Source: Candidatus Blautia faecipullorum | GTDB taxonomy: Bacteria; Bacillota; Clostridia; Lachnospirales; Lachnospiraceae | Length of the DNA: 64,000 bases | Assembly: GCA_019115125.1 (NCBI GenBank) | Contig: DXEG01000036.1 | Location: forward strand, 89,436-153,435 | Reading direction: 5' to 3' | Shown here: one piece after another, positions 1-64,000 of the stretch | Position numbering within the stretch: position 1 is the first letter of the stretch | How the letters are laid out: each line of letters opens with the position of its first letter | Notes under the pieces: model-generated | Told to the model about the DNA's origin: nothing | Seen by the model: only the letters and a program-made list of their open reading frames with translations | Database searches by the model: none | Translations under genes and position numbers: made by a program

Positions 1-894
1 CGCTGTCAGAATGTGGTGATCGGCCTTTCCGGCGGCCTGGATTCCACGCTGGCGCTTCTTGTGGCGGTGAGAGCCTTCGATATGCTGGGAATGGACCGGG
101 CCAAGATCACGGCGGTCACCATGCCCTGCTTTGGCACCACGGACAGAACCTACCGGAACGCCTGCCAGCTTGCCAGATGTCTTGGGGCGGAGCTGAAGGA
201 GGTGAACATCCGGGAGGCGGTGAGCCTTCATTTCAGGGATATCGGCCATGATCCCGAGGTTCACGACGTGACCTACGAAAACGGACAGGCCAGAGAGAGA
301 ACCCAGATCCTGATGGATATCGCCAACCAGTCCGGCGGCATTGTTATCGGAACAGGAGACCTTTCGGAGCTGGCGCTGGGATGGGCCACCTACAACGGAG
401 ACCACATGTCCATGTACGCGGTCAACTGCTCCGTGCCGAAAACCCTTGTCCGTCATCTGGTCAGATACTATGCGGACACCTGCGGAGATCAGAAGCTGAA
501 GGAAATCCTTCTGGATATCCTGGATACTCCGGTGAGCCCGGAGCTGCTTCCGCCCAAGGACGGAGTGATCTCCCAGAAAACAGAAGATCTTGTGGGGCCC
601 TATGAGCTTCATGACTTTTTCCTGTATTACATGCTGCGGTGGACCTTCCCGCCAAAAAAAATCTTCCGTATGGCGAAGCTTGCCTTTCAGGGAGAATACA
701 GCGATGAAGTGATACTGAAATGGCTGAAGATTTTTTACCGGAGATTTTTTATGCAGCAGTTTAAGCGCTCCTGCCTGCCGGACGGACCCAAGGTAGGAAG
801 CGTGGCCGTATCCCCGAGAGGCGATCTTAGGATGCCAAGCGACGCCTGCGCGGACCTGTGGCTTGGGGAGCTGGACGAAATCCAGTGCCGGTAA
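1..894 (+). CDS. nadE: Glutamine-dependent NAD+ synthetase, C-terminal part (5' end outside window)
   Basis: Open from the first base of the window to a TAA at 892-894, so only the last 297 residues are present. NAD synthetase converts deamido-NAD to NAD using ATP and ammonia, the last step of NAD biosynthesis. The ATP-pyrophosphatase P-loop SGGLDST is encoded at about 28-48, followed by family motifs such as [18 protein letters not shown] near residues 115-132. The C-terminal region with [24 protein letters not shown] resembles the long, two-domain enzymes that carry an N-terminal nitrilase-type glutaminase; that domain would lie upstream of the window, so the glutamine dependence is inferred. 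A bidirectional terminator follows. Confidence 0.93.
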
Positions 895-930
895 GGAGAT
901 TACCGGGAAAAGGAAAGGTTTATTTAAATA

Positions 931-966
931 GAAAGCCCGGCAGGAATTATTCTGTCCGGGCTTTCT
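931..966. terminator. Bidirectional hairpin terminator between nadE and the convergent gene
   Basis: The arms AAAGCCCGG-CAG and CTG-TCCGGGCTTT enclose a short A/T loop. It lies between two convergent genes and includes the last codons and stop of the minus-strand gene. T-richness is modest on both sides, so its strength is uncertain. Confidence 0.7.
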
Positions 967-1384
967 CCAGAGCAGACTCAATTGCGTTGATCAGCATCAT
1001 GGAGGTATATTTCTGATCGCTGGAATACTGGAGGTCTTCCAGGGACTGCGTGGAATAAATCTGGCTTGCCAGAGAATCCAGGGCGGGCTCCACCAGCGGG
1101 AACATAGCCGCCGTGGTTTCGCTGAGGTTGTTCAGCCGGATGGACTGTATCCGGTCGGCATCCACGGTTACTTCCACATCAAAGTTATTGTTGTTCAGAT
1201 CAATGGAGGTCCGGTAGATTCCGGGTATGTATACATCCGGGGCGTCGGTAGACGCCGTCATGGATTTTCCGGGTCCGAACATAAAGAACATCAGAACTCC
1301 GAGGATCACCAGAAAAAGCAGAAAGATACCGGTATAGATGATTTCTTTCATATGCAGGACAACAATCTTTGTTTTGGAACTCAT
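947..1384 (-). CDS. Membrane-anchored FMN_bind-like protein of unknown role
   Basis: A 145-residue protein with one N-terminal membrane segment (residues about 13-33, IIYTGIFLLFLVILGVLMFF), then an outside domain. The domain follows the FMN_bind pattern: a GIYRTSI start, a V-x-V-T-V-D strand, an I-x-S-I strand, and a C-terminal helix INAIESALEKA. The place where covalent-flavin members have S-G-A-T reads SSDQKYTS, so the flavinylated threonine context is degenerate and flavin binding is doubtful. Start ATG at 1384 is preceded by AGGAGG seven bases upstream on the minus strand. It is divergent from addB and convergent with nadE, and no partner gene is visible. Family membership is an inference from fold pattern. 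Confidence 0.6.
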   Translation of the reverse strand: MSSKTKIVVLHMKEIIYTGIFLLFLVILGVLMFFMFGPGKSMTASTDAPDVYIPGIYRTSIDLNNNNFDVEVTVDADRIQSIRLNNLSETTAAMFPLVEPALDSLASQIYSTQSLEDLQYSSDQKYTSMMLINAIESALEKARTE

Positions 1385-1569
1385 GGTACGCGCCTCCTGA
1401 TTTACTGCCGGTATCTGCGGGTGAGCAGAAAGACAGTGGAATATTCTCCATATATCTTATTAAGGGAGAGCGCTTTTTATGAATGAAATATTTATCTTTT
1501 CCGCCCGCGGGCGATGAGATCTGCGGACATGCGGGAGAAATGTGATTTTTTATCTTTTGGGAGGAGATT

Positions 1570-4500
1570 ATGTCGCTTCGCTTTATAATCGGCAATTCCG
1601 GCGCGGGGAAATCCTGGGCGGCCTTTTCACACATGATCGGGGAGGCGCGGAAGCATCCGGAGACCATGTATTATGTGATCGTACCGGAGCAGTTTACCAT
1701 GCAGACCCAGAAAACCCTGGTGGAAATGCACCCTGACAGGGGAATCCTGAATATCGACGTACTGAGCTTTGACCGTCTGGCCTACCGTGTCTTCGAGGAG
1801 GTGGGTGGGGACACCCGGGGCGTTCTGGAGGAAACCGGAAAAAACATGGTCCTTCAGAAGCTGGTCCAGAGCCGCCGGAAGGAGCTTGTGTATCTGAAAA
1901 GCCAGATGAAAAAGCCGGGATATCTGGATGAGGTCAAATCCCTGATCTCTGAATTTATGCAGTATGATATCAGCGATGAAGAGCTGGGCAAAATGCTTGA
2001 AAAAACAAAGGACAGAACGCTCCTGGAGATGAAGCTCAGGGACGTTTCGGTACTGTACCGGGCCTTCCGGGAATATCTTTCCGGCCATTATATGACCGGG
2101 GAGGAGGTTCTGGAGGTGCTTGTAAAAGAGCTTCCGTTTTCCGTAAAGCTGAAAAACAGCGTCATGCTGCTGGACGGCTTTACCGGCTTCACCCCGGTGC
2201 AGATAAAGGTGATCCGGGAGCTGCTGGCCGTATGCCGGGAGATTTCGGTGACCGTTACCATGGATGTGCGGGAGCCTTTTGTGGGAAAGGAAAAGCCTCA
2301 TCAGCTTTTCTATATGAGCCATAAAATGATCCGCACCCTTTCCGGGCTGACGAAGGATATAGAGGAGCCTGTCTGGATAAAACCCGGCAATTCCTCCCGT
2401 TTCGCAAAGGCTCCGGCTCTTGCCTTCCTGGAGCAGAATCTTTTCCGATACCGGAGAGAGGTATACAAAAAAGACCAGGAGGAGATTTCCATATTCTGTG
2501 CGGGAAGCCCAAAAAAGGAGATGGAGGAGGCCGCCAGGAGGATCGCCCGTCTTGTGCGGGAGAAGGGATACCGGTACGGCGAGATCGCTGTGATCACCGG
2601 AGATCTGGAGGAATACGGCGCCGTTGCCCGTCAGGTGTTCCAGGCGTCGGGTATTCCCTTCTTTATAGATGAAAAACATTCGATCCTGATGAATCCATTT
2701 GTGGAATACGTCCGGGCGGTTCTGGAAATGACGGCCCAGGGCTTCACCTATGAGAGTGTATTTCGTTATCTCAGGTGCGGAATGTCGGACATTACCCGGG
2801 AGGAAGCGGACTGGCTGGAAAATTATGTGGTGGCCCTGGGCATCAGAGGCTATTCCGCCTGGAAGGACCGTTGGGTGCGGATCTACCGGGGGATGAAGGA
2901 GGATTCCATTCTTGAGCTGAACAGCGTCCGGGAACGTTTTGTTGAGGAAATCCGGGAGCTGGCGGAGGGATTTTCGGGAGGAAAGAAAACCGTGGAACAA
3001 TACTGCCGCTGTCTCTATGGGTTTATTGTCAGAAGCGATATTCAGAAAAAGCTGAAAAAACAGGAGGAGATTTTCAGAGCCCGGGGAGAAAAAGCCATGG
3101 AAAAGGAATACGCCCAGATTTACGGCATCGTTATGGAGCTTATGAATAAGATGGTGGAAATTCTGGGCGATGAGGAGGTTACGGCGGAAGAATTCCGTCA
3201 GATCCTGGAAACAGGGATGACCCAGGCAAAGGTGGCTCTGATCCCTCCCAGTATGGATCAGGTTCTTGTGGGAGATATGGAGAGAACCCGTCTGAAAGAC
3301 GTGAGGGCTCTGTTTTTCGTTGGGGTGAATGAGGGCAGTATCCCCAAAAACAAGGACAGCGGAGGGATCCTGACGGAGATGGACCGGGAATTTTTCCAGG
3401 AAGAGGGCGTGGAGCTGGCTCCGGGCCCAAAAGAGCTGATGAACATGCAGCGTTTTTATCTCTATCTGAATCTTACAAAGCCAGGGGAATATCTCTGTCT
3501 CTCCTACAGCCATTCCAACGCGAAGGGCGAGGCCTCCGGTCCCGCTTATCTGATCCATACGGTTTTGAGACTGTATCCGGGACTTTCTGTATCTGAGGCG
3601 GGAGAGCAGGAGCTTGGGCTTCTGGAAACGCCTGATACAGGCATGGATTATTTTCTGGAGAGGATCGGGGATCAGGAAAGCAGAGAGGATAACCGGACTT
3701 TTCAGGAGCTTTATAGCTGGTATCTGCGGAGCCCCGCGTACCATGACAGGATAGAGCGGCTGACAGAGGCGGCTTTTCTCAGGAAGCCCGCGGACCGTAT
3801 CAGTGAAAGTGTGGCCCGGGTGCTGTACGGAGAGGTTTCCCCCCACAGCGCCACCCGTCTGGAGCGGTACGCGGCCTGCGCCTTCGCTCATTTTCTGCGC
3901 TACGGACTGGCTGTGACGGAACGGGCGGAATACGAATTCAGGGCTATGGATATGGGAAACGTGATCCATCAGTCTCTGGAGGAGTTCGCGGCCGAGGTGA
4001 GAAAAAGAGGACTGAACTGGAGTACTCTCGACGCGGAGGAGCGGGATGAGATCGCGGAGGAATGTCTGGCCAGAGTGGCGGCGGACTATGGGAACACTAT
4101 TCTCAAAAGCAGCGCCAGAAACCTGTATATGATCGAGAGGACCGCGAGGATCCTAAAGAGGACGGTCTGGGCTCTTCAGGGACAGTTAAAGCAGGGAGAG
4201 TTCCAGCCGGAGGGCTTCGAGGTATCGATCGGCGGAGGAAGGATCGACCGTATGGACGTACTGAAGGAGGACAACCGGGTTTATGTGAAAATCATTGATT
4301 ATAAAACAGGAAACACCTCCTTTGATCTGGTAAGCCTTTATCACGGGCTTCAGCTTCAGCTTGTGGTATATATGGACGCGGCAGTCCAGGCAGAGCAGAG
4401 AAAGCATCCGGACTGTCAGGTGGAGCCTGCGGGAATTTTTTATTATAATGTGAAGGATCCCATGATCCAGTCCAGTATGGAGGCAGATATGGAGACTGTG

Positions 4501-4890
4501 GACGCGAAGCTTTTAAAGGAACTGAAGATGAACGGGCTTCTTGCCGCGGATTCCGGACTGATCCAAAAAATGGACAGTACCCTTGCTTCTCTTCCCGTAT
4601 CCTACAATAAGGACGGAAGCTTCCGCAAAAATTCATCTGTGGCTACCAGAGAACAATTCCGGCTTCTGAATTCCTATGTAAAAAAGAAGATTTCAGACAT
4701 ACGCGGGGAAATTCTTTCCGGGGACGCGGAGGTGTCTCCCTATGAGCTGGGAAAGAAAAACGCCTGCGCCTACTGCCCCTATCAGGGGGCCTGCGGTTTT
4801 GACAAAAAGATCCCCGGCTATGAGTACAGGAGACTGAAGCAGTTCGGAGATGAGGAGCTGTGGAAAGCTATGGAAAGGGAGGTGCGCTGA
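1570..4890 (+). CDS. addB: ATP-dependent helicase/nuclease subunit B (AddB)
   Basis: AddB pairs with AddA to resect double-strand ends and load RecA, the Firmicute counterpart of RecBCD. The 1106-residue protein is near the usual length. It has a Walker A site GNSGAGKS at residues 8-15, an inactive-looking helicase-like body, and a C-terminal RecB-type nuclease with D910-Y-K912. It also has the iron-sulfur staple of AddB: Cys770 and the C-X2-C-X5-C group at Cys1066, Cys1069 and Cys1075. GGGAGGAGATT precedes the ATG. The stop is one base before the addA start, so the two are translated as a coupled operon. Confidence 0.97.
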   Translation: MSLRFIIGNSGAGKSWAAFSHMIGEARKHPETMYYVIVPEQFTMQTQKTLVEMHPDRGILNIDVLSFDRLAYRVFEEVGGDTRGVLEETGKNMVLQKLVQSRRKELVYLKSQMKKPGYLDEVKSLISEFMQYDISDEELGKMLEKTKDRTLLEMKLRDVSVLYRAFREYLSGHYMTGEEVLEVLVKELPFSVKLKNSVMLLDGFTGFTPVQIKVIRELLAVCREISVTVTMDVREPFVGKEKPHQLFYMSHKMIRTLSGLTKDIEEPVWIKPGNSSRFAKAPALAFLEQNLFRYRREVYKKDQEEISIFCAGSPKKEMEEAARRIARLVREKGYRYGEIAVITGDLEEYGAVARQVFQASGIPFFIDEKHSILMNPFVEYVRAVLEMTAQGFTYESVFRYLRCGMSDITREEADWLENYVVALGIRGYSAWKDRWVRIYRGMKEDSILELNSVRERFVEEIRELAEGFSGGKKTVEQYCRCLYGFIVRSDIQKKLKKQEEIFRARGEKAMEKEYAQIYGIVMELMNKMVEILGDEEVTAEEFRQILETGMTQAKVALIPPSMDQVLVGDMERTRLKDVRALFFVGVNEGSIPKNKDSGGILTEMDREFFQEEGVELAPGPKELMNMQRFYLYLNLTKPGEYLCLSYSHSNAKGEASGPAYLIHTVLRLYPGLSVSEAGEQELGLLETPDTGMDYFLERIGDQESREDNRTFQELYSWYLRSPAYHDRIERLTEAAFLRKPADRISESVARVLYGEVSPHSATRLERYAACAFAHFLRYGLAVTERAEYEFRAMDMGNVIHQSLEEFAAEVRKRGLNWSTLDAEERDEIAEECLARVAADYGNTILKSSARNLYMIERTARILKRTVWALQGQLKQGEFQPEGFEVSIGGGRIDRMDVLKEDNRVYVKIIDYKTGNTSFDLVSLYHGLQLQLVVYMDAAVQAEQRKHPDCQVEPAGIFYYNVKDPMIQSSMEADMETVDAKLLKELKMNGLLAADSGLIQKMDSTLASLPVSYNKDGSFRKNSSVATREQFRLLNSYVKKKISDIRGEILSGDAEVSPYELGKKNACAYCPYQGACGFDKKIPGYEYRRLKQFGDEELWKAMEREVR

Positions 4891-4891
4891 G

Positions 4892-7800
4892 ATGGGCGTG
4901 AAATGGACGGAGGAGCAGCAGAAGGTGATCTCTCTCAGGAACCGGAATATTCTTGTCTCCGCGGCCGCCGGCTCCGGAAAAACCGCTGTTCTGGTACAGA
5001 GGATCCTCAGTAAGATCATGGACCGGGAGCATCCTGTGGATATTGACCGGATGCTGATCATGACCTTTACGAGAGCCGCGGCAGGAGAGATGCGGGAGCG
5101 GATCGAGGCGGCGTTGGAACAGGCTTTGTACGAAGATCCGGACAACGAACACCTGCAGCGTCAGATGACGCTGATCCACACGGCGCAGATCACTACCATA
5201 GACGGCTTCTGCTCCTATATCATCCGCAACTATTTTCATATGATCGGTTTGGATCCGGGCTTCCGCACCGCGGAGGAAGGCGAGCTGAAGCTTCTGCGGG
5301 AGGACGTGATGAAGGAGCTTCTGGAGGACGCTTACCAGAAAAAAGACAAGAAGTTTACCGAGCTGGTGGAATGTTACGCCTCCGGCAAAACAGACGACGG
5401 GATCCGGGAAATGGTATTCCGGCTGTATGACGCGGCCATGAGTCATCCTTTTCCGGAGGAATGGCTGTCCGGGTGTCTGGAGTCCTACCGGGCGGACAGT
5501 ATTGAAAAATTAAGAGAGCAGGAATGGATGCGGCTTTTGTGGGAGACCGCTGCGGAGGAGCTGACCCAGGCGGAGGAGCTGGCCGAGGAGGCTGTCTCCG
5601 TCTGCCGGGAGCAGGGAGGCCCGTATCTTTATGAGGAGGCCCTCAACAGTGATCTTCTTCTGATCTCCCAGGCAAAAAAGACCGCCGGGGAGAAGGATTA
5701 TGATAAAATGGCGGAGCTTCTGGCAGGTCTTTCCTTCGCCAGGCTGTCCGGGAAAAAACAGCCTGAGGCTGACGAGACAAAAAAGGAGCTGGTGAAGTCT
5801 CTGCGTGAGGAGGAGAAAACCATTCTCAAGGAATTGTCCGCCCGCTGTTTCTGCTGGCGGGAGGAATCCCTTCTGGCTCTGCTTGCTGTCTGCAGAAAGC
5901 CTATGGAAAGTCTGGTGGAGCTGACCCTTGATTTCCAGAAACGGTTTTCAGAGAAGAAGCGCGCCAAAAATCTTCTGGATTTTACGGATATGGAGCATTT
6001 TGCCCTGGAGATCCTGATCCGGAAGGAGGGGGAGACTCTGACACCCACTCAGGCCGCCAGGGAGCTCTCGGAGAAGTACGACGAGGTGCTCATAGACGAG
6101 TACCAGGACAGCAACTTTGTCCAGGAAATGATCGCATCCATGGTTTCCGGCTGGGCCGGAGGACGGAAAAATATTTTTATGGTGGGGGACGTCAAGCAGA
6201 GCATCTACCGGTTCCGTCTTGCCAGACCGGAGCTTTTTATGGAAAAATATAAATCCTATTCTGTGGAGGACGGTGAGGAGCAGAGGATAGACCTCCACAA
6301 GAATTTCCGCAGCCGTCCCCAGGTACTGGAAAGCGTCAATTATATTTTTCGGCGTATCATGGGGGAGGATCTGGGCGGCATCACCTACGACAGCAGCAGC
6401 GCCCTCTATCCGGGAGCGGCTTTCCCTGAAGGGGGACGAAAGGAATTCCAGAAAACAGAGCTCCTTCTGGTGGAAAAGGACGGGGAGGAGCTGGAGGAGG
6501 AGAAGGGCGGACAGACCGTACAGGAGCTGGAGGCTCTCGCCATCGCCCAGGAGATCCAGAGGATCGTGGGAAGGGAAGAGATTGTGGATAAAGAAACCGG
6601 AAGCTATCGGAAGGCAGAGTATGGGGACATCGTAATTCTGCTCCGCACTGCCAGCGGATGGGCGGAGCCCTTTTCCCAGGTATTGGCCTCCAAAGGGATC
6701 CCGGCATATACGGCCTCCAGAACAGGGTACTTCTCCGCGGTGGAGGTAGTGACGCTTCTGAACTATCTTAGAGTGTGCGATAATCCCCTGCAGGATATTC
6801 CCCTGGCCGGAGTGCTGCGTTCGCCCATAGGCGGCTGTACCTCCCAGGAGCTGGCTATGGTGCGCGGCGAGTATCCTAAGGGCCTCCTCTATGAAAGCGT
6901 CCGCGCTTACGCGGGGGACGGACAGCTTGCGCTTTTCCCCGGGGAGGATGAAAAAGAGCGTCTCAGGACGAAGCTGCGGAGCTTTCTGGAGCAGCTTCAA
7001 AAGGCGCGGGATATGGCCCCCTACACGCCGATCCATCAGTTGATCCAGTATATCCTCAAAAGCACCGGATACGAGGAATACGCGAGAGCTCTTCCCGGCG
7101 GAAGCCAGAGAGGTGCCAATCTCCACATGCTGGTGGAAAAAGCCATGGATTATGAAAAAACAAGCTACAGAGGCCTGTTTAATTTCGTCCGCTATATCGA
7201 GAGCCTGCAGAAATATGAGGTGGATTTTGGAGAGGTGAATCTGGCCGGAGCGGGAAGCGGCTCTGTGCAGATCATGACTGTCCATAAGAGCAAGGGCCTG
7301 GAGTTTCCCGTTGTTTTCGCGGCGGGGATGGGGAAGCAGTTTAATTTCCAGGATATGAATGACAGGTTGCTGCTGCATCCCGATCTGGGACTGGGCGCGG
7401 ACGCGGTTTTTTCCAAAAAACGGCTGATCCTTCCCACTCTGCCGAAGCAGATGATCCGCAGAGAGCTGAAAAGGGAAAGCCTCGGGGAGGAGCTGAGAGT
7501 CCTCTACGTGGCCCTCACCCGGGCAAAGGAGAAGCTGTATATCACAGGAACTATCAGTAAGATAGAAAAGCAGGCGGCGTCTCTCTCCCGGTTCCGTAAC
7601 AGGGGGGAAGCCCTTCTTCCTCTGGGCCTGAGAGCCGGAGGACGCAGCTTCTGGTCCTATATCCTTCCCGCGCTGGCGGGACACAGCGCCATGGTTCCGC
7701 TGTACCGGGAAAACGGAATCCCTGTATCAGAGAAGGACTGCACAGACGGAGAGGCGGAATTCAAAATACGGAGGATTACCGCCGCCGGGCTCCTGCAGGA

Positions 7801-8614
7801 GGAAGTGGTGGATCTGTCCGGCGCCCAGATGCAGGAAGAGCTTCTGAAAAACTGGGATTGTGAAAAGGTCTATGACGAAGAAATGAGAAATATCCTGGAG
7901 GAGCGCTTTTCCTATGCCTATCCCTATACTTATCTCAGAGAGATGCCGGTGAAGCTCAGTGTGTCGGAGCTGAAAAAACGAAGCCGGCAGGGCGAGCTGG
8001 AAAAAGAGGAGGCGCTGTTCTATGAACCGGATGTGGTGCCTTTGATCCCGCCCTTTATCGCGGGGGAAACAGAAGTCCTCGCCGGAGCCGCCAGAGGCAC
8101 CGCCTATCACCGCCTGATGGAATGTCTGGATTACGGCCGGGCGGGCACCGCCGGAGAAATCGAAGCCCAGCTTGCGGGCCTTGTGGAAGAGAAAAAGATG
8201 CCGCAGGAGGAAGCTGCGTGTATTTCTGTCAGTGATATTCTGGGCTTTACCCGGTCTGATCTGGGGAAAAGAATGGAGCAGGCGGCGGGGAAGGGTTCTC
8301 TTTACAGAGAACAGCCCTTTGTCATATCTGTCAGCATGAAGGAACTGCAGCCGGAATGGGCTGGCGGGGAGACGGTATTGGTCCAGGGGATCATAGACGC
8401 CTATTTCCAGGAGGGAGAGGAGCTGGTCCTGGTGGATTATAAAACCGACCATGTGGCCCCGGGAGAGGAACAGAAGCTGGCGGAGCTTTATCATACCCAG
8501 CTTGAGGATTACGCGGACGCGCTGGAACGGCTGGTGAAAAAAAGAGTAAAGGAATGTTATATTTACTCCTTTACTCTTGGAAAATCCATTCCGATCCCCC
8601 GGACGCCGTCATAG
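4892..8614 (+). CDS. addA: ATP-dependent helicase/nuclease subunit A (AddA)
   Basis: UvrD-type superfamily 1A helicase with a C-terminal nuclease, 1240 residues. Visible motifs in order are Walker A AAAGSGKT (24-31), Walker B IDEYQDS (D402-E403), GDVKQSIYRFR, TVHKSKGLEFP, YVALTRAKEKLY, and the nuclease motif VDYKTD (D1182, K1184) preceded by GTAYHRLME. The start was set at ATG 4892, because the upstream in-frame ATG at 4850 lies inside addB while 4892 has GGGAGGTG at proper spacing and begins with the family-like MGVKWTEEQQ. The 3' end overlaps the convergent methyltransferase gene by 6 bp. The protein is complete with all motifs intact. Confidence 0.97.
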   Translation: MGVKWTEEQQKVISLRNRNILVSAAAGSGKTAVLVQRILSKIMDREHPVDIDRMLIMTFTRAAAGEMRERIEAALEQALYEDPDNEHLQRQMTLIHTAQITTIDGFCSYIIRNYFHMIGLDPGFRTAEEGELKLLREDVMKELLEDAYQKKDKKFTELVECYASGKTDDGIREMVFRLYDAAMSHPFPEEWLSGCLESYRADSIEKLREQEWMRLLWETAAEELTQAEELAEEAVSVCREQGGPYLYEEALNSDLLLISQAKKTAGEKDYDKMAELLAGLSFARLSGKKQPEADETKKELVKSLREEEKTILKELSARCFCWREESLLALLAVCRKPMESLVELTLDFQKRFSEKKRAKNLLDFTDMEHFALEILIRKEGETLTPTQAARELSEKYDEVLIDEYQDSNFVQEMIASMVSGWAGGRKNIFMVGDVKQSIYRFRLARPELFMEKYKSYSVEDGEEQRIDLHKNFRSRPQVLESVNYIFRRIMGEDLGGITYDSSSALYPGAAFPEGGRKEFQKTELLLVEKDGEELEEEKGGQTVQELEALAIAQEIQRIVGREEIVDKETGSYRKAEYGDIVILLRTASGWAEPFSQVLASKGIPAYTASRTGYFSAVEVVTLLNYLRVCDNPLQDIPLAGVLRSPIGGCTSQELAMVRGEYPKGLLYESVRAYAGDGQLALFPGEDEKERLRTKLRSFLEQLQKARDMAPYTPIHQLIQYILKSTGYEEYARALPGGSQRGANLHMLVEKAMDYEKTSYRGLFNFVRYIESLQKYEVDFGEVNLAGAGSGSVQIMTVHKSKGLEFPVVFAAGMGKQFNFQDMNDRLLLHPDLGLGADAVFSKKRLILPTLPKQMIRRELKRESLGEELRVLYVALTRAKEKLYITGTISKIEKQAASLSRFRNRGEALLPLGLRAGGRSFWSYILPALAGHSAMVPLYRENGIPVSEKDCTDGEAEFKIRRITAAGLLQEEVVDLSGAQMQEELLKNWDCEKVYDEEMRNILEERFSYAYPYTYLREMPVKLSVSELKKRSRQGELEKEEALFYEPDVVPLIPPFIAGETEVLAGAARGTAYHRLMECLDYGRAGTAGEIEAQLAGLVEEKKMPQEEAACISVSDILGFTRSDLGKRMEQAAGKGSLYREQPFVISVSMKELQPEWAGGETVLVQGIIDAYFQEGEELVLVDYKTDHVAPGEEQKLAELYHTQLEDYADALERLVKKRVKECYIYSFTLGKSIPIPRTPS

Positions 8615-10018
8615 TCTCCATCCCGGGGGATATTTGTTTTTCAGGGTCTGTCCCACAAGCTTCCCGAACCCCAGAGGGTAGCCTTCCACACAGAGAAGAT
8701 GCCAGCCCTTTTCATGGGCGGCTTCTCCGGGAAGGACAGACAGGGTTTCACCTTTCAGATAACGGGTAAGCCTCTCGTCTCCCACGGGAAGAGAGACGAC
8801 CGCCTCCGCGTCGCCCTTGTGGAGAGCCAGAGCCAGAGACTGGGAGGGCTCAAAACGGTTTTTTTTCAGATCGCCGAGATACAGTCCGTTCCGCAGAAAA
8901 TTCAGTCCCCGGAAAGCGGTGCTGACAGGAGGAAGATAATAAACCTTGTCCTTCCTTGTTTCCACCCGTTTCCAGTCGAAGGGCCTGCCGCCCAGAGAAT
9001 GAAGGCCGATCTCCTCAAAGAACAGCCGGAGCCATTTTTCTGTATCAGGATTGGTGCGGGAACGGGCGGGCTGCTGTACCAGATCCGGAATTCCTGCCTT
9101 CTGGAAAAGAGCCATGAAGTGCCCCTCTCCGTTTATTTTGTGAGGGAACAGCCGGACGCAGCGCGTCAGCCGGGGATCGCCTCCGCCCCATTCCGGCACG
9201 CCGGGGGAGAAGCCTTCCCTTTGGGGAAGTTCAAGAAGCTCCATATCAGGCCGCTGTGCAAGAAGCCAGGAGACAGTTTCCTCGTCCTCCTCGGGGGCAA
9301 AGGTGCAGGTAGAATACAGGAGCTGCCCTCCCGGGCGAAGCATATCCGCCGCCTGAAGGATCAAATCCTTTTGGATACGGCTTAATTCAAGGGATTTTTC
9401 CGGAGTCCAGTCCCTGGCCAGAGCCTCCTCCTTCCGGAACATTCCCTCCCCGGAGCAGGGGGCGTCCAGGAGTATTTTGTGAAAGTATCCCGGGAACATG
9501 TCCAGAAGCCGGGCCGGAGGCTCGTTTGCCACAAAAGCGTTGGGGATACCGAAAAGCTCGATATTCCGCAGCAGAGCCCTGGTTCTGGAAGCGCTGATAT
9601 CATTGGCGACCAGGAGCCCCGCCCCATCCAGCATGGCGCCCAGGGCAGTGGCTTTTCCGCCGGGAGCGGCGCAGAGATCCAGCACAGCCTCTCCGGGCTC
9701 CGCCAAAAGACAGGAGGCGGGCGTCATGGCGCTTGGCTCCTGCAGATAATAAAGTCCCGCCTGATAAAGGGGACACCGGGAAGGACGGACCTCCGGAGGA
9801 TAAAAATAACCGTTTTCCACCCAGGGGATCGGAGATATTTCAAAAGGAACTATTCTTTCAAATTCTTCAGCATCTATTTTTGCGGAATTCAGTCTCAGAC
9901 CGAAGGTGCGGGGCATTTCATAGCTTTTCAGAAAAGCTTCATATTCGCCGCCAAGCATTTCTTTCATTCGGACCAGAAAAGCCTTCGGAAGAAAAGGGGA
10001 ATGATTCTGTTCTGTCAT
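8609..10018 (-). CDS. rsmF: RsmF-like 16S rRNA (cytosine-5) methyltransferase, NOL1/NOP2/Sun family
   Basis: A 469-residue SAM-dependent RNA m5C methylase. It shows an N-terminal substrate region, the SAM-binding motif LDLCAAPGGKATALG, the motif IV catalytic-loop LLDAPCSGEGMFRK with PC, and motif VI YSTCTFAPEEDE with the second catalytic TC cysteine. The C-terminal RNA-binding tail (about residues 300-469) is as in RsmF/YebU-type proteins. An upstream ATG at 10030 is in frame, but GGAGG sits eight to nine bases ahead of ATG 10018, which is therefore chosen. It is convergent with addA. The exact target base cannot be told from sequence. Confidence 0.88.
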   Translation of the reverse strand: MTEQNHSPFLPKAFLVRMKEMLGGEYEAFLKSYEMPRTFGLRLNSAKIDAEEFERIVPFEISPIPWVENGYFYPPEVRPSRCPLYQAGLYYLQEPSAMTPASCLLAEPGEAVLDLCAAPGGKATALGAMLDGAGLLVANDISASRTRALLRNIELFGIPNAFVANEPPARLLDMFPGYFHKILLDAPCSGEGMFRKEEALARDWTPEKSLELSRIQKDLILQAADMLRPGGQLLYSTCTFAPEEDEETVSWLLAQRPDMELLELPQREGFSPGVPEWGGGDPRLTRCVRLFPHKINGEGHFMALFQKAGIPDLVQQPARSRTNPDTEKWLRLFFEEIGLHSLGGRPFDWKRVETRKDKVYYLPPVSTAFRGLNFLRNGLYLGDLKKNRFEPSQSLALALHKGDAEAVVSLPVGDERLTRYLKGETLSVLPGEAAHEKGWHLLCVEGYPLGFGKLVGQTLKNKYPPGWRL

Positions 10019-10093
10019 AACTGCCTCCATGTATATCAGGGATATTGTTTTCTTTTCAGAGTATAAGATAATAAGGAAAAATGTGAAATAGTA

Positions 10094-10123
10094 TTGACAA
10101 AACTATATTATATAATATATAGT
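10094..10123 (+). promoter_or_regulatory. Promoter of the padR operon
   Basis: TTGACA at 10094-10099 and TATAGT at 10118-10123 with an 18-bp spacer. The spacer and the region downstream are almost pure A/T. A small GC-rich hairpin (ACTCGCC/GGCGAGT) follows at about 10165-10188 in the 5' untranslated region. Confidence 0.7.
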
Positions 10124-10148
10124 ATTATTAACAAAACAATATTATATA
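10097..10148. repeat. Tandem operator-like direct repeat overlapping the padR promoter
   Basis: Two 18-bp copies of ACAAAAC-x-ATATTATATA at 10097-10114 and 10131-10148 match at 17 of 18 positions, 34 bp apart. The first overlaps the -35 and spacer, the second lies just after the -10. PadR repressors commonly bind A/T-rich sites at their own promoters, so these are candidate autoregulatory operators. Confidence 0.6.
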
Positions 10149-10226
10149 TTTCAGATAAAGATGACACTCGCCTCTATAGGCGGCGAGTAACCGAAAAGTT
10201 TCAGTGTAAGAAGAGGAAGTGAGTGG

Positions 10227-10544
10227 ATGGTATTTAACACAGGAGCAGCTCTTCTGGACGCCATCGTTCTGGCGGTTGTGTCCAAGGAGGAAGAGGGAAC
10301 CTACGGATATAAGATCACCCAGGATGTCCGCGGAGTTCTGGATGTATCAGAGTCCACGCTGTATCCGGTGCTTCGGAGACTGCAGAAGGACGAATGTCTG
10401 GAAACCTACGATATGGCTTATGCGGGGCGGAACCGCAGGTACTATAAGCTGACAGAAAAAGGAACCGCACAGTTGAATTTATACAGGGTGGAATGGAAAA
10501 ACTATTCCTCTAAAATCACCAGGCTATTCGAGGGAGGATTGTGA
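10227..10544 (+). CDS. PadR family transcriptional regulator
   Basis: A 105-residue winged-helix protein of the short PadR subfamily. It has the N-terminal GAALLDAIVLAVVS helix, the typical YGYKIT stretch, the recognition helix VSESTLYPVLRRLQKDE, and the wing R-R-Y-Y-K-LTEKG. Such regulators usually repress their own operon and are released by a membrane or drug signal. It is the first gene of a four-gene unit followed by DUF1700, DUF4097 and PspC proteins, a common Firmicute arrangement linked to cell-envelope stress. Its start follows a GAGGAAG-type site. The next gene's Shine-Dalgarno sequence is inside its last codons. Confidence 0.92.
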   Translation: MVFNTGAALLDAIVLAVVSKEEEGTYGYKITQDVRGVLDVSESTLYPVLRRLQKDECLETYDMAYAGRNRRYYKLTEKGTAQLNLYRVEWKNYSSKITRLFEGGL

Positions 10545-10546
10545 TT

Positions 10547-11281
10547 ATGAACAGAGCGCAGTTTATGGAACAGTTGGAAAAACTGCTTTCTGATATCTCA
10601 GAGGATGAGAGGAGGGAAGCGCTGGATTACTATGAGAGCTATTTTGACGAGGCGGGACCGGAGCGTGAAGCCTCAGTGATCCAGGAGCTTGGAAGTCCCG
10701 GAAAGGTAGCCGCCATTATCAAGGCGGATCTGAGGGAACACGGAGAATATACAGACAGCGGCAGCTATGAGGATAAGGCGCGGGAGTCTGGACAGATGCC
10801 GGGGAGAGACTTCCAGGGAAAAGAAGAGCAGAGACGGAGTACTGCAGCCTCCGGCTCAGACAGAGCGGAGCGTGGATACCATCCCAAACCGAAGAGGGGG
10901 TCGGGCACCATTGTACTGATCATCATTCTTCTGATCTTCCTGTCTCCCTTCCTGACCGGCAGCATCGGCGGCATCCTGGGAGTACTTGCAGTGATCCTGT
11001 TTCTTCCGTTTATCATTGTATTTGGCGTAGGGGCGTTGGTGATCGGCCTTCTGATCGGCGGAGTAGTAACGATATTCGCGTCAATCGGCGCCTGCGCGGC
11101 GGCTCCGGCCATGGGAGTGCTGGGGATCGGCGTGGGATGTATCCTGACCGCGGTGTCTCTGATCGGCCTGGTATTTCTGGTATGGTTTGCCAGCCGGCTG
11201 CTTCCGGGGGCGCTGAGGTGGTTTACGGATCTATGCGGCAGGATTCTTAACAGAGGAAGAAGAGGAGGTGCGGACGCATGA
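10547..11281 (+). CDS. DUF1700 (HAAS domain) membrane protein
   Basis: A 244-residue protein. Residues 1-65 form the HAAS/DUF1700 helical domain (MNRAQFMEQLEKLL, then DERREALDYYESYFDEAG), which in known cases contacts the partner PadR regulator. A charged linker follows (about 70-120), then a very hydrophobic half with about four membrane segments rich in I, G and V. ATG 10547 is chosen over the in-frame GTG at 10541, because AGGGAGG at 10531-10537 is at the right distance from the ATG. It overlaps the padR stop region closely and overlaps the next gene by ATGA, which suggests translational coupling. Confidence 0.85.
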   Translation: MNRAQFMEQLEKLLSDISEDERREALDYYESYFDEAGPEREASVIQELGSPGKVAAIIKADLREHGEYTDSGSYEDKARESGQMPGRDFQGKEEQRRSTAASGSDRAERGYHPKPKRGSGTIVLIIILLIFLSPFLTGSIGGILGVLAVILFLPFIIVFGVGALVIGLLIGGVVTIFASIGACAAAPAMGVLGIGVGCILTAVSLIGLVFLVWFASRLLPGALRWFTDLCGRILNRGRRGGADA

Positions 11282-12174
11282 GAAAATTTTCTAAAGTTGC
11301 GCTGATCACCGCGGCGGCGCTGGGAATTGCGGGAATCGGATTTTCCGCGGGAGGCGCGGCTATGGGAGCTTCCCTTTCAGAACTGGATCTGCAGCAGTAT
11401 TATGACGGCCCGCGCCTGCATTTTCTGGAGAGATGGCTGGACTGGGACTGGGACGACTGGGATGAGGAAGAGCACCACGAAGAGGAGTCAGAGCATTATG
11501 CCAGCCGCAGCGGAACGGCGGTTTCGGCGCAGACGGAAGGTACGGACGGAGAGAAGTACAGCCTGGCGGTTCCCTCGGAGCTGGATATAGAGCTGACCTA
11601 CGATGAACTGATCCTGCGGGAATATGAAGGCGGGAAGGTGCAGGTGGAGGTTACAGGAGACGAGGATGGAAATGTTAAAGTCTATACAGAGGACGGCGAG
11701 CTGAAGATTGAGAGCAGAAAGAAAGCCAAGCGCAGACGTATTGTGGTGTCCTGTCCGCCGGACACGGAATTCCGCAAAGTAGGGATCGATGTGGACGCGG
11801 GAGCCGTCTCTGTGGAAAGTCCTCTGTCTGCCGGGGAATTCAGCGTGTCAGTAGGAGCGGGAGTCTTTTCCGGCGTCTCCTCGGTGACAGCCACGGATGC
11901 TGAGGTGGAGGTGGGAACAGGAACCCTTACCATGAAGAATCTGGATGCGGAAAATATCGACGCGGAATGTGGGCTTGGCACTATGGAGCTTACCGTAAAA
12001 GGCCGGGAGGAGGACTATAGCTACCGGCTTTCCTGCGGCGCGGGAAGCGTGGAGCTGGGCGAAGGGGAATACAGCGGCGTGGGAGCTGTGAAAAAGATCG
12101 ACAACCCGAACGCGTCCCGGAAAATGCAGCTTCAGTGCGGCATGGGAACTGTAAAAGTCAGCTTTGAGGAGTAG
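11278..12174 (+). CDS. DUF4097 beta-repeat envelope protein
   Basis: A 298-residue protein with an N-terminal hydrophobic signal/anchor segment (residues 7-30), then an acidic, tryptophan-rich stretch WLDWDWDDWDEEE (about 53-65). The C-terminal half has repeated short beta strands such as VSVGAGVFSGV, VEVGTGTLTMKNL, AECGLGTMEL and LSCGAGSVELG. This ladder is typical of DUF4097/adhesin-like beta-solenoid proteins that follow DUF1700 genes. The function of the family is not established; a role in sensing or adapting to envelope stress is inferred from the PadR and PspC neighbours. It starts at an ATGA overlap with the preceding gene. Confidence 0.82.
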   Translation: MRKFSKVALITAAALGIAGIGFSAGGAAMGASLSELDLQQYYDGPRLHFLERWLDWDWDDWDEEEHHEEESEHYASRSGTAVSAQTEGTDGEKYSLAVPSELDIELTYDELILREYEGGKVQVEVTGDEDGNVKVYTEDGELKIESRKKAKRRRIVVSCPPDTEFRKVGIDVDAGAVSVESPLSAGEFSVSVGAGVFSGVSSVTATDAEVEVGTGTLTMKNLDAENIDAECGLGTMELTVKGREEDYSYRLSCGAGSVELGEGEYSGVGAVKKIDNPNASRKMQLQCGMGTVKVSFEE

Positions 12175-12238
12175 ATAAGCCGCATATGTATGGAACGGAT
12201 ACTTTGATCATCAGAGAGTTCAGAAAGGATGAAGAGAT

Positions 12239-12424
12239 ATGAGCAATAAAAGACTTTATAAATCATCAGTAAACTGTATGCTTTGCGGCGTCTGCGGCGG
12301 CATCGCGGAATATTTCGATATAGATCCCACCCTGGTGCGTCTGGCCTGGGTGGTTCTGACCTTTTTCGGCGGTTCCGGTATTCTGGCCTATATTATAGCG
12401 GCCATTATTATTCCCAAGGGCTGA
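12239..12424 (+). CDS. PspC domain small membrane protein
   Basis: A 61-residue protein that is one whole PspC domain: KRLYKSSVNCMLCGVCGGIAEYF, then DPTLVRLAWVVLTFFGG, then a second hydrophobic helix ending IIIPKG. Stand-alone PspC proteins are envelope-stress sensors or effectors in the phage-shock response. It is the last gene of the padR unit, 64 bp after the DUF4097 gene, with AGAAAGGATG as its ribosome site. A weak hairpin (TGCCGG/CCGGCA, about 12450-12472) follows. Confidence 0.93.
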   Translation: MSNKRLYKSSVNCMLCGVCGGIAEYFDIDPTLVRLAWVVLTFFGGSGILAYIIAAIIIPKG

Positions 12425-12565
12425 TCACTTCATGCGGCCATTGTTCAGTGCCGGATGCTTTCTCCGGCATGGGCGGGAAGCTTATGAGAAGGCTTTCCGT
12501 TGGAGGGTATAATTTTCCAGAAAGATGTCAATACTCCATATAACTATAGAAAAGGAGTGAAGACA

Positions 12566-12751
12566 TTGAATAAGGATAAAGAAGTTCAGGCTTATCTGAA
12601 GGGCGAGCTTACGGAGGAGGAAAAGCTGAAATACGAGATCGCCGGAGAACTGGGCCTTCTGGACAGAGTGCTTGAAAACGGGTGGAAAAGCCTGTCCGCA
12701 AAAGAGACGGGACGGATCGGCGGCCTGATGACCCGCAGAAGGAAGCAGTAG
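12566..12751 (+). CDS. Small acid-soluble spore protein, alpha/beta type
   Basis: A 61-residue SASP that coats and protects DNA in the dormant spore. It contains the GPR protease cleavage context KYEIA-GELGL and the DNA-binding C-terminal signature GWKSLSAKETGRIGGLMTRR. The start is taken as TTG 12566, with AAAGGAG eight bases upstream. A longer in-frame ATG at 12500 would add an unlikely N-terminus and has no good ribosome site. Expression is expected in the forespore under sigma G; a GTATA at about 12509 resembles a -35 element, but no convincing -10 at the right distance was found. A strong terminator follows. Confidence 0.92.
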   Translation: MNKDKEVQAYLKGELTEEEKLKYEIAGELGLLDRVLENGWKSLSAKETGRIGGLMTRRRKQ

Positions 12752-12754
12752 AGA

Positions 12755-12805
12755 AAAGGCATTGGAAGGAATCTGCCGAAGGCGGTTCCGGACAATGCCT
12801 TTTTG
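12755..12805 (+). terminator. Terminator of the SASP gene
   Basis: The arms AAAAGGCATTG and CAATGCCTTTTT frame an inner stem GGAA/TTCC with TGCC/GGCG. The 3' arm is also part of the 22-bp repeat shared with 38402-38423. Confidence 0.85.
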
Positions 12806-12806
12806 T
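12785..12806. repeat. 22-bp direct repeat, left copy (bracket of the accessory block)
   Basis: Begins GTTCCGGACAATGCC and ends in a T5-GT run. It is identical over 22 bp to 38402-38423. Here it is the right half of the SASP terminator. It is followed at once by the 16-mer TTTTGTATCATAGGAA (12801-12816), which is shared with the palindromic element at 45390. Confidence 0.75.
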
Positions 12807-12946
12807 ATCATAGGAACAAATACAAAGCATCAATGCATTTGGAAATTCCTGGCAGGGCATGAGAATGAAATTGAATTTTACCAGGTAAATATAAATCGGA
12901 CGTATCCTATGTCAAATTGTGAAAGCCAGGATGCTTCATGTATAAA

Positions 12947-13747
12947 TCAATTATTTCTATGGCTGTTTCGATAATCTCTGGGAGACATGTGGTATTTCTC
13001 CCGAAAAACCCGGTTAAAAGTCCGCTGACTGCTAAAACCCGCATTTTCATAGGCTTCTGTAATGGTCTGGTCTGTATGGCAAAGTATATTGCAGGCATGA
13101 TCCAGACGGATGTTGTTCAGATAGGTGTTGAAATTACAGTGGAAGGTCCCTGAAAATACCCGTGATAAAACATACGGACTATAACCAAGATCGGCTGCCA
13201 TTTGAGCCAGAGAAATATCTTCCATATAATGTGAAGCAATGTATGTAACTGTCTGATAGATAATATCATCACTTCCAACAGAACTCTTATCTACAAGTTG
13301 AAAAAGAGGTAATGCACGTGCAAGTATAATCTGTGTGTATGATTGCCATAAAACATGAGTCTGCTCTTCTCCCGGCAAGCACCGGAGCAGACTGTCCATT
13401 GCATATTTAATATCTTGATGAACCAAAGAGGATCTGATAACAGGCAAATCTGGACAAAATTTCTGTAAGGTTTGAAGATAACCGCCTGAGAGCGAGGGCG
13501 AGGATAAAAGATAGATTCCCTGACAGGCTTTGCTGTCAAACACCTGATAATGATGGATCAATTCAGGAAAAACGATAGCAAAATCATGGGTTTCCATATG
13601 ATACAGATTTAATCCTACGCCTAGTTCAAGTGTTCCCTCTGTTACATAAACACATTCCAGTGACTTGTGAAGATGAGGGGGAATATGAACAGAAGGACCC
13701 TTGAATATTTCTAAATTGTCTTTTACATTCTCATATAATGGCATCAT
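12947..13747 (-). CDS. AraC family transcriptional regulator with cupin sensor domain
   Basis: A 266-residue regulator. The N-terminal part (about 1-130) is a cupin-like sugar-sensing barrel with the H-I-P-P-H-L-H-K-S-L-E-C-V-Y-V strand pattern, and the C-terminal 100 residues hold two helix-turn-helix motifs. The first is around ISLAQMAADLGYSPYVLSRVF; the second is in TITEAYENAGFSSQRTFNRVFREKYHMSPRDYR. The start was placed at ATG 13747 (another ATG follows at 13744), with GGAG 12 bases upstream. A longer TTG start at 13801 is possible but has no ribosome site. It is the leftmost gene of the accessory block and diverges from a 29-codon gene. It probably controls glycoside genes nearby. Confidence 0.85.
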   Translation of the reverse strand: MMPLYENVKDNLEIFKGPSVHIPPHLHKSLECVYVTEGTLELGVGLNLYHMETHDFAIVFPELIHHYQVFDSKACQGIYLLSSPSLSGGYLQTLQKFCPDLPVIRSSLVHQDIKYAMDSLLRCLPGEEQTHVLWQSYTQIILARALPLFQLVDKSSVGSDDIIYQTVTYIASHYMEDISLAQMAADLGYSPYVLSRVFSGTFHCNFNTYLNNIRLDHACNILCHTDQTITEAYENAGFSSQRTFNRVFREKYHMSPRDYRNSHRNN

Positions 13748-13858
13748 AATCTTTGGAAGCTCCTTTGCAAAAATTGGCTGTTTTTGAATGCAATCTGGCA
13801 AGCATTATCAGTACAGCCGGACTATAATGTGCTTGTAAAGAAAAAGGAGGTGAAAAAA

Positions 13859-13948
13859 ATGATTAAAGCAATCAAACATTTTATGAAAGACACATTCGAG
13901 TTTTATCTCAAGCTGTACGAAAATAATTATCGGTACTGTTCGAGGTAA
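13859..13948 (+). CDS. Putative 29-residue small protein with a very strong ribosome site
   Basis: The frame starts at ATG 13859 and stops at TAA 13946-13948. Upstream is AAAGGAGGTG with six bases to the ATG, a near-perfect Shine-Dalgarno site and the best-formed one in the area. The peptide (MIKAIKHFMKDTFEFYLK, then LYENNYRYCSR) alternates charged and aromatic/hydrophobic residues, as in an amphipathic helix. A TATAAT lies at 13823-13828 without a clear -35, and a hairpin with a T-rich tail follows at 13980-14018, so it may be its own transcription unit. No family is recognised and translation is unproven. Confidence 0.45.
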   Translation: MIKAIKHFMKDTFEFYLKLYENNYRYCSR

Positions 13949-13979
13949 GCAAAAATGAAATTTAGACAATATTACTGAC

Positions 13980-14018
13980 AGGCTGTTGACTCTGATGGGG
14001 TGGCAGCCTTCTTTCTTT
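13980..14018 (+). terminator. Hairpin with T-rich tail after the 29-codon gene
   Basis: The stem AGGCTG/CAGCCT is followed by TTCTTTCTTT. It has a long loop and a short stem, so this is a moderate candidate only. Confidence 0.45.
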
Positions 14019-14198
14019 AATTGCATTATTCTCTCGAAATGCCTTTGAATTTTTTGGAAAAGAAGTCAATAAGGCTTACTTTTACTAAATAGTATCATCT
14101 GTAATATAAATGATATTGCAGAATACTTCTTATAAATGTAAAATTCTTTTTTGCTTTTCCACATTATTGAGTAGAATTTTGGATTCTATAGATACTAA

Positions 14199-14252
14199 TT
14201 TACAATTTTATCCGCTATTTTGAAAGATTCTCCAGCGCACTCCTGATAAAAT
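14199..14252 (+). promoter_or_regulatory. AraC-type regulated promoter A (first GH3)
   Basis: Half-site TTACAAT at 14200-14206 and a degenerate second half TTGAAAG at 14220-14226 start 20 bp apart. A -10 box TAAAAT at 14247-14252 lies exactly 20 nt after the second half-site. No good -35 exists; where it should be, the second half-site overlaps, as in class II activation by AraC proteins. Same geometry as promoters B and C at 18013 and 22980. Confidence 0.65.
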
Positions 14253-14294
14253 ACCTGCAGTAATTGAACTTTTGCAGAAAGGAGAGAATGCTTT

Positions 14295-16721
14295 ATGGAA
14301 CTTCAGAAATACGAACAGGAGCATCTGGATATACTGCGCTCGCTCCTCCCGGAGTGCACGGTCCTTCTTAAAAAGAATGGAGATTTTCCGCTGGGAACCC
14401 CGGGGAAGATCGCCCTGTATGGTAATGGAGTGCGCAAGACGATAAAAGGAGGAACCGGATCCGGCGAGGTGAACTCCCGGTTTTTTGAAACAGTAGAGGA
14501 TGGATTTCAGAAAGCAGGGTTTGAAATTGTTTCCGGAGACTGGCTTGACGCTTATGACAAAATATATGCTAAAGCGCAGGCTGATTTCACAGAAGAAATC
14601 CGAAAAAGAGCGAAGGAGCACAACACTCACCCTGTGATTGAAGGAATGGGAGCAGTGATGCCGGAACCGGAATATAATCTGCCGCTGAATGTAAAAGGTG
14701 AGACAGCTGTGTATGTTCTGGCAAGGATATCAGGAGAGGGAAATGACAGAGAAGCGTCGGAAGGGGACATTTTCCTGACCGAAAGTGAAAAACGGACAAT
14801 CCTTGAACTGAACCGACAGTACAGAAGGTTTTTGCTGGTGCTCAATGTCGGCGGGGTGGTAGATCTTTCACCTGTCATGGAAGTGGAGAATATTCTGATC
14901 CTTTCGCAGCTGGGTGTACAGACAGGCAGCGCTCTTGCGGAGCTTGTCCTTGGAAAAACATATCCATCCGGAAAATTGACGACTACATGGACAAAATGGG
15001 AGGATTATCCTGACTTTGCGTCATTTGGCGAACAGGACGATACCCGGTATCAGGAAGGGATTTATGTGGGATACCGCTATTTTGACAGTGTGGGGAAAGA
15101 GGTACTGTTTCCGTTTGGATACGGTGGCTCTTATACGGATTTTGAAGTCCATTTCAAGAGCCTGATACTGGATAAAATGGCTGCTGAAATAAGCGCAGAA
15201 GTGGAGAATATAGGTGATTTCTGCGGGAAAGAGGTCGTACAGTTGTACGTCTCTATGCCGGAAGGAAAGCTGGATCAGCCTTATCAGGCTCTTGCTGCAT
15301 GGAAAAAAACGGAAGAATTGAAATCGGGGGAAAAACAGACGGTTAAGCTTTCATTTTTACTGACAGATCTGGCGTCTTACGATGAAGAACAGGCAGCGTG
15401 GATTCTTGAGAAAGGGGAGTATATCCTCCGCCTGGGGAGCAGCAGCAGAGATACGGAGGTCTGCGGTGTCATATCAGTGCCGGAGACGTTGGTTACGAAA
15501 TCTGTAAAGAACTGTTTTGGGAAAACAGATTTTACAGACTGGAAACCGGAAATAAAAAGGAAGAAAAGTTCGGGAACGGTAATACACTCTCTGGAAGCAG
15601 ATATTTCCGGCATGGATATAGTAAAAGTAGTCTATGAACAAAAGGATGAGCCGGCGCCGGAGATTAAGGGGCTTTCTAATGAGGAACTGATCCGCCTGAA
15701 CGTAGGTGCTTTCGCTGCGGGAGACGGAGTGACAGGCATCATAGGCAATGCTTCCATGTCTGTTGCAGGCGCGGCAGGCGAGACGGCAAAAGTGGGAGAA
15801 ATCCCAGTGATCGTTATGGCAGACGGCCCGGCAGGCCTGCGGCTTTCTCAAAAGTGCTTCAGGGATGAGAACGGGGTACATAGTCTGGAGAGTACAATGC
15901 CGGAGACAATGCAGAATCTTCTGACCGAGGATGAGCGCGCATATATGAACAGCATGATTCCGCAGCCCGGAGAGAACAGCAAGATTTATGAGCAGTATGC
16001 GACGGCAATTCCTATCGGTACAGCAATCGCCCAAAGCTGGAATCCATTTCTTGCAGAACGCTGCGGAGATATCGTAGGAAGCGAAATGAAGCGCTTCGGC
16101 ATTCATCTGTGGCTGGCTCCGGCTCTGAATATCCATCGGTCGATACGCTGCGGCAGAAATTATGAATATTTTTCAGAAGATCCGCTGATAAGCGGCGTAT
16201 TCGCGGCAGCGCTTACGAAAGGGGTGCAGAGTCATCCCGGGTGCGGGGTTACCATCAAACATTTTGTGGCGAATAATCAGGAGACAAACCGGTATAACAA
16301 TAACAGCGTAGTAAATGAACGTGCCCTGAGAGAAATCTATCTTAAGGGTTTTGAGATTTGTGTTCGTCTGGCACGGCCGAAAGCTTTGATGACTTCGTAT
16401 AATTTACTGAACGGCATGCATACCTCTGAACGGAAGGACCTGTTAGCGGATGTGCTCCGCAGTGAATTTGGATTCAAAGGAATCGTAATGACAGACTGGG
16501 TAACATCCTCTGATATATTGAGCGCCGGTGCAAAATATCCGCCACCCGAGGCATACAAGGTGGCTCTCGCCGGAAATGACCTGTTTATGCCGGGAAGCCA
16601 GCAGGAAGTTGATAATCTTTCGGAGGCGCTCAAAGACGGGCTTATCACAAGAGAAGACTTAATGAGAAATACCACCCGTATTTATCGGATGGCAATGGAA
16701 CTCTCAGGTGCTTTAGTTTGA
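14295..16721 (+). CDS. GH3 beta-glycosidase, circularly permuted domain order
   Basis: An 808-residue cytosolic glycoside hydrolase family 3 enzyme whose domains run in swapped order. The GH3 C-terminal alpha/beta domain comes first (about 15-240; VLLKKNGDFPL, RISGEGNDRE, LTTTW), then a fibronectin III-like domain (about 250-385; FPFGYGGSYTDF, GKEVVQLYVS). The (beta/alpha)8 barrel comes last (about 450-800) with KHFVANNQETNR and the nucleophile aspartate D734 in VMTDW. This order is known from some rumen Butyrivibrio and Ruminococcus beta-glucosidases. It has no signal peptide. Substrate (beta-glucoside, xyloside or other) cannot be set from sequence. AAAGGAG precedes the start, and its end overlaps the convergent araC gene by 9 bp. 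Confidence 0.9.
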   Translation: MELQKYEQEHLDILRSLLPECTVLLKKNGDFPLGTPGKIALYGNGVRKTIKGGTGSGEVNSRFFETVEDGFQKAGFEIVSGDWLDAYDKIYAKAQADFTEEIRKRAKEHNTHPVIEGMGAVMPEPEYNLPLNVKGETAVYVLARISGEGNDREASEGDIFLTESEKRTILELNRQYRRFLLVLNVGGVVDLSPVMEVENILILSQLGVQTGSALAELVLGKTYPSGKLTTTWTKWEDYPDFASFGEQDDTRYQEGIYVGYRYFDSVGKEVLFPFGYGGSYTDFEVHFKSLILDKMAAEISAEVENIGDFCGKEVVQLYVSMPEGKLDQPYQALAAWKKTEELKSGEKQTVKLSFLLTDLASYDEEQAAWILEKGEYILRLGSSSRDTEVCGVISVPETLVTKSVKNCFGKTDFTDWKPEIKRKKSSGTVIHSLEADISGMDIVKVVYEQKDEPAPEIKGLSNEELIRLNVGAFAAGDGVTGIIGNASMSVAGAAGETAKVGEIPVIVMADGPAGLRLSQKCFRDENGVHSLESTMPETMQNLLTEDERAYMNSMIPQPGENSKIYEQYATAIPIGTAIAQSWNPFLAERCGDIVGSEMKRFGIHLWLAPALNIHRSIRCGRNYEYFSEDPLISGVFAAALTKGVQSHPGCGVTIKHFVANNQETNRYNNNSVVNERALREIYLKGFEICVRLARPKALMTSYNLLNGMHTSERKDLLADVLRSEFGFKGIVMTDWVTSSDILSAGAKYPPPEAYKVALAGNDLFMPGSQQEVDNLSEALKDGLITREDLMRNTTRIYRMAMELSGALV

Positions 16722-17909
16722 CCGGCCTTTGGTCTGTTTCCGGTATTGGAGCGGCGTGACGCCGTATTGCTTTTTGAATACATTCTGAAAATAGGACTGG
16801 CTGGAAAAGCAGAGATAGCTGCTGATTTCAGCCAGTGTTTTTTCACTGTGGGTCAAAAGACTCTTAGCTTCCTCAAGTTTGCAGCGCATAATGTAAGCGC
16901 CGATGTGGATGCCGAGCTCATTTTTGAAATGCTTCATCATATAAGAACTGCTGCGGTTTACATGTGCCGCAGCATCTTCCACAGATATGGATTCGTTGGT
17001 ATGGCTTCGTATATAAGTCATACATGCATATACATCCGGTGAAACGTCCTCCGGGATGTGGCATTCACCGCAGCGCTGGCAGAAATCCATGACCATGACA
17101 TACATCAGGTGATTGATCTCATCAATGGTCTGGAGCTGTTCGCATTCCTGAATGTAATAATCAACCAGCTGGTAGGTCTTTTCGATATCAACTCCTCCCG
17201 GGATTGCTCCCATACTTCCAACTTTGGCGGCTGTAGTGATAAAAAGATTTTTTGTGTGACGAAGGGGAGACTGAGCCATCTTGCCTTCTTTTAATGCAAG
17301 TCTGCTGCCGGCAAAGAATTTTTTCAGTTTTGCAGGATCTCCTTCCTTGATACGCTGGTACATTTCCAGTTCAAAATAGTAAGTATTGTGGTTGTTTTCT
17401 TCCTCCTGATCTGTGATCATGTTGTCGATATGGCGGGTCTTCCGATGTCTGGTATAAATTTCGTCTTCTTGAAGAAGTAGCTGAAGATCCACAGTTTTAT
17501 TGTTCAGGCATTGATGAAAGAAGATGAGATATCTTGCAAACTGCATATGGCTTGTCCTTGGAATCGAGCACAGTAGTTCTGTAAGCTGTTCGCGCAGGGA
17601 GAGAGACATGGACAGTTCCCGCATGAACTGGCGGATCAGTTCTTCCGTGACAGGCACGTTAAATACCGGACCCAAGAAAAGGTCATATCCCGTACCTTCA
17701 ATCTGTACCCGGCCGTACTCGATATCAGGGGAATCGCCGCAGAAGCAGGGATTCTGGGAAGGATTTGCGTCGAACAACTCACGGTGATATTCAGAAAGAA
17801 TGTTCAGGGTTTCTCCAAGAGCAGAATATACCGCATCTCCGTTTTGGGTCAGGCTGACAGGGATATTCGTGGCGGAAAAGAAATTTCTGCATAAAGAAAT
17901 ATAATCCAT
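16713..17909 (-). CDS. AraC family transcriptional regulator (398 residues), likely regulator of the glycoside genes
   Basis: The C-terminal ~100 residues are a two-HTH AraC domain: ISVEDAAAHVNRSSSYMMKHFKNELG, then a second motif in TLAEISSYLCFSSQSYFQNVFKKQYGVTPLQYRK. The N-terminal 290 residues are a sensor of the type seen in gut Clostridia (RNFFSATNIPVSLTQ at the start, CFCGDSPDIEYGRV, a central helical part) and bind an unknown ligand, perhaps a sugar. It is transcribed divergently from the GH-A/GH94 unit. Its own -35 is only nine bases from the TTACAAT operator at 18014, which points to control of both directions. The 5' untranslated region holds a CCGCGC-ATG-GCGCGG hairpin. Its role is inferred from position. 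Confidence 0.88.
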   Translation of the reverse strand: MDYISLCRNFFSATNIPVSLTQNGDAVYSALGETLNILSEYHRELFDANPSQNPCFCGDSPDIEYGRVQIEGTGYDLFLGPVFNVPVTEELIRQFMRELSMSLSLREQLTELLCSIPRTSHMQFARYLIFFHQCLNNKTVDLQLLLQEDEIYTRHRKTRHIDNMITDQEEENNHNTYYFELEMYQRIKEGDPAKLKKFFAGSRLALKEGKMAQSPLRHTKNLFITTAAKVGSMGAIPGGVDIEKTYQLVDYYIQECEQLQTIDEINHLMYVMVMDFCQRCGECHIPEDVSPDVYACMTYIRSHTNESISVEDAAAHVNRSSSYMMKHFKNELGIHIGAYIMRCKLEEAKSLLTHSEKTLAEISSYLCFSSQSYFQNVFKKQYGVTPLQYRKQTKGRSN

Positions 17910-17975
17910 TCGTTTCAGTTCCTTTCATCGACCGCGCATGGCGCGGAAATTTCATAAGCAGTATTCTTTGCATCT

Positions 17976-18004
17976 AGTATAATTCCGGTTCATGGAAAAA
18001 ACAA
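17976..18004 (-). promoter_or_regulatory. Promoter of the 398-residue AraC regulator
   Basis: On the minus strand TTGTTT (18004-17999) and TATACT (17981-17976) are separated by 17 bp. It is back to back with regulated promoter B. Confidence 0.65.
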
Positions 18005-18012
18005 GATTCCAA

Positions 18013-18066
18013 TTTACAATTTCGGAAAGAATTTTGCAATATTTTAAGAGCTTCGCATGGTAGTAT
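18013..18066 (+). promoter_or_regulatory. AraC-type regulated promoter B (GH-A / GH94 unit)
   Basis: Half-sites TTACAAT at 18014-18020 and TTGCAAT at 18034-18040, 20 bp apart. A -10 TAGTAT at 18061-18066 lies 20 nt after the second half-site. The arrangement is identical to promoters A and C. Confidence 0.7.
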
Positions 18067-18144
18067 GTGCTCAGTTAAGCTGATATAGCATGACGGGGAA
18101 ACAAGAAGAGAAAAAATGAATGTCTGAAAAAGGAGGAAAACACG

Positions 18145-20577
18145 ATGAAACAGCGTATATGTATCCACAAGACGGAGCCGAACAAAGGAATCCTTAATTA
18201 TTCCCATTTATTAGACGCCCCGGCCGGAAAGCATGGTTTTGTGGAGACAAGGAAAGGACATCTCTATTTTACAGATGGAACAAGAGCTAGATTTCTCGGA
18301 TTTAATGTAGCCGCAAGATCCAACACGCCGGATCATGAGACAGCAGATAAACTGGCGGAGCGTTTTGCAAGTATGGGCGTCAATATTATTCGGCTTCACG
18401 CAGCGGACGCTCCGGTCGGTGAAGAACCGGGAAGCTGGAGCAGCTGTAAGGAAGCGCCTCTTCTGGATTACGCGTCAGGGACGAGCAGGAAATTTAATCC
18501 GGAAGGGCTGGACCGCTTTGACTATTTTGCCGCAAAGCTGAAGGAGAAGGGGATTTATCTCCACATTGACCTGATCGTAGCAAGGGAATTTCAGGAGGGA
18601 GACGACATGGATTACCCGGGCGGAGCACCTTCCTGTCTGAAACGCTACTTTATGTACAATGAACGGGCGATCCAGCTTCAAAAAGAGTATGCGAAGCAGC
18701 TTCTCTGCCATGTGAATCCGTATACAGGACTTGCCTTGATTGATGATCCGGCCGTGGTGACAATCCAGATCAATAACGAGGAGACTGCCATCAAAGGAAA
18801 TATGGGGGCGGATGCGGGAGAAGAACTGAAACCTTACAGGGAGGAAGTCCAGAGACGGTTCAATGAGTTCCTTCTGATGAAATATTATACAAGAGAACGT
18901 CTGAAAGAGGCGTGGACTCATGAAGGATGCTGTGCATTGGGCGAGGATGAAGATCCGGCGCAGGGAACGGTACGTGTGATCGAGGGTAGCTTCTACCAGC
19001 CGGTGAATGATCCGGAGAGCCAGTGGGATGCGCCGGAGAGCCCGGCCAGATATGCGGACTTTATGGAATTTGGTATCTATATGAACCGCAAGTTTTATCA
19101 GGATATGAAAGATTATATTCATTCGCTGGGCTCGAAAGTCCCGATTGTTACAAGTAATCTGATCGCAGGGGCGGCAGATGTATACGGACACACCGACGGA
19201 GATCTGATGGAGAATAACAGCTATTTCAATCATCCGCTTCTGCCGGTACAGGATAATACTTATCTGGTGGCAGGTCCGGCTGAGTATGTATCAGCGAATC
19301 CGCTGACGATGCAAAAGGGGATCGGCTCTATGGCGACAACTCTTTTGAGCCTTGCGTCTGTTGCTATTGTTGGGGGAAAGCCGTTTATGCTCAGTGAGTG
19401 GAATGAATACGGGGAGCATCCGTTCCACTCTACGGCATTTGTACATACCGTAGCATACGCCTGCTTAAATGACTGGGATGGCCTGATTCTCTACAACCAT
19501 CATACATCGGAACACTGGGACGACCAGCCGGCGGATGAGATCTTGAATGTGTTTGACGTGTACAATGACCCGGCAGTGATCTGCCAGTGGGGATTTATGG
19601 CGTCTGTCTTTCTGAAAGGGCTTGTCTCCGTGGCGAAACACTGCGTAGATGTTGTCTACACACAGAACGACTTGAAAACACTGCCTCTCTTCCATGCTAT
19701 GCCGACCACTTTTTTCCCATATATTACGTCTATGCGCAATGTATTTCTGGATGGAGGAGACAGCTACCAGGGCAATGCGGACATAGCGGTAAATGCCGGA
19801 TTCTTAAATGGCGCTGATCTCTCAGATGCGGAACATGGCGTATATTATGCATGGTCTGAGTACAGGGATGCGTTCCGGCGTTATAAAGAGGAAAACCGTC
19901 TGGCAAATGCTGCGAAAGACACGAAAGAGATTCAGCCGGGAGTGCATCTTGGAGAAAAAGCACTTGTGTTTGACCAGATCAGAGAGACAGCGGACAACGG
20001 AGATTACCGGACGTTTGCTGAAATCATGGATCGTGCGATGAAAGAGTGGGGAATTTTGCCGGAAGATGCGGGCTATGTGGAAGGGAAAATGGTTTCCGAT
20101 ACAAAAGAAATCGTTTTTGATCCGGATCACGCACGGTTCTCTATCCGCACGCCTTACTGCGGATATTTCAGCGGCGCGCCGGAAAAAGAAATTGCCCTTT
20201 CTGATAAGATTTCTGTGGAGGCGGAAAACGAAAGGATCACACTGGCCCTGATCGCAAAAGATGAAATTAGGATGAATGGCGCGTCAGAATATATTTTGAC
20301 GGCAATGGGTACAACCGGTATGGACGAGACAACATTTGGACAAGGTCCGGAGATGATGGGCGTGCCGTTTGCCGCTGTAGCATTTAAAGGAAAACTTTAC
20401 GCAGAGACACTGGAGGGCTGCATCCGGGTGAAGGCGGAGAATGCCAGAATAGAGGTGCTAAGTCCAGTTGGTGAAGTGATCGCTGAACTGAACGGGGAGA
20501 AGGCCGGAGATGAGATCCGGTTCACAAAGGACGGCTCTGTTCCGGGTATCCAGTACAGACTTGTGGTCAGTGAATAA
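18145..20577 (+). CDS. Clan GH-A glycoside hydrolase-like protein, family not identified
   Basis: An 810-residue protein without a signal peptide. The start (FTDGTRARFLGFNVAARSN, then MGVNIIRLHAAD) is the first strand-helix unit of a GH5-like TIM barrel. The acid/base glutamate is probably E212, after the Q-I-N-N motif at the end of strand 4; the nucleophile is probably E418 in MLSEWNEYG at strand 7. Both agree with clan GH-A. The barrel ends near 470; about 340 more residues form a helical segment and a C-terminal beta region. It is close to cellulase/GH5-like and beta-galactosidase-like Clostridial proteins, but I cannot name the CAZy family or substrate. AAGGAGG precedes the ATG. It is followed 59 bp later by the GH94 gene in the same unit. 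Confidence 0.75.
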   Translation: MKQRICIHKTEPNKGILNYSHLLDAPAGKHGFVETRKGHLYFTDGTRARFLGFNVAARSNTPDHETADKLAERFASMGVNIIRLHAADAPVGEEPGSWSSCKEAPLLDYASGTSRKFNPEGLDRFDYFAAKLKEKGIYLHIDLIVAREFQEGDDMDYPGGAPSCLKRYFMYNERAIQLQKEYAKQLLCHVNPYTGLALIDDPAVVTIQINNEETAIKGNMGADAGEELKPYREEVQRRFNEFLLMKYYTRERLKEAWTHEGCCALGEDEDPAQGTVRVIEGSFYQPVNDPESQWDAPESPARYADFMEFGIYMNRKFYQDMKDYIHSLGSKVPIVTSNLIAGAADVYGHTDGDLMENNSYFNHPLLPVQDNTYLVAGPAEYVSANPLTMQKGIGSMATTLLSLASVAIVGGKPFMLSEWNEYGEHPFHSTAFVHTVAYACLNDWDGLILYNHHTSEHWDDQPADEILNVFDVYNDPAVICQWGFMASVFLKGLVSVAKHCVDVVYTQNDLKTLPLFHAMPTTFFPYITSMRNVFLDGGDSYQGNADIAVNAGFLNGADLSDAEHGVYYAWSEYRDAFRRYKEENRLANAAKDTKEIQPGVHLGEKALVFDQIRETADNGDYRTFAEIMDRAMKEWGILPEDAGYVEGKMVSDTKEIVFDPDHARFSIRTPYCGYFSGAPEKEIALSDKISVEAENERITLALIAKDEIRMNGASEYILTAMGTTGMDETTFGQGPEMMGVPFAAVAFKGKLYAETLEGCIRVKAENARIEVLSPVGEVIAELNGEKAGDEIRFTKDGSVPGIQYRLVVSE

Positions 20578-20636
20578 ACACAGTTTCCAGAAGAATGTTT
20601 TGAGATTACAAAATAATAAAACAGGAGATTGAAGGA

Positions 20637-22970
20637 ATGATGAATTCTGAGTCAACGAAACGTGCGGAAAATGCACTGTATGAGTTTACACCGGACGGCA
20701 ACAGCTGCCGGATCTATAAGGCGGAGACGCCCCGCTACTGGTACAATTACCTGTGGAATGAAGACCGTTACTGCGCTCAGATATCGCAGGTAGGACACGG
20801 GCGCAGCTATTATCTTAGTGAAAAGGCAGATATGTGCATGATCAACCGGGATGATGCCAGATATGTATATTTAAGAGATGATGCAGACGGAACATGCTGG
20901 AATATCGGGAAGGGACCGCTTAACACAGAGGTGGAAGACTATTCCTGTACTCACAGCATCGGCTATACACAGATTCATTCAAAGAAAAATGGAATTGAGG
21001 GGTCGTGGAGGATCTTTGTGCCGAAGAAAGGCTTTCATGAGGTGTGGACACTGAAACTTCGCAATACAGCAGAGCAGGAGAAAAGGTTAAACATGTTCTC
21101 TGCGGTCAGTTTCTATCTGGAAGGCTTCTCTTACCCCAGATACTACGAAATGTACCGCTGCATGAAGACAGAATTCAAACGGGAACTGAACGGGATTTAC
21201 TGTGATTCCGCCCATCCCTTTGCTCCTCATGAACTGTATCATGGTTTTCTGGCCTCATCGGAGCCGGTTTATGCATGGGACGGTGACCTGACAAAGTTCT
21301 GCGGATCCACAAGCACGCTGACATTACCGGATGCTTCTGCCTGCGTCCTGTTCCAGAGACCGGATATTGTCGTGCAGGGAAGAGACTGTACCAACTCCGA
21401 AGCCTCGTTGTTCATTCTTGGCGGTGTGCTGCAGCATAAAATCACACTGATGCCGGGAGAGGAGAAAGAGATTCAGGTTGTATTCGGAATCAGTTCTTCC
21501 TGTGAAGAGGCATGCAGTGTAGTGAGGAGGTATGCAGATGCAGAATCCACAGAACAGGAGTTTGCAGAGGCGGAGGCGTATAATTATGAGAAGATCAGCT
21601 CTTTGTCTGTGAAAACACCGGACCAGAAGATTAATTATATGATGAACAACTGGGTGAAAAAGCAGGCGGATTTCTGTATCGTAGGAAAGAAAGGTGTCCG
21701 TGATAACCTGCAGATCTCTGCAGCGCTGCTGAATTACCGTCAGGAGAAAGCAAAAGAAGAAATCCTGGAATGTCTGCGCCATCAGTTTCAGGACGGGCAC
21801 GGAGTGCTTACATGGTATCCCTATGATGATACGCGTTATTCAGATCAGCCATTCTGGATTATCTGGGCGGTGTGCGAACTGATCAAAGAGACGGGGGATC
21901 TGTCAATTCTTGATACGGAGATTGAATGGCAGGACGGCGGTAAAGCATCCGTGCTGGAGCATGTGAAGGCTGCGGTCAGCCGCCTGATCCTTGACAAAGG
22001 GGAGCACGGCTTGGTGAAGATTTATTTCGCCGACTGGAATGACGCCTTGAATATCACGGATGATCCGGAGGCAGAGTCCGTGATGCTGTCCCACCAGTTC
22101 TGTCTTGCACTGAGAGAATTAAAGAGAATGATGGAGTACGCGGGCAATACACAGTATGCCGGATTTCTTGAGAAAGAATATGAACAGCTAAAGGAAGATA
22201 TCAACCGTTATGCGTGGGATGGAAAATGGTACGCGAGAGCCCTAAGCAGCAAAGGAAACGTAGGGGCACAGGACAGCATCGGAAGTAAGATCTATCTGAA
22301 CGCTCAGACATGGGCTGTGCTGGCAGGAGTCGCGGACAGAGAAAGATTGACTTATGTGTTGGAAGCTGTGGACAGTATGGAGCAGGATTTCGGCTTCCCC
22401 TTAAATCTGCCGCCATACCAGGAGTATGATGCCCATGTGGGAAGGATGTCCGGGATGCTGCCGGGTCTTTTTGAGAACGGCGGAGTGTACTGCCATGCTA
22501 CCGGTTTTAAGATCCTCATGGACTGCTGTACGGGCAGAGGGGAAAAAGCGTTGAAAACACTGAAAAAAATCATGCCCGACAGCGAAGAGAACCCGTCGGC
22601 GCAGTCAGGGGCAGAACCCTATGTTTTTACCAACTGCTATTCTACGAACCCGGGATATTACGGGAAATCTTATCAGTCCTGGACTACAGGGACTTCCGCG
22701 TGGTGCATGATGGGGCTGTATGAGGGGATCCTGGGCGTGAAACGCGACTATGCCGGGCTTAGGATCAGTCCCTGTTTTCCGGAAGAATGGGAAGAGGCAG
22801 AAGTGACAAGACAGTTTAGAAATGCGGATTATCATATTATCATCCGCAATCCCGAACATATTAAGAAGGGAAAAGCTGAGGTTTATGCTGACGGTGTTAT
22901 CTGCGATTTTGGGCTGATACCAGACTATCAGGACGCTAAGCAGCATACGATAGAAGTTTTTATAAAATAA
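20637..22970 (+). CDS. GH94 family beta-glycoside phosphorylase
   Basis: A 777-residue enzyme of the former glycosyltransferase 36 family. It cuts a beta-linked disaccharide or oligosaccharide with phosphate to give a sugar 1-phosphate, saving ATP. It has an N-terminal beta-sandwich (about 10-280, with YLWNEDRYCAQISQVGHGRSYY), an (alpha/alpha)6 barrel with GVRDNLQ (phosphorylase fold) and DWND at 466-469 that includes the catalytic acid. The C-terminal part has ENGGVYCHATGFKIL, SWTTGTSAWC, and YAGLRISPCFPEEW. Cytosolic. Its specificity (cellobiose, laminaribiose, chitobiose or another) cannot be read. It follows the GH-A gene, which could supply its substrate. The symporter promoter begins only 9 bases after its stop. 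Confidence 0.9.
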   Translation: MMNSESTKRAENALYEFTPDGNSCRIYKAETPRYWYNYLWNEDRYCAQISQVGHGRSYYLSEKADMCMINRDDARYVYLRDDADGTCWNIGKGPLNTEVEDYSCTHSIGYTQIHSKKNGIEGSWRIFVPKKGFHEVWTLKLRNTAEQEKRLNMFSAVSFYLEGFSYPRYYEMYRCMKTEFKRELNGIYCDSAHPFAPHELYHGFLASSEPVYAWDGDLTKFCGSTSTLTLPDASACVLFQRPDIVVQGRDCTNSEASLFILGGVLQHKITLMPGEEKEIQVVFGISSSCEEACSVVRRYADAESTEQEFAEAEAYNYEKISSLSVKTPDQKINYMMNNWVKKQADFCIVGKKGVRDNLQISAALLNYRQEKAKEEILECLRHQFQDGHGVLTWYPYDDTRYSDQPFWIIWAVCELIKETGDLSILDTEIEWQDGGKASVLEHVKAAVSRLILDKGEHGLVKIYFADWNDALNITDDPEAESVMLSHQFCLALRELKRMMEYAGNTQYAGFLEKEYEQLKEDINRYAWDGKWYARALSSKGNVGAQDSIGSKIYLNAQTWAVLAGVADRERLTYVLEAVDSMEQDFGFPLNLPPYQEYDAHVGRMSGMLPGLFENGGVYCHATGFKILMDCCTGRGEKALKTLKKIMPDSEENPSAQSGAEPYVFTNCYSTNPGYYGKSYQSWTTGTSAWCMMGLYEGILGVKRDYAGLRISPCFPEEWEEAEVTRQFRNADYHIIIRNPEHIKKGKAEVYADGVICDFGLIPDYQDAKQHTIEVFIK

Positions 22971-22979
22971 GGATGAAAC

Positions 22980-23032
22980 TTACAATTTTGTAAATTATTT
23001 TACAATAATTATCTTTAGAAAAACAGTATAGT
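22980..23032 (+). promoter_or_regulatory. AraC-type regulated promoter C (GPH symporter)
   Basis: Two exact half-sites TTACAAT at 22980-22986 and 23000-23006, 20 bp apart, then 20 nt, then TATAGT at 23027-23032. It is the best-preserved of the three sites in the block and lies directly behind the GH94 stop codon. Confidence 0.75.
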
Positions 23033-23067
23033 AAACCTATCATCAATGACACAGGAGGAGAGGAAAA

Positions 23068-24498
23068 ATGGCAAAGGATAAGAACGCCCCCCGTTATGAC
23101 AAACAAGGCGCAAGGCGCGTGATGCGCAAAAGAGATTATCTGGCAGATTTTGGCGGACAGCTCGCATTAGGACTGATGGCGAATCTGGTCGGACAGCTCA
23201 ATTATTTCTACACGGACAAGGTAGGACTGGCTGTCGGAAGCGTTGGTATTGTACTGGCAATCTCAAAGGTGGTCGATGCATTTACGGATGTAATTGCAGG
23301 GAATCTGATTGATCATTCAAAGGGCGGCGACCATAAATATTTCAGGTGGATCCTGCCGCAGATCATTCCGGCGGCGCTGATCATGATCCTGATGTTTACC
23401 GTACCGATCCAGGCAGGACAGATTCCGGGCATAATCTACGCATTGGTTACGAACCTGGTGCTGTCAGCAGGTCTTTACACCTTTATCGCGACCCCGTTTT
23501 CAGCAGTTATGACTGTACGAAGCAGAAGCCTGAGCGAGAGGGGAAGTATCGGGCTGTTCCGTGCGGTTGCCAATTATGGCGCGGGAATGCTGATCTCCAT
23601 TCTTACGATCCCGGTGACAAATATGCTGGGCGGCACACAGTCCGCATGGATCAAATACGGCGTGGTGCTTGGCGTAATGGTATTCGTCCTGTTTTCAATC
23701 TGCTGCCATAATGGACGCAAAGCCAAGTTTGCATGTGATTACGAAGAAGAAGAAACGGAAGGTGCCGCTGAGGAAGAGGAAGAGCCGGTTCCTTTTAAAG
23801 AGGCAATGACCATGCTTCTGAAGAATAAATACTGGGTGATCATCCTGCTCTTTAACCTGATCACAAGTGTTACGAGCGGTATCGCGGCATCCGGCGGTAC
23901 ATACTACTGTAAATGGATTTTCGGGAATGATAATCTGGTCGGATTAATCGGAGCAGCAGGTATGCTGGCTACTGTAGTGGGATTCCTTTTATCAAAGCCA
24001 ATCATTGCCGGGCTTGGAATCAAGAGGACAATTTCTATTGGTCTGCTGGGAGCGGCGATACTCGCAGGCATCCGCTGTTTTATACCAACGAACTTTACTG
24101 TTTATGTAGTGACCAGCCTCTTAGGAAGTTTTGTGCAGATTCCAATGATGAGCCTGTACGGGGTACTGACATCCATGACCATTGATTACAATGAGTGGAA
24201 ATATGATAAGAAACTGGTGGCAATGTCAGGCGGCGCGATCGGCTTTGGCAGCAAGGTAGGAAATGGTCTTGGAGCAGCAGTCCTGTCGGCGTTTCTGGCA
24301 ATCGGAGCATATGATGCCACGCTGGAAGTCGCAAGTACATCCATGACATATTCCATTTATGGATTCTCAAATTATCTTCCGGTTGTGATCAATCTTGTGA
24401 TGTTCGTGATCTTCCTGAAATTTGATCTGGAAGAAAAGCTGCCGAAGATGCGCGAGGAGATTGCTGCGCGCAGAGCAGGAAAGGGCATTGAAAAATAA
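23068..24498 (+). CDS. GPH-family sugar:cation symporter (MFS-like)
   Basis: A 476-residue inner-membrane transporter of the glycoside-pentoside-hexuronide:cation family, with about 12 hydrophobic segments. The N-terminal signature YLADFGGQLALGLMANL, then YFYTDKVGL, and the loop VVDAFTDVIAGNLIDHSK are characteristic: the aspartates of D-A-F-T-D bind the coupling cation in MelB-like members. There is an acidic stretch EEEETEGAAEEEEEP in the central cytoplasmic loop (about 226-240). It is expected to import the glycosides used by the surrounding cytosolic enzymes. AGGAGG precedes the start. Its own regulated promoter C and a downstream hairpin make it a separate unit inside the cluster. Confidence 0.93.
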   Translation: MAKDKNAPRYDKQGARRVMRKRDYLADFGGQLALGLMANLVGQLNYFYTDKVGLAVGSVGIVLAISKVVDAFTDVIAGNLIDHSKGGDHKYFRWILPQIIPAALIMILMFTVPIQAGQIPGIIYALVTNLVLSAGLYTFIATPFSAVMTVRSRSLSERGSIGLFRAVANYGAGMLISILTIPVTNMLGGTQSAWIKYGVVLGVMVFVLFSICCHNGRKAKFACDYEEEETEGAAEEEEEPVPFKEAMTMLLKNKYWVIILLFNLITSVTSGIAASGGTYYCKWIFGNDNLVGLIGAAGMLATVVGFLLSKPIIAGLGIKRTISIGLLGAAILAGIRCFIPTNFTVYVVTSLLGSFVQIPMMSLYGVLTSMTIDYNEWKYDKKLVAMSGGAIGFGSKVGNGLGAAVLSAFLAIGAYDATLEVASTSMTYSIYGFSNYLPVVINLVMFVIFLKFDLEEKLPKMREEIAARRAGKGIEK

Positions 24499-24550
24499 GA
24501 AAAAAAGATATTAGCAAGAAGCAGGCAAAGCTGAAAGAAATGTTGTAACT

Positions 24551-24590
24551 ATGAGAGCCGGCGCTTCCGTCGGAACCGGAGCGCCGGCTT
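24551..24590 (+). terminator. GC-rich hairpin after the symporter gene
   Basis: The stem GCCGGCGCT/AGCGCCGGC with an inner TCCG/CGGA is very stable, but the following bases (TTGAGTTATAGG) are not a U-run. It may be a weak terminator or an RNA-stabilising/processing hairpin that lowers expression of the genes behind it. Confidence 0.5.
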
Positions 24591-24647
24591 GAGTTATAGG
24601 CAAAAATAGGAATGGGAAGAGAGATAGGCAGAAAGGAGAAGGCAAGA

Positions 24648-27392
24648 ATGATAATATATGATTTCAGGATAGAATACAGGGAACAACCTAAAGGACTGGC
24701 TGTGGAGATACCCCGTTTTTCATGGAAGATCGCATCTGGTGACAACAATGTGGTGCAGACAGCATGGCATCTGATTGTGGACAGTGCGGGAAAATGCTTC
24801 TGGGACAGTGGAAAGGTTGAGAGTGATCAGTCTGTGCTGGTTCCTTATGCCGGACAAGCGCTTACCAGAGAACAGGAGTATCAGGTTTCTCTCGAAATCT
24901 GGGACAATTATGGAAATAGAGCAAAAGCAGAGACGTCTTTTACAACAGGTGTTTTTGATACCAGGGATTTTCAGGCCAAAATGATCACACATGATTTCCC
25001 TCCTGAGGAAACGGCGTGTCCGATATTCTTCCGGAAATTTTCTCTGGACAAGGAAGTATCATCTGCCTGCCTTTACGCCACGGCGCTTGGTGTCTATGAA
25101 ATCACCCTGAATGGAAAAAGGGTAGAAGACTATTGCATGGCACCCGGCTGGACAGATTATCATAAGATTTTGCAGTATCAATATTATGATGTGACAGACA
25201 GGCTGCAAGGGGCAGGACAGGAAAATGTTCTGAAATTGACCGTGGGCAACGGCTGGTATAAAGGGATTCTCAGCTTTGACTGTAAGCCGGACCGATATGG
25301 GGATCGGACTGCCGTGTGGGCAGAGCTCCATGTGCGTTATAAAGATGGGACGGAAGAGGTGATTGCGACCGATGAGACCTGGGGCGTTCGAACCGGACAG
25401 ATCCGTTACAGCGAGATCTACATGGGAGAGATGATTGATACAAATGCCCCTGATATCAGAGAGGGAAAGGTGTCTTCCGTGCCGGAAGCCGTATTTCATC
25501 CAACTGTATTGACGCCGCAGCTAAATGAACCAGTACGGGTGACAGAGCGCTTGAAAGCAAAGAGGGTTTTCACGGATTCCAAAGGGAATATACTTGTAGA
25601 TTTCGGACAGAACCTTACAGGTCTTGTAGAAGTGAGGATTCAGGGGGAAAAAGGTCAGAAGGTCACTGTCCGGCATGCGGAAACCCTGGATCAGTACGGC
25701 GTATTTTACCCGGATACTCTGCGAACGGCAAAGTCCGAGGATATTTATATTCTAAACGGGGAAGAACAGGTTCTGATGCCCCACTTTACATTCCATGGCT
25801 TCCGGTATGCTGCCGTGGAGGGAATAGAGAACCCTGAACCGGAAATGTTTACCGCCTGCGTAATGCATTCAGACATGAGAAAGACCGGGCAGTTCCACTG
25901 TTCCAATGAAAAAGTAAACCAGCTCCAGAGCAATATTTCCTGGAGTCTGCGTGACAATTTCTTCGATATTCCATCCGACTGTCCGCAGAGAGATGAACGG
26001 CTTGGATGGACGGGGGATGCGCAGGTCTTCTCATGGACAGCAGCATTCAACCGGGAGACGGCTCTGTTTTTTACAAAATGGATGAGGGATGTATCGGCAG
26101 CATCTTCGAAAGAAAAAGGCGTGCCCCATATAGTGCCTGATATCCAGGGAACGTACAGTTCCGCAGCATGGAGTGACGCAGCGGTGATCATACCGTGGGT
26201 AGTTTATCAGACCTATGGGGACACACGTATTTTAGAAGAATCCTGGAAATGTATGCACGAGTGGGTGGACTATATTCACAATCACGTAAATGAAAACGGG
26301 CTGTGGATGACCAATTACCAGTATGGCGACTGGCTGGCGCTGGACCGCGAAATGGGAGATAAAAGCGTAGGGGCTACAGATGTTTACTTTGTGGCAAACG
26401 CTTACTATATATACGTTACAGAGCTTGTGGCAAAGACAGCCCATGTGCTGGGGAAATATGGCGAGGCGGCATATTATGAAGTGCTCCGTGAAAAGACGCT
26501 GGACTCTTTCAGGAAAGAATATTACACCGCAAGAGGCCGGATCGTCAGTGAGACTCAGACTGCATGTGCGCTGTCTCTATATTTTAACCTGGCATATGAA
26601 AAGGACAGGGAAAAGATTGTACAGATGCTGGTGAGCAATATAGAAGATCATCAGAATCATCTGACTACAGGATTTGTAGGAACGCCCTATTTATGCCATG
26701 CCCTGTCTGAGAACAAAGCTCATGATACTGCCGGACTCCTGTTTATGAGAGAGGATCTGCCCTCATGGCTGTATGCCGTGAATAAGGGAGCAACGACACT
26801 TTGGGAGAGGTGGGACGCCATCCTGCCAGACGGCACTATGCAGGATCCGGGGCTTAATTCTATGAACCACTATGCAAATGGAGCGATCGGCGATTGGATG
26901 TATCGGAAAATCGGCGGTATAAATCAGACGGAAGCCGGATACAGGAGATTTTATGTAAAACCGATGTTTGTAATGGGAATCGAAGAGGCAAGGACAGAGC
27001 TGGAGTCTCCTTACGGAAAGATTGTTTCCTGCTGGAGCTGCCGCAAGGGAAAGATCCGGGTGGAAGTCAGCGTGCCTGCCAATACGAGGGCAGAGCTGTT
27101 TCTGCCGGAAAAAGAGGAATCCTTTGAGGTGGGATCGGGAACGCATGTATATGAATATGACACAAACACAAGTTTAAAAGAGCTGAAATTCACTCTGGAC
27201 AGTACATTTGGAGAGATTCTGGACGAACCTCTCGGCATGAAAATGATGGAAGAGATGGTACCGGAACTTGTGCACAATCCGATAATCGAATACGCAAGGA
27301 GGATGACGCTTGCAGAGGGAATCAGCTCTGCACCGGAGATCCGAAAGGTTTATGAAGCCGTGCTAAAAGAATTGAATGGACAGTGTGAATGA
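24648..27392 (+). CDS. GH78 alpha-L-rhamnosidase
   Basis: A 914-residue enzyme that removes terminal alpha-L-rhamnose from glycosides. The layout fits the family: N-terminal beta domains (about 1-300; VEIPRFSWKI, MAPGWTDYHKILQYQYYDVT, VGNGWYKG), a concanavalin-like domain with VDFGQNLTGLVEVR, an (alpha/alpha)6 catalytic barrel opening with the hallmark DCPQRDERLGWTGDAQ (D444, D449, E450, D457), and a C-terminal beta-sandwich. No signal peptide. ATG 24648 is chosen over the in-frame ATG 24612 because AAAGGAG stands at correct spacing. It heads the second glycosidase operon; no clear promoter lies between it and the hairpin, so read-through from the symporter unit is possible. Confidence 0.93.
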   Translation: MIIYDFRIEYREQPKGLAVEIPRFSWKIASGDNNVVQTAWHLIVDSAGKCFWDSGKVESDQSVLVPYAGQALTREQEYQVSLEIWDNYGNRAKAETSFTTGVFDTRDFQAKMITHDFPPEETACPIFFRKFSLDKEVSSACLYATALGVYEITLNGKRVEDYCMAPGWTDYHKILQYQYYDVTDRLQGAGQENVLKLTVGNGWYKGILSFDCKPDRYGDRTAVWAELHVRYKDGTEEVIATDETWGVRTGQIRYSEIYMGEMIDTNAPDIREGKVSSVPEAVFHPTVLTPQLNEPVRVTERLKAKRVFTDSKGNILVDFGQNLTGLVEVRIQGEKGQKVTVRHAETLDQYGVFYPDTLRTAKSEDIYILNGEEQVLMPHFTFHGFRYAAVEGIENPEPEMFTACVMHSDMRKTGQFHCSNEKVNQLQSNISWSLRDNFFDIPSDCPQRDERLGWTGDAQVFSWTAAFNRETALFFTKWMRDVSAASSKEKGVPHIVPDIQGTYSSAAWSDAAVIIPWVVYQTYGDTRILEESWKCMHEWVDYIHNHVNENGLWMTNYQYGDWLALDREMGDKSVGATDVYFVANAYYIYVTELVAKTAHVLGKYGEAAYYEVLREKTLDSFRKEYYTARGRIVSETQTACALSLYFNLAYEKDREKIVQMLVSNIEDHQNHLTTGFVGTPYLCHALSENKAHDTAGLLFMREDLPSWLYAVNKGATTLWERWDAILPDGTMQDPGLNSMNHYANGAIGDWMYRKIGGINQTEAGYRRFYVKPMFVMGIEEARTELESPYGKIVSCWSCRKGKIRVEVSVPANTRAELFLPEKEESFEVGSGTHVYEYDTNTSLKELKFTLDSTFGEILDEPLGMKMMEEMVPELVHNPIIEYARRMTLAEGISSAPEIRKVYEAVLKELNGQCE

Positions 27393-27447
27393 TTCTGGGC
27401 ATACTTGACTGCTTGGAAAAAGCAAAAATAAAAGGAGAAGAAAGTAA

Positions 27448-29907
27448 ATGGCACTGCAGAAGGTAAAATATACAGACACCGCGAAAAAACCGGCTGAACG
27501 GGCACAGGCGCTTCTCGAAGAAATGACTTTAGACGAGAAGATGGCGCAGCTTGGCTGCATTTTCCCCTTTGGCGACAGCTATGATGATATGGACCGGCAG
27601 GCTTTGGAGATGCCTTATGGGATCGGTCAGGTAAGCACTCTGGAAATGCGCAGGATACGCACTCTGGAGGACGCTGCTGCATGGCAGCGTAAGATGCAGG
27701 AGACTGTGATGAGACAAAGTCCTCATCATATCCCGGCAATCTTTCATATGGAAGGACTGTGCGGAGCGTTTATTCAGGAAGGGACCAGTTTCCCTTCCGG
27801 GATCGCCAGAGGCTCAGGATGGGATCCGGAGCTAGAGGAGAAGATAGCCAGAGTGGTGGCGAAACAGGAAGCAGCCTGCGGCATTACTCACATTCTGGCG
27901 CCAGTGCTGGATATTTCACGAGATTCCCGCATGGGGAGACAAGGAGAGACCTACGGGGAAGACCCGGCTCTGGCGGCAGCTCTGGGGGCAGCGTATACGA
28001 AAGGAATTCAAACGACTGAGACAGATGGAAGAAAACCGGAAAGTGTGGCCAAGCATTTTCTTGGATTTCACAATTCGCAGGGAGGTATCCACGGGACGAA
28101 CAGTGATACACCGTCCCGGCTCATAGGAGAAATCTACGGGAAGCCTTTTCAGGCCGCGATTTCTGAATCCGGGCTGAAAGGAGTCATGCCCTGCTATAAT
28201 TCTATCGATGGTGAGCCGGCTTCCGTTTCATACAGGCTGCTCACGGAACTTCTCAGAGAAAAGATGGGGTTTGACGGTCTGTGTGTCAGCGATTACGGCG
28301 GCATTAACAATGCCCACGAAGTCCAGCGGATCGGAGAGACTATTGGAGAAACAGGACTTCTTGCCATGGAAGCAGGGATGGACATGGAGATGCCAAAAGC
28401 GATCGGTTATGGCGAAGAACTCAAAGAAATGTTCCGAAGCGGACAGGCGGATACAGAATTGCTGGACCGGACAGTTCTGAGGGTGTTGGAAGCGAAATTC
28501 CGCATGGGCCTGTTTGAACATCCTTTTGCCATGGATGGTGAGTCCTGCAAAAAGATTTTTGAAGAGAAAGAAGGGGAGGAGCTGTCACTTCAGTCGGCAA
28601 GGGAATCCATGATACTTCTGAAAAATAATGGCATCCTGCCACTGTCAGGTAAGATGAAAAAACTTGCCCTGATCGGGCCTCATGCAGACTGTGCCCGTAA
28701 GTTTTTCGGCGGATATACTCATCTGTGCATGATGGAGTCGGTCTACGCGGCCGCAAGCTCCATCGCAGGTGTCGAGGGCAGCCCGGAGTCCGGACAGATT
28801 GGCGGAGCAATGCTGCCAAACGGCGAACCGGTGGATTATGTCCCGGGTACAAATATCCAGTCAGACGAAGCGGAACTCTTTAACGACATCCTGCGCTTAC
28901 AGAAGCCGGGATGCAGAAGCCTGTTAGAAGAACTAAAGGAGCGTATGACAGATACGGAGATTCTGTATGCGTATGGATACCCGGTTGCCGGAAAGGATCA
29001 GAGCAGATTTGAAGAGGCACTGCAGGCAGTCAGGGAAGCGGATGTTGTGATCCTCACTCTGGGAGGAAAGCACGGTACATGCTCTATGGCGACCATGGGA
29101 GAAGGTGTGGACGCTGCCGACATCAATCTGCCGGAATGTCAGGACGCATTTATTAAAGCAGCATCGGTGTATGGAAAGCCCTTAATCGGCATCCATTTTG
29201 ATGGCAGGCCGGTCTCCAGTGACACAGCAGACCAATATCTGGATGCCGTCATAGAAGCATGGAGCCCGGCGGAAACGGGAGCGCGGGCTGTGGCAGATGT
29301 CCTGCTTGGAGAATATAATCCGGGCGGCAAACTGCCGGTATCCGTGGCATATCACGCCGGACAGATCCCGATCTACTATAATCACCCGAACGGTTCCGCG
29401 TGGCACCAGCAGGAGAGCATCGGATTCGTCAATTATGTGGATCTTCCCCATACGCCGAGATATTGCTTCGGGCATGGATTGTCTTATACACGGTTTGAGT
29501 ATTCAGACATTCATATATCGACGGCAGAGATTGGAGCAGAAGAATCCGTACAGATCAGCTGTGTGGTAAAGAATGTGGGAAGCCGCGCCGGGGATGAGGT
29601 GGTACAGCTTTATCTCAGGGACAGATTTGCAAGTATGACACGTCCGGTTAAAGAGCTTGCCGGATTTAAGCGGATTCATATGAAGCCGGGGGAAAAAGTA
29701 CGTGTGAAATTTACAGTACAGGCGGATCAGTCAGCATTTCTTGACAGACAGATGCGCTGGAAGGTGGAAAAAGGGGATATAGATGTAGAAATTGGAAGTT
29801 CTTCTGAGGATATTCGGTTAAAAGGAACGTATCGGATTACAGAGGATAGATGGATCGACGGAGCAAAAAGAGCATTTTATGCGAAAGTACAGAAAGACAA
29901 AGTATAG
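27448..29907 (+). CDS. GH3 beta-glycosidase, normal domain order
   Basis: An 819-residue cytosolic GH3 enzyme. The (beta/alpha)8 barrel comes first (about 10-350; LLEEMTLDEKMAQLGC, VLDISRDSRMGRQGETYGEDP, KHFLGFHNSQGG) with nucleophile D282 in LCVSDYGG. The alpha/beta sandwich domain follows (about 375-630; MILLKNNGILPLSG, LTLGGKHGT), and a C-terminal fibronectin III-like domain (about 670-800; YCFGHGLSYTRFEYS, GDEVVQLYLRD). No signal peptide. The family spans beta-glucosidase, beta-xylosidase and related activities and I cannot choose between them. AAAAGGAG precedes the start, and it lies 55 bp after the rhamnosidase in the same unit. Confidence 0.93.
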   Translation: MALQKVKYTDTAKKPAERAQALLEEMTLDEKMAQLGCIFPFGDSYDDMDRQALEMPYGIGQVSTLEMRRIRTLEDAAAWQRKMQETVMRQSPHHIPAIFHMEGLCGAFIQEGTSFPSGIARGSGWDPELEEKIARVVAKQEAACGITHILAPVLDISRDSRMGRQGETYGEDPALAAALGAAYTKGIQTTETDGRKPESVAKHFLGFHNSQGGIHGTNSDTPSRLIGEIYGKPFQAAISESGLKGVMPCYNSIDGEPASVSYRLLTELLREKMGFDGLCVSDYGGINNAHEVQRIGETIGETGLLAMEAGMDMEMPKAIGYGEELKEMFRSGQADTELLDRTVLRVLEAKFRMGLFEHPFAMDGESCKKIFEEKEGEELSLQSARESMILLKNNGILPLSGKMKKLALIGPHADCARKFFGGYTHLCMMESVYAAASSIAGVEGSPESGQIGGAMLPNGEPVDYVPGTNIQSDEAELFNDILRLQKPGCRSLLEELKERMTDTEILYAYGYPVAGKDQSRFEEALQAVREADVVILTLGGKHGTCSMATMGEGVDAADINLPECQDAFIKAASVYGKPLIGIHFDGRPVSSDTADQYLDAVIEAWSPAETGARAVADVLLGEYNPGGKLPVSVAYHAGQIPIYYNHPNGSAWHQQESIGFVNYVDLPHTPRYCFGHGLSYTRFEYSDIHISTAEIGAEESVQISCVVKNVGSRAGDEVVQLYLRDRFASMTRPVKELAGFKRIHMKPGEKVRVKFTVQADQSAFLDRQMRWKVEKGDIDVEIGSSSEDIRLKGTYRITEDRWIDGAKRAFYAKVQKDKV

Positions 29908-29966
29908 CTGACACATACACTTACAGCGGGTCGGATAAGGTATCCGGCAGAACAGGAGGAAAATAG

Positions 29967-32438
29967 ATGGATAGGAAGTTACTTGCCAGAAAGATTGCAG
30001 AAGAATCCATTGTTTTGCTGAAAAACGAGGATCATACGCTTCCCTTAAAAGACCAGAAAGAGATTGCTTTTTTCGGAAGAGCACAGATTGGCACTTTATA
30101 TTCCGGAAATGGATCTGGTGGTGCTAATGTGGCCGGATGCGGTACAATTCTTGAAGAGTGTGAAAAACGTGGAATCAGACCTGAGCCACTTTTAAAGGGC
30201 TTTTATGAATATAAGGTAAATGAGGAACGGGTTACGGAAGAGGATGAGTTTGACTGGACTAAAGTCAGTGAGATGGTAAACAGTGGAATTATGTATGAAA
30301 TATTCGGCAAATACCGCGCTCCGCTTGATGAGTACGAAGTGCCCGATACACTTATTGACCAGGCGGCAGAGAAAACCGACACAGCACTCATTGTAATTGG
30401 CAGAAATTCTGGCGGCGAAGAGTGTGACCGTCACCTTTCAGAGGATTATTACCTGACTAATTCAGAAGAAAGGCTGCTGAAAGAAGTCTGCAGTCATTTT
30501 ACAAATGTAATGGTAGTCTTGAATGTTAACGGGCTGATCGACCTGTCCTGGGTGAGAAAGTATGCAAATATAAAAAGTCTTCTGTTTATTGGAATCCCAG
30601 GGGAAGAAGGGGCTTCTGCGCTAGCTGGCATTTTGACGGGGAAGATCAATCCCTCCGGGAAACTGACGGTGACCATAGCGGAACATTATGAAGATTACCC
30701 GGCGGCAGAACATTTCTCATGGGATAAGGAGCATCTGGAGAATGTTCTTGGCTATGAGAGTTACGGCCTTTCGTCAGAAGAAAACGGAAGTACAGGGTTT
30801 TCCAAAAGCCCAGTGAGTGTGTACTGGGAGGATATCTATACCGGTTACCGATATTTCGATACATTCAGGAAACCGGTACTTTACCCCTTTGGTTATGGGC
30901 TTTCTTACACTGCATTCGCAATCAGCGATGCATCAGCCGCGAAACAAGACGGCGGTATCATGGTGACAGCCAATGTAAGTAATACCGGAAAGACAGCGGG
31001 GAAAGAGGTGATCCAGGTTTATCTGTCCAAGGTAAATCCAACAGAGGGCGTGGAGCGTCCTTATCAGGAATTGAAAGGATTTGAGAAAACGTCTGACCTG
31101 GCTCCGGGAGAAAAAGAGCAGGTTAAAATCTGGATCCCATGGAAAGAACTGGCGGTTTATGATGAAGGGAGAGCCGCGTGGGTTATAGAGTCAGGCGACT
31201 ATCTCCTAAAGATGGGAAATTCATCAAGATACACCTTTCCGATGGGAGTGGTATGCCTGCGGGATACAATTCTTACAGAACAGTGCGCAAACCGTATGAC
31301 GATCTTAGAATGCAACAGGGATAAGCTTTCGTTCCTGACACGGAAAAACTGCGCAGAACGCCATCCGAAAGACGTATGTGAGAAGAAACCTGATGGAGCC
31401 GTGAACGGATCAGTGGTAATTTCTGTAACGGAAGAGGATATTATTGCCGGAGCGGAGAGTAGCAAGGCTAAAAAAGAGGCGCAGCAAAGTCTGCCGGAGC
31501 TGTCCATTGAAGAACTCGCTTCTCTCTGTGTGGGTTATGGGCCGGGCACTCCCTTTGCGGCTGTGGGCGACCGCAGTGACCCGTCCGCAATTTTTGACGC
31601 CGAAGGGAATCCGCTGACGACAAACAGCCATCCGACAGGATATCCGGGATATGTTTCTCCGGCAATTGAGGAAAAGGGGATCAAATCCATTTTTTATAAG
31701 GACGGCCCTGCCGGGATCGGCGGTGTTGCCTGGCCGACGGAAATGCTCATGGCTTGCTCGTTCGACAGGAAACTGTGGCAGATGTTTGGAGATGCAGTAG
31801 GGAAAGAATGTGAAGAACAGCAGGTGAATGTCTGGCTTGCCCCTGCTGTGAATCTCCATAGAGATCCATTGTGCGGCAGGAATTTTGAATATTTTTCTGA
31901 GGATCCGTACCTGACAGGGACTTGTGCCTGCGAGATTACCAAGGGCGTTCAGAATGGACGTCCGGTTATTGTGTGTCCGAAACATTTTGCGGCAAATGAG
32001 CAGGAGACATTCCGCCGTGGAAACGCAGGGAGAAATGTAGATGCGGTAGACTCAATCCTGACAGAGAGGGCACTTAGAGAACTGTATTTAAAGCCGTTCG
32101 AGATGTTAGTCAGAGATGCTGAGATCGCATGTATCATGACCTCCTTCAATAAGATCAACGGAACCTTTGCCGGCGGCAGCCATGACCTGTGTACTCATAT
32201 CCTGCGTGAGGAATGGGGATTTGAGGGGGCTGTTGTAACGGATTGGGGAGATATGGATATGGTGGTGGACGGCGCGGACGCTGTCGCGGCAGGGAACGAT
32301 ATCGTAATGCCCGGAGGCCCTCCGGTGATCCGCCAGATATTAAAAGGATACGAAGAAGGCAGAGTGACAAGAGAAGAACTGGAACAGGCAGTGCGCCATC
32401 TGCTGCTGATGACAAAAAGAATCGAACTGCCAGATTAA
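29967..32438 (+). CDS. GH3 beta-glycosidase, circularly permuted domain order (second copy of the type)
   Basis: An 823-residue enzyme with the alpha/beta domain first (IAEESIVLLKNEDHTLPL, then VIGRNSGGEECDR), a fibronectin III-like domain in the middle (YPFGYGLSYTAF, GKEVIQVYLSK), a variable linker, and the TIM barrel last (about 520-815; GPAGIGG, NLHRDPLCGRNFEYFSEDP, KHFAANEQETFRR) with nucleophile D759 in VVTDWGD. Same permuted order as the gene at 14295 but clearly divergent in sequence, so it is a paralogue rather than a recent duplicate. No signal peptide. AGGAGG precedes the ATG. It lies 59 bp after the normal-order GH3 in one operon. Confidence 0.92.
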   Translation: MDRKLLARKIAEESIVLLKNEDHTLPLKDQKEIAFFGRAQIGTLYSGNGSGGANVAGCGTILEECEKRGIRPEPLLKGFYEYKVNEERVTEEDEFDWTKVSEMVNSGIMYEIFGKYRAPLDEYEVPDTLIDQAAEKTDTALIVIGRNSGGEECDRHLSEDYYLTNSEERLLKEVCSHFTNVMVVLNVNGLIDLSWVRKYANIKSLLFIGIPGEEGASALAGILTGKINPSGKLTVTIAEHYEDYPAAEHFSWDKEHLENVLGYESYGLSSEENGSTGFSKSPVSVYWEDIYTGYRYFDTFRKPVLYPFGYGLSYTAFAISDASAAKQDGGIMVTANVSNTGKTAGKEVIQVYLSKVNPTEGVERPYQELKGFEKTSDLAPGEKEQVKIWIPWKELAVYDEGRAAWVIESGDYLLKMGNSSRYTFPMGVVCLRDTILTEQCANRMTILECNRDKLSFLTRKNCAERHPKDVCEKKPDGAVNGSVVISVTEEDIIAGAESSKAKKEAQQSLPELSIEELASLCVGYGPGTPFAAVGDRSDPSAIFDAEGNPLTTNSHPTGYPGYVSPAIEEKGIKSIFYKDGPAGIGGVAWPTEMLMACSFDRKLWQMFGDAVGKECEEQQVNVWLAPAVNLHRDPLCGRNFEYFSEDPYLTGTCACEITKGVQNGRPVIVCPKHFAANEQETFRRGNAGRNVDAVDSILTERALRELYLKPFEMLVRDAEIACIMTSFNKINGTFAGGSHDLCTHILREEWGFEGAVVTDWGDMDMVVDGADAVAAGNDIVMPGGPPVIRQILKGYEEGRVTREELEQAVRHLLLMTKRIELPD

Positions 32439-32486
32439 AAATAGAATTAATGAGATAATGAAATTATAAATGAAACAGGTGATAAT

Positions 32487-32627
32487 ATGGGAGAAAAAAT
32501 ATATTATACAGTCAACAGCTCGGGGATTATGAATATCGTGGCAGGAGCATTTGCAATCGCAGTAGGAGCTTCTGCCCTTATAAGTGGAATACGACTTCTA
32601 AAGGCCCGTACCAAGATTCTTTTTTGA
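32487..32627 (+). CDS. 46-residue single-pass membrane protein in the glycosidase operon
   Basis: The frame runs from ATG 32487 to TGA 32625-32627. The peptide begins MGEKIYYTVNSSGIMNIVAG, carries one hydrophobic glycine/alanine-rich helix (about 16-35), and ends with a basic tail RLLKARTKILF, which puts the C-terminus in the cytoplasm. The ribosome site (CAGGTGA) is weak. The pattern of a short YTVNSSGIMN start, a hydrophobic helix and a positively charged end ending in ILF looks like a conserved small protein, not chance. It lies 48 bp after the permuted GH3 and 16 bp before the GH35-like gene. Function unknown. Confidence 0.65.
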   Translation: MGEKIYYTVNSSGIMNIVAGAFAIAVGASALISGIRLLKARTKILF

Positions 32628-32643
32628 AAAGGGGAATAATGGA

Positions 32644-34182
32644 ATGAATCACATATCAGAGATAAGAAATGACAGCGGAATACCTACATTATATGTAGAT
32701 GGACAGCCTTTTCAGGCATTGGCAGGAGAGGTACATAATTCTGCTGCATATGATCCGAAAAAGATGGAAGCAGAAATCTGGGAGAAAATGGAGCAGAGTA
32801 ATCTGAATACGCTGATCGTGTCTGTATACTGGGAAACGCTGGAACCGGAAGAAGGAAGGTTTGATTTTGCCCTTGTGGATGCACTTTTAAAGCAGGCCGA
32901 CAAATATAAAAAGAAATTGATTCTGCTCTGGTTCGGTCTTTGGAAAAATGCGGAGTCCGCCTATGTGCCGGTGTGGATGAAGAAAAACAGTGAGACATAT
33001 TTCCGTGCGGAATTATATGGCGGCGAGAGATTGAATACGATCTCACCTTTATGTGCAGCGGCGGTGGAGAAAGATGCCAATGCTTTTTCACACCTTATGG
33101 AACATATCAGAGAAACAGATGAGAATTCTGCGGTTATCATGGTACAGATAGAAAATGAAGTGGGTCTGTTAGGAACAGAGAGAGATTACTGCGCTCAGGC
33201 AGAAGAGGTGTTTGGCGGATCTGTGCCGGAAATACTGCTTCCAGAGCAGACAGAGAAAGAACGTGCTACATGGAAAGAAACCTTTGGTGATGACGCGGAG
33301 GAAGTTTTCTCTGCATGGTGCTTTGCAAGTGCTTTGGAACAGGTTGCATCTGCCGGAAAGGAGAAACATCCTCTTCCCTGCTTTACGAATGTATGGCTGA
33401 AACAGTTTCCGTGGTATCCGGGATCCTATCCATCCGGAGGGCCGGTAGATGATATGCTGTGGGTATGGAAAGCAGCGGCTCCCTCGCTTTTTACCATCGG
33501 TCCGGACATCTATGTGCCATATGTACCTGACATCATGAAGGCATACAGCAGGCCGGATAATCCACTTTTAATCCCCGAAGTGCGGAAAGATGCGGTTACA
33601 GCTTCCTATGCTCTCTATGCATTCCTGCATTTTCATGCGTTATGCTATGCACCTTTTGGAGTGGAAGATCTGTGGACGGACCAGCCTTCGGATCTTCCGG
33701 CAGAAGTGATAGACGCCCTGAAACTGGATCCGCTTTCCTTTAATCTGAGCGGGACAAAAGAGATTTTGGGCGAGGTGTACAGACTTCTGGGAGAAATCAG
33801 GCCGTTGTACCTGAAATATCGGGGAACAGAACATATGAAGTGCTTCCTGAAACAGTCAGAGGGAGATCAGGGATGTTATCTGAAGTTCCGGAACTACGAT
33901 ATAGAAATACAGTATCTCCCGAGAACAGACGGCGCACCGGCAGCCGCAGGAGCCGTCTTTGAACTGGATGAAAATTCGTTTCTGATCATAGGAATGATGT
34001 GCAGTATCCGTTTCCATACGAAACCGGGAGATCACAGGAAAGCAGACTTCCTTACAAAAGAAGCAGGGACATTCCGGAATGGCAAATGGGTGTGTGAGCA
34101 GAGACAGAATGGAGATGAAAAAATTGTATCAGTTTTATATAATATGCCGGGGTGTTTTCAAATAGAAACATTTAAGTATTGA
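32644..34182 (+). CDS. GH35-like beta-galactosidase-type enzyme with DUF5597-like C-terminus
   Basis: A 512-residue clan GH-A protein. The TIM barrel starts LYVDGQPFQALAGEVHNSAA, with NTLIVSVYWETLEPEEGRFDF as in GH35/GH42-like enzymes. The acid/base is probably E172 in MVQIENEVG, the nucleophile E312 in LLIPEVRKD. A C-terminal beta region (about 400-512) resembles DUF5597, found in GH35-like proteins. No signal peptide. Beta-galactosidase or related exo-activity is an inference; the substrate is open. AAGGGG precedes the ATG. It is the last gene of the glycosidase operon. Confidence 0.82.
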   Translation: MNHISEIRNDSGIPTLYVDGQPFQALAGEVHNSAAYDPKKMEAEIWEKMEQSNLNTLIVSVYWETLEPEEGRFDFALVDALLKQADKYKKKLILLWFGLWKNAESAYVPVWMKKNSETYFRAELYGGERLNTISPLCAAAVEKDANAFSHLMEHIRETDENSAVIMVQIENEVGLLGTERDYCAQAEEVFGGSVPEILLPEQTEKERATWKETFGDDAEEVFSAWCFASALEQVASAGKEKHPLPCFTNVWLKQFPWYPGSYPSGGPVDDMLWVWKAAAPSLFTIGPDIYVPYVPDIMKAYSRPDNPLLIPEVRKDAVTASYALYAFLHFHALCYAPFGVEDLWTDQPSDLPAEVIDALKLDPLSFNLSGTKEILGEVYRLLGEIRPLYLKYRGTEHMKCFLKQSEGDQGCYLKFRNYDIEIQYLPRTDGAPAAAGAVFELDENSFLIIGMMCSIRFHTKPGDHRKADFLTKEAGTFRNGKWVCEQRQNGDEKIVSVLYNMPGCFQIETFKY

Positions 34183-34362
34183 TTTACGATGGGGAATTAT
34201 TTAGAAGGAGTTTGTGAACCTATTGGAAGCTGCGCTCATTCAGAGTACTGATGTATCTAAATATCATACCACTTATGCTGTAAAAATAACCATCTATAGA
34301 AAAACAGTAGAAACCTCCATCTAATTTTCTTATACTGTATTTGAAGCAGGAGGTGAGAGAAA

Positions 34363-34803
34363 ATGCAAATTGAAATCAAGATTGATAATAGTTGCAGGGA
34401 AACCAAAATTATTGTGGTTACCGACAAGATGACTGATGAAATAAACACACTTGTCAAAAAACTCGCCGGGGATACTCCACAGCTTATTGCAGGGCTTCAA
34501 AAAGATACATTGAAAATATTAGACCAACATGATATTTTCCGTATTTACGCGGCAAACGGAAAGGTGTACGCGGAAACAGAGGATGGAGAGTATCTGCTTC
34601 GATTGCGGTTATATGAACTTGAGGAACGTCTTGACAAAAACGATTTTGTCCGTATTTCTAACTCGGAAATGATCAATCTGAAAAAAGTTAAGGGATTTGA
34701 TCTGAGTTATACCGGAACAATCTGTGTTTCATTTCTGAATGATACGGTTACTTATGTTTCAAGGCGATATGTTAAAAAAATCAAGCAGGTTTTAGGAATA
34801 TGA
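34363..34803 (+). CDS. LytTR-family DNA-binding regulator
   Basis: A 146-residue protein with a short N-terminal segment and a C-terminal LytTR domain: ILDQHDIFRIYAANGKVYAETEDGEYLLRLRLYELEERL, then FVRISNSEMINLKKVKGF and YVSRRYVKKIKQVL. It lacks a receiver domain, as in LytTR regulators that are held by a small membrane partner. The next gene, 10 bp on, codes for such a DUF3021 protein. AGGAGGTGAG precedes the ATG. A -10 like TATACT (34331-34336) without a -35 fits activator-dependent autoregulation. Confidence 0.92.
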   Translation: MQIEIKIDNSCRETKIIVVTDKMTDEINTLVKKLAGDTPQLIAGLQKDTLKILDQHDIFRIYAANGKVYAETEDGEYLLRLRLYELEERLDKNDFVRISNSEMINLKKVKGFDLSYTGTICVSFLNDTVTYVSRRYVKKIKQVLGI

Positions 34804-34813
34804 GGTGATTGGT

Positions 34814-35281
34814 ATGAAGAAAAAAGTCGTTATTCGATGTTTCATCGGCGCACCGGTTGGATTGGCGCTTAGTACTATGATTACGATCGCTATTTCATTA
34901 ACTGTGGGGGATGGACACTATTACGCGGTTGTTCCTGAATTGATTGCAGATTGCGGAACAGAAATTAATGCAGTTTTATTGCAGGCAGTCTGCTCATTAT
35001 TGTATGGCGCTGCATGGGCAGGCGCTTCGATTATTTGGGAAACAGATAATTGGAGCATTCTTCGCCAAACAACAACACATTTAATCGTATGCTCTATTTG
35101 TACATTTCCCATTGCTTATTTTATGCGTTGGATGGATCACAGTATTCTGGGCATTGTAAGTTATTTTGGAATCTTTTCTGCAATTTATTTTATTATTTGG
35201 CTTTCACAATATATGGCCGTAAAAAAGCGTGTTCAACAGATAAACAGTAAGGTTGAGAGGAATAATCGTATAGAGAGGTAA
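34814..35281 (+). CDS. DUF3021 membrane protein, partner of LytTR regulator
   Basis: A 155-residue protein with four hydrophobic segments (about 7-30, 47-70, 83-103 and 110-135) and a basic C-terminus (KKRVQQINSKVERNNR). LytTR-DUF3021 pairs form a recurrent regulator/membrane-inhibitor system in Firmicutes. ATG 34814 is preferred over the in-frame GTG 34805, since GAGGTGA lies six bases upstream. The lytTR stop lies 10 bp upstream. The pair seems a self-contained unit ending in a hairpin at about 35333-35375. Confidence 0.83.
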   Translation: MKKKVVIRCFIGAPVGLALSTMITIAISLTVGDGHYYAVVPELIADCGTEINAVLLQAVCSLLYGAAWAGASIIWETDNWSILRQTTTHLIVCSICTFPIAYFMRWMDHSILGIVSYFGIFSAIYFIIWLSQYMAVKKRVQQINSKVERNNRIER

Positions 35282-35590
35282 TGTCTGAAAAGGCATGACA
35301 TTTCTTGTATGGTATGATTAAATGTAAATGCATAGCCGGATGGTTTTCGCTAGAAGATCACTCGGCTGTTTTTATGCCCTGGTATATGGAGAACTGAATA
35401 TCTGACGGAGGAAAAGTCAGAAGGTCAGAGAGAGCCTGCTGTGTCAGCTTAATCCGATGTGATTTGACGGAAGGAGAGTATGAAGGCATCGGGTACCGTA
35501 TTCTTGGATATGTAAAGGGAGATTATCTGAAAACACTGGCAAGAAAAGAAAACTGGGTATATTATATAGATTAAGAAGGAGGCAGAGAAT
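35282..35590. other. Intergenic region with terminator-like hairpin and a possible gene relic
   Basis: Holds the hairpin AGCCG/CGGCT with GTTTTT at about 35333-35375. It also holds a start-less open stretch from about 35440 to TAA 35572-35574 whose translation ends YVKGDYLKTLARKENW followed by VYYID. That stretch has protein-like composition but no start codon with a ribosome site, so it may be the tail of a lost gene. Confidence 0.4.
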
Positions 35591-36472
35591 ATGGCTGAAA
35601 AAACAGAAAATAAGTCCGTATTAAGGATGATAATCCCCCAGTGGCAGGGCGGGGTAAACCCGAACTATGTATTCGGTTCAGAGCTTCTGGCGTGTATTGC
35701 GCCCACGGCTCCAAACACGGAGACAGTCAGAATACAGGTGGATACAGATTTTGAAAAGAAGCTCGATCAAATCGATGGAATCGACGGCGGCGATATTCTT
35801 CTGAAGCAGATGAGGGAGACGCGGGATATCTTAAGGGAAAAATCGCCGGACAAGGTGATTGTTTTCGGAGGCGATTGTTCGGTGACGCAGGTTCCCTTTG
35901 ACTATCTCAGGGGAAAATATAAAGAGGAAATAGGCATCATCTGGCTGGACGCGCATCCGGATATATCCGGCCCGTCGGCATCCTCCCATCTCCATGAAAT
36001 GCCGCTGGCGAATTTATTGGGTCAAAACAGAGAATCGGAGATCACTTGCTCAGAAAACATATATGAAGCAGATAAAATTTTCCTTGCCGGATTGATCGAA
36101 GAGCGTCTGAGGGATATGGATATGGCATGTAAAGAACTGAATATTCGTATCGCTTCCCCGGAGGAATTGGAGGAAAACAGCAGCGCGGTCCTGAACTGGA
36201 TCCATGAAACAGGAGTGAAATATGTGGCGGTGCACTGGGATCTGGATGTGCTTTCACCGGAGGACTTCCGCTGCATTTATCCGGCGGAACCCTATACGGA
36301 CGCGGATGAATTTCCTGCCGCGGTAGGCAGAATGACATTAAAGGGAATCGGCAGACTCCTTTCGGATGTGTCCGGATATGCGGAAATTGTGGGCCTGAGT
36401 GTGACAGAGCACCTGCCCTGGGACGCAATGAATCTTCGTGCGGCTTTGGGATCGATCTCGATTTTTAAATGA
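35591..36472 (+). CDS. Arginase/agmatinase-family ureohydrolase
   Basis: A 293-residue protein with the metal-binding layout of the family: GGDCS (D95, C96), DAHPDI (D120, H122, D124), HLHEMP, and HWDLDVLSP (D217, D219). In well-studied members the first motif is G-G-D-H-S; here the histidine ligand is cysteine (C96), a change also seen in some family branches. Arginase, agmatinase and formimidoylglutamase all fit the fold; the substrate cannot be decided. AAGGAGGCAG precedes the ATG. No linked arginine or polyamine gene is present. It stands alone in the sparse right part of the accessory block. Confidence 0.85.
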   Translation: MAEKTENKSVLRMIIPQWQGGVNPNYVFGSELLACIAPTAPNTETVRIQVDTDFEKKLDQIDGIDGGDILLKQMRETRDILREKSPDKVIVFGGDCSVTQVPFDYLRGKYKEEIGIIWLDAHPDISGPSASSHLHEMPLANLLGQNRESEITCSENIYEADKIFLAGLIEERLRDMDMACKELNIRIASPEELEENSSAVLNWIHETGVKYVAVHWDLDVLSPEDFRCIYPAEPYTDADEFPAAVGRMTLKGIGRLLSDVSGYAEIVGLSVTEHLPWDAMNLRAALGSISIFK

Positions 36473-36704
36473 TTACAGAAGATACTATGTACATGGGGTG
36501 GAAACTCCAAAGTGATCAGCTGAAGAAGAAGGATGCAGGTGTTTAGATAACGCTGCTTAAAAACATATTTACTTCAGAAGGAGAATTGAAACAGCAGGTA
36601 ACTGTTGCAAAATTTGCAGCAGTTCAAATGGAAGGAGAATGCCGAGTATTATATTCTGGACTCTATTAACAGCAGGAATTAAGATAACCGGAGGAGAAGT
36701 GATT
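36473..36704. other. Intergenic region without a convincing gene
   Basis: Contains short open stretches only. One, starting at a TTG behind AGAAGGAGAA near 36590, would give about 28 residues (LKQQVTVAKFAAVQMEG onward). I do not call it a gene. Confidence 0.4.
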
Positions 36705-37031
36705 ATGGAGAATCTTACCAGTTCAATTATTTTGTGGCTGGGCGCATTGATATTTATTGCCGTTGGCATTTATGCGGTGAAACGGGAGAAGCCTATGTGG
36801 CTATGGGGCGGATCGGCGGTTCCTGAATCTATGGTGAAGGATGTGAAGGCATATAATCGTGCAATCGGGAAGATGTGGCTGGCATGTTCTGTACCGCTGC
36901 TGATAAGCGGCGTTGCCGTGCTGATTTTTCCGGGAATATCGCTTATTATTTTCGCACTGGTATGTGTTGCGGGGATTGGGGTCCTTGCCTGGTGTTATCA
37001 TAAGATCGAGGAGAAGTATTTTGTAAAATAA
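36705..37031 (+). CDS. Small three-helix membrane protein (DUF3784-like)
   Basis: A 108-residue protein with hydrophobic segments at about 5-23, 57-77 and 80-98. Between the first and second lies the pattern KREKPMWLWGG, then VKDVKAYNRAIGKMW, a motif common to small Clostridial membrane proteins of the DUF3784/SdpI-like kind. ATG 36705 follows GGAGGAG at right spacing; an upstream in-frame ATG at 36639 gives a poor extension. The role is unknown. It is followed directly by an ABC-transporter gene relic, so it may have been part of a larger locus. Confidence 0.65.
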   Translation: MENLTSSIILWLGALIFIAVGIYAVKREKPMWLWGGSAVPESMVKDVKAYNRAIGKMWLACSVPLLISGVAVLIFPGISLIIFALVCVAGIGVLAWCYHKIEEKYFVK

Positions 37032-37055
37032 TTCCCAGGCAATTCCATGAAATGA

Positions 37056-37124
37056 TTTGCTCCCAAAACAGGAGGTCAACAGCAAAGGGTAGCAATTGCA
37101 AGAGCGTTGTACGCAAAACCATCC
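37056..37124 (+). pseudogene. Relic of an ABC transporter ATPase (signature region only)
   Basis: A short in-frame stretch reads PKTGGQQQRVAIARALYAKP, which is the ABC signature and following helix of an ATPase, with the leading LS changed. Upstream in frame is a TGA at 37053-37055, and downstream the match stops after about 20 residues. Nothing else of the protein is present, so it is a remnant left by deletion or recombination. Confidence 0.7.
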
Positions 37125-37177
37125 ATAACTGATGTGAAATCTTGGATAGACTTGGAAATCCTGAAAAAGCTTCCGGC

Positions 37178-37206
37178 TTGTAAAACGTAAGTTGCTATGG
37201 TATGAT
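37178..37206 (+). promoter_or_regulatory. Promoter of the Rpn-type nuclease gene
   Basis: TTGTAA at 37178-37183 and TATGAT at 37201-37206 with a 17-bp spacer, 60 bp ahead of the gene. Confidence 0.5.
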
Positions 37207-37265
37207 ACAAGTAACAGAAAAGGATATTTACTTAGCGGCGGCATATAATACAGGTGGTGAATCCT

Positions 37266-38213
37266 TTGGGAGTAAAAGATACAGTAACAACAAAATATAT
37301 GAGACAGAATGAAATCTTTGCGGATGCATTTAACTTTTTCGTATATGGCGGAGAGCAGGTCATCCATCCAAAGAGCCTGAAGGAATTGGATACCCGGGAG
37401 ATCGATGTCCCTTATGGCGGGGAAAAGGGTGCCGGCCAGCCAGTGCAGAAAACAAGGGATGTTATAAAATCTATGGTTGCGATGATGGATAAAAGTACCG
37501 CATATCTGCTTCTTGCAATCGAGAACCAGTCAAATATCCATTATGCGATGCCGGTAAAAAATATGGTCTATGATGCGCTTCAATATGCGAAGCAGGTGGA
37601 AGAAGCAATCGCTTCCCACAGATTGTCCGGCGATTATAAGGGCGTCGGCAGTGATGAATATCTTTCCGGCTTTATGAAAGAAGACCATTTATTGCCGGTG
37701 GTAACACTGGTTGTATATTTTGACTCGAAAGAGTGGGACGGCCCATTGTCCATCCATGAAATGTTTTCCGGGCAGGATGCAAGGGTGCTCGCACTGGTTC
37801 CGGATTATAAAGTCAATTTGATCGCTCCGGCTTCAATAAAGGATGAAGATTTTGGGAAATTCCAGAGTTCTTTGAAAGAAGTATTGTCATTTATTAAATA
37901 TGCAAGAGATAAGGATGAGTTGAAAAAGGTATTAGATGCAGATGAGTCTTTCCGCCATTTGGGGAGAGAGGAAGTGGATGTGTTAAATGCCTGCGTAGGT
38001 GCAAAGATAGCAGTGGGAGAAGGCGAGGAGGCGATTGATGTGTGTTTGGCAATAGAACAAATGAATGAGGAAGCGGCTCAGAAAGAAAGAATATCTACTT
38101 TGCTGCGATCAGTTAAAAATCTAATGGATAATTTAGGATTGACTGCAGAACAGGCAATGAATGCAATAGGTGTTTCTGAAACAGACCGCAAAAACATATT
38201 ACCATTTATTTAA
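37266..38213 (+). CDS. Rpn/YhgA-like PD-(D/E)XK nuclease family protein
   Basis: A 315-residue protein. The N-terminal half carries the family pattern: YMRQNEIFADAFNFFVYGG, a D-A-K-like stretch around KTRDVIKSMV, and the strand YLLLAIENQSNIHYAMPVK, with the E-x-Q of the nuclease core; then VTLVVYFDSKEWDGP. Rpn proteins are transposase-like nucleases that promote RecA-independent recombination or act in phage defence; Lachnospiraceae carry many. The start is TTG 37266, with GGTGGTGA just upstream; GTG 37254 is an alternative. The C-terminus (LRSVKNLMDNLGLTAEQAMN) is the helical tail often seen in such proteins. It is the last gene before the right 22-bp repeat. Confidence 0.82.
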   Translation: MGVKDTVTTKYMRQNEIFADAFNFFVYGGEQVIHPKSLKELDTREIDVPYGGEKGAGQPVQKTRDVIKSMVAMMDKSTAYLLLAIENQSNIHYAMPVKNMVYDALQYAKQVEEAIASHRLSGDYKGVGSDEYLSGFMKEDHLLPVVTLVVYFDSKEWDGPLSIHEMFSGQDARVLALVPDYKVNLIAPASIKDEDFGKFQSSLKEVLSFIKYARDKDELKKVLDADESFRHLGREEVDVLNACVGAKIAVGEGEEAIDVCLAIEQMNEEAAQKERISTLLRSVKNLMDNLGLTAEQAMNAIGVSETDRKNILPFI

Positions 38214-38230
38214 GACGCAGTGAAAAAGGC

Positions 38231-38269
38231 GAACGGTATTTATCAATCAGGATAGATACCGTTCTTTTT
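38231..38269 (+). terminator. Terminator of the Rpn-type nuclease gene
   Basis: The stem GAACGGTAT/ATACCGTTC is followed by TTTTTA. Clear intrinsic terminator. Confidence 0.88.
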
Positions 38270-38401
38270 ATGGGAAGCTTTGCGTCCTGTTTTTAGCAGG
38301 GAAAATACAGAAAATCCCTCTTTCCCCGCAATATGGTGACATTCCGGCGCCTGAGCGGACATATTCCGGAGCCCAAAAGTCCAAAAGTCTGTCTGTTAGT
38401 A

Positions 38402-38423
38402 GTTCCGGACAATGCCTTTTTGT
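38402..38423. repeat. 22-bp direct repeat, right copy
   Basis: Identical to 12785-12806. No partner arm (AAGGCATTG) exists upstream here, so it cannot form the terminator that the left copy forms. It is followed by GTTATAGTGAGG, where the left copy has ATCATAGGAACA. The cdd gene starts 82 bp downstream. Confidence 0.75.
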
Positions 38424-38504
38424 GTTATAGTGAGGGTAAGATAAAACCCAGTGCGTCCATTGGGCAAAGGACGCGGAGAAGTCAGGAAAGGCGGGGTGAA
38501 TGAT

Positions 38505-38933
38505 ATGGAAATTGACAGAAAGGCATTGGTAAGAGAAGCGTTTCTGGCCGGGAAGAAGGCCTATGCGCCCTATTCGGGATTCCAGGTGGGCGCGGCCCTT
38601 CTGACCGGAGATGGCAGCGTATACGGCGGCTGCAACATAGAAAACGCCTCCTACGGAGCCTGCAACTGCGCGGAGAGAACCGCCTTTTTCCGGGCGGTCT
38701 TTGAAGGGAAAAGAGAATTTTCCGCCATAGCCATTGTGGGGAAGGCGGCGGATGCCGCGGAGTATGACTATTGTCCGCCCTGCGGGATCTGCCGGCAGGT
38801 GATGGCGGAATTCTGTGATCCGGACAGCTTTGAGATCATCCTGGCAAGAAGCGAGACGGACTACCGGAGCTACAGGCTGGGGGAGCTTCTTCCCCTGGGC
38901 TTTACGGGAAGCAGTATGGAGGACAAAAATTAA
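38505..38933 (+). CDS. cdd: Cytidine deaminase
   Basis: A 142-residue tetrameric-type enzyme that deaminates cytidine and deoxycytidine in pyrimidine salvage. It shows the substrate-site start AYAPYSGFQVGAAL, NIENASYG, the zinc and catalytic motif C55-A-E57, and P-P-C93-G-I-C96-R with the other two zinc cysteines. ATG 38505 follows AAGGCGGGGTGA; an upstream in-frame start at 38451 would add residues unlike the family. It lies 15 bp before the nucleoside phosphorylase gene, an expected salvage operon. It is the first backbone gene to the right of the accessory block. Confidence 0.96.
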   Translation: MEIDRKALVREAFLAGKKAYAPYSGFQVGAALLTGDGSVYGGCNIENASYGACNCAERTAFFRAVFEGKREFSAIAIVGKAADAAEYDYCPPCGICRQVMAEFCDPDSFEIILARSETDYRSYRLGELLPLGFTGSSMEDKN

Positions 38934-38948
38934 AAGGGAGGCGTTTTT

Positions 38949-40271
38949 ATGCGGGCATATGACTGTATTGCGAAAAAGAGAGACGGGGAAGAGCTGACGG
39001 AGGAAGAGATCCGCTATCTGATCTCTTCCTATGTGTCCGGAAAGATCCCGGATTATCAGATGGCGGCTTTTCTTATGGCCGCATATTTTCAGGGGATGAC
39101 AGACCGCGAGACAGCGGTAATGACCCAGGCGGTGGCCCATTCCGGCGACATGGTGGATCTGTCCGGCATCCAGGGCGTGAAAGCGGACAAACATTCCACA
39201 GGGGGAGTGGGGGACAAGACGACTATGATCGTGGCCCCCATTGTGGCCGCCTGCGGCGTAAAGGTGGCGAAGATGTCCGGGCGGGGGCTGGGACATACCG
39301 GAGGCACCATCGACAAGCTGGAAGCCATTCCCGGGTTCCGGACTACCCTGTCAAAGGTTGAATTCGCGGATGTGGTAAACCGTACAGGGCTGAGCATCGT
39401 GGGCCAGTCGGGAAATCTGGCTCCCGCGGACAAAAAAATGTACGCCCTCAGGGATGTGACCGCGACGGTGGACAGCATCCCGCTGATCGCGGTATCGATC
39501 ATGGGGAAAAAGCTGGCCGCTGGAAACGACAGTATTCTTCTGGATGTTAAAACAGGAAGCGGCGCTTTTATGAAAACGCTGGACGCTTCTGTTTCCCTGG
39601 CGAAGTGTATGGTGGCCATCGGGGAGGCCGCGGGAAAAAGGACGGCGGCTCTGATCACAAACATGGACGTACCTCTGGGAAATTATATCGGCAACGCCCT
39701 GGAGGTGAAGGAAGCAGTACAGGTATTAAAGGACAGAGGTCCGGCGGATCTGAAGCAGGTCTGCCTTCATCTGGCTGCCGGTATGCTGGAGCTGTCGGGA
39801 AAAGGAAGCATGGAGGAATGTCTGGAGCTTGCCAGGGAAGCCCTGAAGAGCGGGGCCGCCTTTGAGCGTTTCCTTGCCATGGTGGAGGCTCAGGGAGGAG
39901 ATACGGCCTGTATCCTGGATCCGGACAGACTTCCGGCCGCTCCCTTCCGTCATGAGATCAAAGCGGAGAAGGAAGGATATCTGACCCATATAGACACGGA
40001 GGCCTGCGGCATTGCCTCCATGCTGCTGGGCGCCGGGCGGGAGACAAAAGAAAGCGTTCTGGATTACGGGGCGGGGATCATTCTGAAGAAGAAACCGGGA
40101 GACTGGGTAAAAGCCGGGGATGTTCTGGCAGTGCTTCTGGCTTCCGGAGAAGAGCTGTTCCCGGATGCGGAAGCGAAGTTCAGAAGCGCCCTGAAACTTA
40201 GCCCCCAAAGACCGGAAGCGGAAAAATTGATTTATGGAAAAGTTTCTCGAGATGGAGTGGAATTGTTCTGA
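38949..40271 (+). CDS. pdp: Pyrimidine-nucleoside (thymidine) phosphorylase
   Basis: A 440-residue enzyme that splits uridine, deoxyuridine and thymidine with phosphate into base and (deoxy)ribose 1-phosphate. The family signature SGRGLGHTGGTIDKLEAIPG-like stretch is at residues about 108-127, preceded by KHSTGGVGDK (phosphate binding) and followed by DVKTGSGAFMKT. The C-terminal domain GAGIILKKKPGDWVKAGD is the usual biotin-carrier-like fold. Firmicute members are generally pyrimidine-unspecific (Pdp), which is why this symbol is preferred to deoA. GGGAGGCG precedes the ATG. Confidence 0.94.
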   Translation: MRAYDCIAKKRDGEELTEEEIRYLISSYVSGKIPDYQMAAFLMAAYFQGMTDRETAVMTQAVAHSGDMVDLSGIQGVKADKHSTGGVGDKTTMIVAPIVAACGVKVAKMSGRGLGHTGGTIDKLEAIPGFRTTLSKVEFADVVNRTGLSIVGQSGNLAPADKKMYALRDVTATVDSIPLIAVSIMGKKLAAGNDSILLDVKTGSGAFMKTLDASVSLAKCMVAIGEAAGKRTAALITNMDVPLGNYIGNALEVKEAVQVLKDRGPADLKQVCLHLAAGMLELSGKGSMEECLELAREALKSGAAFERFLAMVEAQGGDTACILDPDRLPAAPFRHEIKAEKEGYLTHIDTEACGIASMLLGAGRETKESVLDYGAGIILKKKPGDWVKAGDVLAVLLASGEELFPDAEAKFRSALKLSPQRPEAEKLIYGKVSRDGVELF

Positions 40272-40319
40272 CAAATAAAGCGAAAATATGCTTTTTCACA
40301 TTTTTTTCACAGGCGATAA

Positions 40320-40348
40320 TTGAATAAATGGTATAAAACTGCTATACT
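40320..40348 (+). promoter_or_regulatory. Promoter of the ABC transporter operon
   Basis: TTGAAT at 40320-40325 and TATACT at 40343-40348, spacer 17 bp. About 20 bp further on, an 8-bp stem AAGAGACC/GGTCTCTT (about 40364-40399) sits in the leader without a U-run; it may pause or protect the mRNA. Confidence 0.75.
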
Positions 40349-40435
40349 TGAAATAAGAAAAAGAGACCGGGGCGAAAGTATTTCCTCAGGTCTCTTAAAA
40401 ACAGAAAGAGAAAACGGAACTGACAGGAGAAGCCT

Positions 40436-41152
40436 ATGAGGAGTCAAACAAAAGCCTATGTAAAACTGGAAAATGTATCGAAGATTTACGGCTCCGGGGA
40501 AGTAAAGATTGTCGCGGTGGACGAAATCAGCTTTGAGATCACCAAGGGAGAATTTGTGATCATCGTCGGTCCCAGCGGCGCGGGAAAAACTACGGTCCTG
40601 AACATTCTGGGAGGAATGGATAAGGCCAGCTCCGGCAAGATCCTGGTAGACGGCAAAAATATCGCGGGATATTCCAGCAGACAGCTTACCAGCTACCGGA
40701 GAGAGGACATCGGGTTTGTATTTCAGTTCTACAATCTGGTTCCCAACCTGACCGCCCTTGAGAATGTGGAGCTGGCGCTCCAGATCTGTAAGGATCCGCT
40801 GGACGCCCGGACGGTGCTGGAGGAAGTAGGGCTGAAAGGACGCTTCGGGAATTTTCCGGCGCAGCTTTCCGGAGGAGAGCAGCAGAGAGTTTCCATTGCC
40901 CGGGCCCTGGCAAAAAATCCCAAGCTCCTGCTCTGCGACGAGCCCACGGGAGCCCTGGATTATCAGACCGGAAAATCTATTTTGAAGCTTTTGCAGGATA
41001 TGTGCCGGAACAGGGGGATGACGGTGATCGTTATTACTCATAATTCGGCCCTGACCCCTATGGCAGACAGAGTCATTCGCATAAAAAACGGAAAAGTTTC
41101 TTCCATGGTGCAGAACGATCATCCGACCCCGGTGGAAGAAATCGAATGGTAG
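40436..41152 (+). CDS. ABC transporter ATP-binding protein (MacB/LolD-like)
   Basis: A 238-residue ATPase with Walker A GPSGAGKT (about 46-53), Q-loop F-Q-F-Y-N-L-V-P, signature [19 protein letters not shown], Walker [13 protein letters not shown] and H-loop VIVITHN. The type I-E pattern ([18 protein letters not shown]) is that of MacB/LolD/FtsE-like systems, which power FtsX-type permeases. The start ATG 40436 follows GACAGGAGAAG. It is followed by the permease gene 9 bp later, so the two form one transporter. Confidence 0.93.
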
Positions 41153-41161
41153 GTGAGGCCT

Positions 41162-44100
41162 GTGAAAAAAGCATTGCATAAAGATTTCTGGATGGAAATA
41201 AAGAAGAACAAGGCGCGCTTTATTTCCATTTTCTGTATTGTGGCGCTGGGCGTGGCCTTTTTTTCGGGGATCCAGGCGTCATCGCCGGATATGCGGCTTT
41301 CCGGGGACGCGTACTATACGGAATCCAGGCTGATGGATCTGAAGGTTATGGGAACCCTTGGACTGACGGAGCGGGATGTGGAGGCTCTGGAAAGCACCGA
41401 CGGCGTGGAGACGGCGGAGGGCTCCTACTCTACAGATGTTCTCTGTGGAAAAGAGGATTCCAGGAAGGTGCTCCATGTGGAATCTATGACAGCGGAGACC
41501 AACCAGCTTACGGTCGAGGAAGGAAGACTTCCCGAAAAAAGCGGGGAATGCTTCCTTGATGCGGCTTTTGCGGAAGCGCAGGGCTATGAGGTGGGGAGCA
41601 GCATCGATCTGGAGGAGCCGGAGGATCAGGAAAATCTGAAGACAAAGACCTACACGGTTGCGGGAATTGGAAAAAGTCCTCTTTATATTTCCTACAACAG
41701 AGGTAATTCCACTCTGGGCTCCGGGGAGGTAAACGGTTTTGCTTACATACTGCCGGAGGATTTTGACCAGGAGGTTTATACGCAGATTTATATCCGGGTT
41801 CACGGCGGAGAAAAAACCACCAGCTACACGGACGCTTATGAACTTTTGACAGACCGGCTTCAGGAAAATGTAGAGGGGATTCAGGAAGAGCAGTGCCGGC
41901 TTCGGTATGAGGAAGTAATGACGGAGGCGGAGGAAGAGCTTGCCGACGCGGAAAAAGAGCTGGAGGACGGCAGAAAAGAAGCGGAGGAAGAGCTTGCCGA
42001 CGCCAGAAAAGAGCTGGAGGACGGCGAACAGGAGCTTGCTGACGGACAGAAGGAGTATGAGGACGGAAAGCAGGAGCTTGAGGATGCCAGACAGGAACTG
42101 GAGGACGGAAAAGCGGAGATCGCCTCGGCCAAAAAGACGATTTCAGACGGCTGGGCTCAGATCGCCTCAGCCAGAGACCAGATGAACGACGGCAGAGCCC
42201 AGCTTGCGGCTGCGGAGAATTCTCTCGCTGCAGGGTGGGATGAATATTATGCCGGCAAAAAGAAGCTGGAGGACGGAAAAGCTCAGCTTGAAGCGGCGAA
42301 ACAGGAGCTGGAGGATGGCGAGAACCAGATCGCGGCGGCGAAAAAAGAGCTTGAGGACGGGAGAGCCCAGATCGCGGCAGGACGGGTGGAGCTGGACGCG
42401 AAGCAGCAGGAGCTTACGGATGGGATCACCCAGGCAGAGAGCGGACAGCAGGCCATCGACGCGCAGGTGGAACAGCTTCAGGCCCAGATTCCGCAGATAG
42501 AAGCGGGGATCGAACAGGCGGCCGCGGCGGAGGCCCAGCTTCCGGCGCTGCAGCAGGCGTTGGATGCTGCACAGGCTCTGGTAAACGAGAAGCAGTCTCT
42601 TCTTGAGACCGCTCAGGCGGCGCTGGATGCCGCTCAGGCCCAGGTGGAGGCAGGAGAATTGACGGAGGAGGAGCTGACGCCTTATAGAGACGCCGTCAAT
42701 GCGGCCAATGACGAGCTTGGAGCGGCTCAGGGAGCGGCAGCCGAGGCTCAGGCCGCCTTTGACGCCGTGAATCAGGCGGCGGGAGCGAAGACGGAGCTTG
42801 AGAGCAGTCTGGCGGCGGTTCAGGATGGGATCGCTCAGGCAGAAGCTAAAAAAGAAGAGCTGGCGCAGACTCTGGTTCAGCTTCAGCAGGGTCAGGCGGC
42901 TATCGACGAGGGGCGGAAGACCCTGGAAGAGAAGGAAGCTCTTCTGGAGCCCGCGGAGCAGGAGATCGCCGCCCAGGAGGCGAAGCTTGCCCCGGCCAGA
43001 GAGCAGATCGCGGCCAGTGAAAAAACCATAAAATCCTCTGAGGCGGAGCTGAAGGCCGGGCTTTTGGAGCTCCAACAGGGTCAGGCGGAGATCGACGCCA
43101 GCCGTCAGAAGCTGAATTCGGGGGAGGCGGAGATTGCCGCCAACGAACAAAAGCTTGTTTCCGGTCAGGCGGAGATCGACGCCAACGAGCGGAAGATCGC
43201 GGATGGCGAGAAGGAAATTGCGGAAAACGAACAGAAGCTTATCGACGCGGAAAAAGAGCTGGAGGACGCAGAAAAGGAACTTGAGGACGGCTGGGAGGAG
43301 TACCGTGACGGAGAGAAGGAGGCCCGGGAGGAGATCGCGGACGGAGAGAAGGAGCTTGCGGACGCCAGAGAGGAGCTGCAGGAGATTGAAGTCCCGGAAT
43401 GGATCATCACAGACCGGACAGACCTTCCTGAATACTCCGATTATGGGGATAATGCCGACAGGATCAAAAGTATCGGTGAGGTGTTCCCGGTGATCTTTTT
43501 CCTGGTGGCGGCGCTGATCAGCCTTACTACCATGACAAGAATGGTGGAGGAGCAGAGAACCCAGATCGGCACGCTGAAGGCTCTGGGCTACGGAAAATAT
43601 GACATTGCCACCAAATATCTGAATTACGCGTTTCTTGCCACCATAGGAGGAAGCGTGACGGGAGTCCTTATCGGCGAGAAGCTTCTGCCCTATATCATAA
43701 TCAAGGCCTACGGAATGATGTACCACAATGTGGAAAATACGCTGCGTATCCATTATGAGTGGAAGTATGCGCTGACGGCTTCCGTGGCCGCCATCGTGTG
43801 TACGGTGGGCGCTACCGTCTTTTCCTGTTACCGCGCGCTGGCGGAAACTCCGGCCTCCTTGATGCGCCCGCCTGCTCCAAAGGAAGGCAAACGGGTGTTG
43901 GTGGAGAGGATCACGATTCTCTGGAAGCATCTGAATTTTACCTGGAAATCTTCGCTGAGGAATTTGTTCCGCTATAAAAAAAGACTGTTTATGACGATTT
44001 TCGGCATTGCCGGAAGTATGTCCCTGATGCTGGTGGGCTTCGGAGTCCGGGATTCTATTTCGGATATCGCCAGAAAGCAGTATCAGGAGCTCCAGCATTA

Positions 44101-45073
44101 TGACGGGACGATCATCGCGGACGAGGACGCTTCCCGGGAGGAAAAGTCTGAACTGACGGAGTATCTGGAATCCAGCGGGGAGATCCAGCGCTTTACCGGG
44201 GTGCAGCTTACGAAGCTTACGGCGGATTCCGGCAGCTCCAATATCAGCGTCTATGTCTATGTGCCGGAAAATATGGAGAGCTTTCATCAGGATGTAACCC
44301 TGCGGAACCGTATTTCAAAAGAAGAATACGAGCTGACGGATCAGGGCGCCGCCATCTGTGAGAAGACGGCGGATCTCCTGGATCTTGAAATCGGCGACAA
44401 GATCACTCTGGAGAAGGATAACCGGGAATACCAGGCGGAGATTGCTGTGATCACAGAAAATTACATGGGCCATTACGTTTACATGACCCCGGCGGTCTAT
44501 GAAAAGACCTTCGGAGAAGCGCCGGAATATGAGGATATTGTTTTTTCAGTGAAGGAGGAGTACAAAGATCAGACGGACGCCATTGGAGAGAAGATCGTGG
44601 AGCTACCCGCTGCGCTGAGCATCAGCTATACCACCAGCACGGCGGATCAGGTGGACCGGATGCTGGGCACTCTGGATATTGTCATTGTGGTGCTGATCGT
44701 TTCCGCCGGGATGCTGGCCTTTGTGGTGCTTTATAATCTGAACAATATCAATATCACAGAAAGACAGAGAGAGCTTGCCACCCTGAAGGTTCTGGGCTTC
44801 TATGACATGGAGGTCTCCGAGTATGTTCTGAGAGAAAATATCCTGCTCACCCTTGCCGGAATCGTTTTTGGCTGTTTTATGGGAATTCTGCTCCATCAGT
44901 ATGTGATCGTGACCGTGGAGGTGGACGCGGTGATGTTCGGGCGGGAGATACGTCCGGTGAGCTTCCTCTACTGCGCGCTGATCACGGGAGTTTTTTCCAT
45001 CATTGTCAACATATTTATGCACAGAAAAATGAAAAAGATCGACATGGTGGAATCCCTGAAATCCGTAGAGTGA
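41162..45073 (+). CDS. Giant FtsX-type ABC permease with ~490-residue external coiled coil
   Basis: A 1303-residue membrane protein. It has an N-terminal membrane helix (FISIFCIVALGVAFFSGIQ), a periplasm-side MacB-PCD-like domain (about 40-245), and a long heptad-repeat coiled coil (about 250-745). A first FtsX domain follows (about 770-905; LTTMTRMVEEQRTQIGTLKALGYGK), a fifth helix near 945, a second outside domain, and a C-terminal FtsX domain (about 1165-1303). The heptads are unusually regular, with LEDGK-, LADAR- and IAAA-type units. GTG 41162 is chosen with AGGTGAGG close upstream; GTG 41153 is an alternative. Substrate unknown; FtsX permeases with such stalks act on cell wall, lipoprotein or peptide handling. 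Confidence 0.9.
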   Translation: MKKALHKDFWMEIKKNKARFISIFCIVALGVAFFSGIQASSPDMRLSGDAYYTESRLMDLKVMGTLGLTERDVEALESTDGVETAEGSYSTDVLCGKEDSRKVLHVESMTAETNQLTVEEGRLPEKSGECFLDAAFAEAQGYEVGSSIDLEEPEDQENLKTKTYTVAGIGKSPLYISYNRGNSTLGSGEVNGFAYILPEDFDQEVYTQIYIRVHGGEKTTSYTDAYELLTDRLQENVEGIQEEQCRLRYEEVMTEAEEELADAEKELEDGRKEAEEELADARKELEDGEQELADGQKEYEDGKQELEDARQELEDGKAEIASAKKTISDGWAQIASARDQMNDGRAQLAAAENSLAAGWDEYYAGKKKLEDGKAQLEAAKQELEDGENQIAAAKKELEDGRAQIAAGRVELDAKQQELTDGITQAESGQQAIDAQVEQLQAQIPQIEAGIEQAAAAEAQLPALQQALDAAQALVNEKQSLLETAQAALDAAQAQVEAGELTEEELTPYRDAVNAANDELGAAQGAAAEAQAAFDAVNQAAGAKTELESSLAAVQDGIAQAEAKKEELAQTLVQLQQGQAAIDEGRKTLEEKEALLEPAEQEIAAQEAKLAPAREQIAASEKTIKSSEAELKAGLLELQQGQAEIDASRQKLNSGEAEIAANEQKLVSGQAEIDANERKIADGEKEIAENEQKLIDAEKELEDAEKELEDGWEEYRDGEKEAREEIADGEKELADAREELQEIEVPEWIITDRTDLPEYSDYGDNADRIKSIGEVFPVIFFLVAALISLTTMTRMVEEQRTQIGTLKALGYGKYDIATKYLNYAFLATIGGSVTGVLIGEKLLPYIIIKAYGMMYHNVENTLRIHYEWKYALTASVAAIVCTVGATVFSCYRALAETPASLMRPPAPKEGKRVLVERITILWKHLNFTWKSSLRNLFRYKKRLFMTIFGIAGSMSLMLVGFGVRDSISDIARKQYQELQHYDGTIIADEDASREEKSELTEYLESSGEIQRFTGVQLTKLTADSGSSNISVYVYVPENMESFHQDVTLRNRISKEEYELTDQGAAICEKTADLLDLEIGDKITLEKDNREYQAEIAVITENYMGHYVYMTPAVYEKTFGEAPEYEDIVFSVKEEYKDQTDAIGEKIVELPAALSISYTTSTADQVDRMLGTLDIVIVVLIVSAGMLAFVVLYNLNNINITERQRELATLKVLGFYDMEVSEYVLRENILLTLAGIVFGCFMGILLHQYVIVTVEVDAVMFGREIRPVSFLYCALITGVFSIIVNIFMHRKMKKIDMVESLKSVE

Positions 45074-45113
45074 TGATAAAACTGTGAATTTTGTGAATTT
45101 TGAGGAATCCTGC

Positions 45114-45142
45114 TTGACAATCGCCGGAATTGCGATTATAGT
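45114..45142 (+). promoter_or_regulatory. Promoter of the valS T-box transcript
   Basis: Consensus TTGACA at 45114-45119 and TATAGT at 45137-45142, 17-bp spacer. Confidence 0.85.
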
Positions 45143-45148
45143 AAAACC

Positions 45149-45395
45149 CATGAAAAAGGCGATGAAAAAGAGGAGTAGGCAGCGTTCCCTGTCAGAGAGG
45201 AATCCCCATGGGCTGGAAGGGATTTTCAGGAAGAAGCTTCTGAAGGTAGCTTTGGAGCCGGAAAGCTGAGAAAGGTTCAGGTAGGCTTTCACGTTACCCG
45301 CGTTAAGGGATAATAAGATGTGCGGATCTTCCGCATAATGAAGGTGGTACCGCGATAGAATTGCCCTTCACACAGAGGTGTGAAGGGCTTTTTGT
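45149..45395 (+). ncRNA. T-box leader (tRNA-Val responsive) upstream of valS
   Basis: The leader shows Stem I hallmarks (GCGATGAAAAAGAGGAGTAG, K-turn and AGUA-type loop), the linker CGTTACCCGCGTTAAGGG, the T-box sequence AGGTGGTACCGCG at 45342-45354, and a strong terminator (GCCCTTCACAC/GTGTGAAGGGC plus T-run, about 45363-45394) that competes with the antiterminator. The codon in the specifier position is probably GTA at 45246-45248 (valine), which agrees with valS downstream; GTT at about 45294 is a less likely alternative. Uncharged tRNA-Val pairing lets transcription continue. Specifier placement is my reading, not a folded structure. Confidence 0.9.
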
Positions 45396-45456
45396 ATCAT
45401 AGGAAATAGTTTGCTGCGTTAATGTATGAATGTATTGGTTTTCCTATGATACAAAA
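45390..45456. repeat. 67-bp palindromic element between T-box terminator and valS
   Basis: Perfect 16-bp inverted arms TTTTGTATCATAGGAA (45390-45405) and TTCCTATGATACAAAA (45441-45456) with a 35-nt loop. The left arm overlaps the U-run of the T-box terminator. The same 16-mer is at 12801-12816, and degenerate forms are seen at 38419 and 63532. It looks like a short dispersed (MITE- or REP-like) repeat that prefers terminator ends. Confidence 0.75.
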
Positions 45457-45530
45457 CCCTCCGGGGGATGCACACTTTGTTTGAAGCAATTTTCAGGGTA
45501 TGATCGTTATTATTTTTTAAGGAGGAAGCT

Positions 45531-48185
45531 ATGAGCAGAGAACTCGCAAAGACATATGATCCGAAAGGACTGGAGGAGCGCCTGTACAAAAAATGGATGG
45601 ATAACGGCTATTTCCACGCGAAGGTAAATCCGGATAAGAAACCCTTTACCATTGTAATGCCGCCGCCCAATGTTACCGGGCAGCTTCATATGGGTCACGC
45701 TCTGGATGAGACCATGCAGGATATCCTCATCCGTTTCAAAAGAATGCAGGGCTATGAGGCGCTGTGGCAGCCGGGTACAGACCACGCGGCGATCGCCACG
45801 GAGGTCAAGGTTATCGAAAAACTGAAAAAAGAAGGAATCGATAAGGACGAGATCGGACGGGAAGAATTTCTGAAGCATGCCTGGGCATGGAAGGAAGAGT
45901 ACGGCGGCAAGATCATCAATCAGCTAAAGAAGCTGGGAGCTTCCGCCGACTGGGAGAGAGAACGCTTTACCATGGACGAGGGCTGCTCCAGGGCCGTTCA
46001 GGAGGTCTTTATCAAGCTTTATGAAAAAGGCTATATCTACAAGGGCTCCAGGATCATCAACTGGTGTCCCGTATGCCAGACCTCTATTTCCGACGCCGAG
46101 GTGGAGCATGAGGATCAGGACGGATTTTTCTGGCATATCAACTACCCCATCGTGGGAGAGGAAGGCCGTTTTGTGGAGATCGCCACCACCCGTCCGGAAA
46201 CGCTTCTGGGAGACACGGCCGTGGCGGTAAATCCGGAGGATGATCGGTATAAGGATCTGATCGGCAAAATGCTGAAGCTTCCGCTGACGGATCGGGAGAT
46301 TCCGGTGATCGCCGACGAATATGTGGACAGAGAATTCGGAACCGGATGTGTGAAGATCACGCCGGCTCATGATCCCAATGACTTCGAGGTAGGAAAACGC
46401 CATGATCTTCCTGAGATCAATATCATGAACGACGACGCCACCATCAATTCTCTGGGCGGAAAGTACGCGGGAATGGACCGCTACGAGGCGAGAAAAGCCA
46501 TGGTGGAGGATCTGAAGGAGCAGGGGCTTCTTGTAAAGGTGGTTCCTCACAGCCACAGCGTAGGCACTCATGACCGCTGCGGAACAACTGTGGAGCCAAT
46601 GATCAAGCCTCAGTGGTTTGTCCGCATGGACGAGATGGCGAAGGCCGCTATTGAGGTTCTGGATAAAGGAGAACTGGAATTCGTTCCCCCAAGCTTCGGC
46701 AAGACCTATCTCCACTGGCTGGAAAATATCCGCGACTGGTGTATTTCCCGCCAGCTCTGGTGGGGACACAGGATTCCTGCCTATTACTGCGACGAGTGCG
46801 GCGAGGTGACCGTTGCCCGGGAAATGCCCGGAAAATGTCCGAAATGCGGATGTACGCATCTGCATCAGGATGAGGATACACTGGATACCTGGTTCAGTTC
46901 CGCTCTCTGGCCCTTCTCTACGCTGGGATGGCCGGACAAAACGCCGGAGCTGGAATACTTCTATCCTACGGACGTACTTGTGACTGGATACGACATTATT
47001 TTCTTCTGGGTGATCCGAATGGTATTTTCCGCTTTGGAACAGACAGGAAAGGCGCCTTTCCACCATGTTCTGATCCATGGCCTTGTGCGGGATTCCCAGG
47101 GAAGGAAAATGAGCAAATCCCTCGGAAACGGGATCGATCCTCTGGAGGTGATCGACAAATACGGCGCGGACGCGCTCCGTCTTACTCTGATCACTGGAAA
47201 CGCCCCCGGCAACGATATGCGTTTCTACTGGGAGCGGGTAGAGTCCAGCCGCAATTTCGCCAATAAAATCTGGAACGCGTCGCGCTTCATCATGATGAAC
47301 CTGGAAGGCCGCAGTGTAAAGGAGCCTGAGGATCTGACGGCGCTTTGCCCGGAGGATCAGTGGATCTTGTCCCGGCTGAATACGGTGATCCGGGAAGTGA
47401 CGGAAAACATGGACAAATACGAGCTTGGCATCGCGGTTCAGAAGGTCTATGATTTCCTGTGGGACGAGCTCTGCGACTGGTATATCGAGATGGCTAAGGT
47501 TCGCCTGTGGAAAGCGGAGGAGAATCCGGAAGGGGCGGGAGAAGCTCTCTGGACTCTGCGCACGGCTCTCACGGAGGGGCTGAAGCTTCTTCATCCCTTC
47601 ATGCCCTTTATCACGGAGGAAATTTACTGTACCCTTCTTCCGGAGGAGGAGTCCATCATGATCGCTTCCTGGCCGGAATATAAAAAAGAGAGGAATTTCC
47701 CTGAGGCGGAAAAAGCAGTGGAGGGATTCCAGGAGGCGGTAAGAGGCATCCGGAATATCCGGACGGAGATGAACGTTCCGGTAAACAGAAAGACCTGCCT
47801 TACAATCGTAGGGAAAAACGCAGAAATCTGCGAAAGATATGAGAAGTGCAAAAATTCCTTTATCAATCTGGCGTTCTCCAGCGAGATCCGCGTGCAGGAA
47901 ACCAAGGAGGGCGTAGGCGAGGACGCGGTTTCCGTGGTGGTTTCCGACGCGGTGGTATATCTGCCCCTTGAAGATCTGGTAGACAGAGAAAAGGAGCTGG
48001 AGCGTCTGAAAAAGGAACAGGAGCGTCTCAAAAAAGAAATCGCAAGGTGCAGCGGAATGTTGGGCAATCCGAATTTCGTCAATAAAGCGCCTGCGGCGAA
48101 GGTGGAGGAAGAAAAAGAAAAGCTTCAGAAATACGAAGAAATGATGGAAAAGGTAAACATGCAGCTTAAACAAATGGATAAGTAA
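45531..48185 (+). CDS. valS: Valyl-tRNA synthetase
   Basis: An 884-residue class I synthetase that charges tRNA-Val. It shows the HIGH-type motif PPPNVTGQLHMGHALD near residue 45, the editing domain (VEIATTRPETLLGDTAVAVNPED, about 210), zinc-type cysteines CDECGEVT and CPKCGC, the KMSKS motif RKMSKSLGN near residue 528, the anticodon-binding helical domain, and a C-terminal coiled coil (LERLKKEQERLKKEIARC). AAGGAGGAAGCT precedes the ATG. Expression is set by the T-box leader. All domains are complete and of the usual length. Confidence 0.98.
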   Translation: MSRELAKTYDPKGLEERLYKKWMDNGYFHAKVNPDKKPFTIVMPPPNVTGQLHMGHALDETMQDILIRFKRMQGYEALWQPGTDHAAIATEVKVIEKLKKEGIDKDEIGREEFLKHAWAWKEEYGGKIINQLKKLGASADWERERFTMDEGCSRAVQEVFIKLYEKGYIYKGSRIINWCPVCQTSISDAEVEHEDQDGFFWHINYPIVGEEGRFVEIATTRPETLLGDTAVAVNPEDDRYKDLIGKMLKLPLTDREIPVIADEYVDREFGTGCVKITPAHDPNDFEVGKRHDLPEINIMNDDATINSLGGKYAGMDRYEARKAMVEDLKEQGLLVKVVPHSHSVGTHDRCGTTVEPMIKPQWFVRMDEMAKAAIEVLDKGELEFVPPSFGKTYLHWLENIRDWCISRQLWWGHRIPAYYCDECGEVTVAREMPGKCPKCGCTHLHQDEDTLDTWFSSALWPFSTLGWPDKTPELEYFYPTDVLVTGYDIIFFWVIRMVFSALEQTGKAPFHHVLIHGLVRDSQGRKMSKSLGNGIDPLEVIDKYGADALRLTLITGNAPGNDMRFYWERVESSRNFANKIWNASRFIMMNLEGRSVKEPEDLTALCPEDQWILSRLNTVIREVTENMDKYELGIAVQKVYDFLWDELCDWYIEMAKVRLWKAEENPEGAGEALWTLRTALTEGLKLLHPFMPFITEEIYCTLLPEEESIMIASWPEYKKERNFPEAEKAVEGFQEAVRGIRNIRTEMNVPVNRKTCLTIVGKNAEICERYEKCKNSFINLAFSSEIRVQETKEGVGEDAVSVVVSDAVVYLPLEDLVDREKELERLKKEQERLKKEIARCSGMLGNPNFVNKAPAAKVEEEKEKLQKYEEMMEKVNMQLKQMDK

Positions 48186-48200
48186 TAAAGGAGCTTTCGG

Positions 48201-50222
48201 ATGAAATGGTATGATGTGTGCAACAAAGTATCTCTCCTGCTTCACGCGCTTTTCAGCGCGGCGGGATATTTCCTGATCGAGGCCATTTGCAGGCATTCTG
48301 TGCTGGACGCATGGACGTATATGACAGAGAAGCCTCTTGTATTTGCCTACAATGCTGCTTTTATATTCACAACGACACTGATCGTTTATCTGTTTCGGAG
48401 AAGGTGTTTCCTTCGTGTGCTTCTGGCTATGTTCTGGCTGCTTCTGGGAATAGTCAACGGAGTGATCCTGGCAAACAGGGTCACTCCCTTCACGGGACCG
48501 GATCTTGCTCTTCTTACAGACGGAATGGCTCTGCTGGAAAAATATCTTCCGGCCTGGGGCGTGACAGTAGCGCTGGTGGTGCTGGGCTTTTTTGCGCTGG
48601 TTCTTTTATTTCTGCTGATCAAGGGGCCCAGATACAAGGGAAAACTGAAATACCGCTGGAATCTTCCCCTGGTGCTGGCTGGCGCTCTGGCTTTTGTGGG
48701 ACTGACTCAGCTTGCGCTGGAAAAAAGAGTGCTTTCCAATTATTTTGGCAACATTGCCTTTGCCTATGAGGATTACGGGTATCCCTACTGTCTGGCCGTT
48801 ACGATTTTTGATACGGGTATAAGCTGTCCCCGGGATTATTCTGAGGAGGAGATCGCCCGTATAGAGAAAACCGAGGAGGAGCTGCCGGAGACAGAGACAG
48901 AGGAGCTTCCGAACATTATCTTTGTACAGCTTGAATCCTTTTTTGATCCCATGCTTGTGAACTACCTGGATATTTCAGAGGATCCCATTCCTACCTTCCG
49001 GAAGCTGATGGAGGAGTACAGCTCCGGCTATTTTAAGGTACCCTCTGTGGGAGCGGGAACAGCCAATACGGAGTTCGAGACTATAACGGGCATGAGTATG
49101 CACTACTTCGGGCCGGGAGAATATCCATACAAGAGTATTCTGAAGGAGACGACCTGTGAAAGCGCTCCCTATGTTCTGGGAGAGCTTGGATATTCCACTC
49201 ACGCCATACATAATAACGAGGCGAATTTCTACAGCCGGAAGAGCATATTCCCGAATCTTGGATTTGATACCTTTACCTCTGCGGAATATATGCCCGAGGA
49301 GGATGACAAAAATCCTCTTGGCTGGACAAAGGATCATGTTTTGACGGATGAGATCGTCAAATGCCTGGATTCCACTGAGGATCAGCCGGATTATGTGTAC
49401 ACGATCTCCGTACAGGGACATGGAGCGTATCCGGAGGAGCCGATGATTGAGGATCCGGAGATCACCGTTTCCGGGGCGGCTACTGAAGAGAAAAATTATC
49501 AGTGGGAATATTATGTGAATCAGATCCATGAGATGGATGATTTTGTCGGGGAGCTGGTAGAAACGCTGGAGGATTATCCGGAGGATGTGGTGCTTGTGAT
49601 GTACGGAGACCATCTTCCCACGATGGATCTGAAGGTAGAAGAGCTGGAGAATAAATATCTTTTCCAGACCCAGTATGTGATATGGGACAATTTCGGCCTG
49701 GAAAAAGAGGACGAAAATCTGGCGGCCTATCAGACGGCGGCGGCGGTGATGGACCGCGTGGGGATCCATGAGGGAACGATATTCCGCTATCATCAGGCCA
49801 GAAGAAACACAAGAGATTATCAGGTGGATCTTGAGACTCTTCAGTACGATCTTCTCTACGGAGAGCGGTATTCCTACGGCGGCGCATCGCCCTTTAAGAG
49901 GACAAAGATGCGGCTGGGACTGTATGATGTGACTCTGGACGGGCTGGAGCTGATCTCGGAGGCCGATTATACCTACCGTATCACAGGAACGAACTTCACT
50001 CCCTCCAGTCAGGTGAAGCTGAACGGAGAATGGTACGATACGGTATATGCGAATCCCACCACGCTTATCATATCAGGTACGGAGCTGGACGATTTCGACA
50101 GACTTTCCGTGGCTCAGAGGAGCAACAGTCCTACAAGAAAGGCTCTCAGCAAGAGCTACGACCGGTCCTGCTATATGCTGTACAGTGAAAATAAATGGAA
50201 ACTTCCGGCGGATATGGAATGA
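48201..50222 (+). CDS. LTA synthase-like sulfatase-fold transferase with C-terminal TIG-like domain
   Basis: A 673-residue membrane protein with about five N-terminal helices (1-185). An outside alkaline-phosphatase-fold domain (about 230-520) shows IIFVQLESFFDP (metal-binding E), GTANTEFETITG (nucleophile T), SVQGHGAYP and VLVMYGDHLP (metal D and H). This is the LtaS/OpgB-type phosphoglycerol transferase pattern. The last ~110 residues (YRITGTNFTPSSQVKLNGEWY, then NPTTLIISG) look like an IPT/TIG immunoglobulin-like module, which is not part of ordinary LtaS. It lies 15 bp after valS, perhaps in the same transcript. It probably modifies a surface glycan or teichoic-type polymer. Confidence 0.88.
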   Translation: MKWYDVCNKVSLLLHALFSAAGYFLIEAICRHSVLDAWTYMTEKPLVFAYNAAFIFTTTLIVYLFRRRCFLRVLLAMFWLLLGIVNGVILANRVTPFTGPDLALLTDGMALLEKYLPAWGVTVALVVLGFFALVLLFLLIKGPRYKGKLKYRWNLPLVLAGALAFVGLTQLALEKRVLSNYFGNIAFAYEDYGYPYCLAVTIFDTGISCPRDYSEEEIARIEKTEEELPETETEELPNIIFVQLESFFDPMLVNYLDISEDPIPTFRKLMEEYSSGYFKVPSVGAGTANTEFETITGMSMHYFGPGEYPYKSILKETTCESAPYVLGELGYSTHAIHNNEANFYSRKSIFPNLGFDTFTSAEYMPEEDDKNPLGWTKDHVLTDEIVKCLDSTEDQPDYVYTISVQGHGAYPEEPMIEDPEITVSGAATEEKNYQWEYYVNQIHEMDDFVGELVETLEDYPEDVVLVMYGDHLPTMDLKVEELENKYLFQTQYVIWDNFGLEKEDENLAAYQTAAAVMDRVGIHEGTIFRYHQARRNTRDYQVDLETLQYDLLYGERYSYGGASPFKRTKMRLGLYDVTLDGLELISEADYTYRITGTNFTPSSQVKLNGEWYDTVYANPTTLIISGTELDDFDRLSVAQRSNSPTRKALSKSYDRSCYMLYSENKWKLPADME

Positions 50223-50252
50223 TTCTGCCGAATAAAAGATTACGATTGGTAC

Positions 50253-50280
50253 TGGACATCTTCCACCACTCATATATAAT
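50253..50280 (+). promoter_or_regulatory. Possible promoter of folC
   Basis: TGGACA at 50253-50258, a 16-bp spacer and TATAAT at 50275-50280. The -10 is good and the -35 is moderate. Confidence 0.5.
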
Positions 50281-50359
50281 GATATCGTAACGGTATTTCG
50301 GGGGCGGCCGCTCCCGGCGCCGCTGCGAATACATTATAGATGAAGTGGTGGATTTTTTT

Positions 50360-51667
50360 ATGAATTACGAAGAAGCAGTTGCATATATCGAAGAAACTCC
50401 GAAATTTACTACAAAAAACAAGCTTTCCCACACGAAGGAATGTCTGCGGCGGCTGGGGAACCCTCAGAAGAAATTCAGGGTCATCCATGTGGCGGGGACA
50501 AACGGCAAGGGCAGCACCTGCGCTTTTCTTACCTCTGTTTTCAGAGAAGCAGGTTTTTCATGCGGCCTGTTTACCTCTCCCCACCTGGTGGTGATCAACG
50601 AGAGATTTCAGATCAACGAAAAAAATATTGACGATGAGGCGTTTCTCGCTGCCTTTCACAAGGTGAAAGCACTTTCGGAGGAGCTGGTGGCAGAGGGAAG
50701 CTATCATCCCACTTATTTTGAAATGCTGTTCCTGATGGGAATGGTGATCTTCGCGGATGCGGGCGTGGATTATGTGATGCTGGAGACAGGTCTGGGAGGC
50801 CGGCTGGACGCCACTACGGCGGTGGAGGATCCCATTGCCTGTGTGATCACTTCTATAAGCAGGGATCATATGCAGTATCTGGGGAATACCATTCCGGAGA
50901 TTGCCGGGGAAAAGGCCGGGATCATTGTGCCAGGGGTTCCGGTGATCTATGACGGAAATGATCCGGATGCCGCGGAGGTGATCCGCAAAAGGGCCGGAGA
51001 GTTGAAAAGTCCCTGCTATGAAATAAAGAGGGAAGATACGGAAATTCTTCAAATTACCAGGTCGGGCATTGATTTTTGTATGAAGAGTGGGTATTATGGT
51101 ACTACAGTATTTTCCATACCGTTTATTGCCCGCTATCAGGTGATGAATGCCGCGCTGGCTCTGAAGACTGCGGAAATCCTTAACGGGGAGCTCCCTCTTC
51201 CTTCTGAGGCTGTGGAGAAGGGGCTGCGGGAAACCTGCTGGCAGGGACGGATGGAGACGGTTCTCCCGGGGGTGATCGTAGACGGCGCCCACAACGAGGA
51301 CGGCGTGGAAAAATTCGTGGAGACGGCGGAGCATTTTCAGAAGGAATTCCCTCTGACACTGCTGTTTTCCGCGGTTGACGACAAGGATTATACAGATATG
51401 ATACGGACGATCCTCGGAAGAATAAGCTTCCGCCATATCATAGTGACGCAGGTGGGAGGCTACCGCAAAGTGCCCTCCGGGGATCTGGCGGAGATTTTCC
51501 GCAGAGAAGGCTGCGCGTCCGTCAGGGCCTGCGACAGCGTGGAGGAAGCGTTCCGGGAAGCTGTTTCCCAAAAAGGAGAGGACGGACTTCTGTTCTGTGT
51601 GGGATCTCTGTATCTTGTAGGAGAGATTAAGGAAATACTCCGCAGAGATAAAGAAGAACGGCAATAA
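50360..51667 (+). CDS. folC: Folylpolyglutamate synthase / dihydrofolate synthase
   Basis: A 435-residue Mur-ligase-type enzyme that adds glutamate to folates. It shows the P-loop HVAGTNGKGSTCAF (about 43-56), TSPHLVVINERFQIN, the family motif VMLETGLGGRLDATT, ITSISRDHMQYLGNT, and the C-terminal domain with VDGAHNEDG. ATG 50360 has GGTGG nine bases upstream; GTG 50345 is an in-frame alternative. The 3' end is duplicated just downstream (51654-51728). Confidence 0.94.
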   Translation: MNYEEAVAYIEETPKFTTKNKLSHTKECLRRLGNPQKKFRVIHVAGTNGKGSTCAFLTSVFREAGFSCGLFTSPHLVVINERFQINEKNIDDEAFLAAFHKVKALSEELVAEGSYHPTYFEMLFLMGMVIFADAGVDYVMLETGLGGRLDATTAVEDPIACVITSISRDHMQYLGNTIPEIAGEKAGIIVPGVPVIYDGNDPDAAEVIRKRAGELKSPCYEIKREDTEILQITRSGIDFCMKSGYYGTTVFSIPFIARYQVMNAALALKTAEILNGELPLPSEAVEKGLRETCWQGRMETVLPGVIVDGAHNEDGVEKFVETAEHFQKEFPLTLLFSAVDDKDYTDMIRTILGRISFRHIIVTQVGGYRKVPSGDLAEIFRREGCASVRACDSVEEAFREAVSQKGEDGLLFCVGSLYLVGEIKEILRRDKEERQ

Positions 51668-51728
51668 GGAGGAAACACCCAAGGGTGTACCTGAATGCCA
51701 AAAAGAACGGCAATAAGGAGGAAACACC
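51654..51728 (+). repeat. Tandem duplication of the folC end and the next ribosome site
   Basis: A 26-bp sequence containing the folC stop codon and AAGGAGG occurs at 51654-51679 and again at 51703-51728, 49 bp apart. A small ACACCC/GGGTGT hairpin lies in between. The second copy serves the 49-codon gene; the first has no gene at proper spacing. Confidence 0.85.
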
Positions 51729-51878
51729 ATGATTGATTACGAAGAAGAACTGAAGAAGTTTGAACCGTGTATGGATGTGGCCGATACAGAAGGCGCGATA
51801 TATGAAAAAGAGCTGACTGATATTCTGGATGTGCTGCAGGAGGTACTGCGGGAAGCAAAGAACAGCAGACGTAGATAA
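51729..51878 (+). CDS. Small acidic helical protein (49 residues), unknown
   Basis: Frame from ATG 51729 to TAA 51876-51878, with AAGGAGG eight bases upstream. The sequence (MIDYEEELKKFEPCMDVADT, then ELTDILDVLQEVLREA and NSRRR) is rich in E, D and L and probably forms two helices. Position between folC and the zinc-ribbon/TPR gene (14 bp to the next start) and the strong ribosome site make it a likely real gene. Its function is unknown. Confidence 0.75.
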   Translation: MIDYEEELKKFEPCMDVADTEGAIYEKELTDILDVLQEVLREAKNSRRR

Positions 51879-51892
51879 GTAAGGAGAAAGTA

Positions 51893-53203
51893 ATGAATTG
51901 TGTGAACTGCGGCGCGTTTCTCACAGATATGGATCTGGATTACTGTCCAAGCTGCGGGTATAATGTGCTGATTCAGAAAAAGGTGGACTACCTTTCCAAG
52001 AGCTTTTATAATCAGGGGCTCGAGAAGGCCAGCATCAGAGATCTTTCGGGCGCTATCGCATGTCTGAAGCAGAGCCTGATCTATGATAAAAAAAACATCA
52101 GGGCGAGAAATCTTCTCGGCCTGGTATACTTTGAGACAGGAGAGGTAGTGGCGGCTCTGAGCGAATGGGTGATCAGTAAAAATCTGCAGCCTTCCAGGAA
52201 TCTTGCCACAGAATATATTAATATCCTTCAGGCGAATTCCAATAAACTGAGAGCTATCAACGAAACCATTCGGAAATACAACCATGCGCTTCTGCTGTGC
52301 AGAGAGGGGCATGAAGACATGGCGGCTATCCAGCTTCGAAAGATTTTGTCCCAGAATCCCAAGCTGATCAAGGGATATCACCTGCTGGCGCTGATCCAGA
52401 TGAAGGGCGGAGAGTGGAACCGTGCGAGAAGAACTCTGAGAAAGGCCGCCAAAATTGACAAAACAAATACGACCACACTGAGATTTCTGCGCGAGGTTGA
52501 TGAACAGACGGGTGTTCCAACCCGGCTGGAGCGCCGGAAAAAGGGACTGTTTCAGGGAGGAAGCAATAAAAAACAGGAGTATGACGTGGTGGACAGCGAG
52601 TACATGGCGCAGGCTCCGGTTTACAGAGAACATTCAAAAATCCCGGTATTTCTGCTCCTGATGTCGGGAATAGCCGCCGGAGCCGTGGCGTTCTGGCTGC
52701 TGGCGGTACCGGCTATCCGGCAGGGAATCTATCAGGAGGCAAACCAGCAGATCATACAGTACAGCGAGTCTTTGGCCACCCAGGGAGCGGAGCTTACAAG
52801 AGCCCAGGGTCAGGCTCAGGAGTCGGGAGATACCGCGGAGGCGGTGACGGAGCAGCTTACGCAGGAGCAGGCCAAAAGCCAGAGCTACGAAGCGCTGCTG
52901 ACCGCTTATTCCTATATGCAGCAGGACAATCTCGACGAGGCCGCCCTGTCGGTGCAGAAGGTCCAGGTGGATGTGCTGCCGGATTCTCTCAAAGCTATTT
53001 ATACGGCTGTACGGGACGCCACAGGCGTTTCCGGAATCGGAGATACAGAGGAGCCTCAGGCAGATACCTCTTCGGATGAGGGCGGTGAAGATGTTTCCTA
53101 TGAGGACGAGAGCGGCTACGAAGATGTATATTACAGCGACGACAGCTATTATGACGACGGTGATTACGATGACGGATATTATGACGACGGCTACTATGAA
53201 TAG
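51893..53203 (+). CDS. Zinc-ribbon / TPR membrane protein with acidic tyrosine-rich tail
   Basis: A 436-residue protein. The N-terminus is a zinc ribbon C-V-N-C-G then Y-C-P-S-C-G (residues 3-24). Residues about 30-215 form TPR-like helices, followed by one membrane helix (about 247-272; IPVFLLLMSGIAAGAVAFWLLAV), an external coiled coil (about 280-330), a short helical part, and an acidic tail of Y, D, G and S (about 390-436) ending in repeated Y-Y-D-D-G units. The zinc ribbon and TPR face the cytoplasm, the tail is outside. Similar proteins occur in Lachnospiraceae, but I know no function. A clear terminator follows. Confidence 0.8.
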   Translation: MNCVNCGAFLTDMDLDYCPSCGYNVLIQKKVDYLSKSFYNQGLEKASIRDLSGAIACLKQSLIYDKKNIRARNLLGLVYFETGEVVAALSEWVISKNLQPSRNLATEYINILQANSNKLRAINETIRKYNHALLLCREGHEDMAAIQLRKILSQNPKLIKGYHLLALIQMKGGEWNRARRTLRKAAKIDKTNTTTLRFLREVDEQTGVPTRLERRKKGLFQGGSNKKQEYDVVDSEYMAQAPVYREHSKIPVFLLLMSGIAAGAVAFWLLAVPAIRQGIYQEANQQIIQYSESLATQGAELTRAQGQAQESGDTAEAVTEQLTQEQAKSQSYEALLTAYSYMQQDNLDEAALSVQKVQVDVLPDSLKAIYTAVRDATGVSGIGDTEEPQADTSSDEGGEDVSYEDESGYEDVYYSDDSYYDDGDYDDGYYDDGYYE

Positions 53204-53262
53204 GATACAGGGCCAAAGACTGAAACATAAATAATTCTGAACAAAAGAGAAGCCTCAGAGCA

Positions 53263-53292
53263 GGGGATGTGCCGAAACGCACATCCCCTTTT
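53263..53292 (+). terminator. Terminator after the zinc-ribbon/TPR gene
   Basis: Perfect 10-bp stem GGGGATGTGC/GCACATCCCC with a CGAAAC loop and a T4 tail. It separates this unit from the spoIIA operon. Confidence 0.9.
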
Positions 53293-53355
53293 GGCGCTTC
53301 CGGTGAAAAACGGAATTAAAAGGTATAAAAAGGAAAATAAGGGGGAAAATTCAGA

Positions 53356-53685
53356 ATGAATGAGATGTTTGAGCTGAACGGAACATGTCTGACCGTTTTG
53401 CTTCCCGCGGAGGTGGATCATCCTGTGTCGGACATGGTGCGGAAAGAGGCGGACAGGATCATGGAGAATGTTTATATCCGGGTGATGGTTTTTGATTTCG
53501 GGAGGACGTGCTTTATGGACAGCTCCGGAATAGGCCTTCTGATGGGAAGCTACCGCGCGCTGGGAATGCGTCAGGGCTGCCTGCGCGCGGTAAGGGTCAG
53601 CAGGCACATCGACCGGCTTCTGCATCTGTCGGGGGTCCACCGGTATATCGAAATTCAAAAAGTTGAGGAAGAGGGGAAGCTATAA
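53356..53685 (+). CDS. spoIIAA: Anti-sigma F factor antagonist SpoIIAA
   Basis: A 109-residue STAS-domain protein. When dephosphorylated in the forespore it captures SpoIIAB and frees sigma F. The phosphorylated-serine loop FMDSSGIGLLMGSYR is present at about 55-69. GGGGGAAAATTC precedes the start. It overlaps the next gene at TAATG, so the pair is translationally coupled. First gene of the three-gene spoIIA operon. No sigma H promoter was picked out with confidence in the 60 bp upstream. Confidence 0.95.
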   Translation: MNEMFELNGTCLTVLLPAEVDHPVSDMVRKEADRIMENVYIRVMVFDFGRTCFMDSSGIGLLMGSYRALGMRQGCLRAVRVSRHIDRLLHLSGVHRYIEIQKVEEEGKL

Positions 53686-54110
53686 TGGAAAATACCAATG
53701 AAATGACATTGATTTTTGACAGCCGCCCTGTAAACGAGGGGCTGGCAAGAGTTGCGGCGGCGTCTTTTTTTACGCAGCTCAACCCTACGCTGGAGGAGGT
53801 GGCGGATGTGAAAACTGCCGTTTCAGAGGCGGTGACAAATTGTATCATCCACGGATATGAAGGAAAGGTACATAAGATACGAATGGATCTGCGGCTGAAA
53901 GGCAGGGAGCTGTTCGTAGACATCTCGGATCAGGGCGCCGGGATTGCGGATGTGAAAAAGGCCATGGAACCTCTTTATACCACAAAACCGGAAAAAGACC
54001 GGTCAGGTATGGGATTCACTTTTATGGAGGCTTTTATGGATGAGGTAACGGTCGAGTCCGTGTTGGGGGAAGGCACCTCCGTCCATATGAAGAAAACCAT
54101 CCAGAGGTAA
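53685..54110 (+). CDS. spoIIAB: Anti-sigma F factor / kinase SpoIIAB
   Basis: A 141-residue HATPase-type serine kinase that binds sigma F and phosphorylates SpoIIAA. The N-box DVKTAVSEAVTNCIIHGYEG, the G1 box DQGAGIADV and the G2 region RSGMGFTFMEAFMD with a lid between them are all present. The start codon uses the last base of the spoIIAA stop. It ends 10 bp before sigF. Confidence 0.96.
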   Translation: MENTNEMTLIFDSRPVNEGLARVAAASFFTQLNPTLEEVADVKTAVSEAVTNCIIHGYEGKVHKIRMDLRLKGRELFVDISDQGAGIADVKKAMEPLYTTKPEKDRSGMGFTFMEAFMDEVTVESVLGEGTSVHMKKTIQR

Positions 54111-54120
54111 AGGAGGCCTG

Positions 54121-54843
54121 ATGGAGCATACTCTTGCCCTGATCGGGCGCGCGCACCAGGGGGATAAAGAGGCAAGAGATACATTGTTTGAAGAAAATAC
54201 AGGACTTGTCTACAGCGTGGCGAGGCGTTTTCTTGGCCGGGGCGTGGAAATGGAGGATCTGTTCCAGATCGGGAGCATCGGTCTTTTAAAAGCGGTAGAC
54301 AAATTCGATACGGAATATCAGGTGAAATTTTCCACCTATGCGGTGCCGATGATCGCGGGAGAGATCAAAAGGTTTCTCCGGGACGACGGGATACTGAAGG
54401 TGAGCCGTTCCTTAAAAGAAAGTCATTATAAGATCTATCAGGAAAGGGAGAAGCTGGAGCGTAGTTTGGGACGGGAGCCTACAGTCGGCGAGCTGTCTGA
54501 GGCTATGGATATATCTCCGGAGGAGCTGACGGTGATCATGGAGTCAGGCGCGGAAGTGGAATCCCTTTACCGGACGGTATATCAGGGAGAAGGTACGGAA
54601 ATTTCTCTGATCGATAAGCTTCCGGAAAAAGAAGACCGGCAGGAACGTCTTCTGAACCGTATATTTCTGGAAGAGATCCTGGGAAAGCTTAAGCCTCAGG
54701 AACGAAGGCTGATCTATATGAGATATTTTCAGGACATGACACAGACGGAGATAGCCAGGCGTATGGGTGTCTCCCAGGTTCAGGTATCCAGAATGGAGAA
54801 GCGTATCCTGAAGCGGCTGAGAGCCCTTCAGGAAGGAAAGTGA
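54121..54843 (+). CDS. sigF: RNA polymerase sigma-F factor
   Basis: A 240-residue sporulation sigma factor active in the forespore. It has region 2 (NTGLVYSVARRFLGRG, EDLFQIGSIGLLKAVDKFD, KFSTYAVPMIAGEIKRFLRDD), region 3, and region 4 with LNRIFLEEILGKLKPQERRLIYMRYFQDMTQTEIARRMGVSQVQVSRMEKR (written here as consecutive parts of one HTH). AAAGGAGGCCTG precedes the ATG. Its last 16 bp overlap the convergent spoVAA gene. No spoIIA-spoVA fusion is present; the two sporulation loci meet tail to tail. Confidence 0.97.
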   Translation: MEHTLALIGRAHQGDKEARDTLFEENTGLVYSVARRFLGRGVEMEDLFQIGSIGLLKAVDKFDTEYQVKFSTYAVPMIAGEIKRFLRDDGILKVSRSLKESHYKIYQEREKLERSLGREPTVGELSEAMDISPEELTVIMESGAEVESLYRTVYQGEGTEISLIDKLPEKEDRQERLLNRIFLEEILGKLKPQERRLIYMRYFQDMTQTEIARRMGVSQVQVSRMEKRILKRLRALQEGK

Positions 54844-55469
54844 CGGGTGTTCTCCTGATTGGCGTTTTTTCTGCTGATCTCCTCCACAATAGTCAGATTT
54901 ACGTCGTCTTCGTATTTGCGCATCTGTACCTGCATGGGGGTCGGGTCAGAGGTGATCTTCATGTGGCCGAAATGGTTGAAGAAGAACAGAACGCCCAAGC
55001 CCAGACCAACGGAATAAGAAATTTCCAGAATCGTGAAGCCGCTGGAGGACTTTCCGGTGACCTGGGTGTAGATCTGGGAAAAAAGAGTTCCTACGTCTGC
55101 GTCCGTGTTAAAGGTCATGATGGAAAATGCGGCTCCGAAAAAAGACGCGAGACAGACGGCCGCGATTTTCACATATCGAAAAAGAAGATGCTGGGGGGCC
55201 GCCTTTTCGTAGGTGATGATAAAGGTGGTTTCCCCTATGGGCGTTATGGTAAGATCAGGGGACTTCTGCCTGATCAGCTCTATCAGATCCATGACGGACA
55301 TCACATATCGTCCCGGCTTCTGAGGATCCAGATGGATGACAGGAAGCACCCGCAGGCGGTTCAGAAGCTTGGGATTGGTACAGGACATTTTTGCGATATC
55401 CTGCAGGTATACATGAGGATGATGCACCTCTACATTGGCGTCCAGCTGAATATAAAGAGTATCGTTCAT
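54828..55469 (-). CDS. spoVAA: Stage V sporulation protein AA
   Basis: A 213-residue spore inner-membrane protein of the dipicolinic-acid channel set. The N-terminal cytosolic domain (YIQLDANVEVHHPHVYLQDIA, then LDPQKPGRYVMSVMDLIELI) is followed by two membrane helices (about 100-120 and 150-172) with ISYSVGLGLGVLFFFNHFGH, a stretch well kept in SpoVAA. ATG 55469 follows GGAGG at eight bases; an in-frame ATG at 55484 is less likely. Here it is the last gene of the spoVA set, not the first as in Bacillus. It lies 48 bp after spoVAE. Confidence 0.9.
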   Translation of the reverse strand: MNDTLYIQLDANVEVHHPHVYLQDIAKMSCTNPKLLNRLRVLPVIHLDPQKPGRYVMSVMDLIELIRQKSPDLTITPIGETTFIITYEKAAPQHLLFRYVKIAAVCLASFFGAAFSIMTFNTDADVGTLFSQIYTQVTGKSSSGFTILEISYSVGLGLGVLFFFNHFGHMKITSDPTPMQVQMRKYEDDVNLTIVEEISRKNANQENTRHFPS

Positions 55470-55517
55470 TGTACCGGCCTCCATAAGGATAGTTGATAAG
55501 ATTCAGAAGCAAGGTCA

Positions 55518-55874
55518 TTATTCCTTCATCTTCGGGCGGAAAATAAGGCTTGCCAGATATGAAAAAATGAGAGCCGCGGAAACGCCTGCAGCGCAGGCGG
55601 TGAAGCCTCCGGTGAACAGCCCCAGAAGGCCGTCCTCGGAAATTGCTTTTTTCATACCTGTCCACAGGATGTTTCCAAAGCCGAGAAGGGGCACGGACGC
55701 TCCTGCCCCGGCATAGTCGATAAGCGGCTGGTAGATCCCGGCAGCGCTCAGTACGGCGCCTGAGCAGACAAGGAGCACCATTACCCGCCCGGGGAGAAGC
55801 TTTGTTTTGTCAAGAAGGATCTGAACCAGGGCGCAGATGGCTCCGCCAACCCAGAACGCGTTAAAGTAATCCAT
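55518..55874 (-). CDS. spoVAE: Stage V sporulation protein AE
   Basis: A 118-residue membrane protein of the DPA channel with about four hydrophobic helices. The pattern AFWVGGAICALVQILLDKTKLLPGRVMVLLVCSG, read in parts, and GASVPLLGFGNIL then KKAISEDGLLGLFTGG are typical of SpoVAE(b). GGAGG stands eight bases ahead of the ATG. It lies between spoVAD and spoVAA. Expression is expected from sigma G in the forespore. Confidence 0.94.
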   Translation of the reverse strand: MDYFNAFWVGGAICALVQILLDKTKLLPGRVMVLLVCSGAVLSAAGIYQPLIDYAGAGASVPLLGFGNILWTGMKKAISEDGLLGLFTGGFTACAAGVSAALIFSYLASLIFRPKMKE

Positions 55875-55921
55875 TGTGATGTCCTCCGTTTTATATATTT
55901 CTGTAGATGCGTCCGGCAGCG

Positions 55922-56992
55922 TCAGAGCTCTTTATGCTCAATGACTACCGCGTGGGCGACGCCCGGAACAGAAGCGCCCTCATTGTAGCTGGTTTTGGAA
56001 AGCATGGCTCCTGTAGGGACAAAAAGAATCCGGTTCCACTTTCCGGAGACGACTCCGGGAAGAAGATGAGAGGCGAGAACGGCGGCGGAACAGCCGCATC
56101 CGCTGCCTCCGGAATGTGTGTCCTGCGTCTCGTTGTCAAAAATGATCAGTCCGCAGTCCTGATGTACGGCGCTGATATCCACGCTTTTTTCTTTAAGGAG
56201 ATCCAGCAGGATTTTTTGACCTACAAGTCCAAGATCTCCGGTGACAATGGCGTCATAGTCCGAGGGGGTTCTGTGAAAGTCGGAGAGATTCTGCCAGATG
56301 GTATCACAGGCGGCGGGAGCCATGCACCCTCCCATATTCAGAGAATCGCGAAAGCCAAAATCAACGACTCTTCCCGTTGTGACGCCGGTGATCACGGCAC
56401 AGCCGCCGCCTTTCCGGAGGGGAGACGCATTGGGAGTGTCCTCGTCCCTGGGAGGCAGGGCGCCGAGAATACAGGCGCCGCTTCCGGTAACGGTCCAGGT
56501 GGCTGACAGAGGACGCTGGTTTCCGTAACCCAGAGGATACCGGAATTCCTTTTCGGCTGAGGCAAAATGGCTGGAGGTGGCGCATAATATATGCTCTCCG
56601 TATCCTGCGGCCACGGCCATGGCGCCCAGGGAAAGTGATTCGCCCATGGTGGAGCAGGCGCCGTACAGCCCGTAAAAGGGGATTCCCATTTCGGCAATGC
56701 CGAAAGAGGAGGCAACGGTCTGGGCAAGCAGGTCTCCGGCAAACACCATGCGGATGTCCCGGGGCGTCAGTCCGGCCTTGCCGATAGCCAGGGAAGCCGC
56801 TTCCTTCTGCATGGAGCTTTCGGCCGCTTCCCAGGTATCCGTTCCAAACATGGGATCCTGGCAGATCATGTCGAATTTGTCTTTCAGAGGTCCTTCGCCT
56901 TCTTTTTTTCCAACAATGGACGCAGAGCTTTCAATATAAACAGGCTGGTCAAAAGCAATGCTGGACGAGCCGAGAATATTTCCGTATTTCAT
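55922..56992 (-). CDS. spoVAD: Stage V sporulation protein AD
   Basis: A 356-residue thiolase-fold protein that binds dipicolinic acid during uptake into the spore. It shows SIAFDQPVYIESSASIVGKKEGEGP near the start in parts, YGACSTMGESLSLGAMAV, CATSSHFASAEKEFRYPLGYGNQRP, and SGGSGCGCSAAVLASHLLP. The start ATG 56992 overlaps the spoVAC stop by four bases (ATGA). A longer in-frame start at 57097 would lie inside spoVAC and is rejected. Confidence 0.95.
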   Translation of the reverse strand: MKYGNILGSSSIAFDQPVYIESSASIVGKKEGEGPLKDKFDMICQDPMFGTDTWEAAESSMQKEAASLAIGKAGLTPRDIRMVFAGDLLAQTVASSFGIAEMGIPFYGLYGACSTMGESLSLGAMAVAAGYGEHILCATSSHFASAEKEFRYPLGYGNQRPLSATWTVTGSGACILGALPPRDEDTPNASPLRKGGGCAVITGVTTGRVVDFGFRDSLNMGGCMAPAACDTIWQNLSDFHRTPSDYDAIVTGDLGLVGQKILLDLLKEKSVDISAVHQDCGLIIFDNETQDTHSGGSGCGCSAAVLASHLLPGVVSGKWNRILFVPTGAMLSKTSYNEGASVPGVAHAVVIEHKEL

Positions 56993-57459
56993 GACGCCAC
57001 CCCCAGAAGCTTTAAAATATAGTATATGATTCCCAGAACCCAGGAGCTTAGGATTCCATAAAGGATCACAGGCCCTGCGATGGTAAAGATCTTGCATCCG
57101 ATCCCGAATACCTGTCCTTCAGACTGAAATTCAATAGCGGAGGCCGCTACGGAATTCGCGAATCCGGTGATCGGGACCAGGCCTCCCGCTCCGCCGAATT
57201 TTCCGATTTTGGGGTAGAGATTCAGGCCGGTCAGGAGTACGCTGAGAAAGATCAGAATCAGTGAACACCAGCTGCCCGCGGTTTCCTTATCCGCGCCGAA
57301 GCCGGCGGCGGTATTCAAAATCCACTGGCCCAGTACGCAGATCAGTCCGCCTGTAAGAAAAGCCTTCGCCATATTTAAGGCGAGATTGTGCGTGGGGGTG
57401 ATTTCCTTTACATATTTTTCATATTGTTTCTGTTTTTGTAACTGTTCCTTTGAAGGCAT
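56989..57459 (-). CDS. spoVAC: Stage V sporulation protein AC
   Basis: A 156-residue membrane protein, in Bacillus a mechanosensitive DPA channel. The basic N-terminus KQKQYEKYVKEITPTHNLALN is followed by about four helices with AFLTGGLICVLGQW, GLVPITGFANSVAASAIEFQSEG and GPVILYGILSSWVLG. AAAGGAAA precedes the ATG. A 26-bp inverted repeat (57478-57503) sits just upstream. It is the first gene of the coupled spoVAC-AD part. Confidence 0.95.
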   Translation of the reverse strand: MPSKEQLQKQKQYEKYVKEITPTHNLALNMAKAFLTGGLICVLGQWILNTAAGFGADKETAGSWCSLILIFLSVLLTGLNLYPKIGKFGGAGGLVPITGFANSVAASAIEFQSEGQVFGIGCKIFTIAGPVILYGILSSWVLGIIYYILKLLGVAS

Positions 57460-57477
57460 AGTTGTTTCCTTTCTGTC

Positions 57478-57503
57478 GCAGTTTACAGATACCTGTGAAC
57501 TGC
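57478..57503. repeat. 26-bp inverted repeat upstream of spoVAC
   Basis: GCAGTT-x-ACAG / CTGT-x-AACTGC with four central bases and one mismatched pair. It lies about 18 bp before the spoVAC start, in the 120-bp gap after spoVAB. It could be an operator or a leader hairpin. No U-run follows, so it is not a usual terminator. Confidence 0.5.
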
Positions 57504-57579
57504 AACTCCTTTCCTTTCAGGCCGGGAGCTGAACGAATGCCGCATTGACATCTGTTCTTTTTTGTGTATATAATGAACT

Positions 57580-57996
57580 TCACTGCCAGCCGAAATAGTA
57601 ATAAAAAAGAGTTCCGATAGTTTTGCCGGCGGCAATACAGATAATTATGGCCGGAAGGCCTTTTGTCAGCCGGATCCGCCGGGCAAAGACGGGGAACATA
57701 TCCGCTATTTCCGCCAGGGCAAGAACCCAGCTTCCGAGAAAAATACCGGAGCAGATACCGAATATGATCAGGAAGGGAGCCCCCAGCGGAATGGGAAACG
57801 AAAAGAGATAAGACAAATTTCCGGCCACAATGCCCATCAGCGCCATATCTTCATATAGTAAAACATGTTCTCCGGTATGAGTGATTCCCGCGTAGCGGGG
57901 GATGATGGAGAGGGCGATCAAAAGCCCCGCCACTCCGCTGGCAATAATGGTGCCGGAGCACAGGCCCAGGAAGCCGAGGAATATCTGCTGCCACAT
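57580..57996 (-). CDS. spoVAB: Stage V sporulation protein AB
   Basis: A 138-residue membrane protein of the spoVA set with about four helices. The sequence GFLGLCSGTIIASGVAGLL, SIIPRYAGIT, and LAEIADMFPVFARRIRLTKG then GKTIGTLFYYYF are characteristic. ATG 57996 has AAAGGAGGG upstream; an in-frame ATG at 58014 has its codons over that ribosome site and is less likely. It is the promoter-proximal gene here, with spoVAC 120 bp downstream. A sigma G promoter could lie in the A/T-rich 58015-58150 region, but I cannot place it. Confidence 0.9.
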   Translation of the reverse strand: MWQQIFLGFLGLCSGTIIASGVAGLLIALSIIPRYAGITHTGEHVLLYEDMALMGIVAGNLSYLFSFPIPLGAPFLIIFGICSGIFLGSWVLALAEIADMFPVFARRIRLTKGLPAIIICIAAGKTIGTLFYYYFGWQ

Positions 57997-58162
57997 GGAA
58001 AGCCCTCCTTTCATGGAAATTTATAGAGGGTATTATGCAGAAAAAACAGGAAAAAATACATGAAATCTAAAAAAAAAATGAAAACCTGTACTTTTCTTTT
58101 GCCGGATAGTATAATAAAACATAAAGCTTGAAACAGTAAACTATGGTGCAGGAGGTTTGCGT

Positions 58163-58888
58163 ATGTATGACGCATATTCCCGAATGGAGTTATTATTGGG
58201 CCAGGCAGGGGTGGATCGTCTGAGCCGGGCAAAAATCGCGGTGTTCGGACTGGGCGGAGCCGGATCCTATGTTGTGGAGGCGCTGGCCCGCTGCGGAGTC
58301 GGCAGCCTGACGCTGATCGATCATGACGTAGTGTCTTCCTCGAATATCAACCGGCAGCTTTTTGCCCTGCAGTCTACTATCGGCCGAAAAAAGGTACAGA
58401 TCGCCAAAGAGAGGATCCGGGATATCGACGAGGATATTTTAGTGCATACATACGAGACCTTTTATAATGAGGACACCGCCGGAATGTTTGATCTCAGAGC
58501 GTACGATTATATTGTGGACACCATTGATACGATGCCTTCCAAGATACTCCTGATCGAGCAGGCGGCGGCGAACCATACGCCGATCATTTCCTGCCTGTCT
58601 ACCTGCGGAAGACTGAATCCGTCAAGATTTGAGATCACCGATATATCAAAGACCAGCGTATGTCCCGCGGCCAAGGCGATGCGCGCGGAGCTCCGCAAAA
58701 AAGGAATACGGAAGGTGAAGGTTCTGTACTCGAAGGAACGTCCGCGCAGACTTCTGGGAATCAGAGGGAGAACGGAAGCTGATGAAAATCCTGCTGCCGG
58801 AAGCGTGGCTTTTGTGCCCAGTGTGGCGGGGATGCTGATCGCCGGCGAGGTGGTGAGAGACCTTCTGACAGAAAAAATAAAAAAATAA
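58163..58888 (+). CDS. tcdA: tRNA threonylcarbamoyladenosine dehydratase (TcdA/CsdL, ThiF fold)
   Basis: A 241-residue E1-like adenylating enzyme that cyclises t6A to ct6A in tRNA. It shows the nucleotide-binding loop FGLGGAGSYVVEALARCG (28-45), LIDHDVVSSSNINRQLFA, a conserved DTIDTMPSKILLIEQA, and TSVCPAAKAMRAELRKKGI near the adenylation/crossover region. GGAGG precedes ATG 58163 by seven bases; a TTG at 58157 is rejected. The region 58015-58162 upstream holds A/T tracts and a TATAAT near 58112. Confidence 0.9.
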   Translation: MYDAYSRMELLLGQAGVDRLSRAKIAVFGLGGAGSYVVEALARCGVGSLTLIDHDVVSSSNINRQLFALQSTIGRKKVQIAKERIRDIDEDILVHTYETFYNEDTAGMFDLRAYDYIVDTIDTMPSKILLIEQAAANHTPIISCLSTCGRLNPSRFEITDISKTSVCPAAKAMRAELRKKGIRKVKVLYSKERPRRLLGIRGRTEADENPAAGSVAFVPSVAGMLIAGEVVRDLLTEKIKK

Positions 58889-58963
58889 TACTTCCAGAAA
58901 CAGGATGCATGCAGGCTGGGAGTTTTCCATATAAATAACTGGAAAGATAGAGGATCATAATCT

Positions 58964-59875
58964 GTGAGAGAAGAAATCAAAAAAAAATTCAGTGAGTTGC
59001 TTGGTAAAGAGAGGGTGCTTTTGGAGGAGCCGATGAACCGCCATACCACTTTTCGTATCGGCGGTCCGGCGGAGGTGTTTCTGATGCCGGAATCCTATGA
59101 ACAGCTCAGAGAAGCCCTGCTTCTCTGCAAAAAGGAGAACCTTCCCTTTTTTATTCTGGGAAATGGGAGTAATCTCCTTGTAAGCGACCGCGGATACCGC
59201 GGCGTGATCATCCAGATGGACCGCAATATGGGCGCGGTTTGTCTGGAAGGCAATGAAATCCGCGCATGCGCGGGAGCGCTGCTTTCATCCATAGCGGCGG
59301 CGGCGAGGAAGGCGTCTCTGACAGGCTTTGAGTTCGCCGGAGGGATCCCGGGGACTCTGGGAGGAGCGGTAATGATGAATGCCGGCGCGTACGGAGGCGA
59401 GATAAAGGATGTCCTGAAGCAGGTCACGATCATGACAAGGGAAGGAGAGATCCGGACGCTTCCTGTGGAAGAGCTTGAGATGGGATACCGTACAAGCATC
59501 ATCAAAAAGGCGGGATATATTGTTCTGGAAGCTGTGATCTCTCTGGAAAAGGGACGGGAAGAAGAGATCATGGCAAAAACAAGGGAGCTGGCGGAGAAGC
59601 GTTCCGAGAAGCAGCCTCTGGAATATCCAAGCGCCGGAAGCACCTTCAAACGTCCGGAGGGATACTTCGCCGGAAAGCTGATCATGGACAGCGGACTGAA
59701 AGGATACCGTGTGGGAGGAGCCCAGGTATCGGAAAAACACTGTGGATTTGTGATCAACACGGGAGGAGCCACCGCGGAGGATGTGAAACAGCTTATGGAT
59801 CATGTGACTTGTACAGTAAAAGAAAAATTTGGAGTCACGCTGGAGCCGGAAGTAAGATTTTTAGGGGAATTTTAA
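58964..59875 (+). CDS. murB: UDP-N-acetylenolpyruvoylglucosamine reductase
   Basis: A 303-residue flavoenzyme that makes UDP-MurNAc for peptidoglycan. It has NRHTTFRIGGPAEVFL, the FAD loop ILGNGSNLLVSDRGYRG, AGGIPGTLGGAVMMNAGAYGGE, and the type II active-site stretch SAGSTFKRPEGYFAGKLI with the catalytic serine. The start codon is GTG 58964 with AGAGGAT upstream. First gene of murB-rapZ-whiA-HPr, a set commonly linked in Clostridia. Confidence 0.96.
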   Translation: MREEIKKKFSELLGKERVLLEEPMNRHTTFRIGGPAEVFLMPESYEQLREALLLCKKENLPFFILGNGSNLLVSDRGYRGVIIQMDRNMGAVCLEGNEIRACAGALLSSIAAAARKASLTGFEFAGGIPGTLGGAVMMNAGAYGGEIKDVLKQVTIMTREGEIRTLPVEELEMGYRTSIIKKAGYIVLEAVISLEKGREEEIMAKTRELAEKRSEKQPLEYPSAGSTFKRPEGYFAGKLIMDSGLKGYRVGGAQVSEKHCGFVINTGGATAEDVKQLMDHVTCTVKEKFGVTLEPEVRFLGEF

Positions 59876-59888
59876 CAGGAGATAAGAG

Positions 59889-60767
59889 ATGCGGCTTGTA
59901 ATCGTTACCGGAATGTCGGGCGCAGGAAAAACCACTGCTTTGAAGATGCTTGAGGATACCCGTTATTTTTGCGTGGACAATCTGCCGATTCCTCTGGTAG
60001 GAAAATTTGTTTCCCTGATGGCGGGAACCCAGGGGGAAGAGGTGCAGAACGCGGCTATAGGCATTGATGCCAGAAGCGGGAGCGCTCTGGATGAGCTGGA
60101 GATGGAACTGGACAGAATGACCCGCGCAGGCCAGAAATATGAGATCCTTTTTCTGGATGCGGACGACCGTGTCCTCGTAAAAAGGTACAAGGAATCCAGG
60201 AGAAGTCATCCGCTGGCCATGACGGGAAGACTGGACGACGGCATCCGTCAGGAGAGGAAGATGATGGGATTCCTCAAGGAGCGGGCGGACTATATTATCG
60301 ACACCACCCATCTCCTCACGAGAGAGCTCCGCAAGGAGCTGGACCGTATTTTTGTAGATAATGGAAAATTCCGCAATATGGTGATTTCCGTACTGTCCTT
60401 TGGATTTAAATATGGGATTCCGGAGGATGCGGATCTTGTATTTGACGTGCGTTTTTTGCCGAATCCCTATTATGTGGACGAGCTTCGCCCCCATACGGGT
60501 ATGGACGGCGACGTATACAGGTATGTGATGGAAAATGAGGCGGCGAAGGAGTTTGCGTCAAAGCTGGAGGATATGGTGAAGTTTCTGATCCCCAATTATG
60601 TGAAGGAGGGGAAGACCAGCCTGGTGATCGCCATAGGATGCACCGGGGGCAAGCACCGCTCCGTGACCCTGGCCAGAGTGCTGTACGATCGCCTTCTGGA
60701 AACCCAGGAATACGGGATCCGGCTGGAGCATCGCGATATCGGCAAAGACGCCCTGCTGAAGAAGTAG
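59889..60767 (+). CDS. rapZ: RNase adapter / nucleotide-binding protein RapZ (YvcJ)
   Basis: A 292-residue P-loop protein with Walker A GMSGAGKTTALKML at about residues 8-21, DNLPIPL, LDADDRVLVKRYKESRRSHPL, FGFKYGIPEDADLVFDVRFLPNPY, and the C-terminal CTGGKHRSVTLA motif. In E. coli RapZ it targets RNase E to a small RNA; in Gram-positives the role is less clear and linked to competence or cell wall. It lies 13 bp after murB. The neighbour yvcK, often found between rapZ and whiA, is absent: only 57 bp separate the two. Confidence 0.95.
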   Translation: MRLVIVTGMSGAGKTTALKMLEDTRYFCVDNLPIPLVGKFVSLMAGTQGEEVQNAAIGIDARSGSALDELEMELDRMTRAGQKYEILFLDADDRVLVKRYKESRRSHPLAMTGRLDDGIRQERKMMGFLKERADYIIDTTHLLTRELRKELDRIFVDNGKFRNMVISVLSFGFKYGIPEDADLVFDVRFLPNPYYVDELRPHTGMDGDVYRYVMENEAAKEFASKLEDMVKFLIPNYVKEGKTSLVIAIGCTGGKHRSVTLARVLYDRLLETQEYGIRLEHRDIGKDALLKK

Positions 60768-60824
60768 GGCCGGAAGAAAAACGGAATTTATCCGGATAAA
60801 ACAGAGAACAGGAGAAAATGGAAA

Positions 60825-61772
60825 TTGTCTTTTTCAGGGATGGTGAAAGAAGAACTTTCCAGGCAGATCAGTATGGCAAGGCATTGCCGGATCGCTGAGA
60901 TCGCGGCGCTTTTGAGCCTGTGCGGGAAAATGACCGCCGACAGGACGCTGAGGATGCAGACAGAAAATGCGGCAGTCATAAGAAAATACTTTACATTAGT
61001 CCAAAAAACATTTAATATAGAGACAGAAATTGCCGTTCGCGAGAGCCGGCAGATGAAGAAGGGGCATGTTTATTTTGTGGAAATAAAAGAACCTGCTCAG
61101 ATTCAGACGGTACTTTTGGGAACAAAGCTTTCGCCGGAGGGTGGCAGCGGCGGTGCGCTGGCATTGGAAAACAGTTTTATCACCCAGCAGAGCTGCTGCA
61201 AGAGAGCGTTTATCAGGGGCTCGTTTCTGGCATCCGGTTCTATCAGCGATCCGGAAAAAGGATATCACTTCGAGATCGTATGTCCGGATGAGAAAAAGGC
61301 GGAGCAGTTAAAGGAGTTGATCCGCAGCTTTCAGATTGATGCCAAGGTGGTGCTGCGCAAGAAGTCATATGTGGTCTATGTGAAAGAAGGGGCGCAGATA
61401 GTGGATATGCTGGCTGTAATGGAGGCGAATGTGGGTTTGATGAATCTGGAGAACATCCGGATACTCAAAGAGATGCGCAACTCTGTCAACAGAAAAGTAA
61501 ACTGCGAAATGGCAAACATTCATAAGACGGTTAGTGCGGCGGTGAAGCAGATAGAAGACATTAAACTAATTGAAGAAAAAACAGGGTTCCATAACCTGAA
61601 TGAAGGTCTTGCAGAAATCGCTGAGCTAAGGCTGCAGTATCCGGAAGCTACACTCAAAGAATTAGGAATGATGTTAAACCCGCAGGTGGGAAAGTCGGGT
61701 GTGAATCACCGGCTGAGAAAGCTCAGCGCCATCGCGGATGAGCTGCGGGAAAACAAGGAGGAGTTATTATGA
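60825..61772 (+). CDS. whiA: Sporulation/cell-division regulator WhiA
   Basis: A 315-residue protein with the N-terminal LAGLIDADG-like fold and a C-terminal helix-turn-helix (AEIAELRLQYPEATLKELGMML, then KSGVNHRLRKL). The start is TTG 60825 (MSFSGMVKEELSR), matching the family start, with GGAG ten bases upstream; the nearby ATG 60818 is out of frame. It ends in an ATGA overlap with the HPr gene, which implies coupled translation. Confidence 0.95.
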   Translation: MSFSGMVKEELSRQISMARHCRIAEIAALLSLCGKMTADRTLRMQTENAAVIRKYFTLVQKTFNIETEIAVRESRQMKKGHVYFVEIKEPAQIQTVLLGTKLSPEGGSGGALALENSFITQQSCCKRAFIRGSFLASGSISDPEKGYHFEIVCPDEKKAEQLKELIRSFQIDAKVVLRKKSYVVYVKEGAQIVDMLAVMEANVGLMNLENIRILKEMRNSVNRKVNCEMANIHKTVSAAVKQIEDIKLIEEKTGFHNLNEGLAEIAELRLQYPEATLKELGMMLNPQVGKSGVNHRLRKLSAIADELRENKEELL

Positions 61773-62023
61773 TCAAAAAACCAATCACCATTCAGTTGTC
61801 TACAGGACTGGAAGCGCGTCCGGTGGCACAGCTTGTACAGGTGGCAAGCCAGTTTAACAGTGAGATTTATGTTGAAATTGGAAAGAAAAAGGTGAATGCG
61901 AAGAGTATTATGGGTATGATGACTCTTGGATTGGATTCTGGCGAGGAGATCACTCTTTCCGCAAACGGAGAGGATGAAGAGGCGGCAATGTCCAGTATAG
62001 AGAAATATTTAAGTAATCAATAA
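61769..62023 (+). CDS. HPr-like (Crh-type) phosphocarrier with Glu at position 15
   Basis: An 84-residue HPr-fold protein. At position 15, where PTS HPr has the phosphorylated histidine (G-L-H-A-R-P), it has glutamate (TGLEARP), so it cannot take phosphate from enzyme I. The regulatory Ser46 in NAKSIMGMM, target of HPr kinase, is intact. This is the layout of Crh (which has Gln15 in Bacillus), a catabolite co-repressor. Location behind whiA is the same as crh in the yvc operon. An ATGA overlap joins it to whiA. A perfect terminator follows. Confidence 0.9.
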   Translation: MIKKPITIQLSTGLEARPVAQLVQVASQFNSEIYVEIGKKKVNAKSIMGMMTLGLDSGEEITLSANGEDEEAAMSSIEKYLSNQ

Positions 62024-62042
62024 AGAATATAATGGCTGAATA

Positions 62043-62085
62043 AAGCATTGCCCCGGAAGAAGACCAATTCCGGGGCAATGCTTTT
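62043..62085 (+). terminator. Terminator of the murB-rapZ-whiA-HPr operon
   Basis: Perfect stem AAGCATTGCCCCGGAA / TTCCGGGGCAATGCTT with a T-tail. Confidence 0.95.
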
Positions 62086-62364
62086 GTGCGGTTACAGGAA
62101 TCGTTCTGATTATAACTGTCTGCGGCAGCCGTCTTTTGGCGTGCAGGGGCTTGCGTACTTTGTTTGCAAAAAAATTCTTTCTATAAATAATGCGGGTTCT
62201 TGGATGAAGGAGTAAAGGCTGAAAATCAAAAAAGAAATGGCAATAAAATGTCCTTTCTTGTATGCTGGAGGAGATTATAAGTTGACCGAAGGAAAAAAAC
62301 AAGGTATAATGAGAACACTGAATGGAATACAACCACCACAAAAACAGAAGTGAGGGATATTGAA
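62086..62364. other. Intergenic region with one promoter
   Basis: About 280 bp, no gene seen. It contains the promoter at 62282-62310 and otherwise A/T-rich sequence. Confidence 0.7.
62282..62310 (+). promoter_or_regulatory. Promoter of the 372-residue membrane protein gene
   Basis: TTGACC at 62282-62287 and TATAAT at 62305-62310, 17-bp spacer. Confidence 0.8.
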
Positions 62365-63483
62365 ATGTCAAAATTTTTGAAGTTTATTGTACATTTTGTG
62401 ATTGTATGTACGATTATACTGGTGCTGGCGCTGGCGCTTCCGCCGTTTTTCGGAATAACTACGGAAATTGTGGACAGCTCGGAAAAAGCGACGAACCTGC
62501 CTCTGGGCTCCGTTACCTACGCGATTCCCGTAAGGACAGAGGAGGTCGGCTCCGGGACGCCTATTCTTGTAGACGACGAGGGCGGCAAATATCGTTACAA
62601 TCTGGTAAGCGTTGATACGCAGACCGGAACCGGTACGGTGGTCGATCCGTATGGTTCCGCAGCAGAATCGATCAACGTGTCAGTGAAAAACTGGGTTCCG
62701 AAGGTTGTGGTTACAATCGGCCTGGTCGGATATCTTCTGGTGGCTACCGAGAGCATTGAGGGACTGATCGTCATTGGCCTGGTGATCCTGTTCCTGATCA
62801 TTCTCTATGTGATAGCGGAGCTCTGCAGGAAGGATAAAGAAGTTCTGGACGAGTACGAGGATCTTCGCGGAGACCGCAGACATGTAAAGACAAAAAAAGA
62901 ATTAAAGATGGAAGAAAAAGCCAGAGAGAAGCGGATGCAGGAAGAGGACAGAGAGCTTCTGTATGGTGAAAAGGCCCGCAGGAAGCAGGCAAAAAAAGAA
63001 GAAAAAGAGAGAAGGAAGAAGATCCGTACAGGAGGCTTTGTGGACGAGATCTATGAAGACGATCTGGACGACGGCAGAGACGAAACAGTAAGAACAGAAC
63101 AGAAACCTGAACGGAGACCGGAGAATGTACAGGCGGCGACCAGTGAAGCCCATGAGCTGCTGAAGAAAGAAATCGCGGCGGCAACTGCGGAAGAAGCCGT
63201 TACCATGGACGTTCCGGATAACCTGACGGAGCAGCTTCCGAGCTTCCGGGAGCTTCAGGAAGAGCGGCACAGAATGCGCCGGGAGGAAGAGCTCTGGCAG
63301 GAGGAAACTCATGCTGAGATCAAAAAGCTGGCGATTCCTTCCTATACCGCCGCGCAGCTTGCGGAAAAAGCAAAAAGGTCGGGCGATACGCCGGATATCG
63401 TGAGAGACTCCATCACAAAGGTAACACTTTTCGACTATTCTGATATTATCAGCGCAGAGGAAGAGGAAATCGAAGAGGACTAA
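62365..63483 (+). CDS. Membrane protein with long charged cytosolic tail, unknown function
   Basis: A 372-residue protein. It has an N-terminal helix (about 5-29), an outside beta-rich segment (about 30-110; LPLGSVTYAIPVRTEEVGSG, TQTGTGTVVDP) that recalls the outer part of SipW-type signal peptidases but shows no catalytic Ser-Lys/His pair, and a second membrane region (about 115-157). A highly charged, probably coiled-coil tail follows (about 160-372; KMEEKAREKRMQEEDREL, EEKERRKKIRTGGF). ATG 62365 is preceded by GAGGGATATTG. Similar proteins lie near rpsJ in Lachnospiraceae; I do not know a role. The signal-peptidase likeness is only an inference. Confidence 0.65.
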   Translation: MSKFLKFIVHFVIVCTIILVLALALPPFFGITTEIVDSSEKATNLPLGSVTYAIPVRTEEVGSGTPILVDDEGGKYRYNLVSVDTQTGTGTVVDPYGSAAESINVSVKNWVPKVVVTIGLVGYLLVATESIEGLIVIGLVILFLIILYVIAELCRKDKEVLDEYEDLRGDRRHVKTKKELKMEEKAREKRMQEEDRELLYGEKARRKQAKKEEKERRKKIRTGGFVDEIYEDDLDDGRDETVRTEQKPERRPENVQAATSEAHELLKKEIAAATAEEAVTMDVPDNLTEQLPSFRELQEERHRMRREEELWQEETHAEIKKLAIPSYTAAQLAEKAKRSGDTPDIVRDSITKVTLFDYSDIISAEEEEIEED

Positions 63484-63493
63484 AGAGAAAAGG

Positions 63494-63536
63494 ACACAGA
63501 GGAAACAGGCGGAAGCAGATTTCCTCTGTGTTTTTA
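63494..63536 (+). terminator. Terminator of the membrane protein gene
   Basis: The stem ACACAGAGGAAA/TTTCCTCTGTGT is followed by TTTTATT. A degenerate ATAGGAAAGT sequence related to the 45390 repeat follows. Confidence 0.9.
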
Positions 63537-63689
63537 TTATAGGAAAGTGTTCCGGATTGTTCTAAGCTGTAATATGCGGCCGGTTGCATGTGGATTTATG
63601 ACTGCATGCAGCAGTCCGCGTCTGGTATGCAAAGTGAGCTGCGCTCTTTGCTATGTATGGGAAAAAATACAAAAAATAAAAAAAAACAC

Positions 63690-63718
63690 TTGCATATAAA
63701 AGAATCATTGTGTATACT
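63690..63718 (+). promoter_or_regulatory. Promoter of the S10 ribosomal operon
   Basis: TTGCAT at 63690-63695 and TATACT at 63713-63718, 17-bp spacer, preceded by an A-tract rich UP-like region (63660-63688). Confidence 0.8.
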
Positions 63719-63725
63719 AATATCT

Positions 63726-63946
63726 GCTGTGACATGATAGCTATGAAACGCGAGGTTGCTGCCGAAAAGGCAGGTTTTCCGTGGAGCGAATGTCAAGTTG
63801 GGAAACTGACGACAAGTCACTGTACAAGTTCAAAGACCATCTTGGGATGGGCGTGTGAAAGGATGTCTAAGGACACACACGGAGATGTGTACAGTCGCCG
63901 CTTGTCGTACTGCATAATTGAGTACGAATAGGAGGAGACTTTTTTT
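63726..63946 (+). ncRNA. Structured leader of the S10 (rpsJ) ribosomal protein operon
   Basis: About 220 nt of leader with several complementary stretches: the hairpin CTGCC-GAAAA-GGCAG near 63760, a long-range helix where ACGACAAG and ACTGTACA (63810-63827) pair with TGTACAGT and CTTGTCGT (about 63890-63909), an enclosed GTGTG/CACAC stem, and a final hairpin CGTACT/AGTACG just before the ribosome site AGGAGGAG. This resembles an autogenous r-protein leader or an attenuator. No Rfam family could be assigned by eye, and the fold is inferred. Confidence 0.65.
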
Positions 63947-64000
63947 ATGGCAAATCAGGTAATGAGAATCACATTAAAGGCTTACGATCATCAGTTAGTA
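63947..64000 (+). CDS. rpsJ: 30S ribosomal protein S10, first 18 residues (3' end outside window)
   Basis: ATG 63947 after AGGAGGAG. The start MANQVMRITLKAYDHQLV agrees with S10, which also works with NusB in antitermination. It is the expected first gene of the S10-spc ribosomal operon; the gene runs off the window. Confidence 0.95.
   Translation, partial: MANQVMRITLKAYDHQLV

Follow-up and report, generated by a model that had tools for sequence, protein, structure and literature searches.

A putative sugar-utilization regulon with direct half-sites 20 bp apart and its most likely AraC-family regulator in Candidatus Blautia faecipullorum

Genes and operator sites of the locus

The window, i.e. 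the whole 64,000-nucleotide stretch that was analysed (G000:C9:89436-153435, from an assembly of 3.5 Mb), contains a gene for an AraC-family protein of 398 residues (hereafter 398-aa AraC) together with genes for glycoside hydrolases (GH), a GH94 phosphorylase and a GPH-type sugar symporter (Table 1). Three promoters with a common operator layout, located at 14200, 18014 and 22980, had been proposed by the initial annotation to form a local regulon. They were recovered both in the sequence and with the pattern TTACAAT-N13-TTRCAAT-N20-TANNNT, which matched at 18014 and 22980 with 0 mismatches and at 14200 with 2. All three proved real, but the proposal was incomplete: a fourth site, D, lies on the opposite strand (14141-14089, 2 mismatches), and a second, paralogous regulon occurs on another contig, C19 (see below). 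At up to 3 mismatches the window held 5 matches, against a mean of 0.16 in 100 shuffles (largest 2). The fifth one, at 22960 (3 mismatches), overlapped site C and reached a matrix score of only 14.6; it was rejected as a separate site and counted with site C. A matrix built exclusively from the sites of relatives gave the scores listed in Table 1, and nothing above 10 in the reversed window. As read from the sequence, each of the four sites has an A where transcription is expected to start, and a TG precedes the -10 box in three of them.

Table 1. Positions of the operator sites and genes discussed in the text (window coordinates, except for the last line)
Feature	Position	Strand	Description	Matrix score
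Site A	14200..14252	+	boxes TTACAAT (14200-14206) and TTGAAAG (14220-14226, degenerate); TG 14244-14245; -10 TAAAAT (14247-14252); expected start A14259; precedes GH3 gene 14295-16721	30.1
Site B	18014..18066	+	boxes TTACAAT (18014-18020) and TTGCAAT (18034-18040); TG 18058-18059; -10 TAGTAT (18061-18066); expected start A18073; precedes GH-A gene 18145 and GH94 gene 20637	40.3
Site C	22980..23032	+	boxes TTACAAT (22980-22986 and 23000-23006); no TG; -10 TATAGT (23027-23032); expected start A23039; precedes GPH symporter gene 23068	39.9
Site D	14089..14141	-	boxes TTACATT (14141-14135) and CTGCAAT (14121-14115); TG before -10 TACTAT (14094-14089); expected start A14082, reads left	32.4
284-aa AraC-family regulator	12947..13801	-	cupin-type sensor; rejected as binder	
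GH3 enzyme	14295..16721	+	domain order C-N; probable target of site A	
398-aa AraC-family regulator	16713..17909	-	DNA-binding domain at about residues 290-395; most likely binder of sites A-D	
810-aa GH-A-like protein	18145..20577	+	weak GH5 mannanase similarity; probable target of site B	
GH94 phosphorylase	20637..22970	+	probably co-transcribed from site B	
GPH-type sugar symporter (MFS_2)	23068..24498	+	probable target of site C	
GH78 rhamnosidase and two GH3	24612..32438	+	short gaps; possibly in site C operon	
Second paralogous cluster	G000:C19:20798-35640 (L061, L062)		regulator 42% identical to 398-aa AraC; five sites	

The four sites were retained in a related genome, G292, whose regulator is 66% identical, with scores of 40.5, 39.9, 29.0 (site A, at the same place) and 27.5 (site D). 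For site D, the next called gene on the same strand is that of a second AraC-family protein (284-aa AraC), 340 nt from the site start and about 280 nt past the expected start. No convincing target of this site was found in the window, and in G292 no same-strand gene follows it closely. DNA homology between the window and G292 stops just beyond site D, where recombinase-like genes (identified by sequence reading) adjoin in G292. Between site D and the 284-aa AraC gene, the plus strand contains a small ORF (13859-13948) that encodes 29 residues (MIKAIKHFMKD...) and has a strong AAGGAGGTG ribosome site.

The enzymes displayed several particularities. In the GH3 proteins encoded at 14295-16721 and 29967-32438, the C-terminal domain precedes the N-terminal one. 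The GH94 protein was about equally close to cellobiose phosphorylases (308.7) and chitobiose phosphorylases (306.4), and no ligand is therefore named here. For the GH-A protein, nothing beyond weak similarity to GH5 mannanases and GH42 was found. Among the 26 aligned members of its family (mean column identity 70%), 11 were without a Pfam match at 0.01 and the others matched GH42 only weakly; N211-E212 and E418 were invariant throughout, in line with the acid/base and nucleophile of clan GH-A. A terminator scan for operon ends remained at chance level (15 versus 14.1 in shuffles).

Spacing and promoter layout among relatives

The layout was analysed in 82 loci of relatives, comprising 78 loci around regulator homologues (L070-L147) and four others (L063-L066), and including some near-duplicates (e.g. 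L092/L093, L064/L065, L066/L140 and L145/L146). They were divided by match ranking, not by tree, into 52 "ortho" loci (the better matches) and 30 "para" loci. Pairs of TTRCAAT boxes with at most one mismatch in all were found at a distance of 20 in 91 ortho and 50 para cases, whereas any other distance between 8 and 44 accounted for at most 11 and 13, respectively; the reversed sequence of the 82 loci contained none at distance 20. The 21-bp period of other AraC regulators, of the araBAD type, was not recovered (2 ortho and 4 para pairs).

Among 131 unique sites picked by boxes alone, the -10 having played no part in selection, TAnnnT began at +47 in 115, TG of the extended -10 (TGn) stood at +44/+45 in 63, and the expected start at +59 was an A in 94 (versus a mean of 39% further on). 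The absence of a -35 box, claimed by the initial annotation for its three promoters, extended to the whole family: at a spacing of 16-18 bp, the best TTGACA match was 4/6 in 5 of the 131 sites and none reached 5 or 6 of 6, which is a depletion relative to the control region (about 16/131 with at least 4/6). Taking +47 as -12, the boxes span about -59 to -53 and -39 to -33. The sites thus display the direct-repeat operator of AraC/XylS systems, about two turns apart and beside the promoter, with a 20-bp period and a fixed -10.

At a matrix score of at least 20, 169 matches were recorded (109 ortho and 60 para) and none in reversed sequence. Of these, 13 lay wholly within called ORFs. The first gene downstream coded for a GPH symporter (34), a GH-A protein (32), GH3 enzymes of three kinds (20), GH78 (13), GH94 (3) or another product (45); in the remaining cases it was more than 400 bp away (14) or the contig ended (8). 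Where a gene lay within 400 bp (147 sites), its start codon followed the site start at a median distance of 97. The other products, unlike the window genes, formed 17 clusters, and one representative of each was scanned: they included GH1, GH2, GH43, GH5, a rhamnosidase, esterases and transport proteins, as well as a few unrelated ones (acyltransferase, radical-SAM).

The initial annotation had proposed scans of the genome and of its relatives, and held that random occurrence elsewhere at a similar rate would count against the regulon. In the own genome, when up to 3 mismatches were allowed, the half-site pattern without -10 matched 18 times, compared with 2 in the reversed control; the 8 matches with at most 2 mismatches all fell in the window (4) or on C19 (4). 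A looser first pattern yielded 44 matches at 3 mismatches against 20 in the reversed control, which is the one result that would agree with mere coincidence in A+T-rich intergenic DNA; at up to 2 mismatches, 9 of its 11 matches already belonged to the window and C19 clusters, and the two elsewhere (C15 and C59) had matrix scores below 10 and of 14.3. Chance as the origin of the pattern can be practically dismissed, being refuted by the spacing test and opposed by the fixed -10, the shuffles and the reversed controls, all of which placed the sites far above random expectation.

The candidate regulator and its paralog

The C-terminal domain of 398-aa AraC contains two helix-turn-helix motifs (HTH_18 and HTH_AraC, 67 and 66 bits, above cut-offs), as is typical of the AraC/XylS family, and an HTH match was present in 39/39 aligned regulator homologues. 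Its N-terminal part of about 280 residues had no Pfam match. The AraC_binding cupin sensor (PF02311) was unmatched in this protein and absent from the families matched by the aligned set A1 (E 0.01). Model TIGR04094 (the "adjacent_YSIRK" regulator) matched residues 77-390 with 162.9 bits, but below its curated cut-off of 200. Solved structures, among the matches listed, aligned only inside the C-terminal part.

The sites tracked the clade of this regulator. Sites scoring at least 20 occurred in 51/52 ortho and 29/30 para loci, a total (80/82) that is not independent because the matrix was trained on those same 82 loci, some of them near-duplicates; at the two exceptions, L105 and L125, the regulator is present but unaccompanied by a site. 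All 63 sites within 400 bp upstream of the regulator gene (43 ortho and 20 para) are oriented divergently from it. Outside the training set, such a site was found at 10 of 11 loci whose regulator was at least 37% identical, one of them marginal (G178:C9, 20.2), while G178:C52 contained nothing above 15.4. The architecture conserved beside the regulator recurs in dozens of relatives. At lower identity it was nearly absent: none of the four loci at 33% (two) and 28-30% (two) had a site of at least 20, and only one of 24 other distant AraC relatives did (L042; L036-L053 and L055-L060, with 1.5-kb flanks). This site-like sequence (L042:1340, minus strand, 26.2) displays TTTACTAT half-sites near a regulator only 34% identical, and perhaps represents a sister clade with a related operator.

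Among 299 genomes of the family, 16 had the regulator at E 1e-50 or better, and the strict pattern gave 6 matches in 5 genomes (control 0). Four of these lay within about 105 bp of a regulator gene; for a fifth, in the C19 cluster, the distance was about 3 kb, and the sixth belonged to G202, where the regulator is absent and the site nevertheless scored 27.2. The strict motif was thereby found in 4/16 genomes with the regulator versus 1/283 without (p 2.7e-5). A further candidate exception, G135, with a GH-A gene and a site, was discarded: its contig ends in a truncated piece of the regulator (37% over 147 aa). Between the window and G292, the enzymes are 88-96% identical, but the regulator (L161:6005-7198 in G292) reaches 87% over the DNA-binding domain and only 45-52% over residues 1-165. 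This suggests that the sensor half of the regulator diverges fast or was exchanged between the two.

The other AraC protein of the locus, 284-aa AraC, was considered as the binder since it adjoins site D and carries a cupin sensor of the sugar type. Its homologue was labelled in just one of the 82 relative loci (L090), whereas sites occurred in 80, and G292 keeps its four sites without it (within the 13 kb examined). It was rejected because of this absence from all relative loci but one, which makes its control of the sites very improbable. As proposed by the initial annotation, 398-aa AraC is thus the most likely regulator of the local regulon, given that the sites track its clade and that site types are specific to each paralog. 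The same annotation placed the promoter of this regulator next to site B. The divergent geometry stood, site B beginning 105 bp upstream of the 398-aa AraC start codon; a clear promoter of the regulator gene was looked for and not found.

The C19 cluster contains five sites of the same geometry (matrix scores 32.2-37.8), preceding GH2-like, two GH78-like, GPH-like and esterase-like genes, the last being judged from its cluster mate L131. Ortho and para matrices trained on other genomes assigned all nine own-genome sites to the right type, the four window sites differing by +10.3 to +16.1 bits and the five C19 sites by -3.9 to -10.3. Leave-one-locus-out typing was correct for 139 of the 169 sites and wrong for 30. 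Differences between window and C19 sites clustered at +15, +28, +18 and +19. Since the matrices split their sites, the two regulons are probably separate, and the C19 paralog would run the second one through sites of that geometry whose half-sites differ in flavour. A shared operator pool, with both paralogs cross-regulating both clusters, would agree with the common geometry, the common TTRCAAT box and the nearly identical HTH2 helix; the opposite signs obtained with matrices trained elsewhere render it unlikely.

In E. coli AraC, the two HTHs of each subunit touch A- and B-boxes. In the present clade, ortho and para members have a nearly invariant HTH2 helix (QSYFQNVFKK) while HTH1 differs; likewise, the TTRCAAT box is invariant while the box upstream differs. 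In partial correlations over 68 loci, with N-terminal distance controlled, the A-box distance followed HTH1 (0.18, p 0.002) but HTH2 not clearly (0.07, p 0.09), and for the proximal B-box the correlation was stronger with HTH2 (0.30, p 0.002) than with HTH1 (0.13, p 0.012). In these 68 loci the distal B-box did not track HTH2 (partial -0.15, p 0.97), and the N-terminus was tracked by the A-box as well (0.29), for which reasons the contact map constitutes weak evidence.

Proposed activation and relation to known systems

At araI1-I2, E. coli AraC binds a pair of direct half-sites separated by about two turns, of which the one closer to the promoter overlaps the -35 region. The window sites share this arrangement, and differ by their period (20 instead of 21 bp) and their half-site sequence; a further difference is the N-terminal domain of 398-aa AraC, which matches no AraC_binding model. 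By this class-II-like placement and the missing -35 box, we infer ligand-responsive activation. The N-terminal domain would respond to a ligand that is probably a plant oligosaccharide or glycoside taken up by the cell. A dimer would occupy the two half-sites, each subunit contacting TTRCAAT through HTH2 and a second box, about 10 bp further upstream, through HTH1. The half-site box nearer to the promoter would set the protein against RNA polymerase, replacing the -35 contact at promoters that often carry an extended -10, and the GH3, GH-A plus GH94 and GPH symporter genes would switch on together. Site B, being in the divergent gap, may also limit transcription of the regulator itself.

Repression by 398-aa AraC from the same sites was also weighed, as the operators are near the promoter and the divergent one could repress the regulator's own gene. 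It appears quite improbable: the boxes stand upstream of the -10 without overlapping it, the promoters have no -35, and tandem AraC-type sites upstream of promoters in Caldicellulosiruptor have been read as activator sites (PMC8579813). On the strength of the sequence comparisons, the window very probably represents a local sugar-utilization regulon in which four promoters would obey 398-aa AraC as an activator.

Other systems offer partial parallels. AraC-family rhamnose regulators of Bacillales, Bacteroides and Enterococcus use direct repeats with a 21-bp periodicity (PMC3870299); like the present one, theirs are local sugar regulons found by comparative genomics, with a different period, different regulators and different targets. 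In Caldicellulosiruptor bescii, regulons of AraC-family and AraC-type two-component regulators have, ahead of the promoter, tandem repeats whose spacers are large, and one such motif, the regulator of which is unknown, precedes two cellobiose phosphorylases (PMC8579813); the likeness concerns the layout as described there and not motif letters compared with TTRCAAT. The mixed-linkage glucan locus of Blautia producta, also a gut Firmicute, associates AraC and GH94 as the window does, with an ABC transporter and GH16 where the window has GPH and GH-A; the accessible text describes no operator (PMC10318527). A literature search, from which subscription papers and figures largely fell out, yielded no description of the regulator clade or of the motif, and one on the letters TTACAAT gave only unrelated papers among those listed. 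The regulon seems therefore undescribed, with a mechanism of known kind; what sets it apart is a period of exactly 20 bp, a -10 at a fixed distance and the presence of two paralogs.

The sugar regulons of gut Lachnospiraceae-like and other Clostridia are largely uncharted. If our reading is true, the targets of an entire clade of regulators in these bacteria can be predicted from one short motif of fixed spacing, which also names clusters (GH-A, GH94, GPH, GH78, GH3, GH1, GH2 and GH43) whose substrates induction could reveal. As one genome contains two paralogs whose site types can be told apart, it further offers a direct way to test how cross-talk between AraC paralogs is avoided. With chances that we consider about even, this clade of gut Firmicutes would combine a frozen HTH2/TTRCAAT contact and polymerase geometry with a drift of HTH1 and the A-box that insulates paralogs, and with a sensor that diverges fastest; its members would then be modular plant-glycoside switches with targets readable from DNA.
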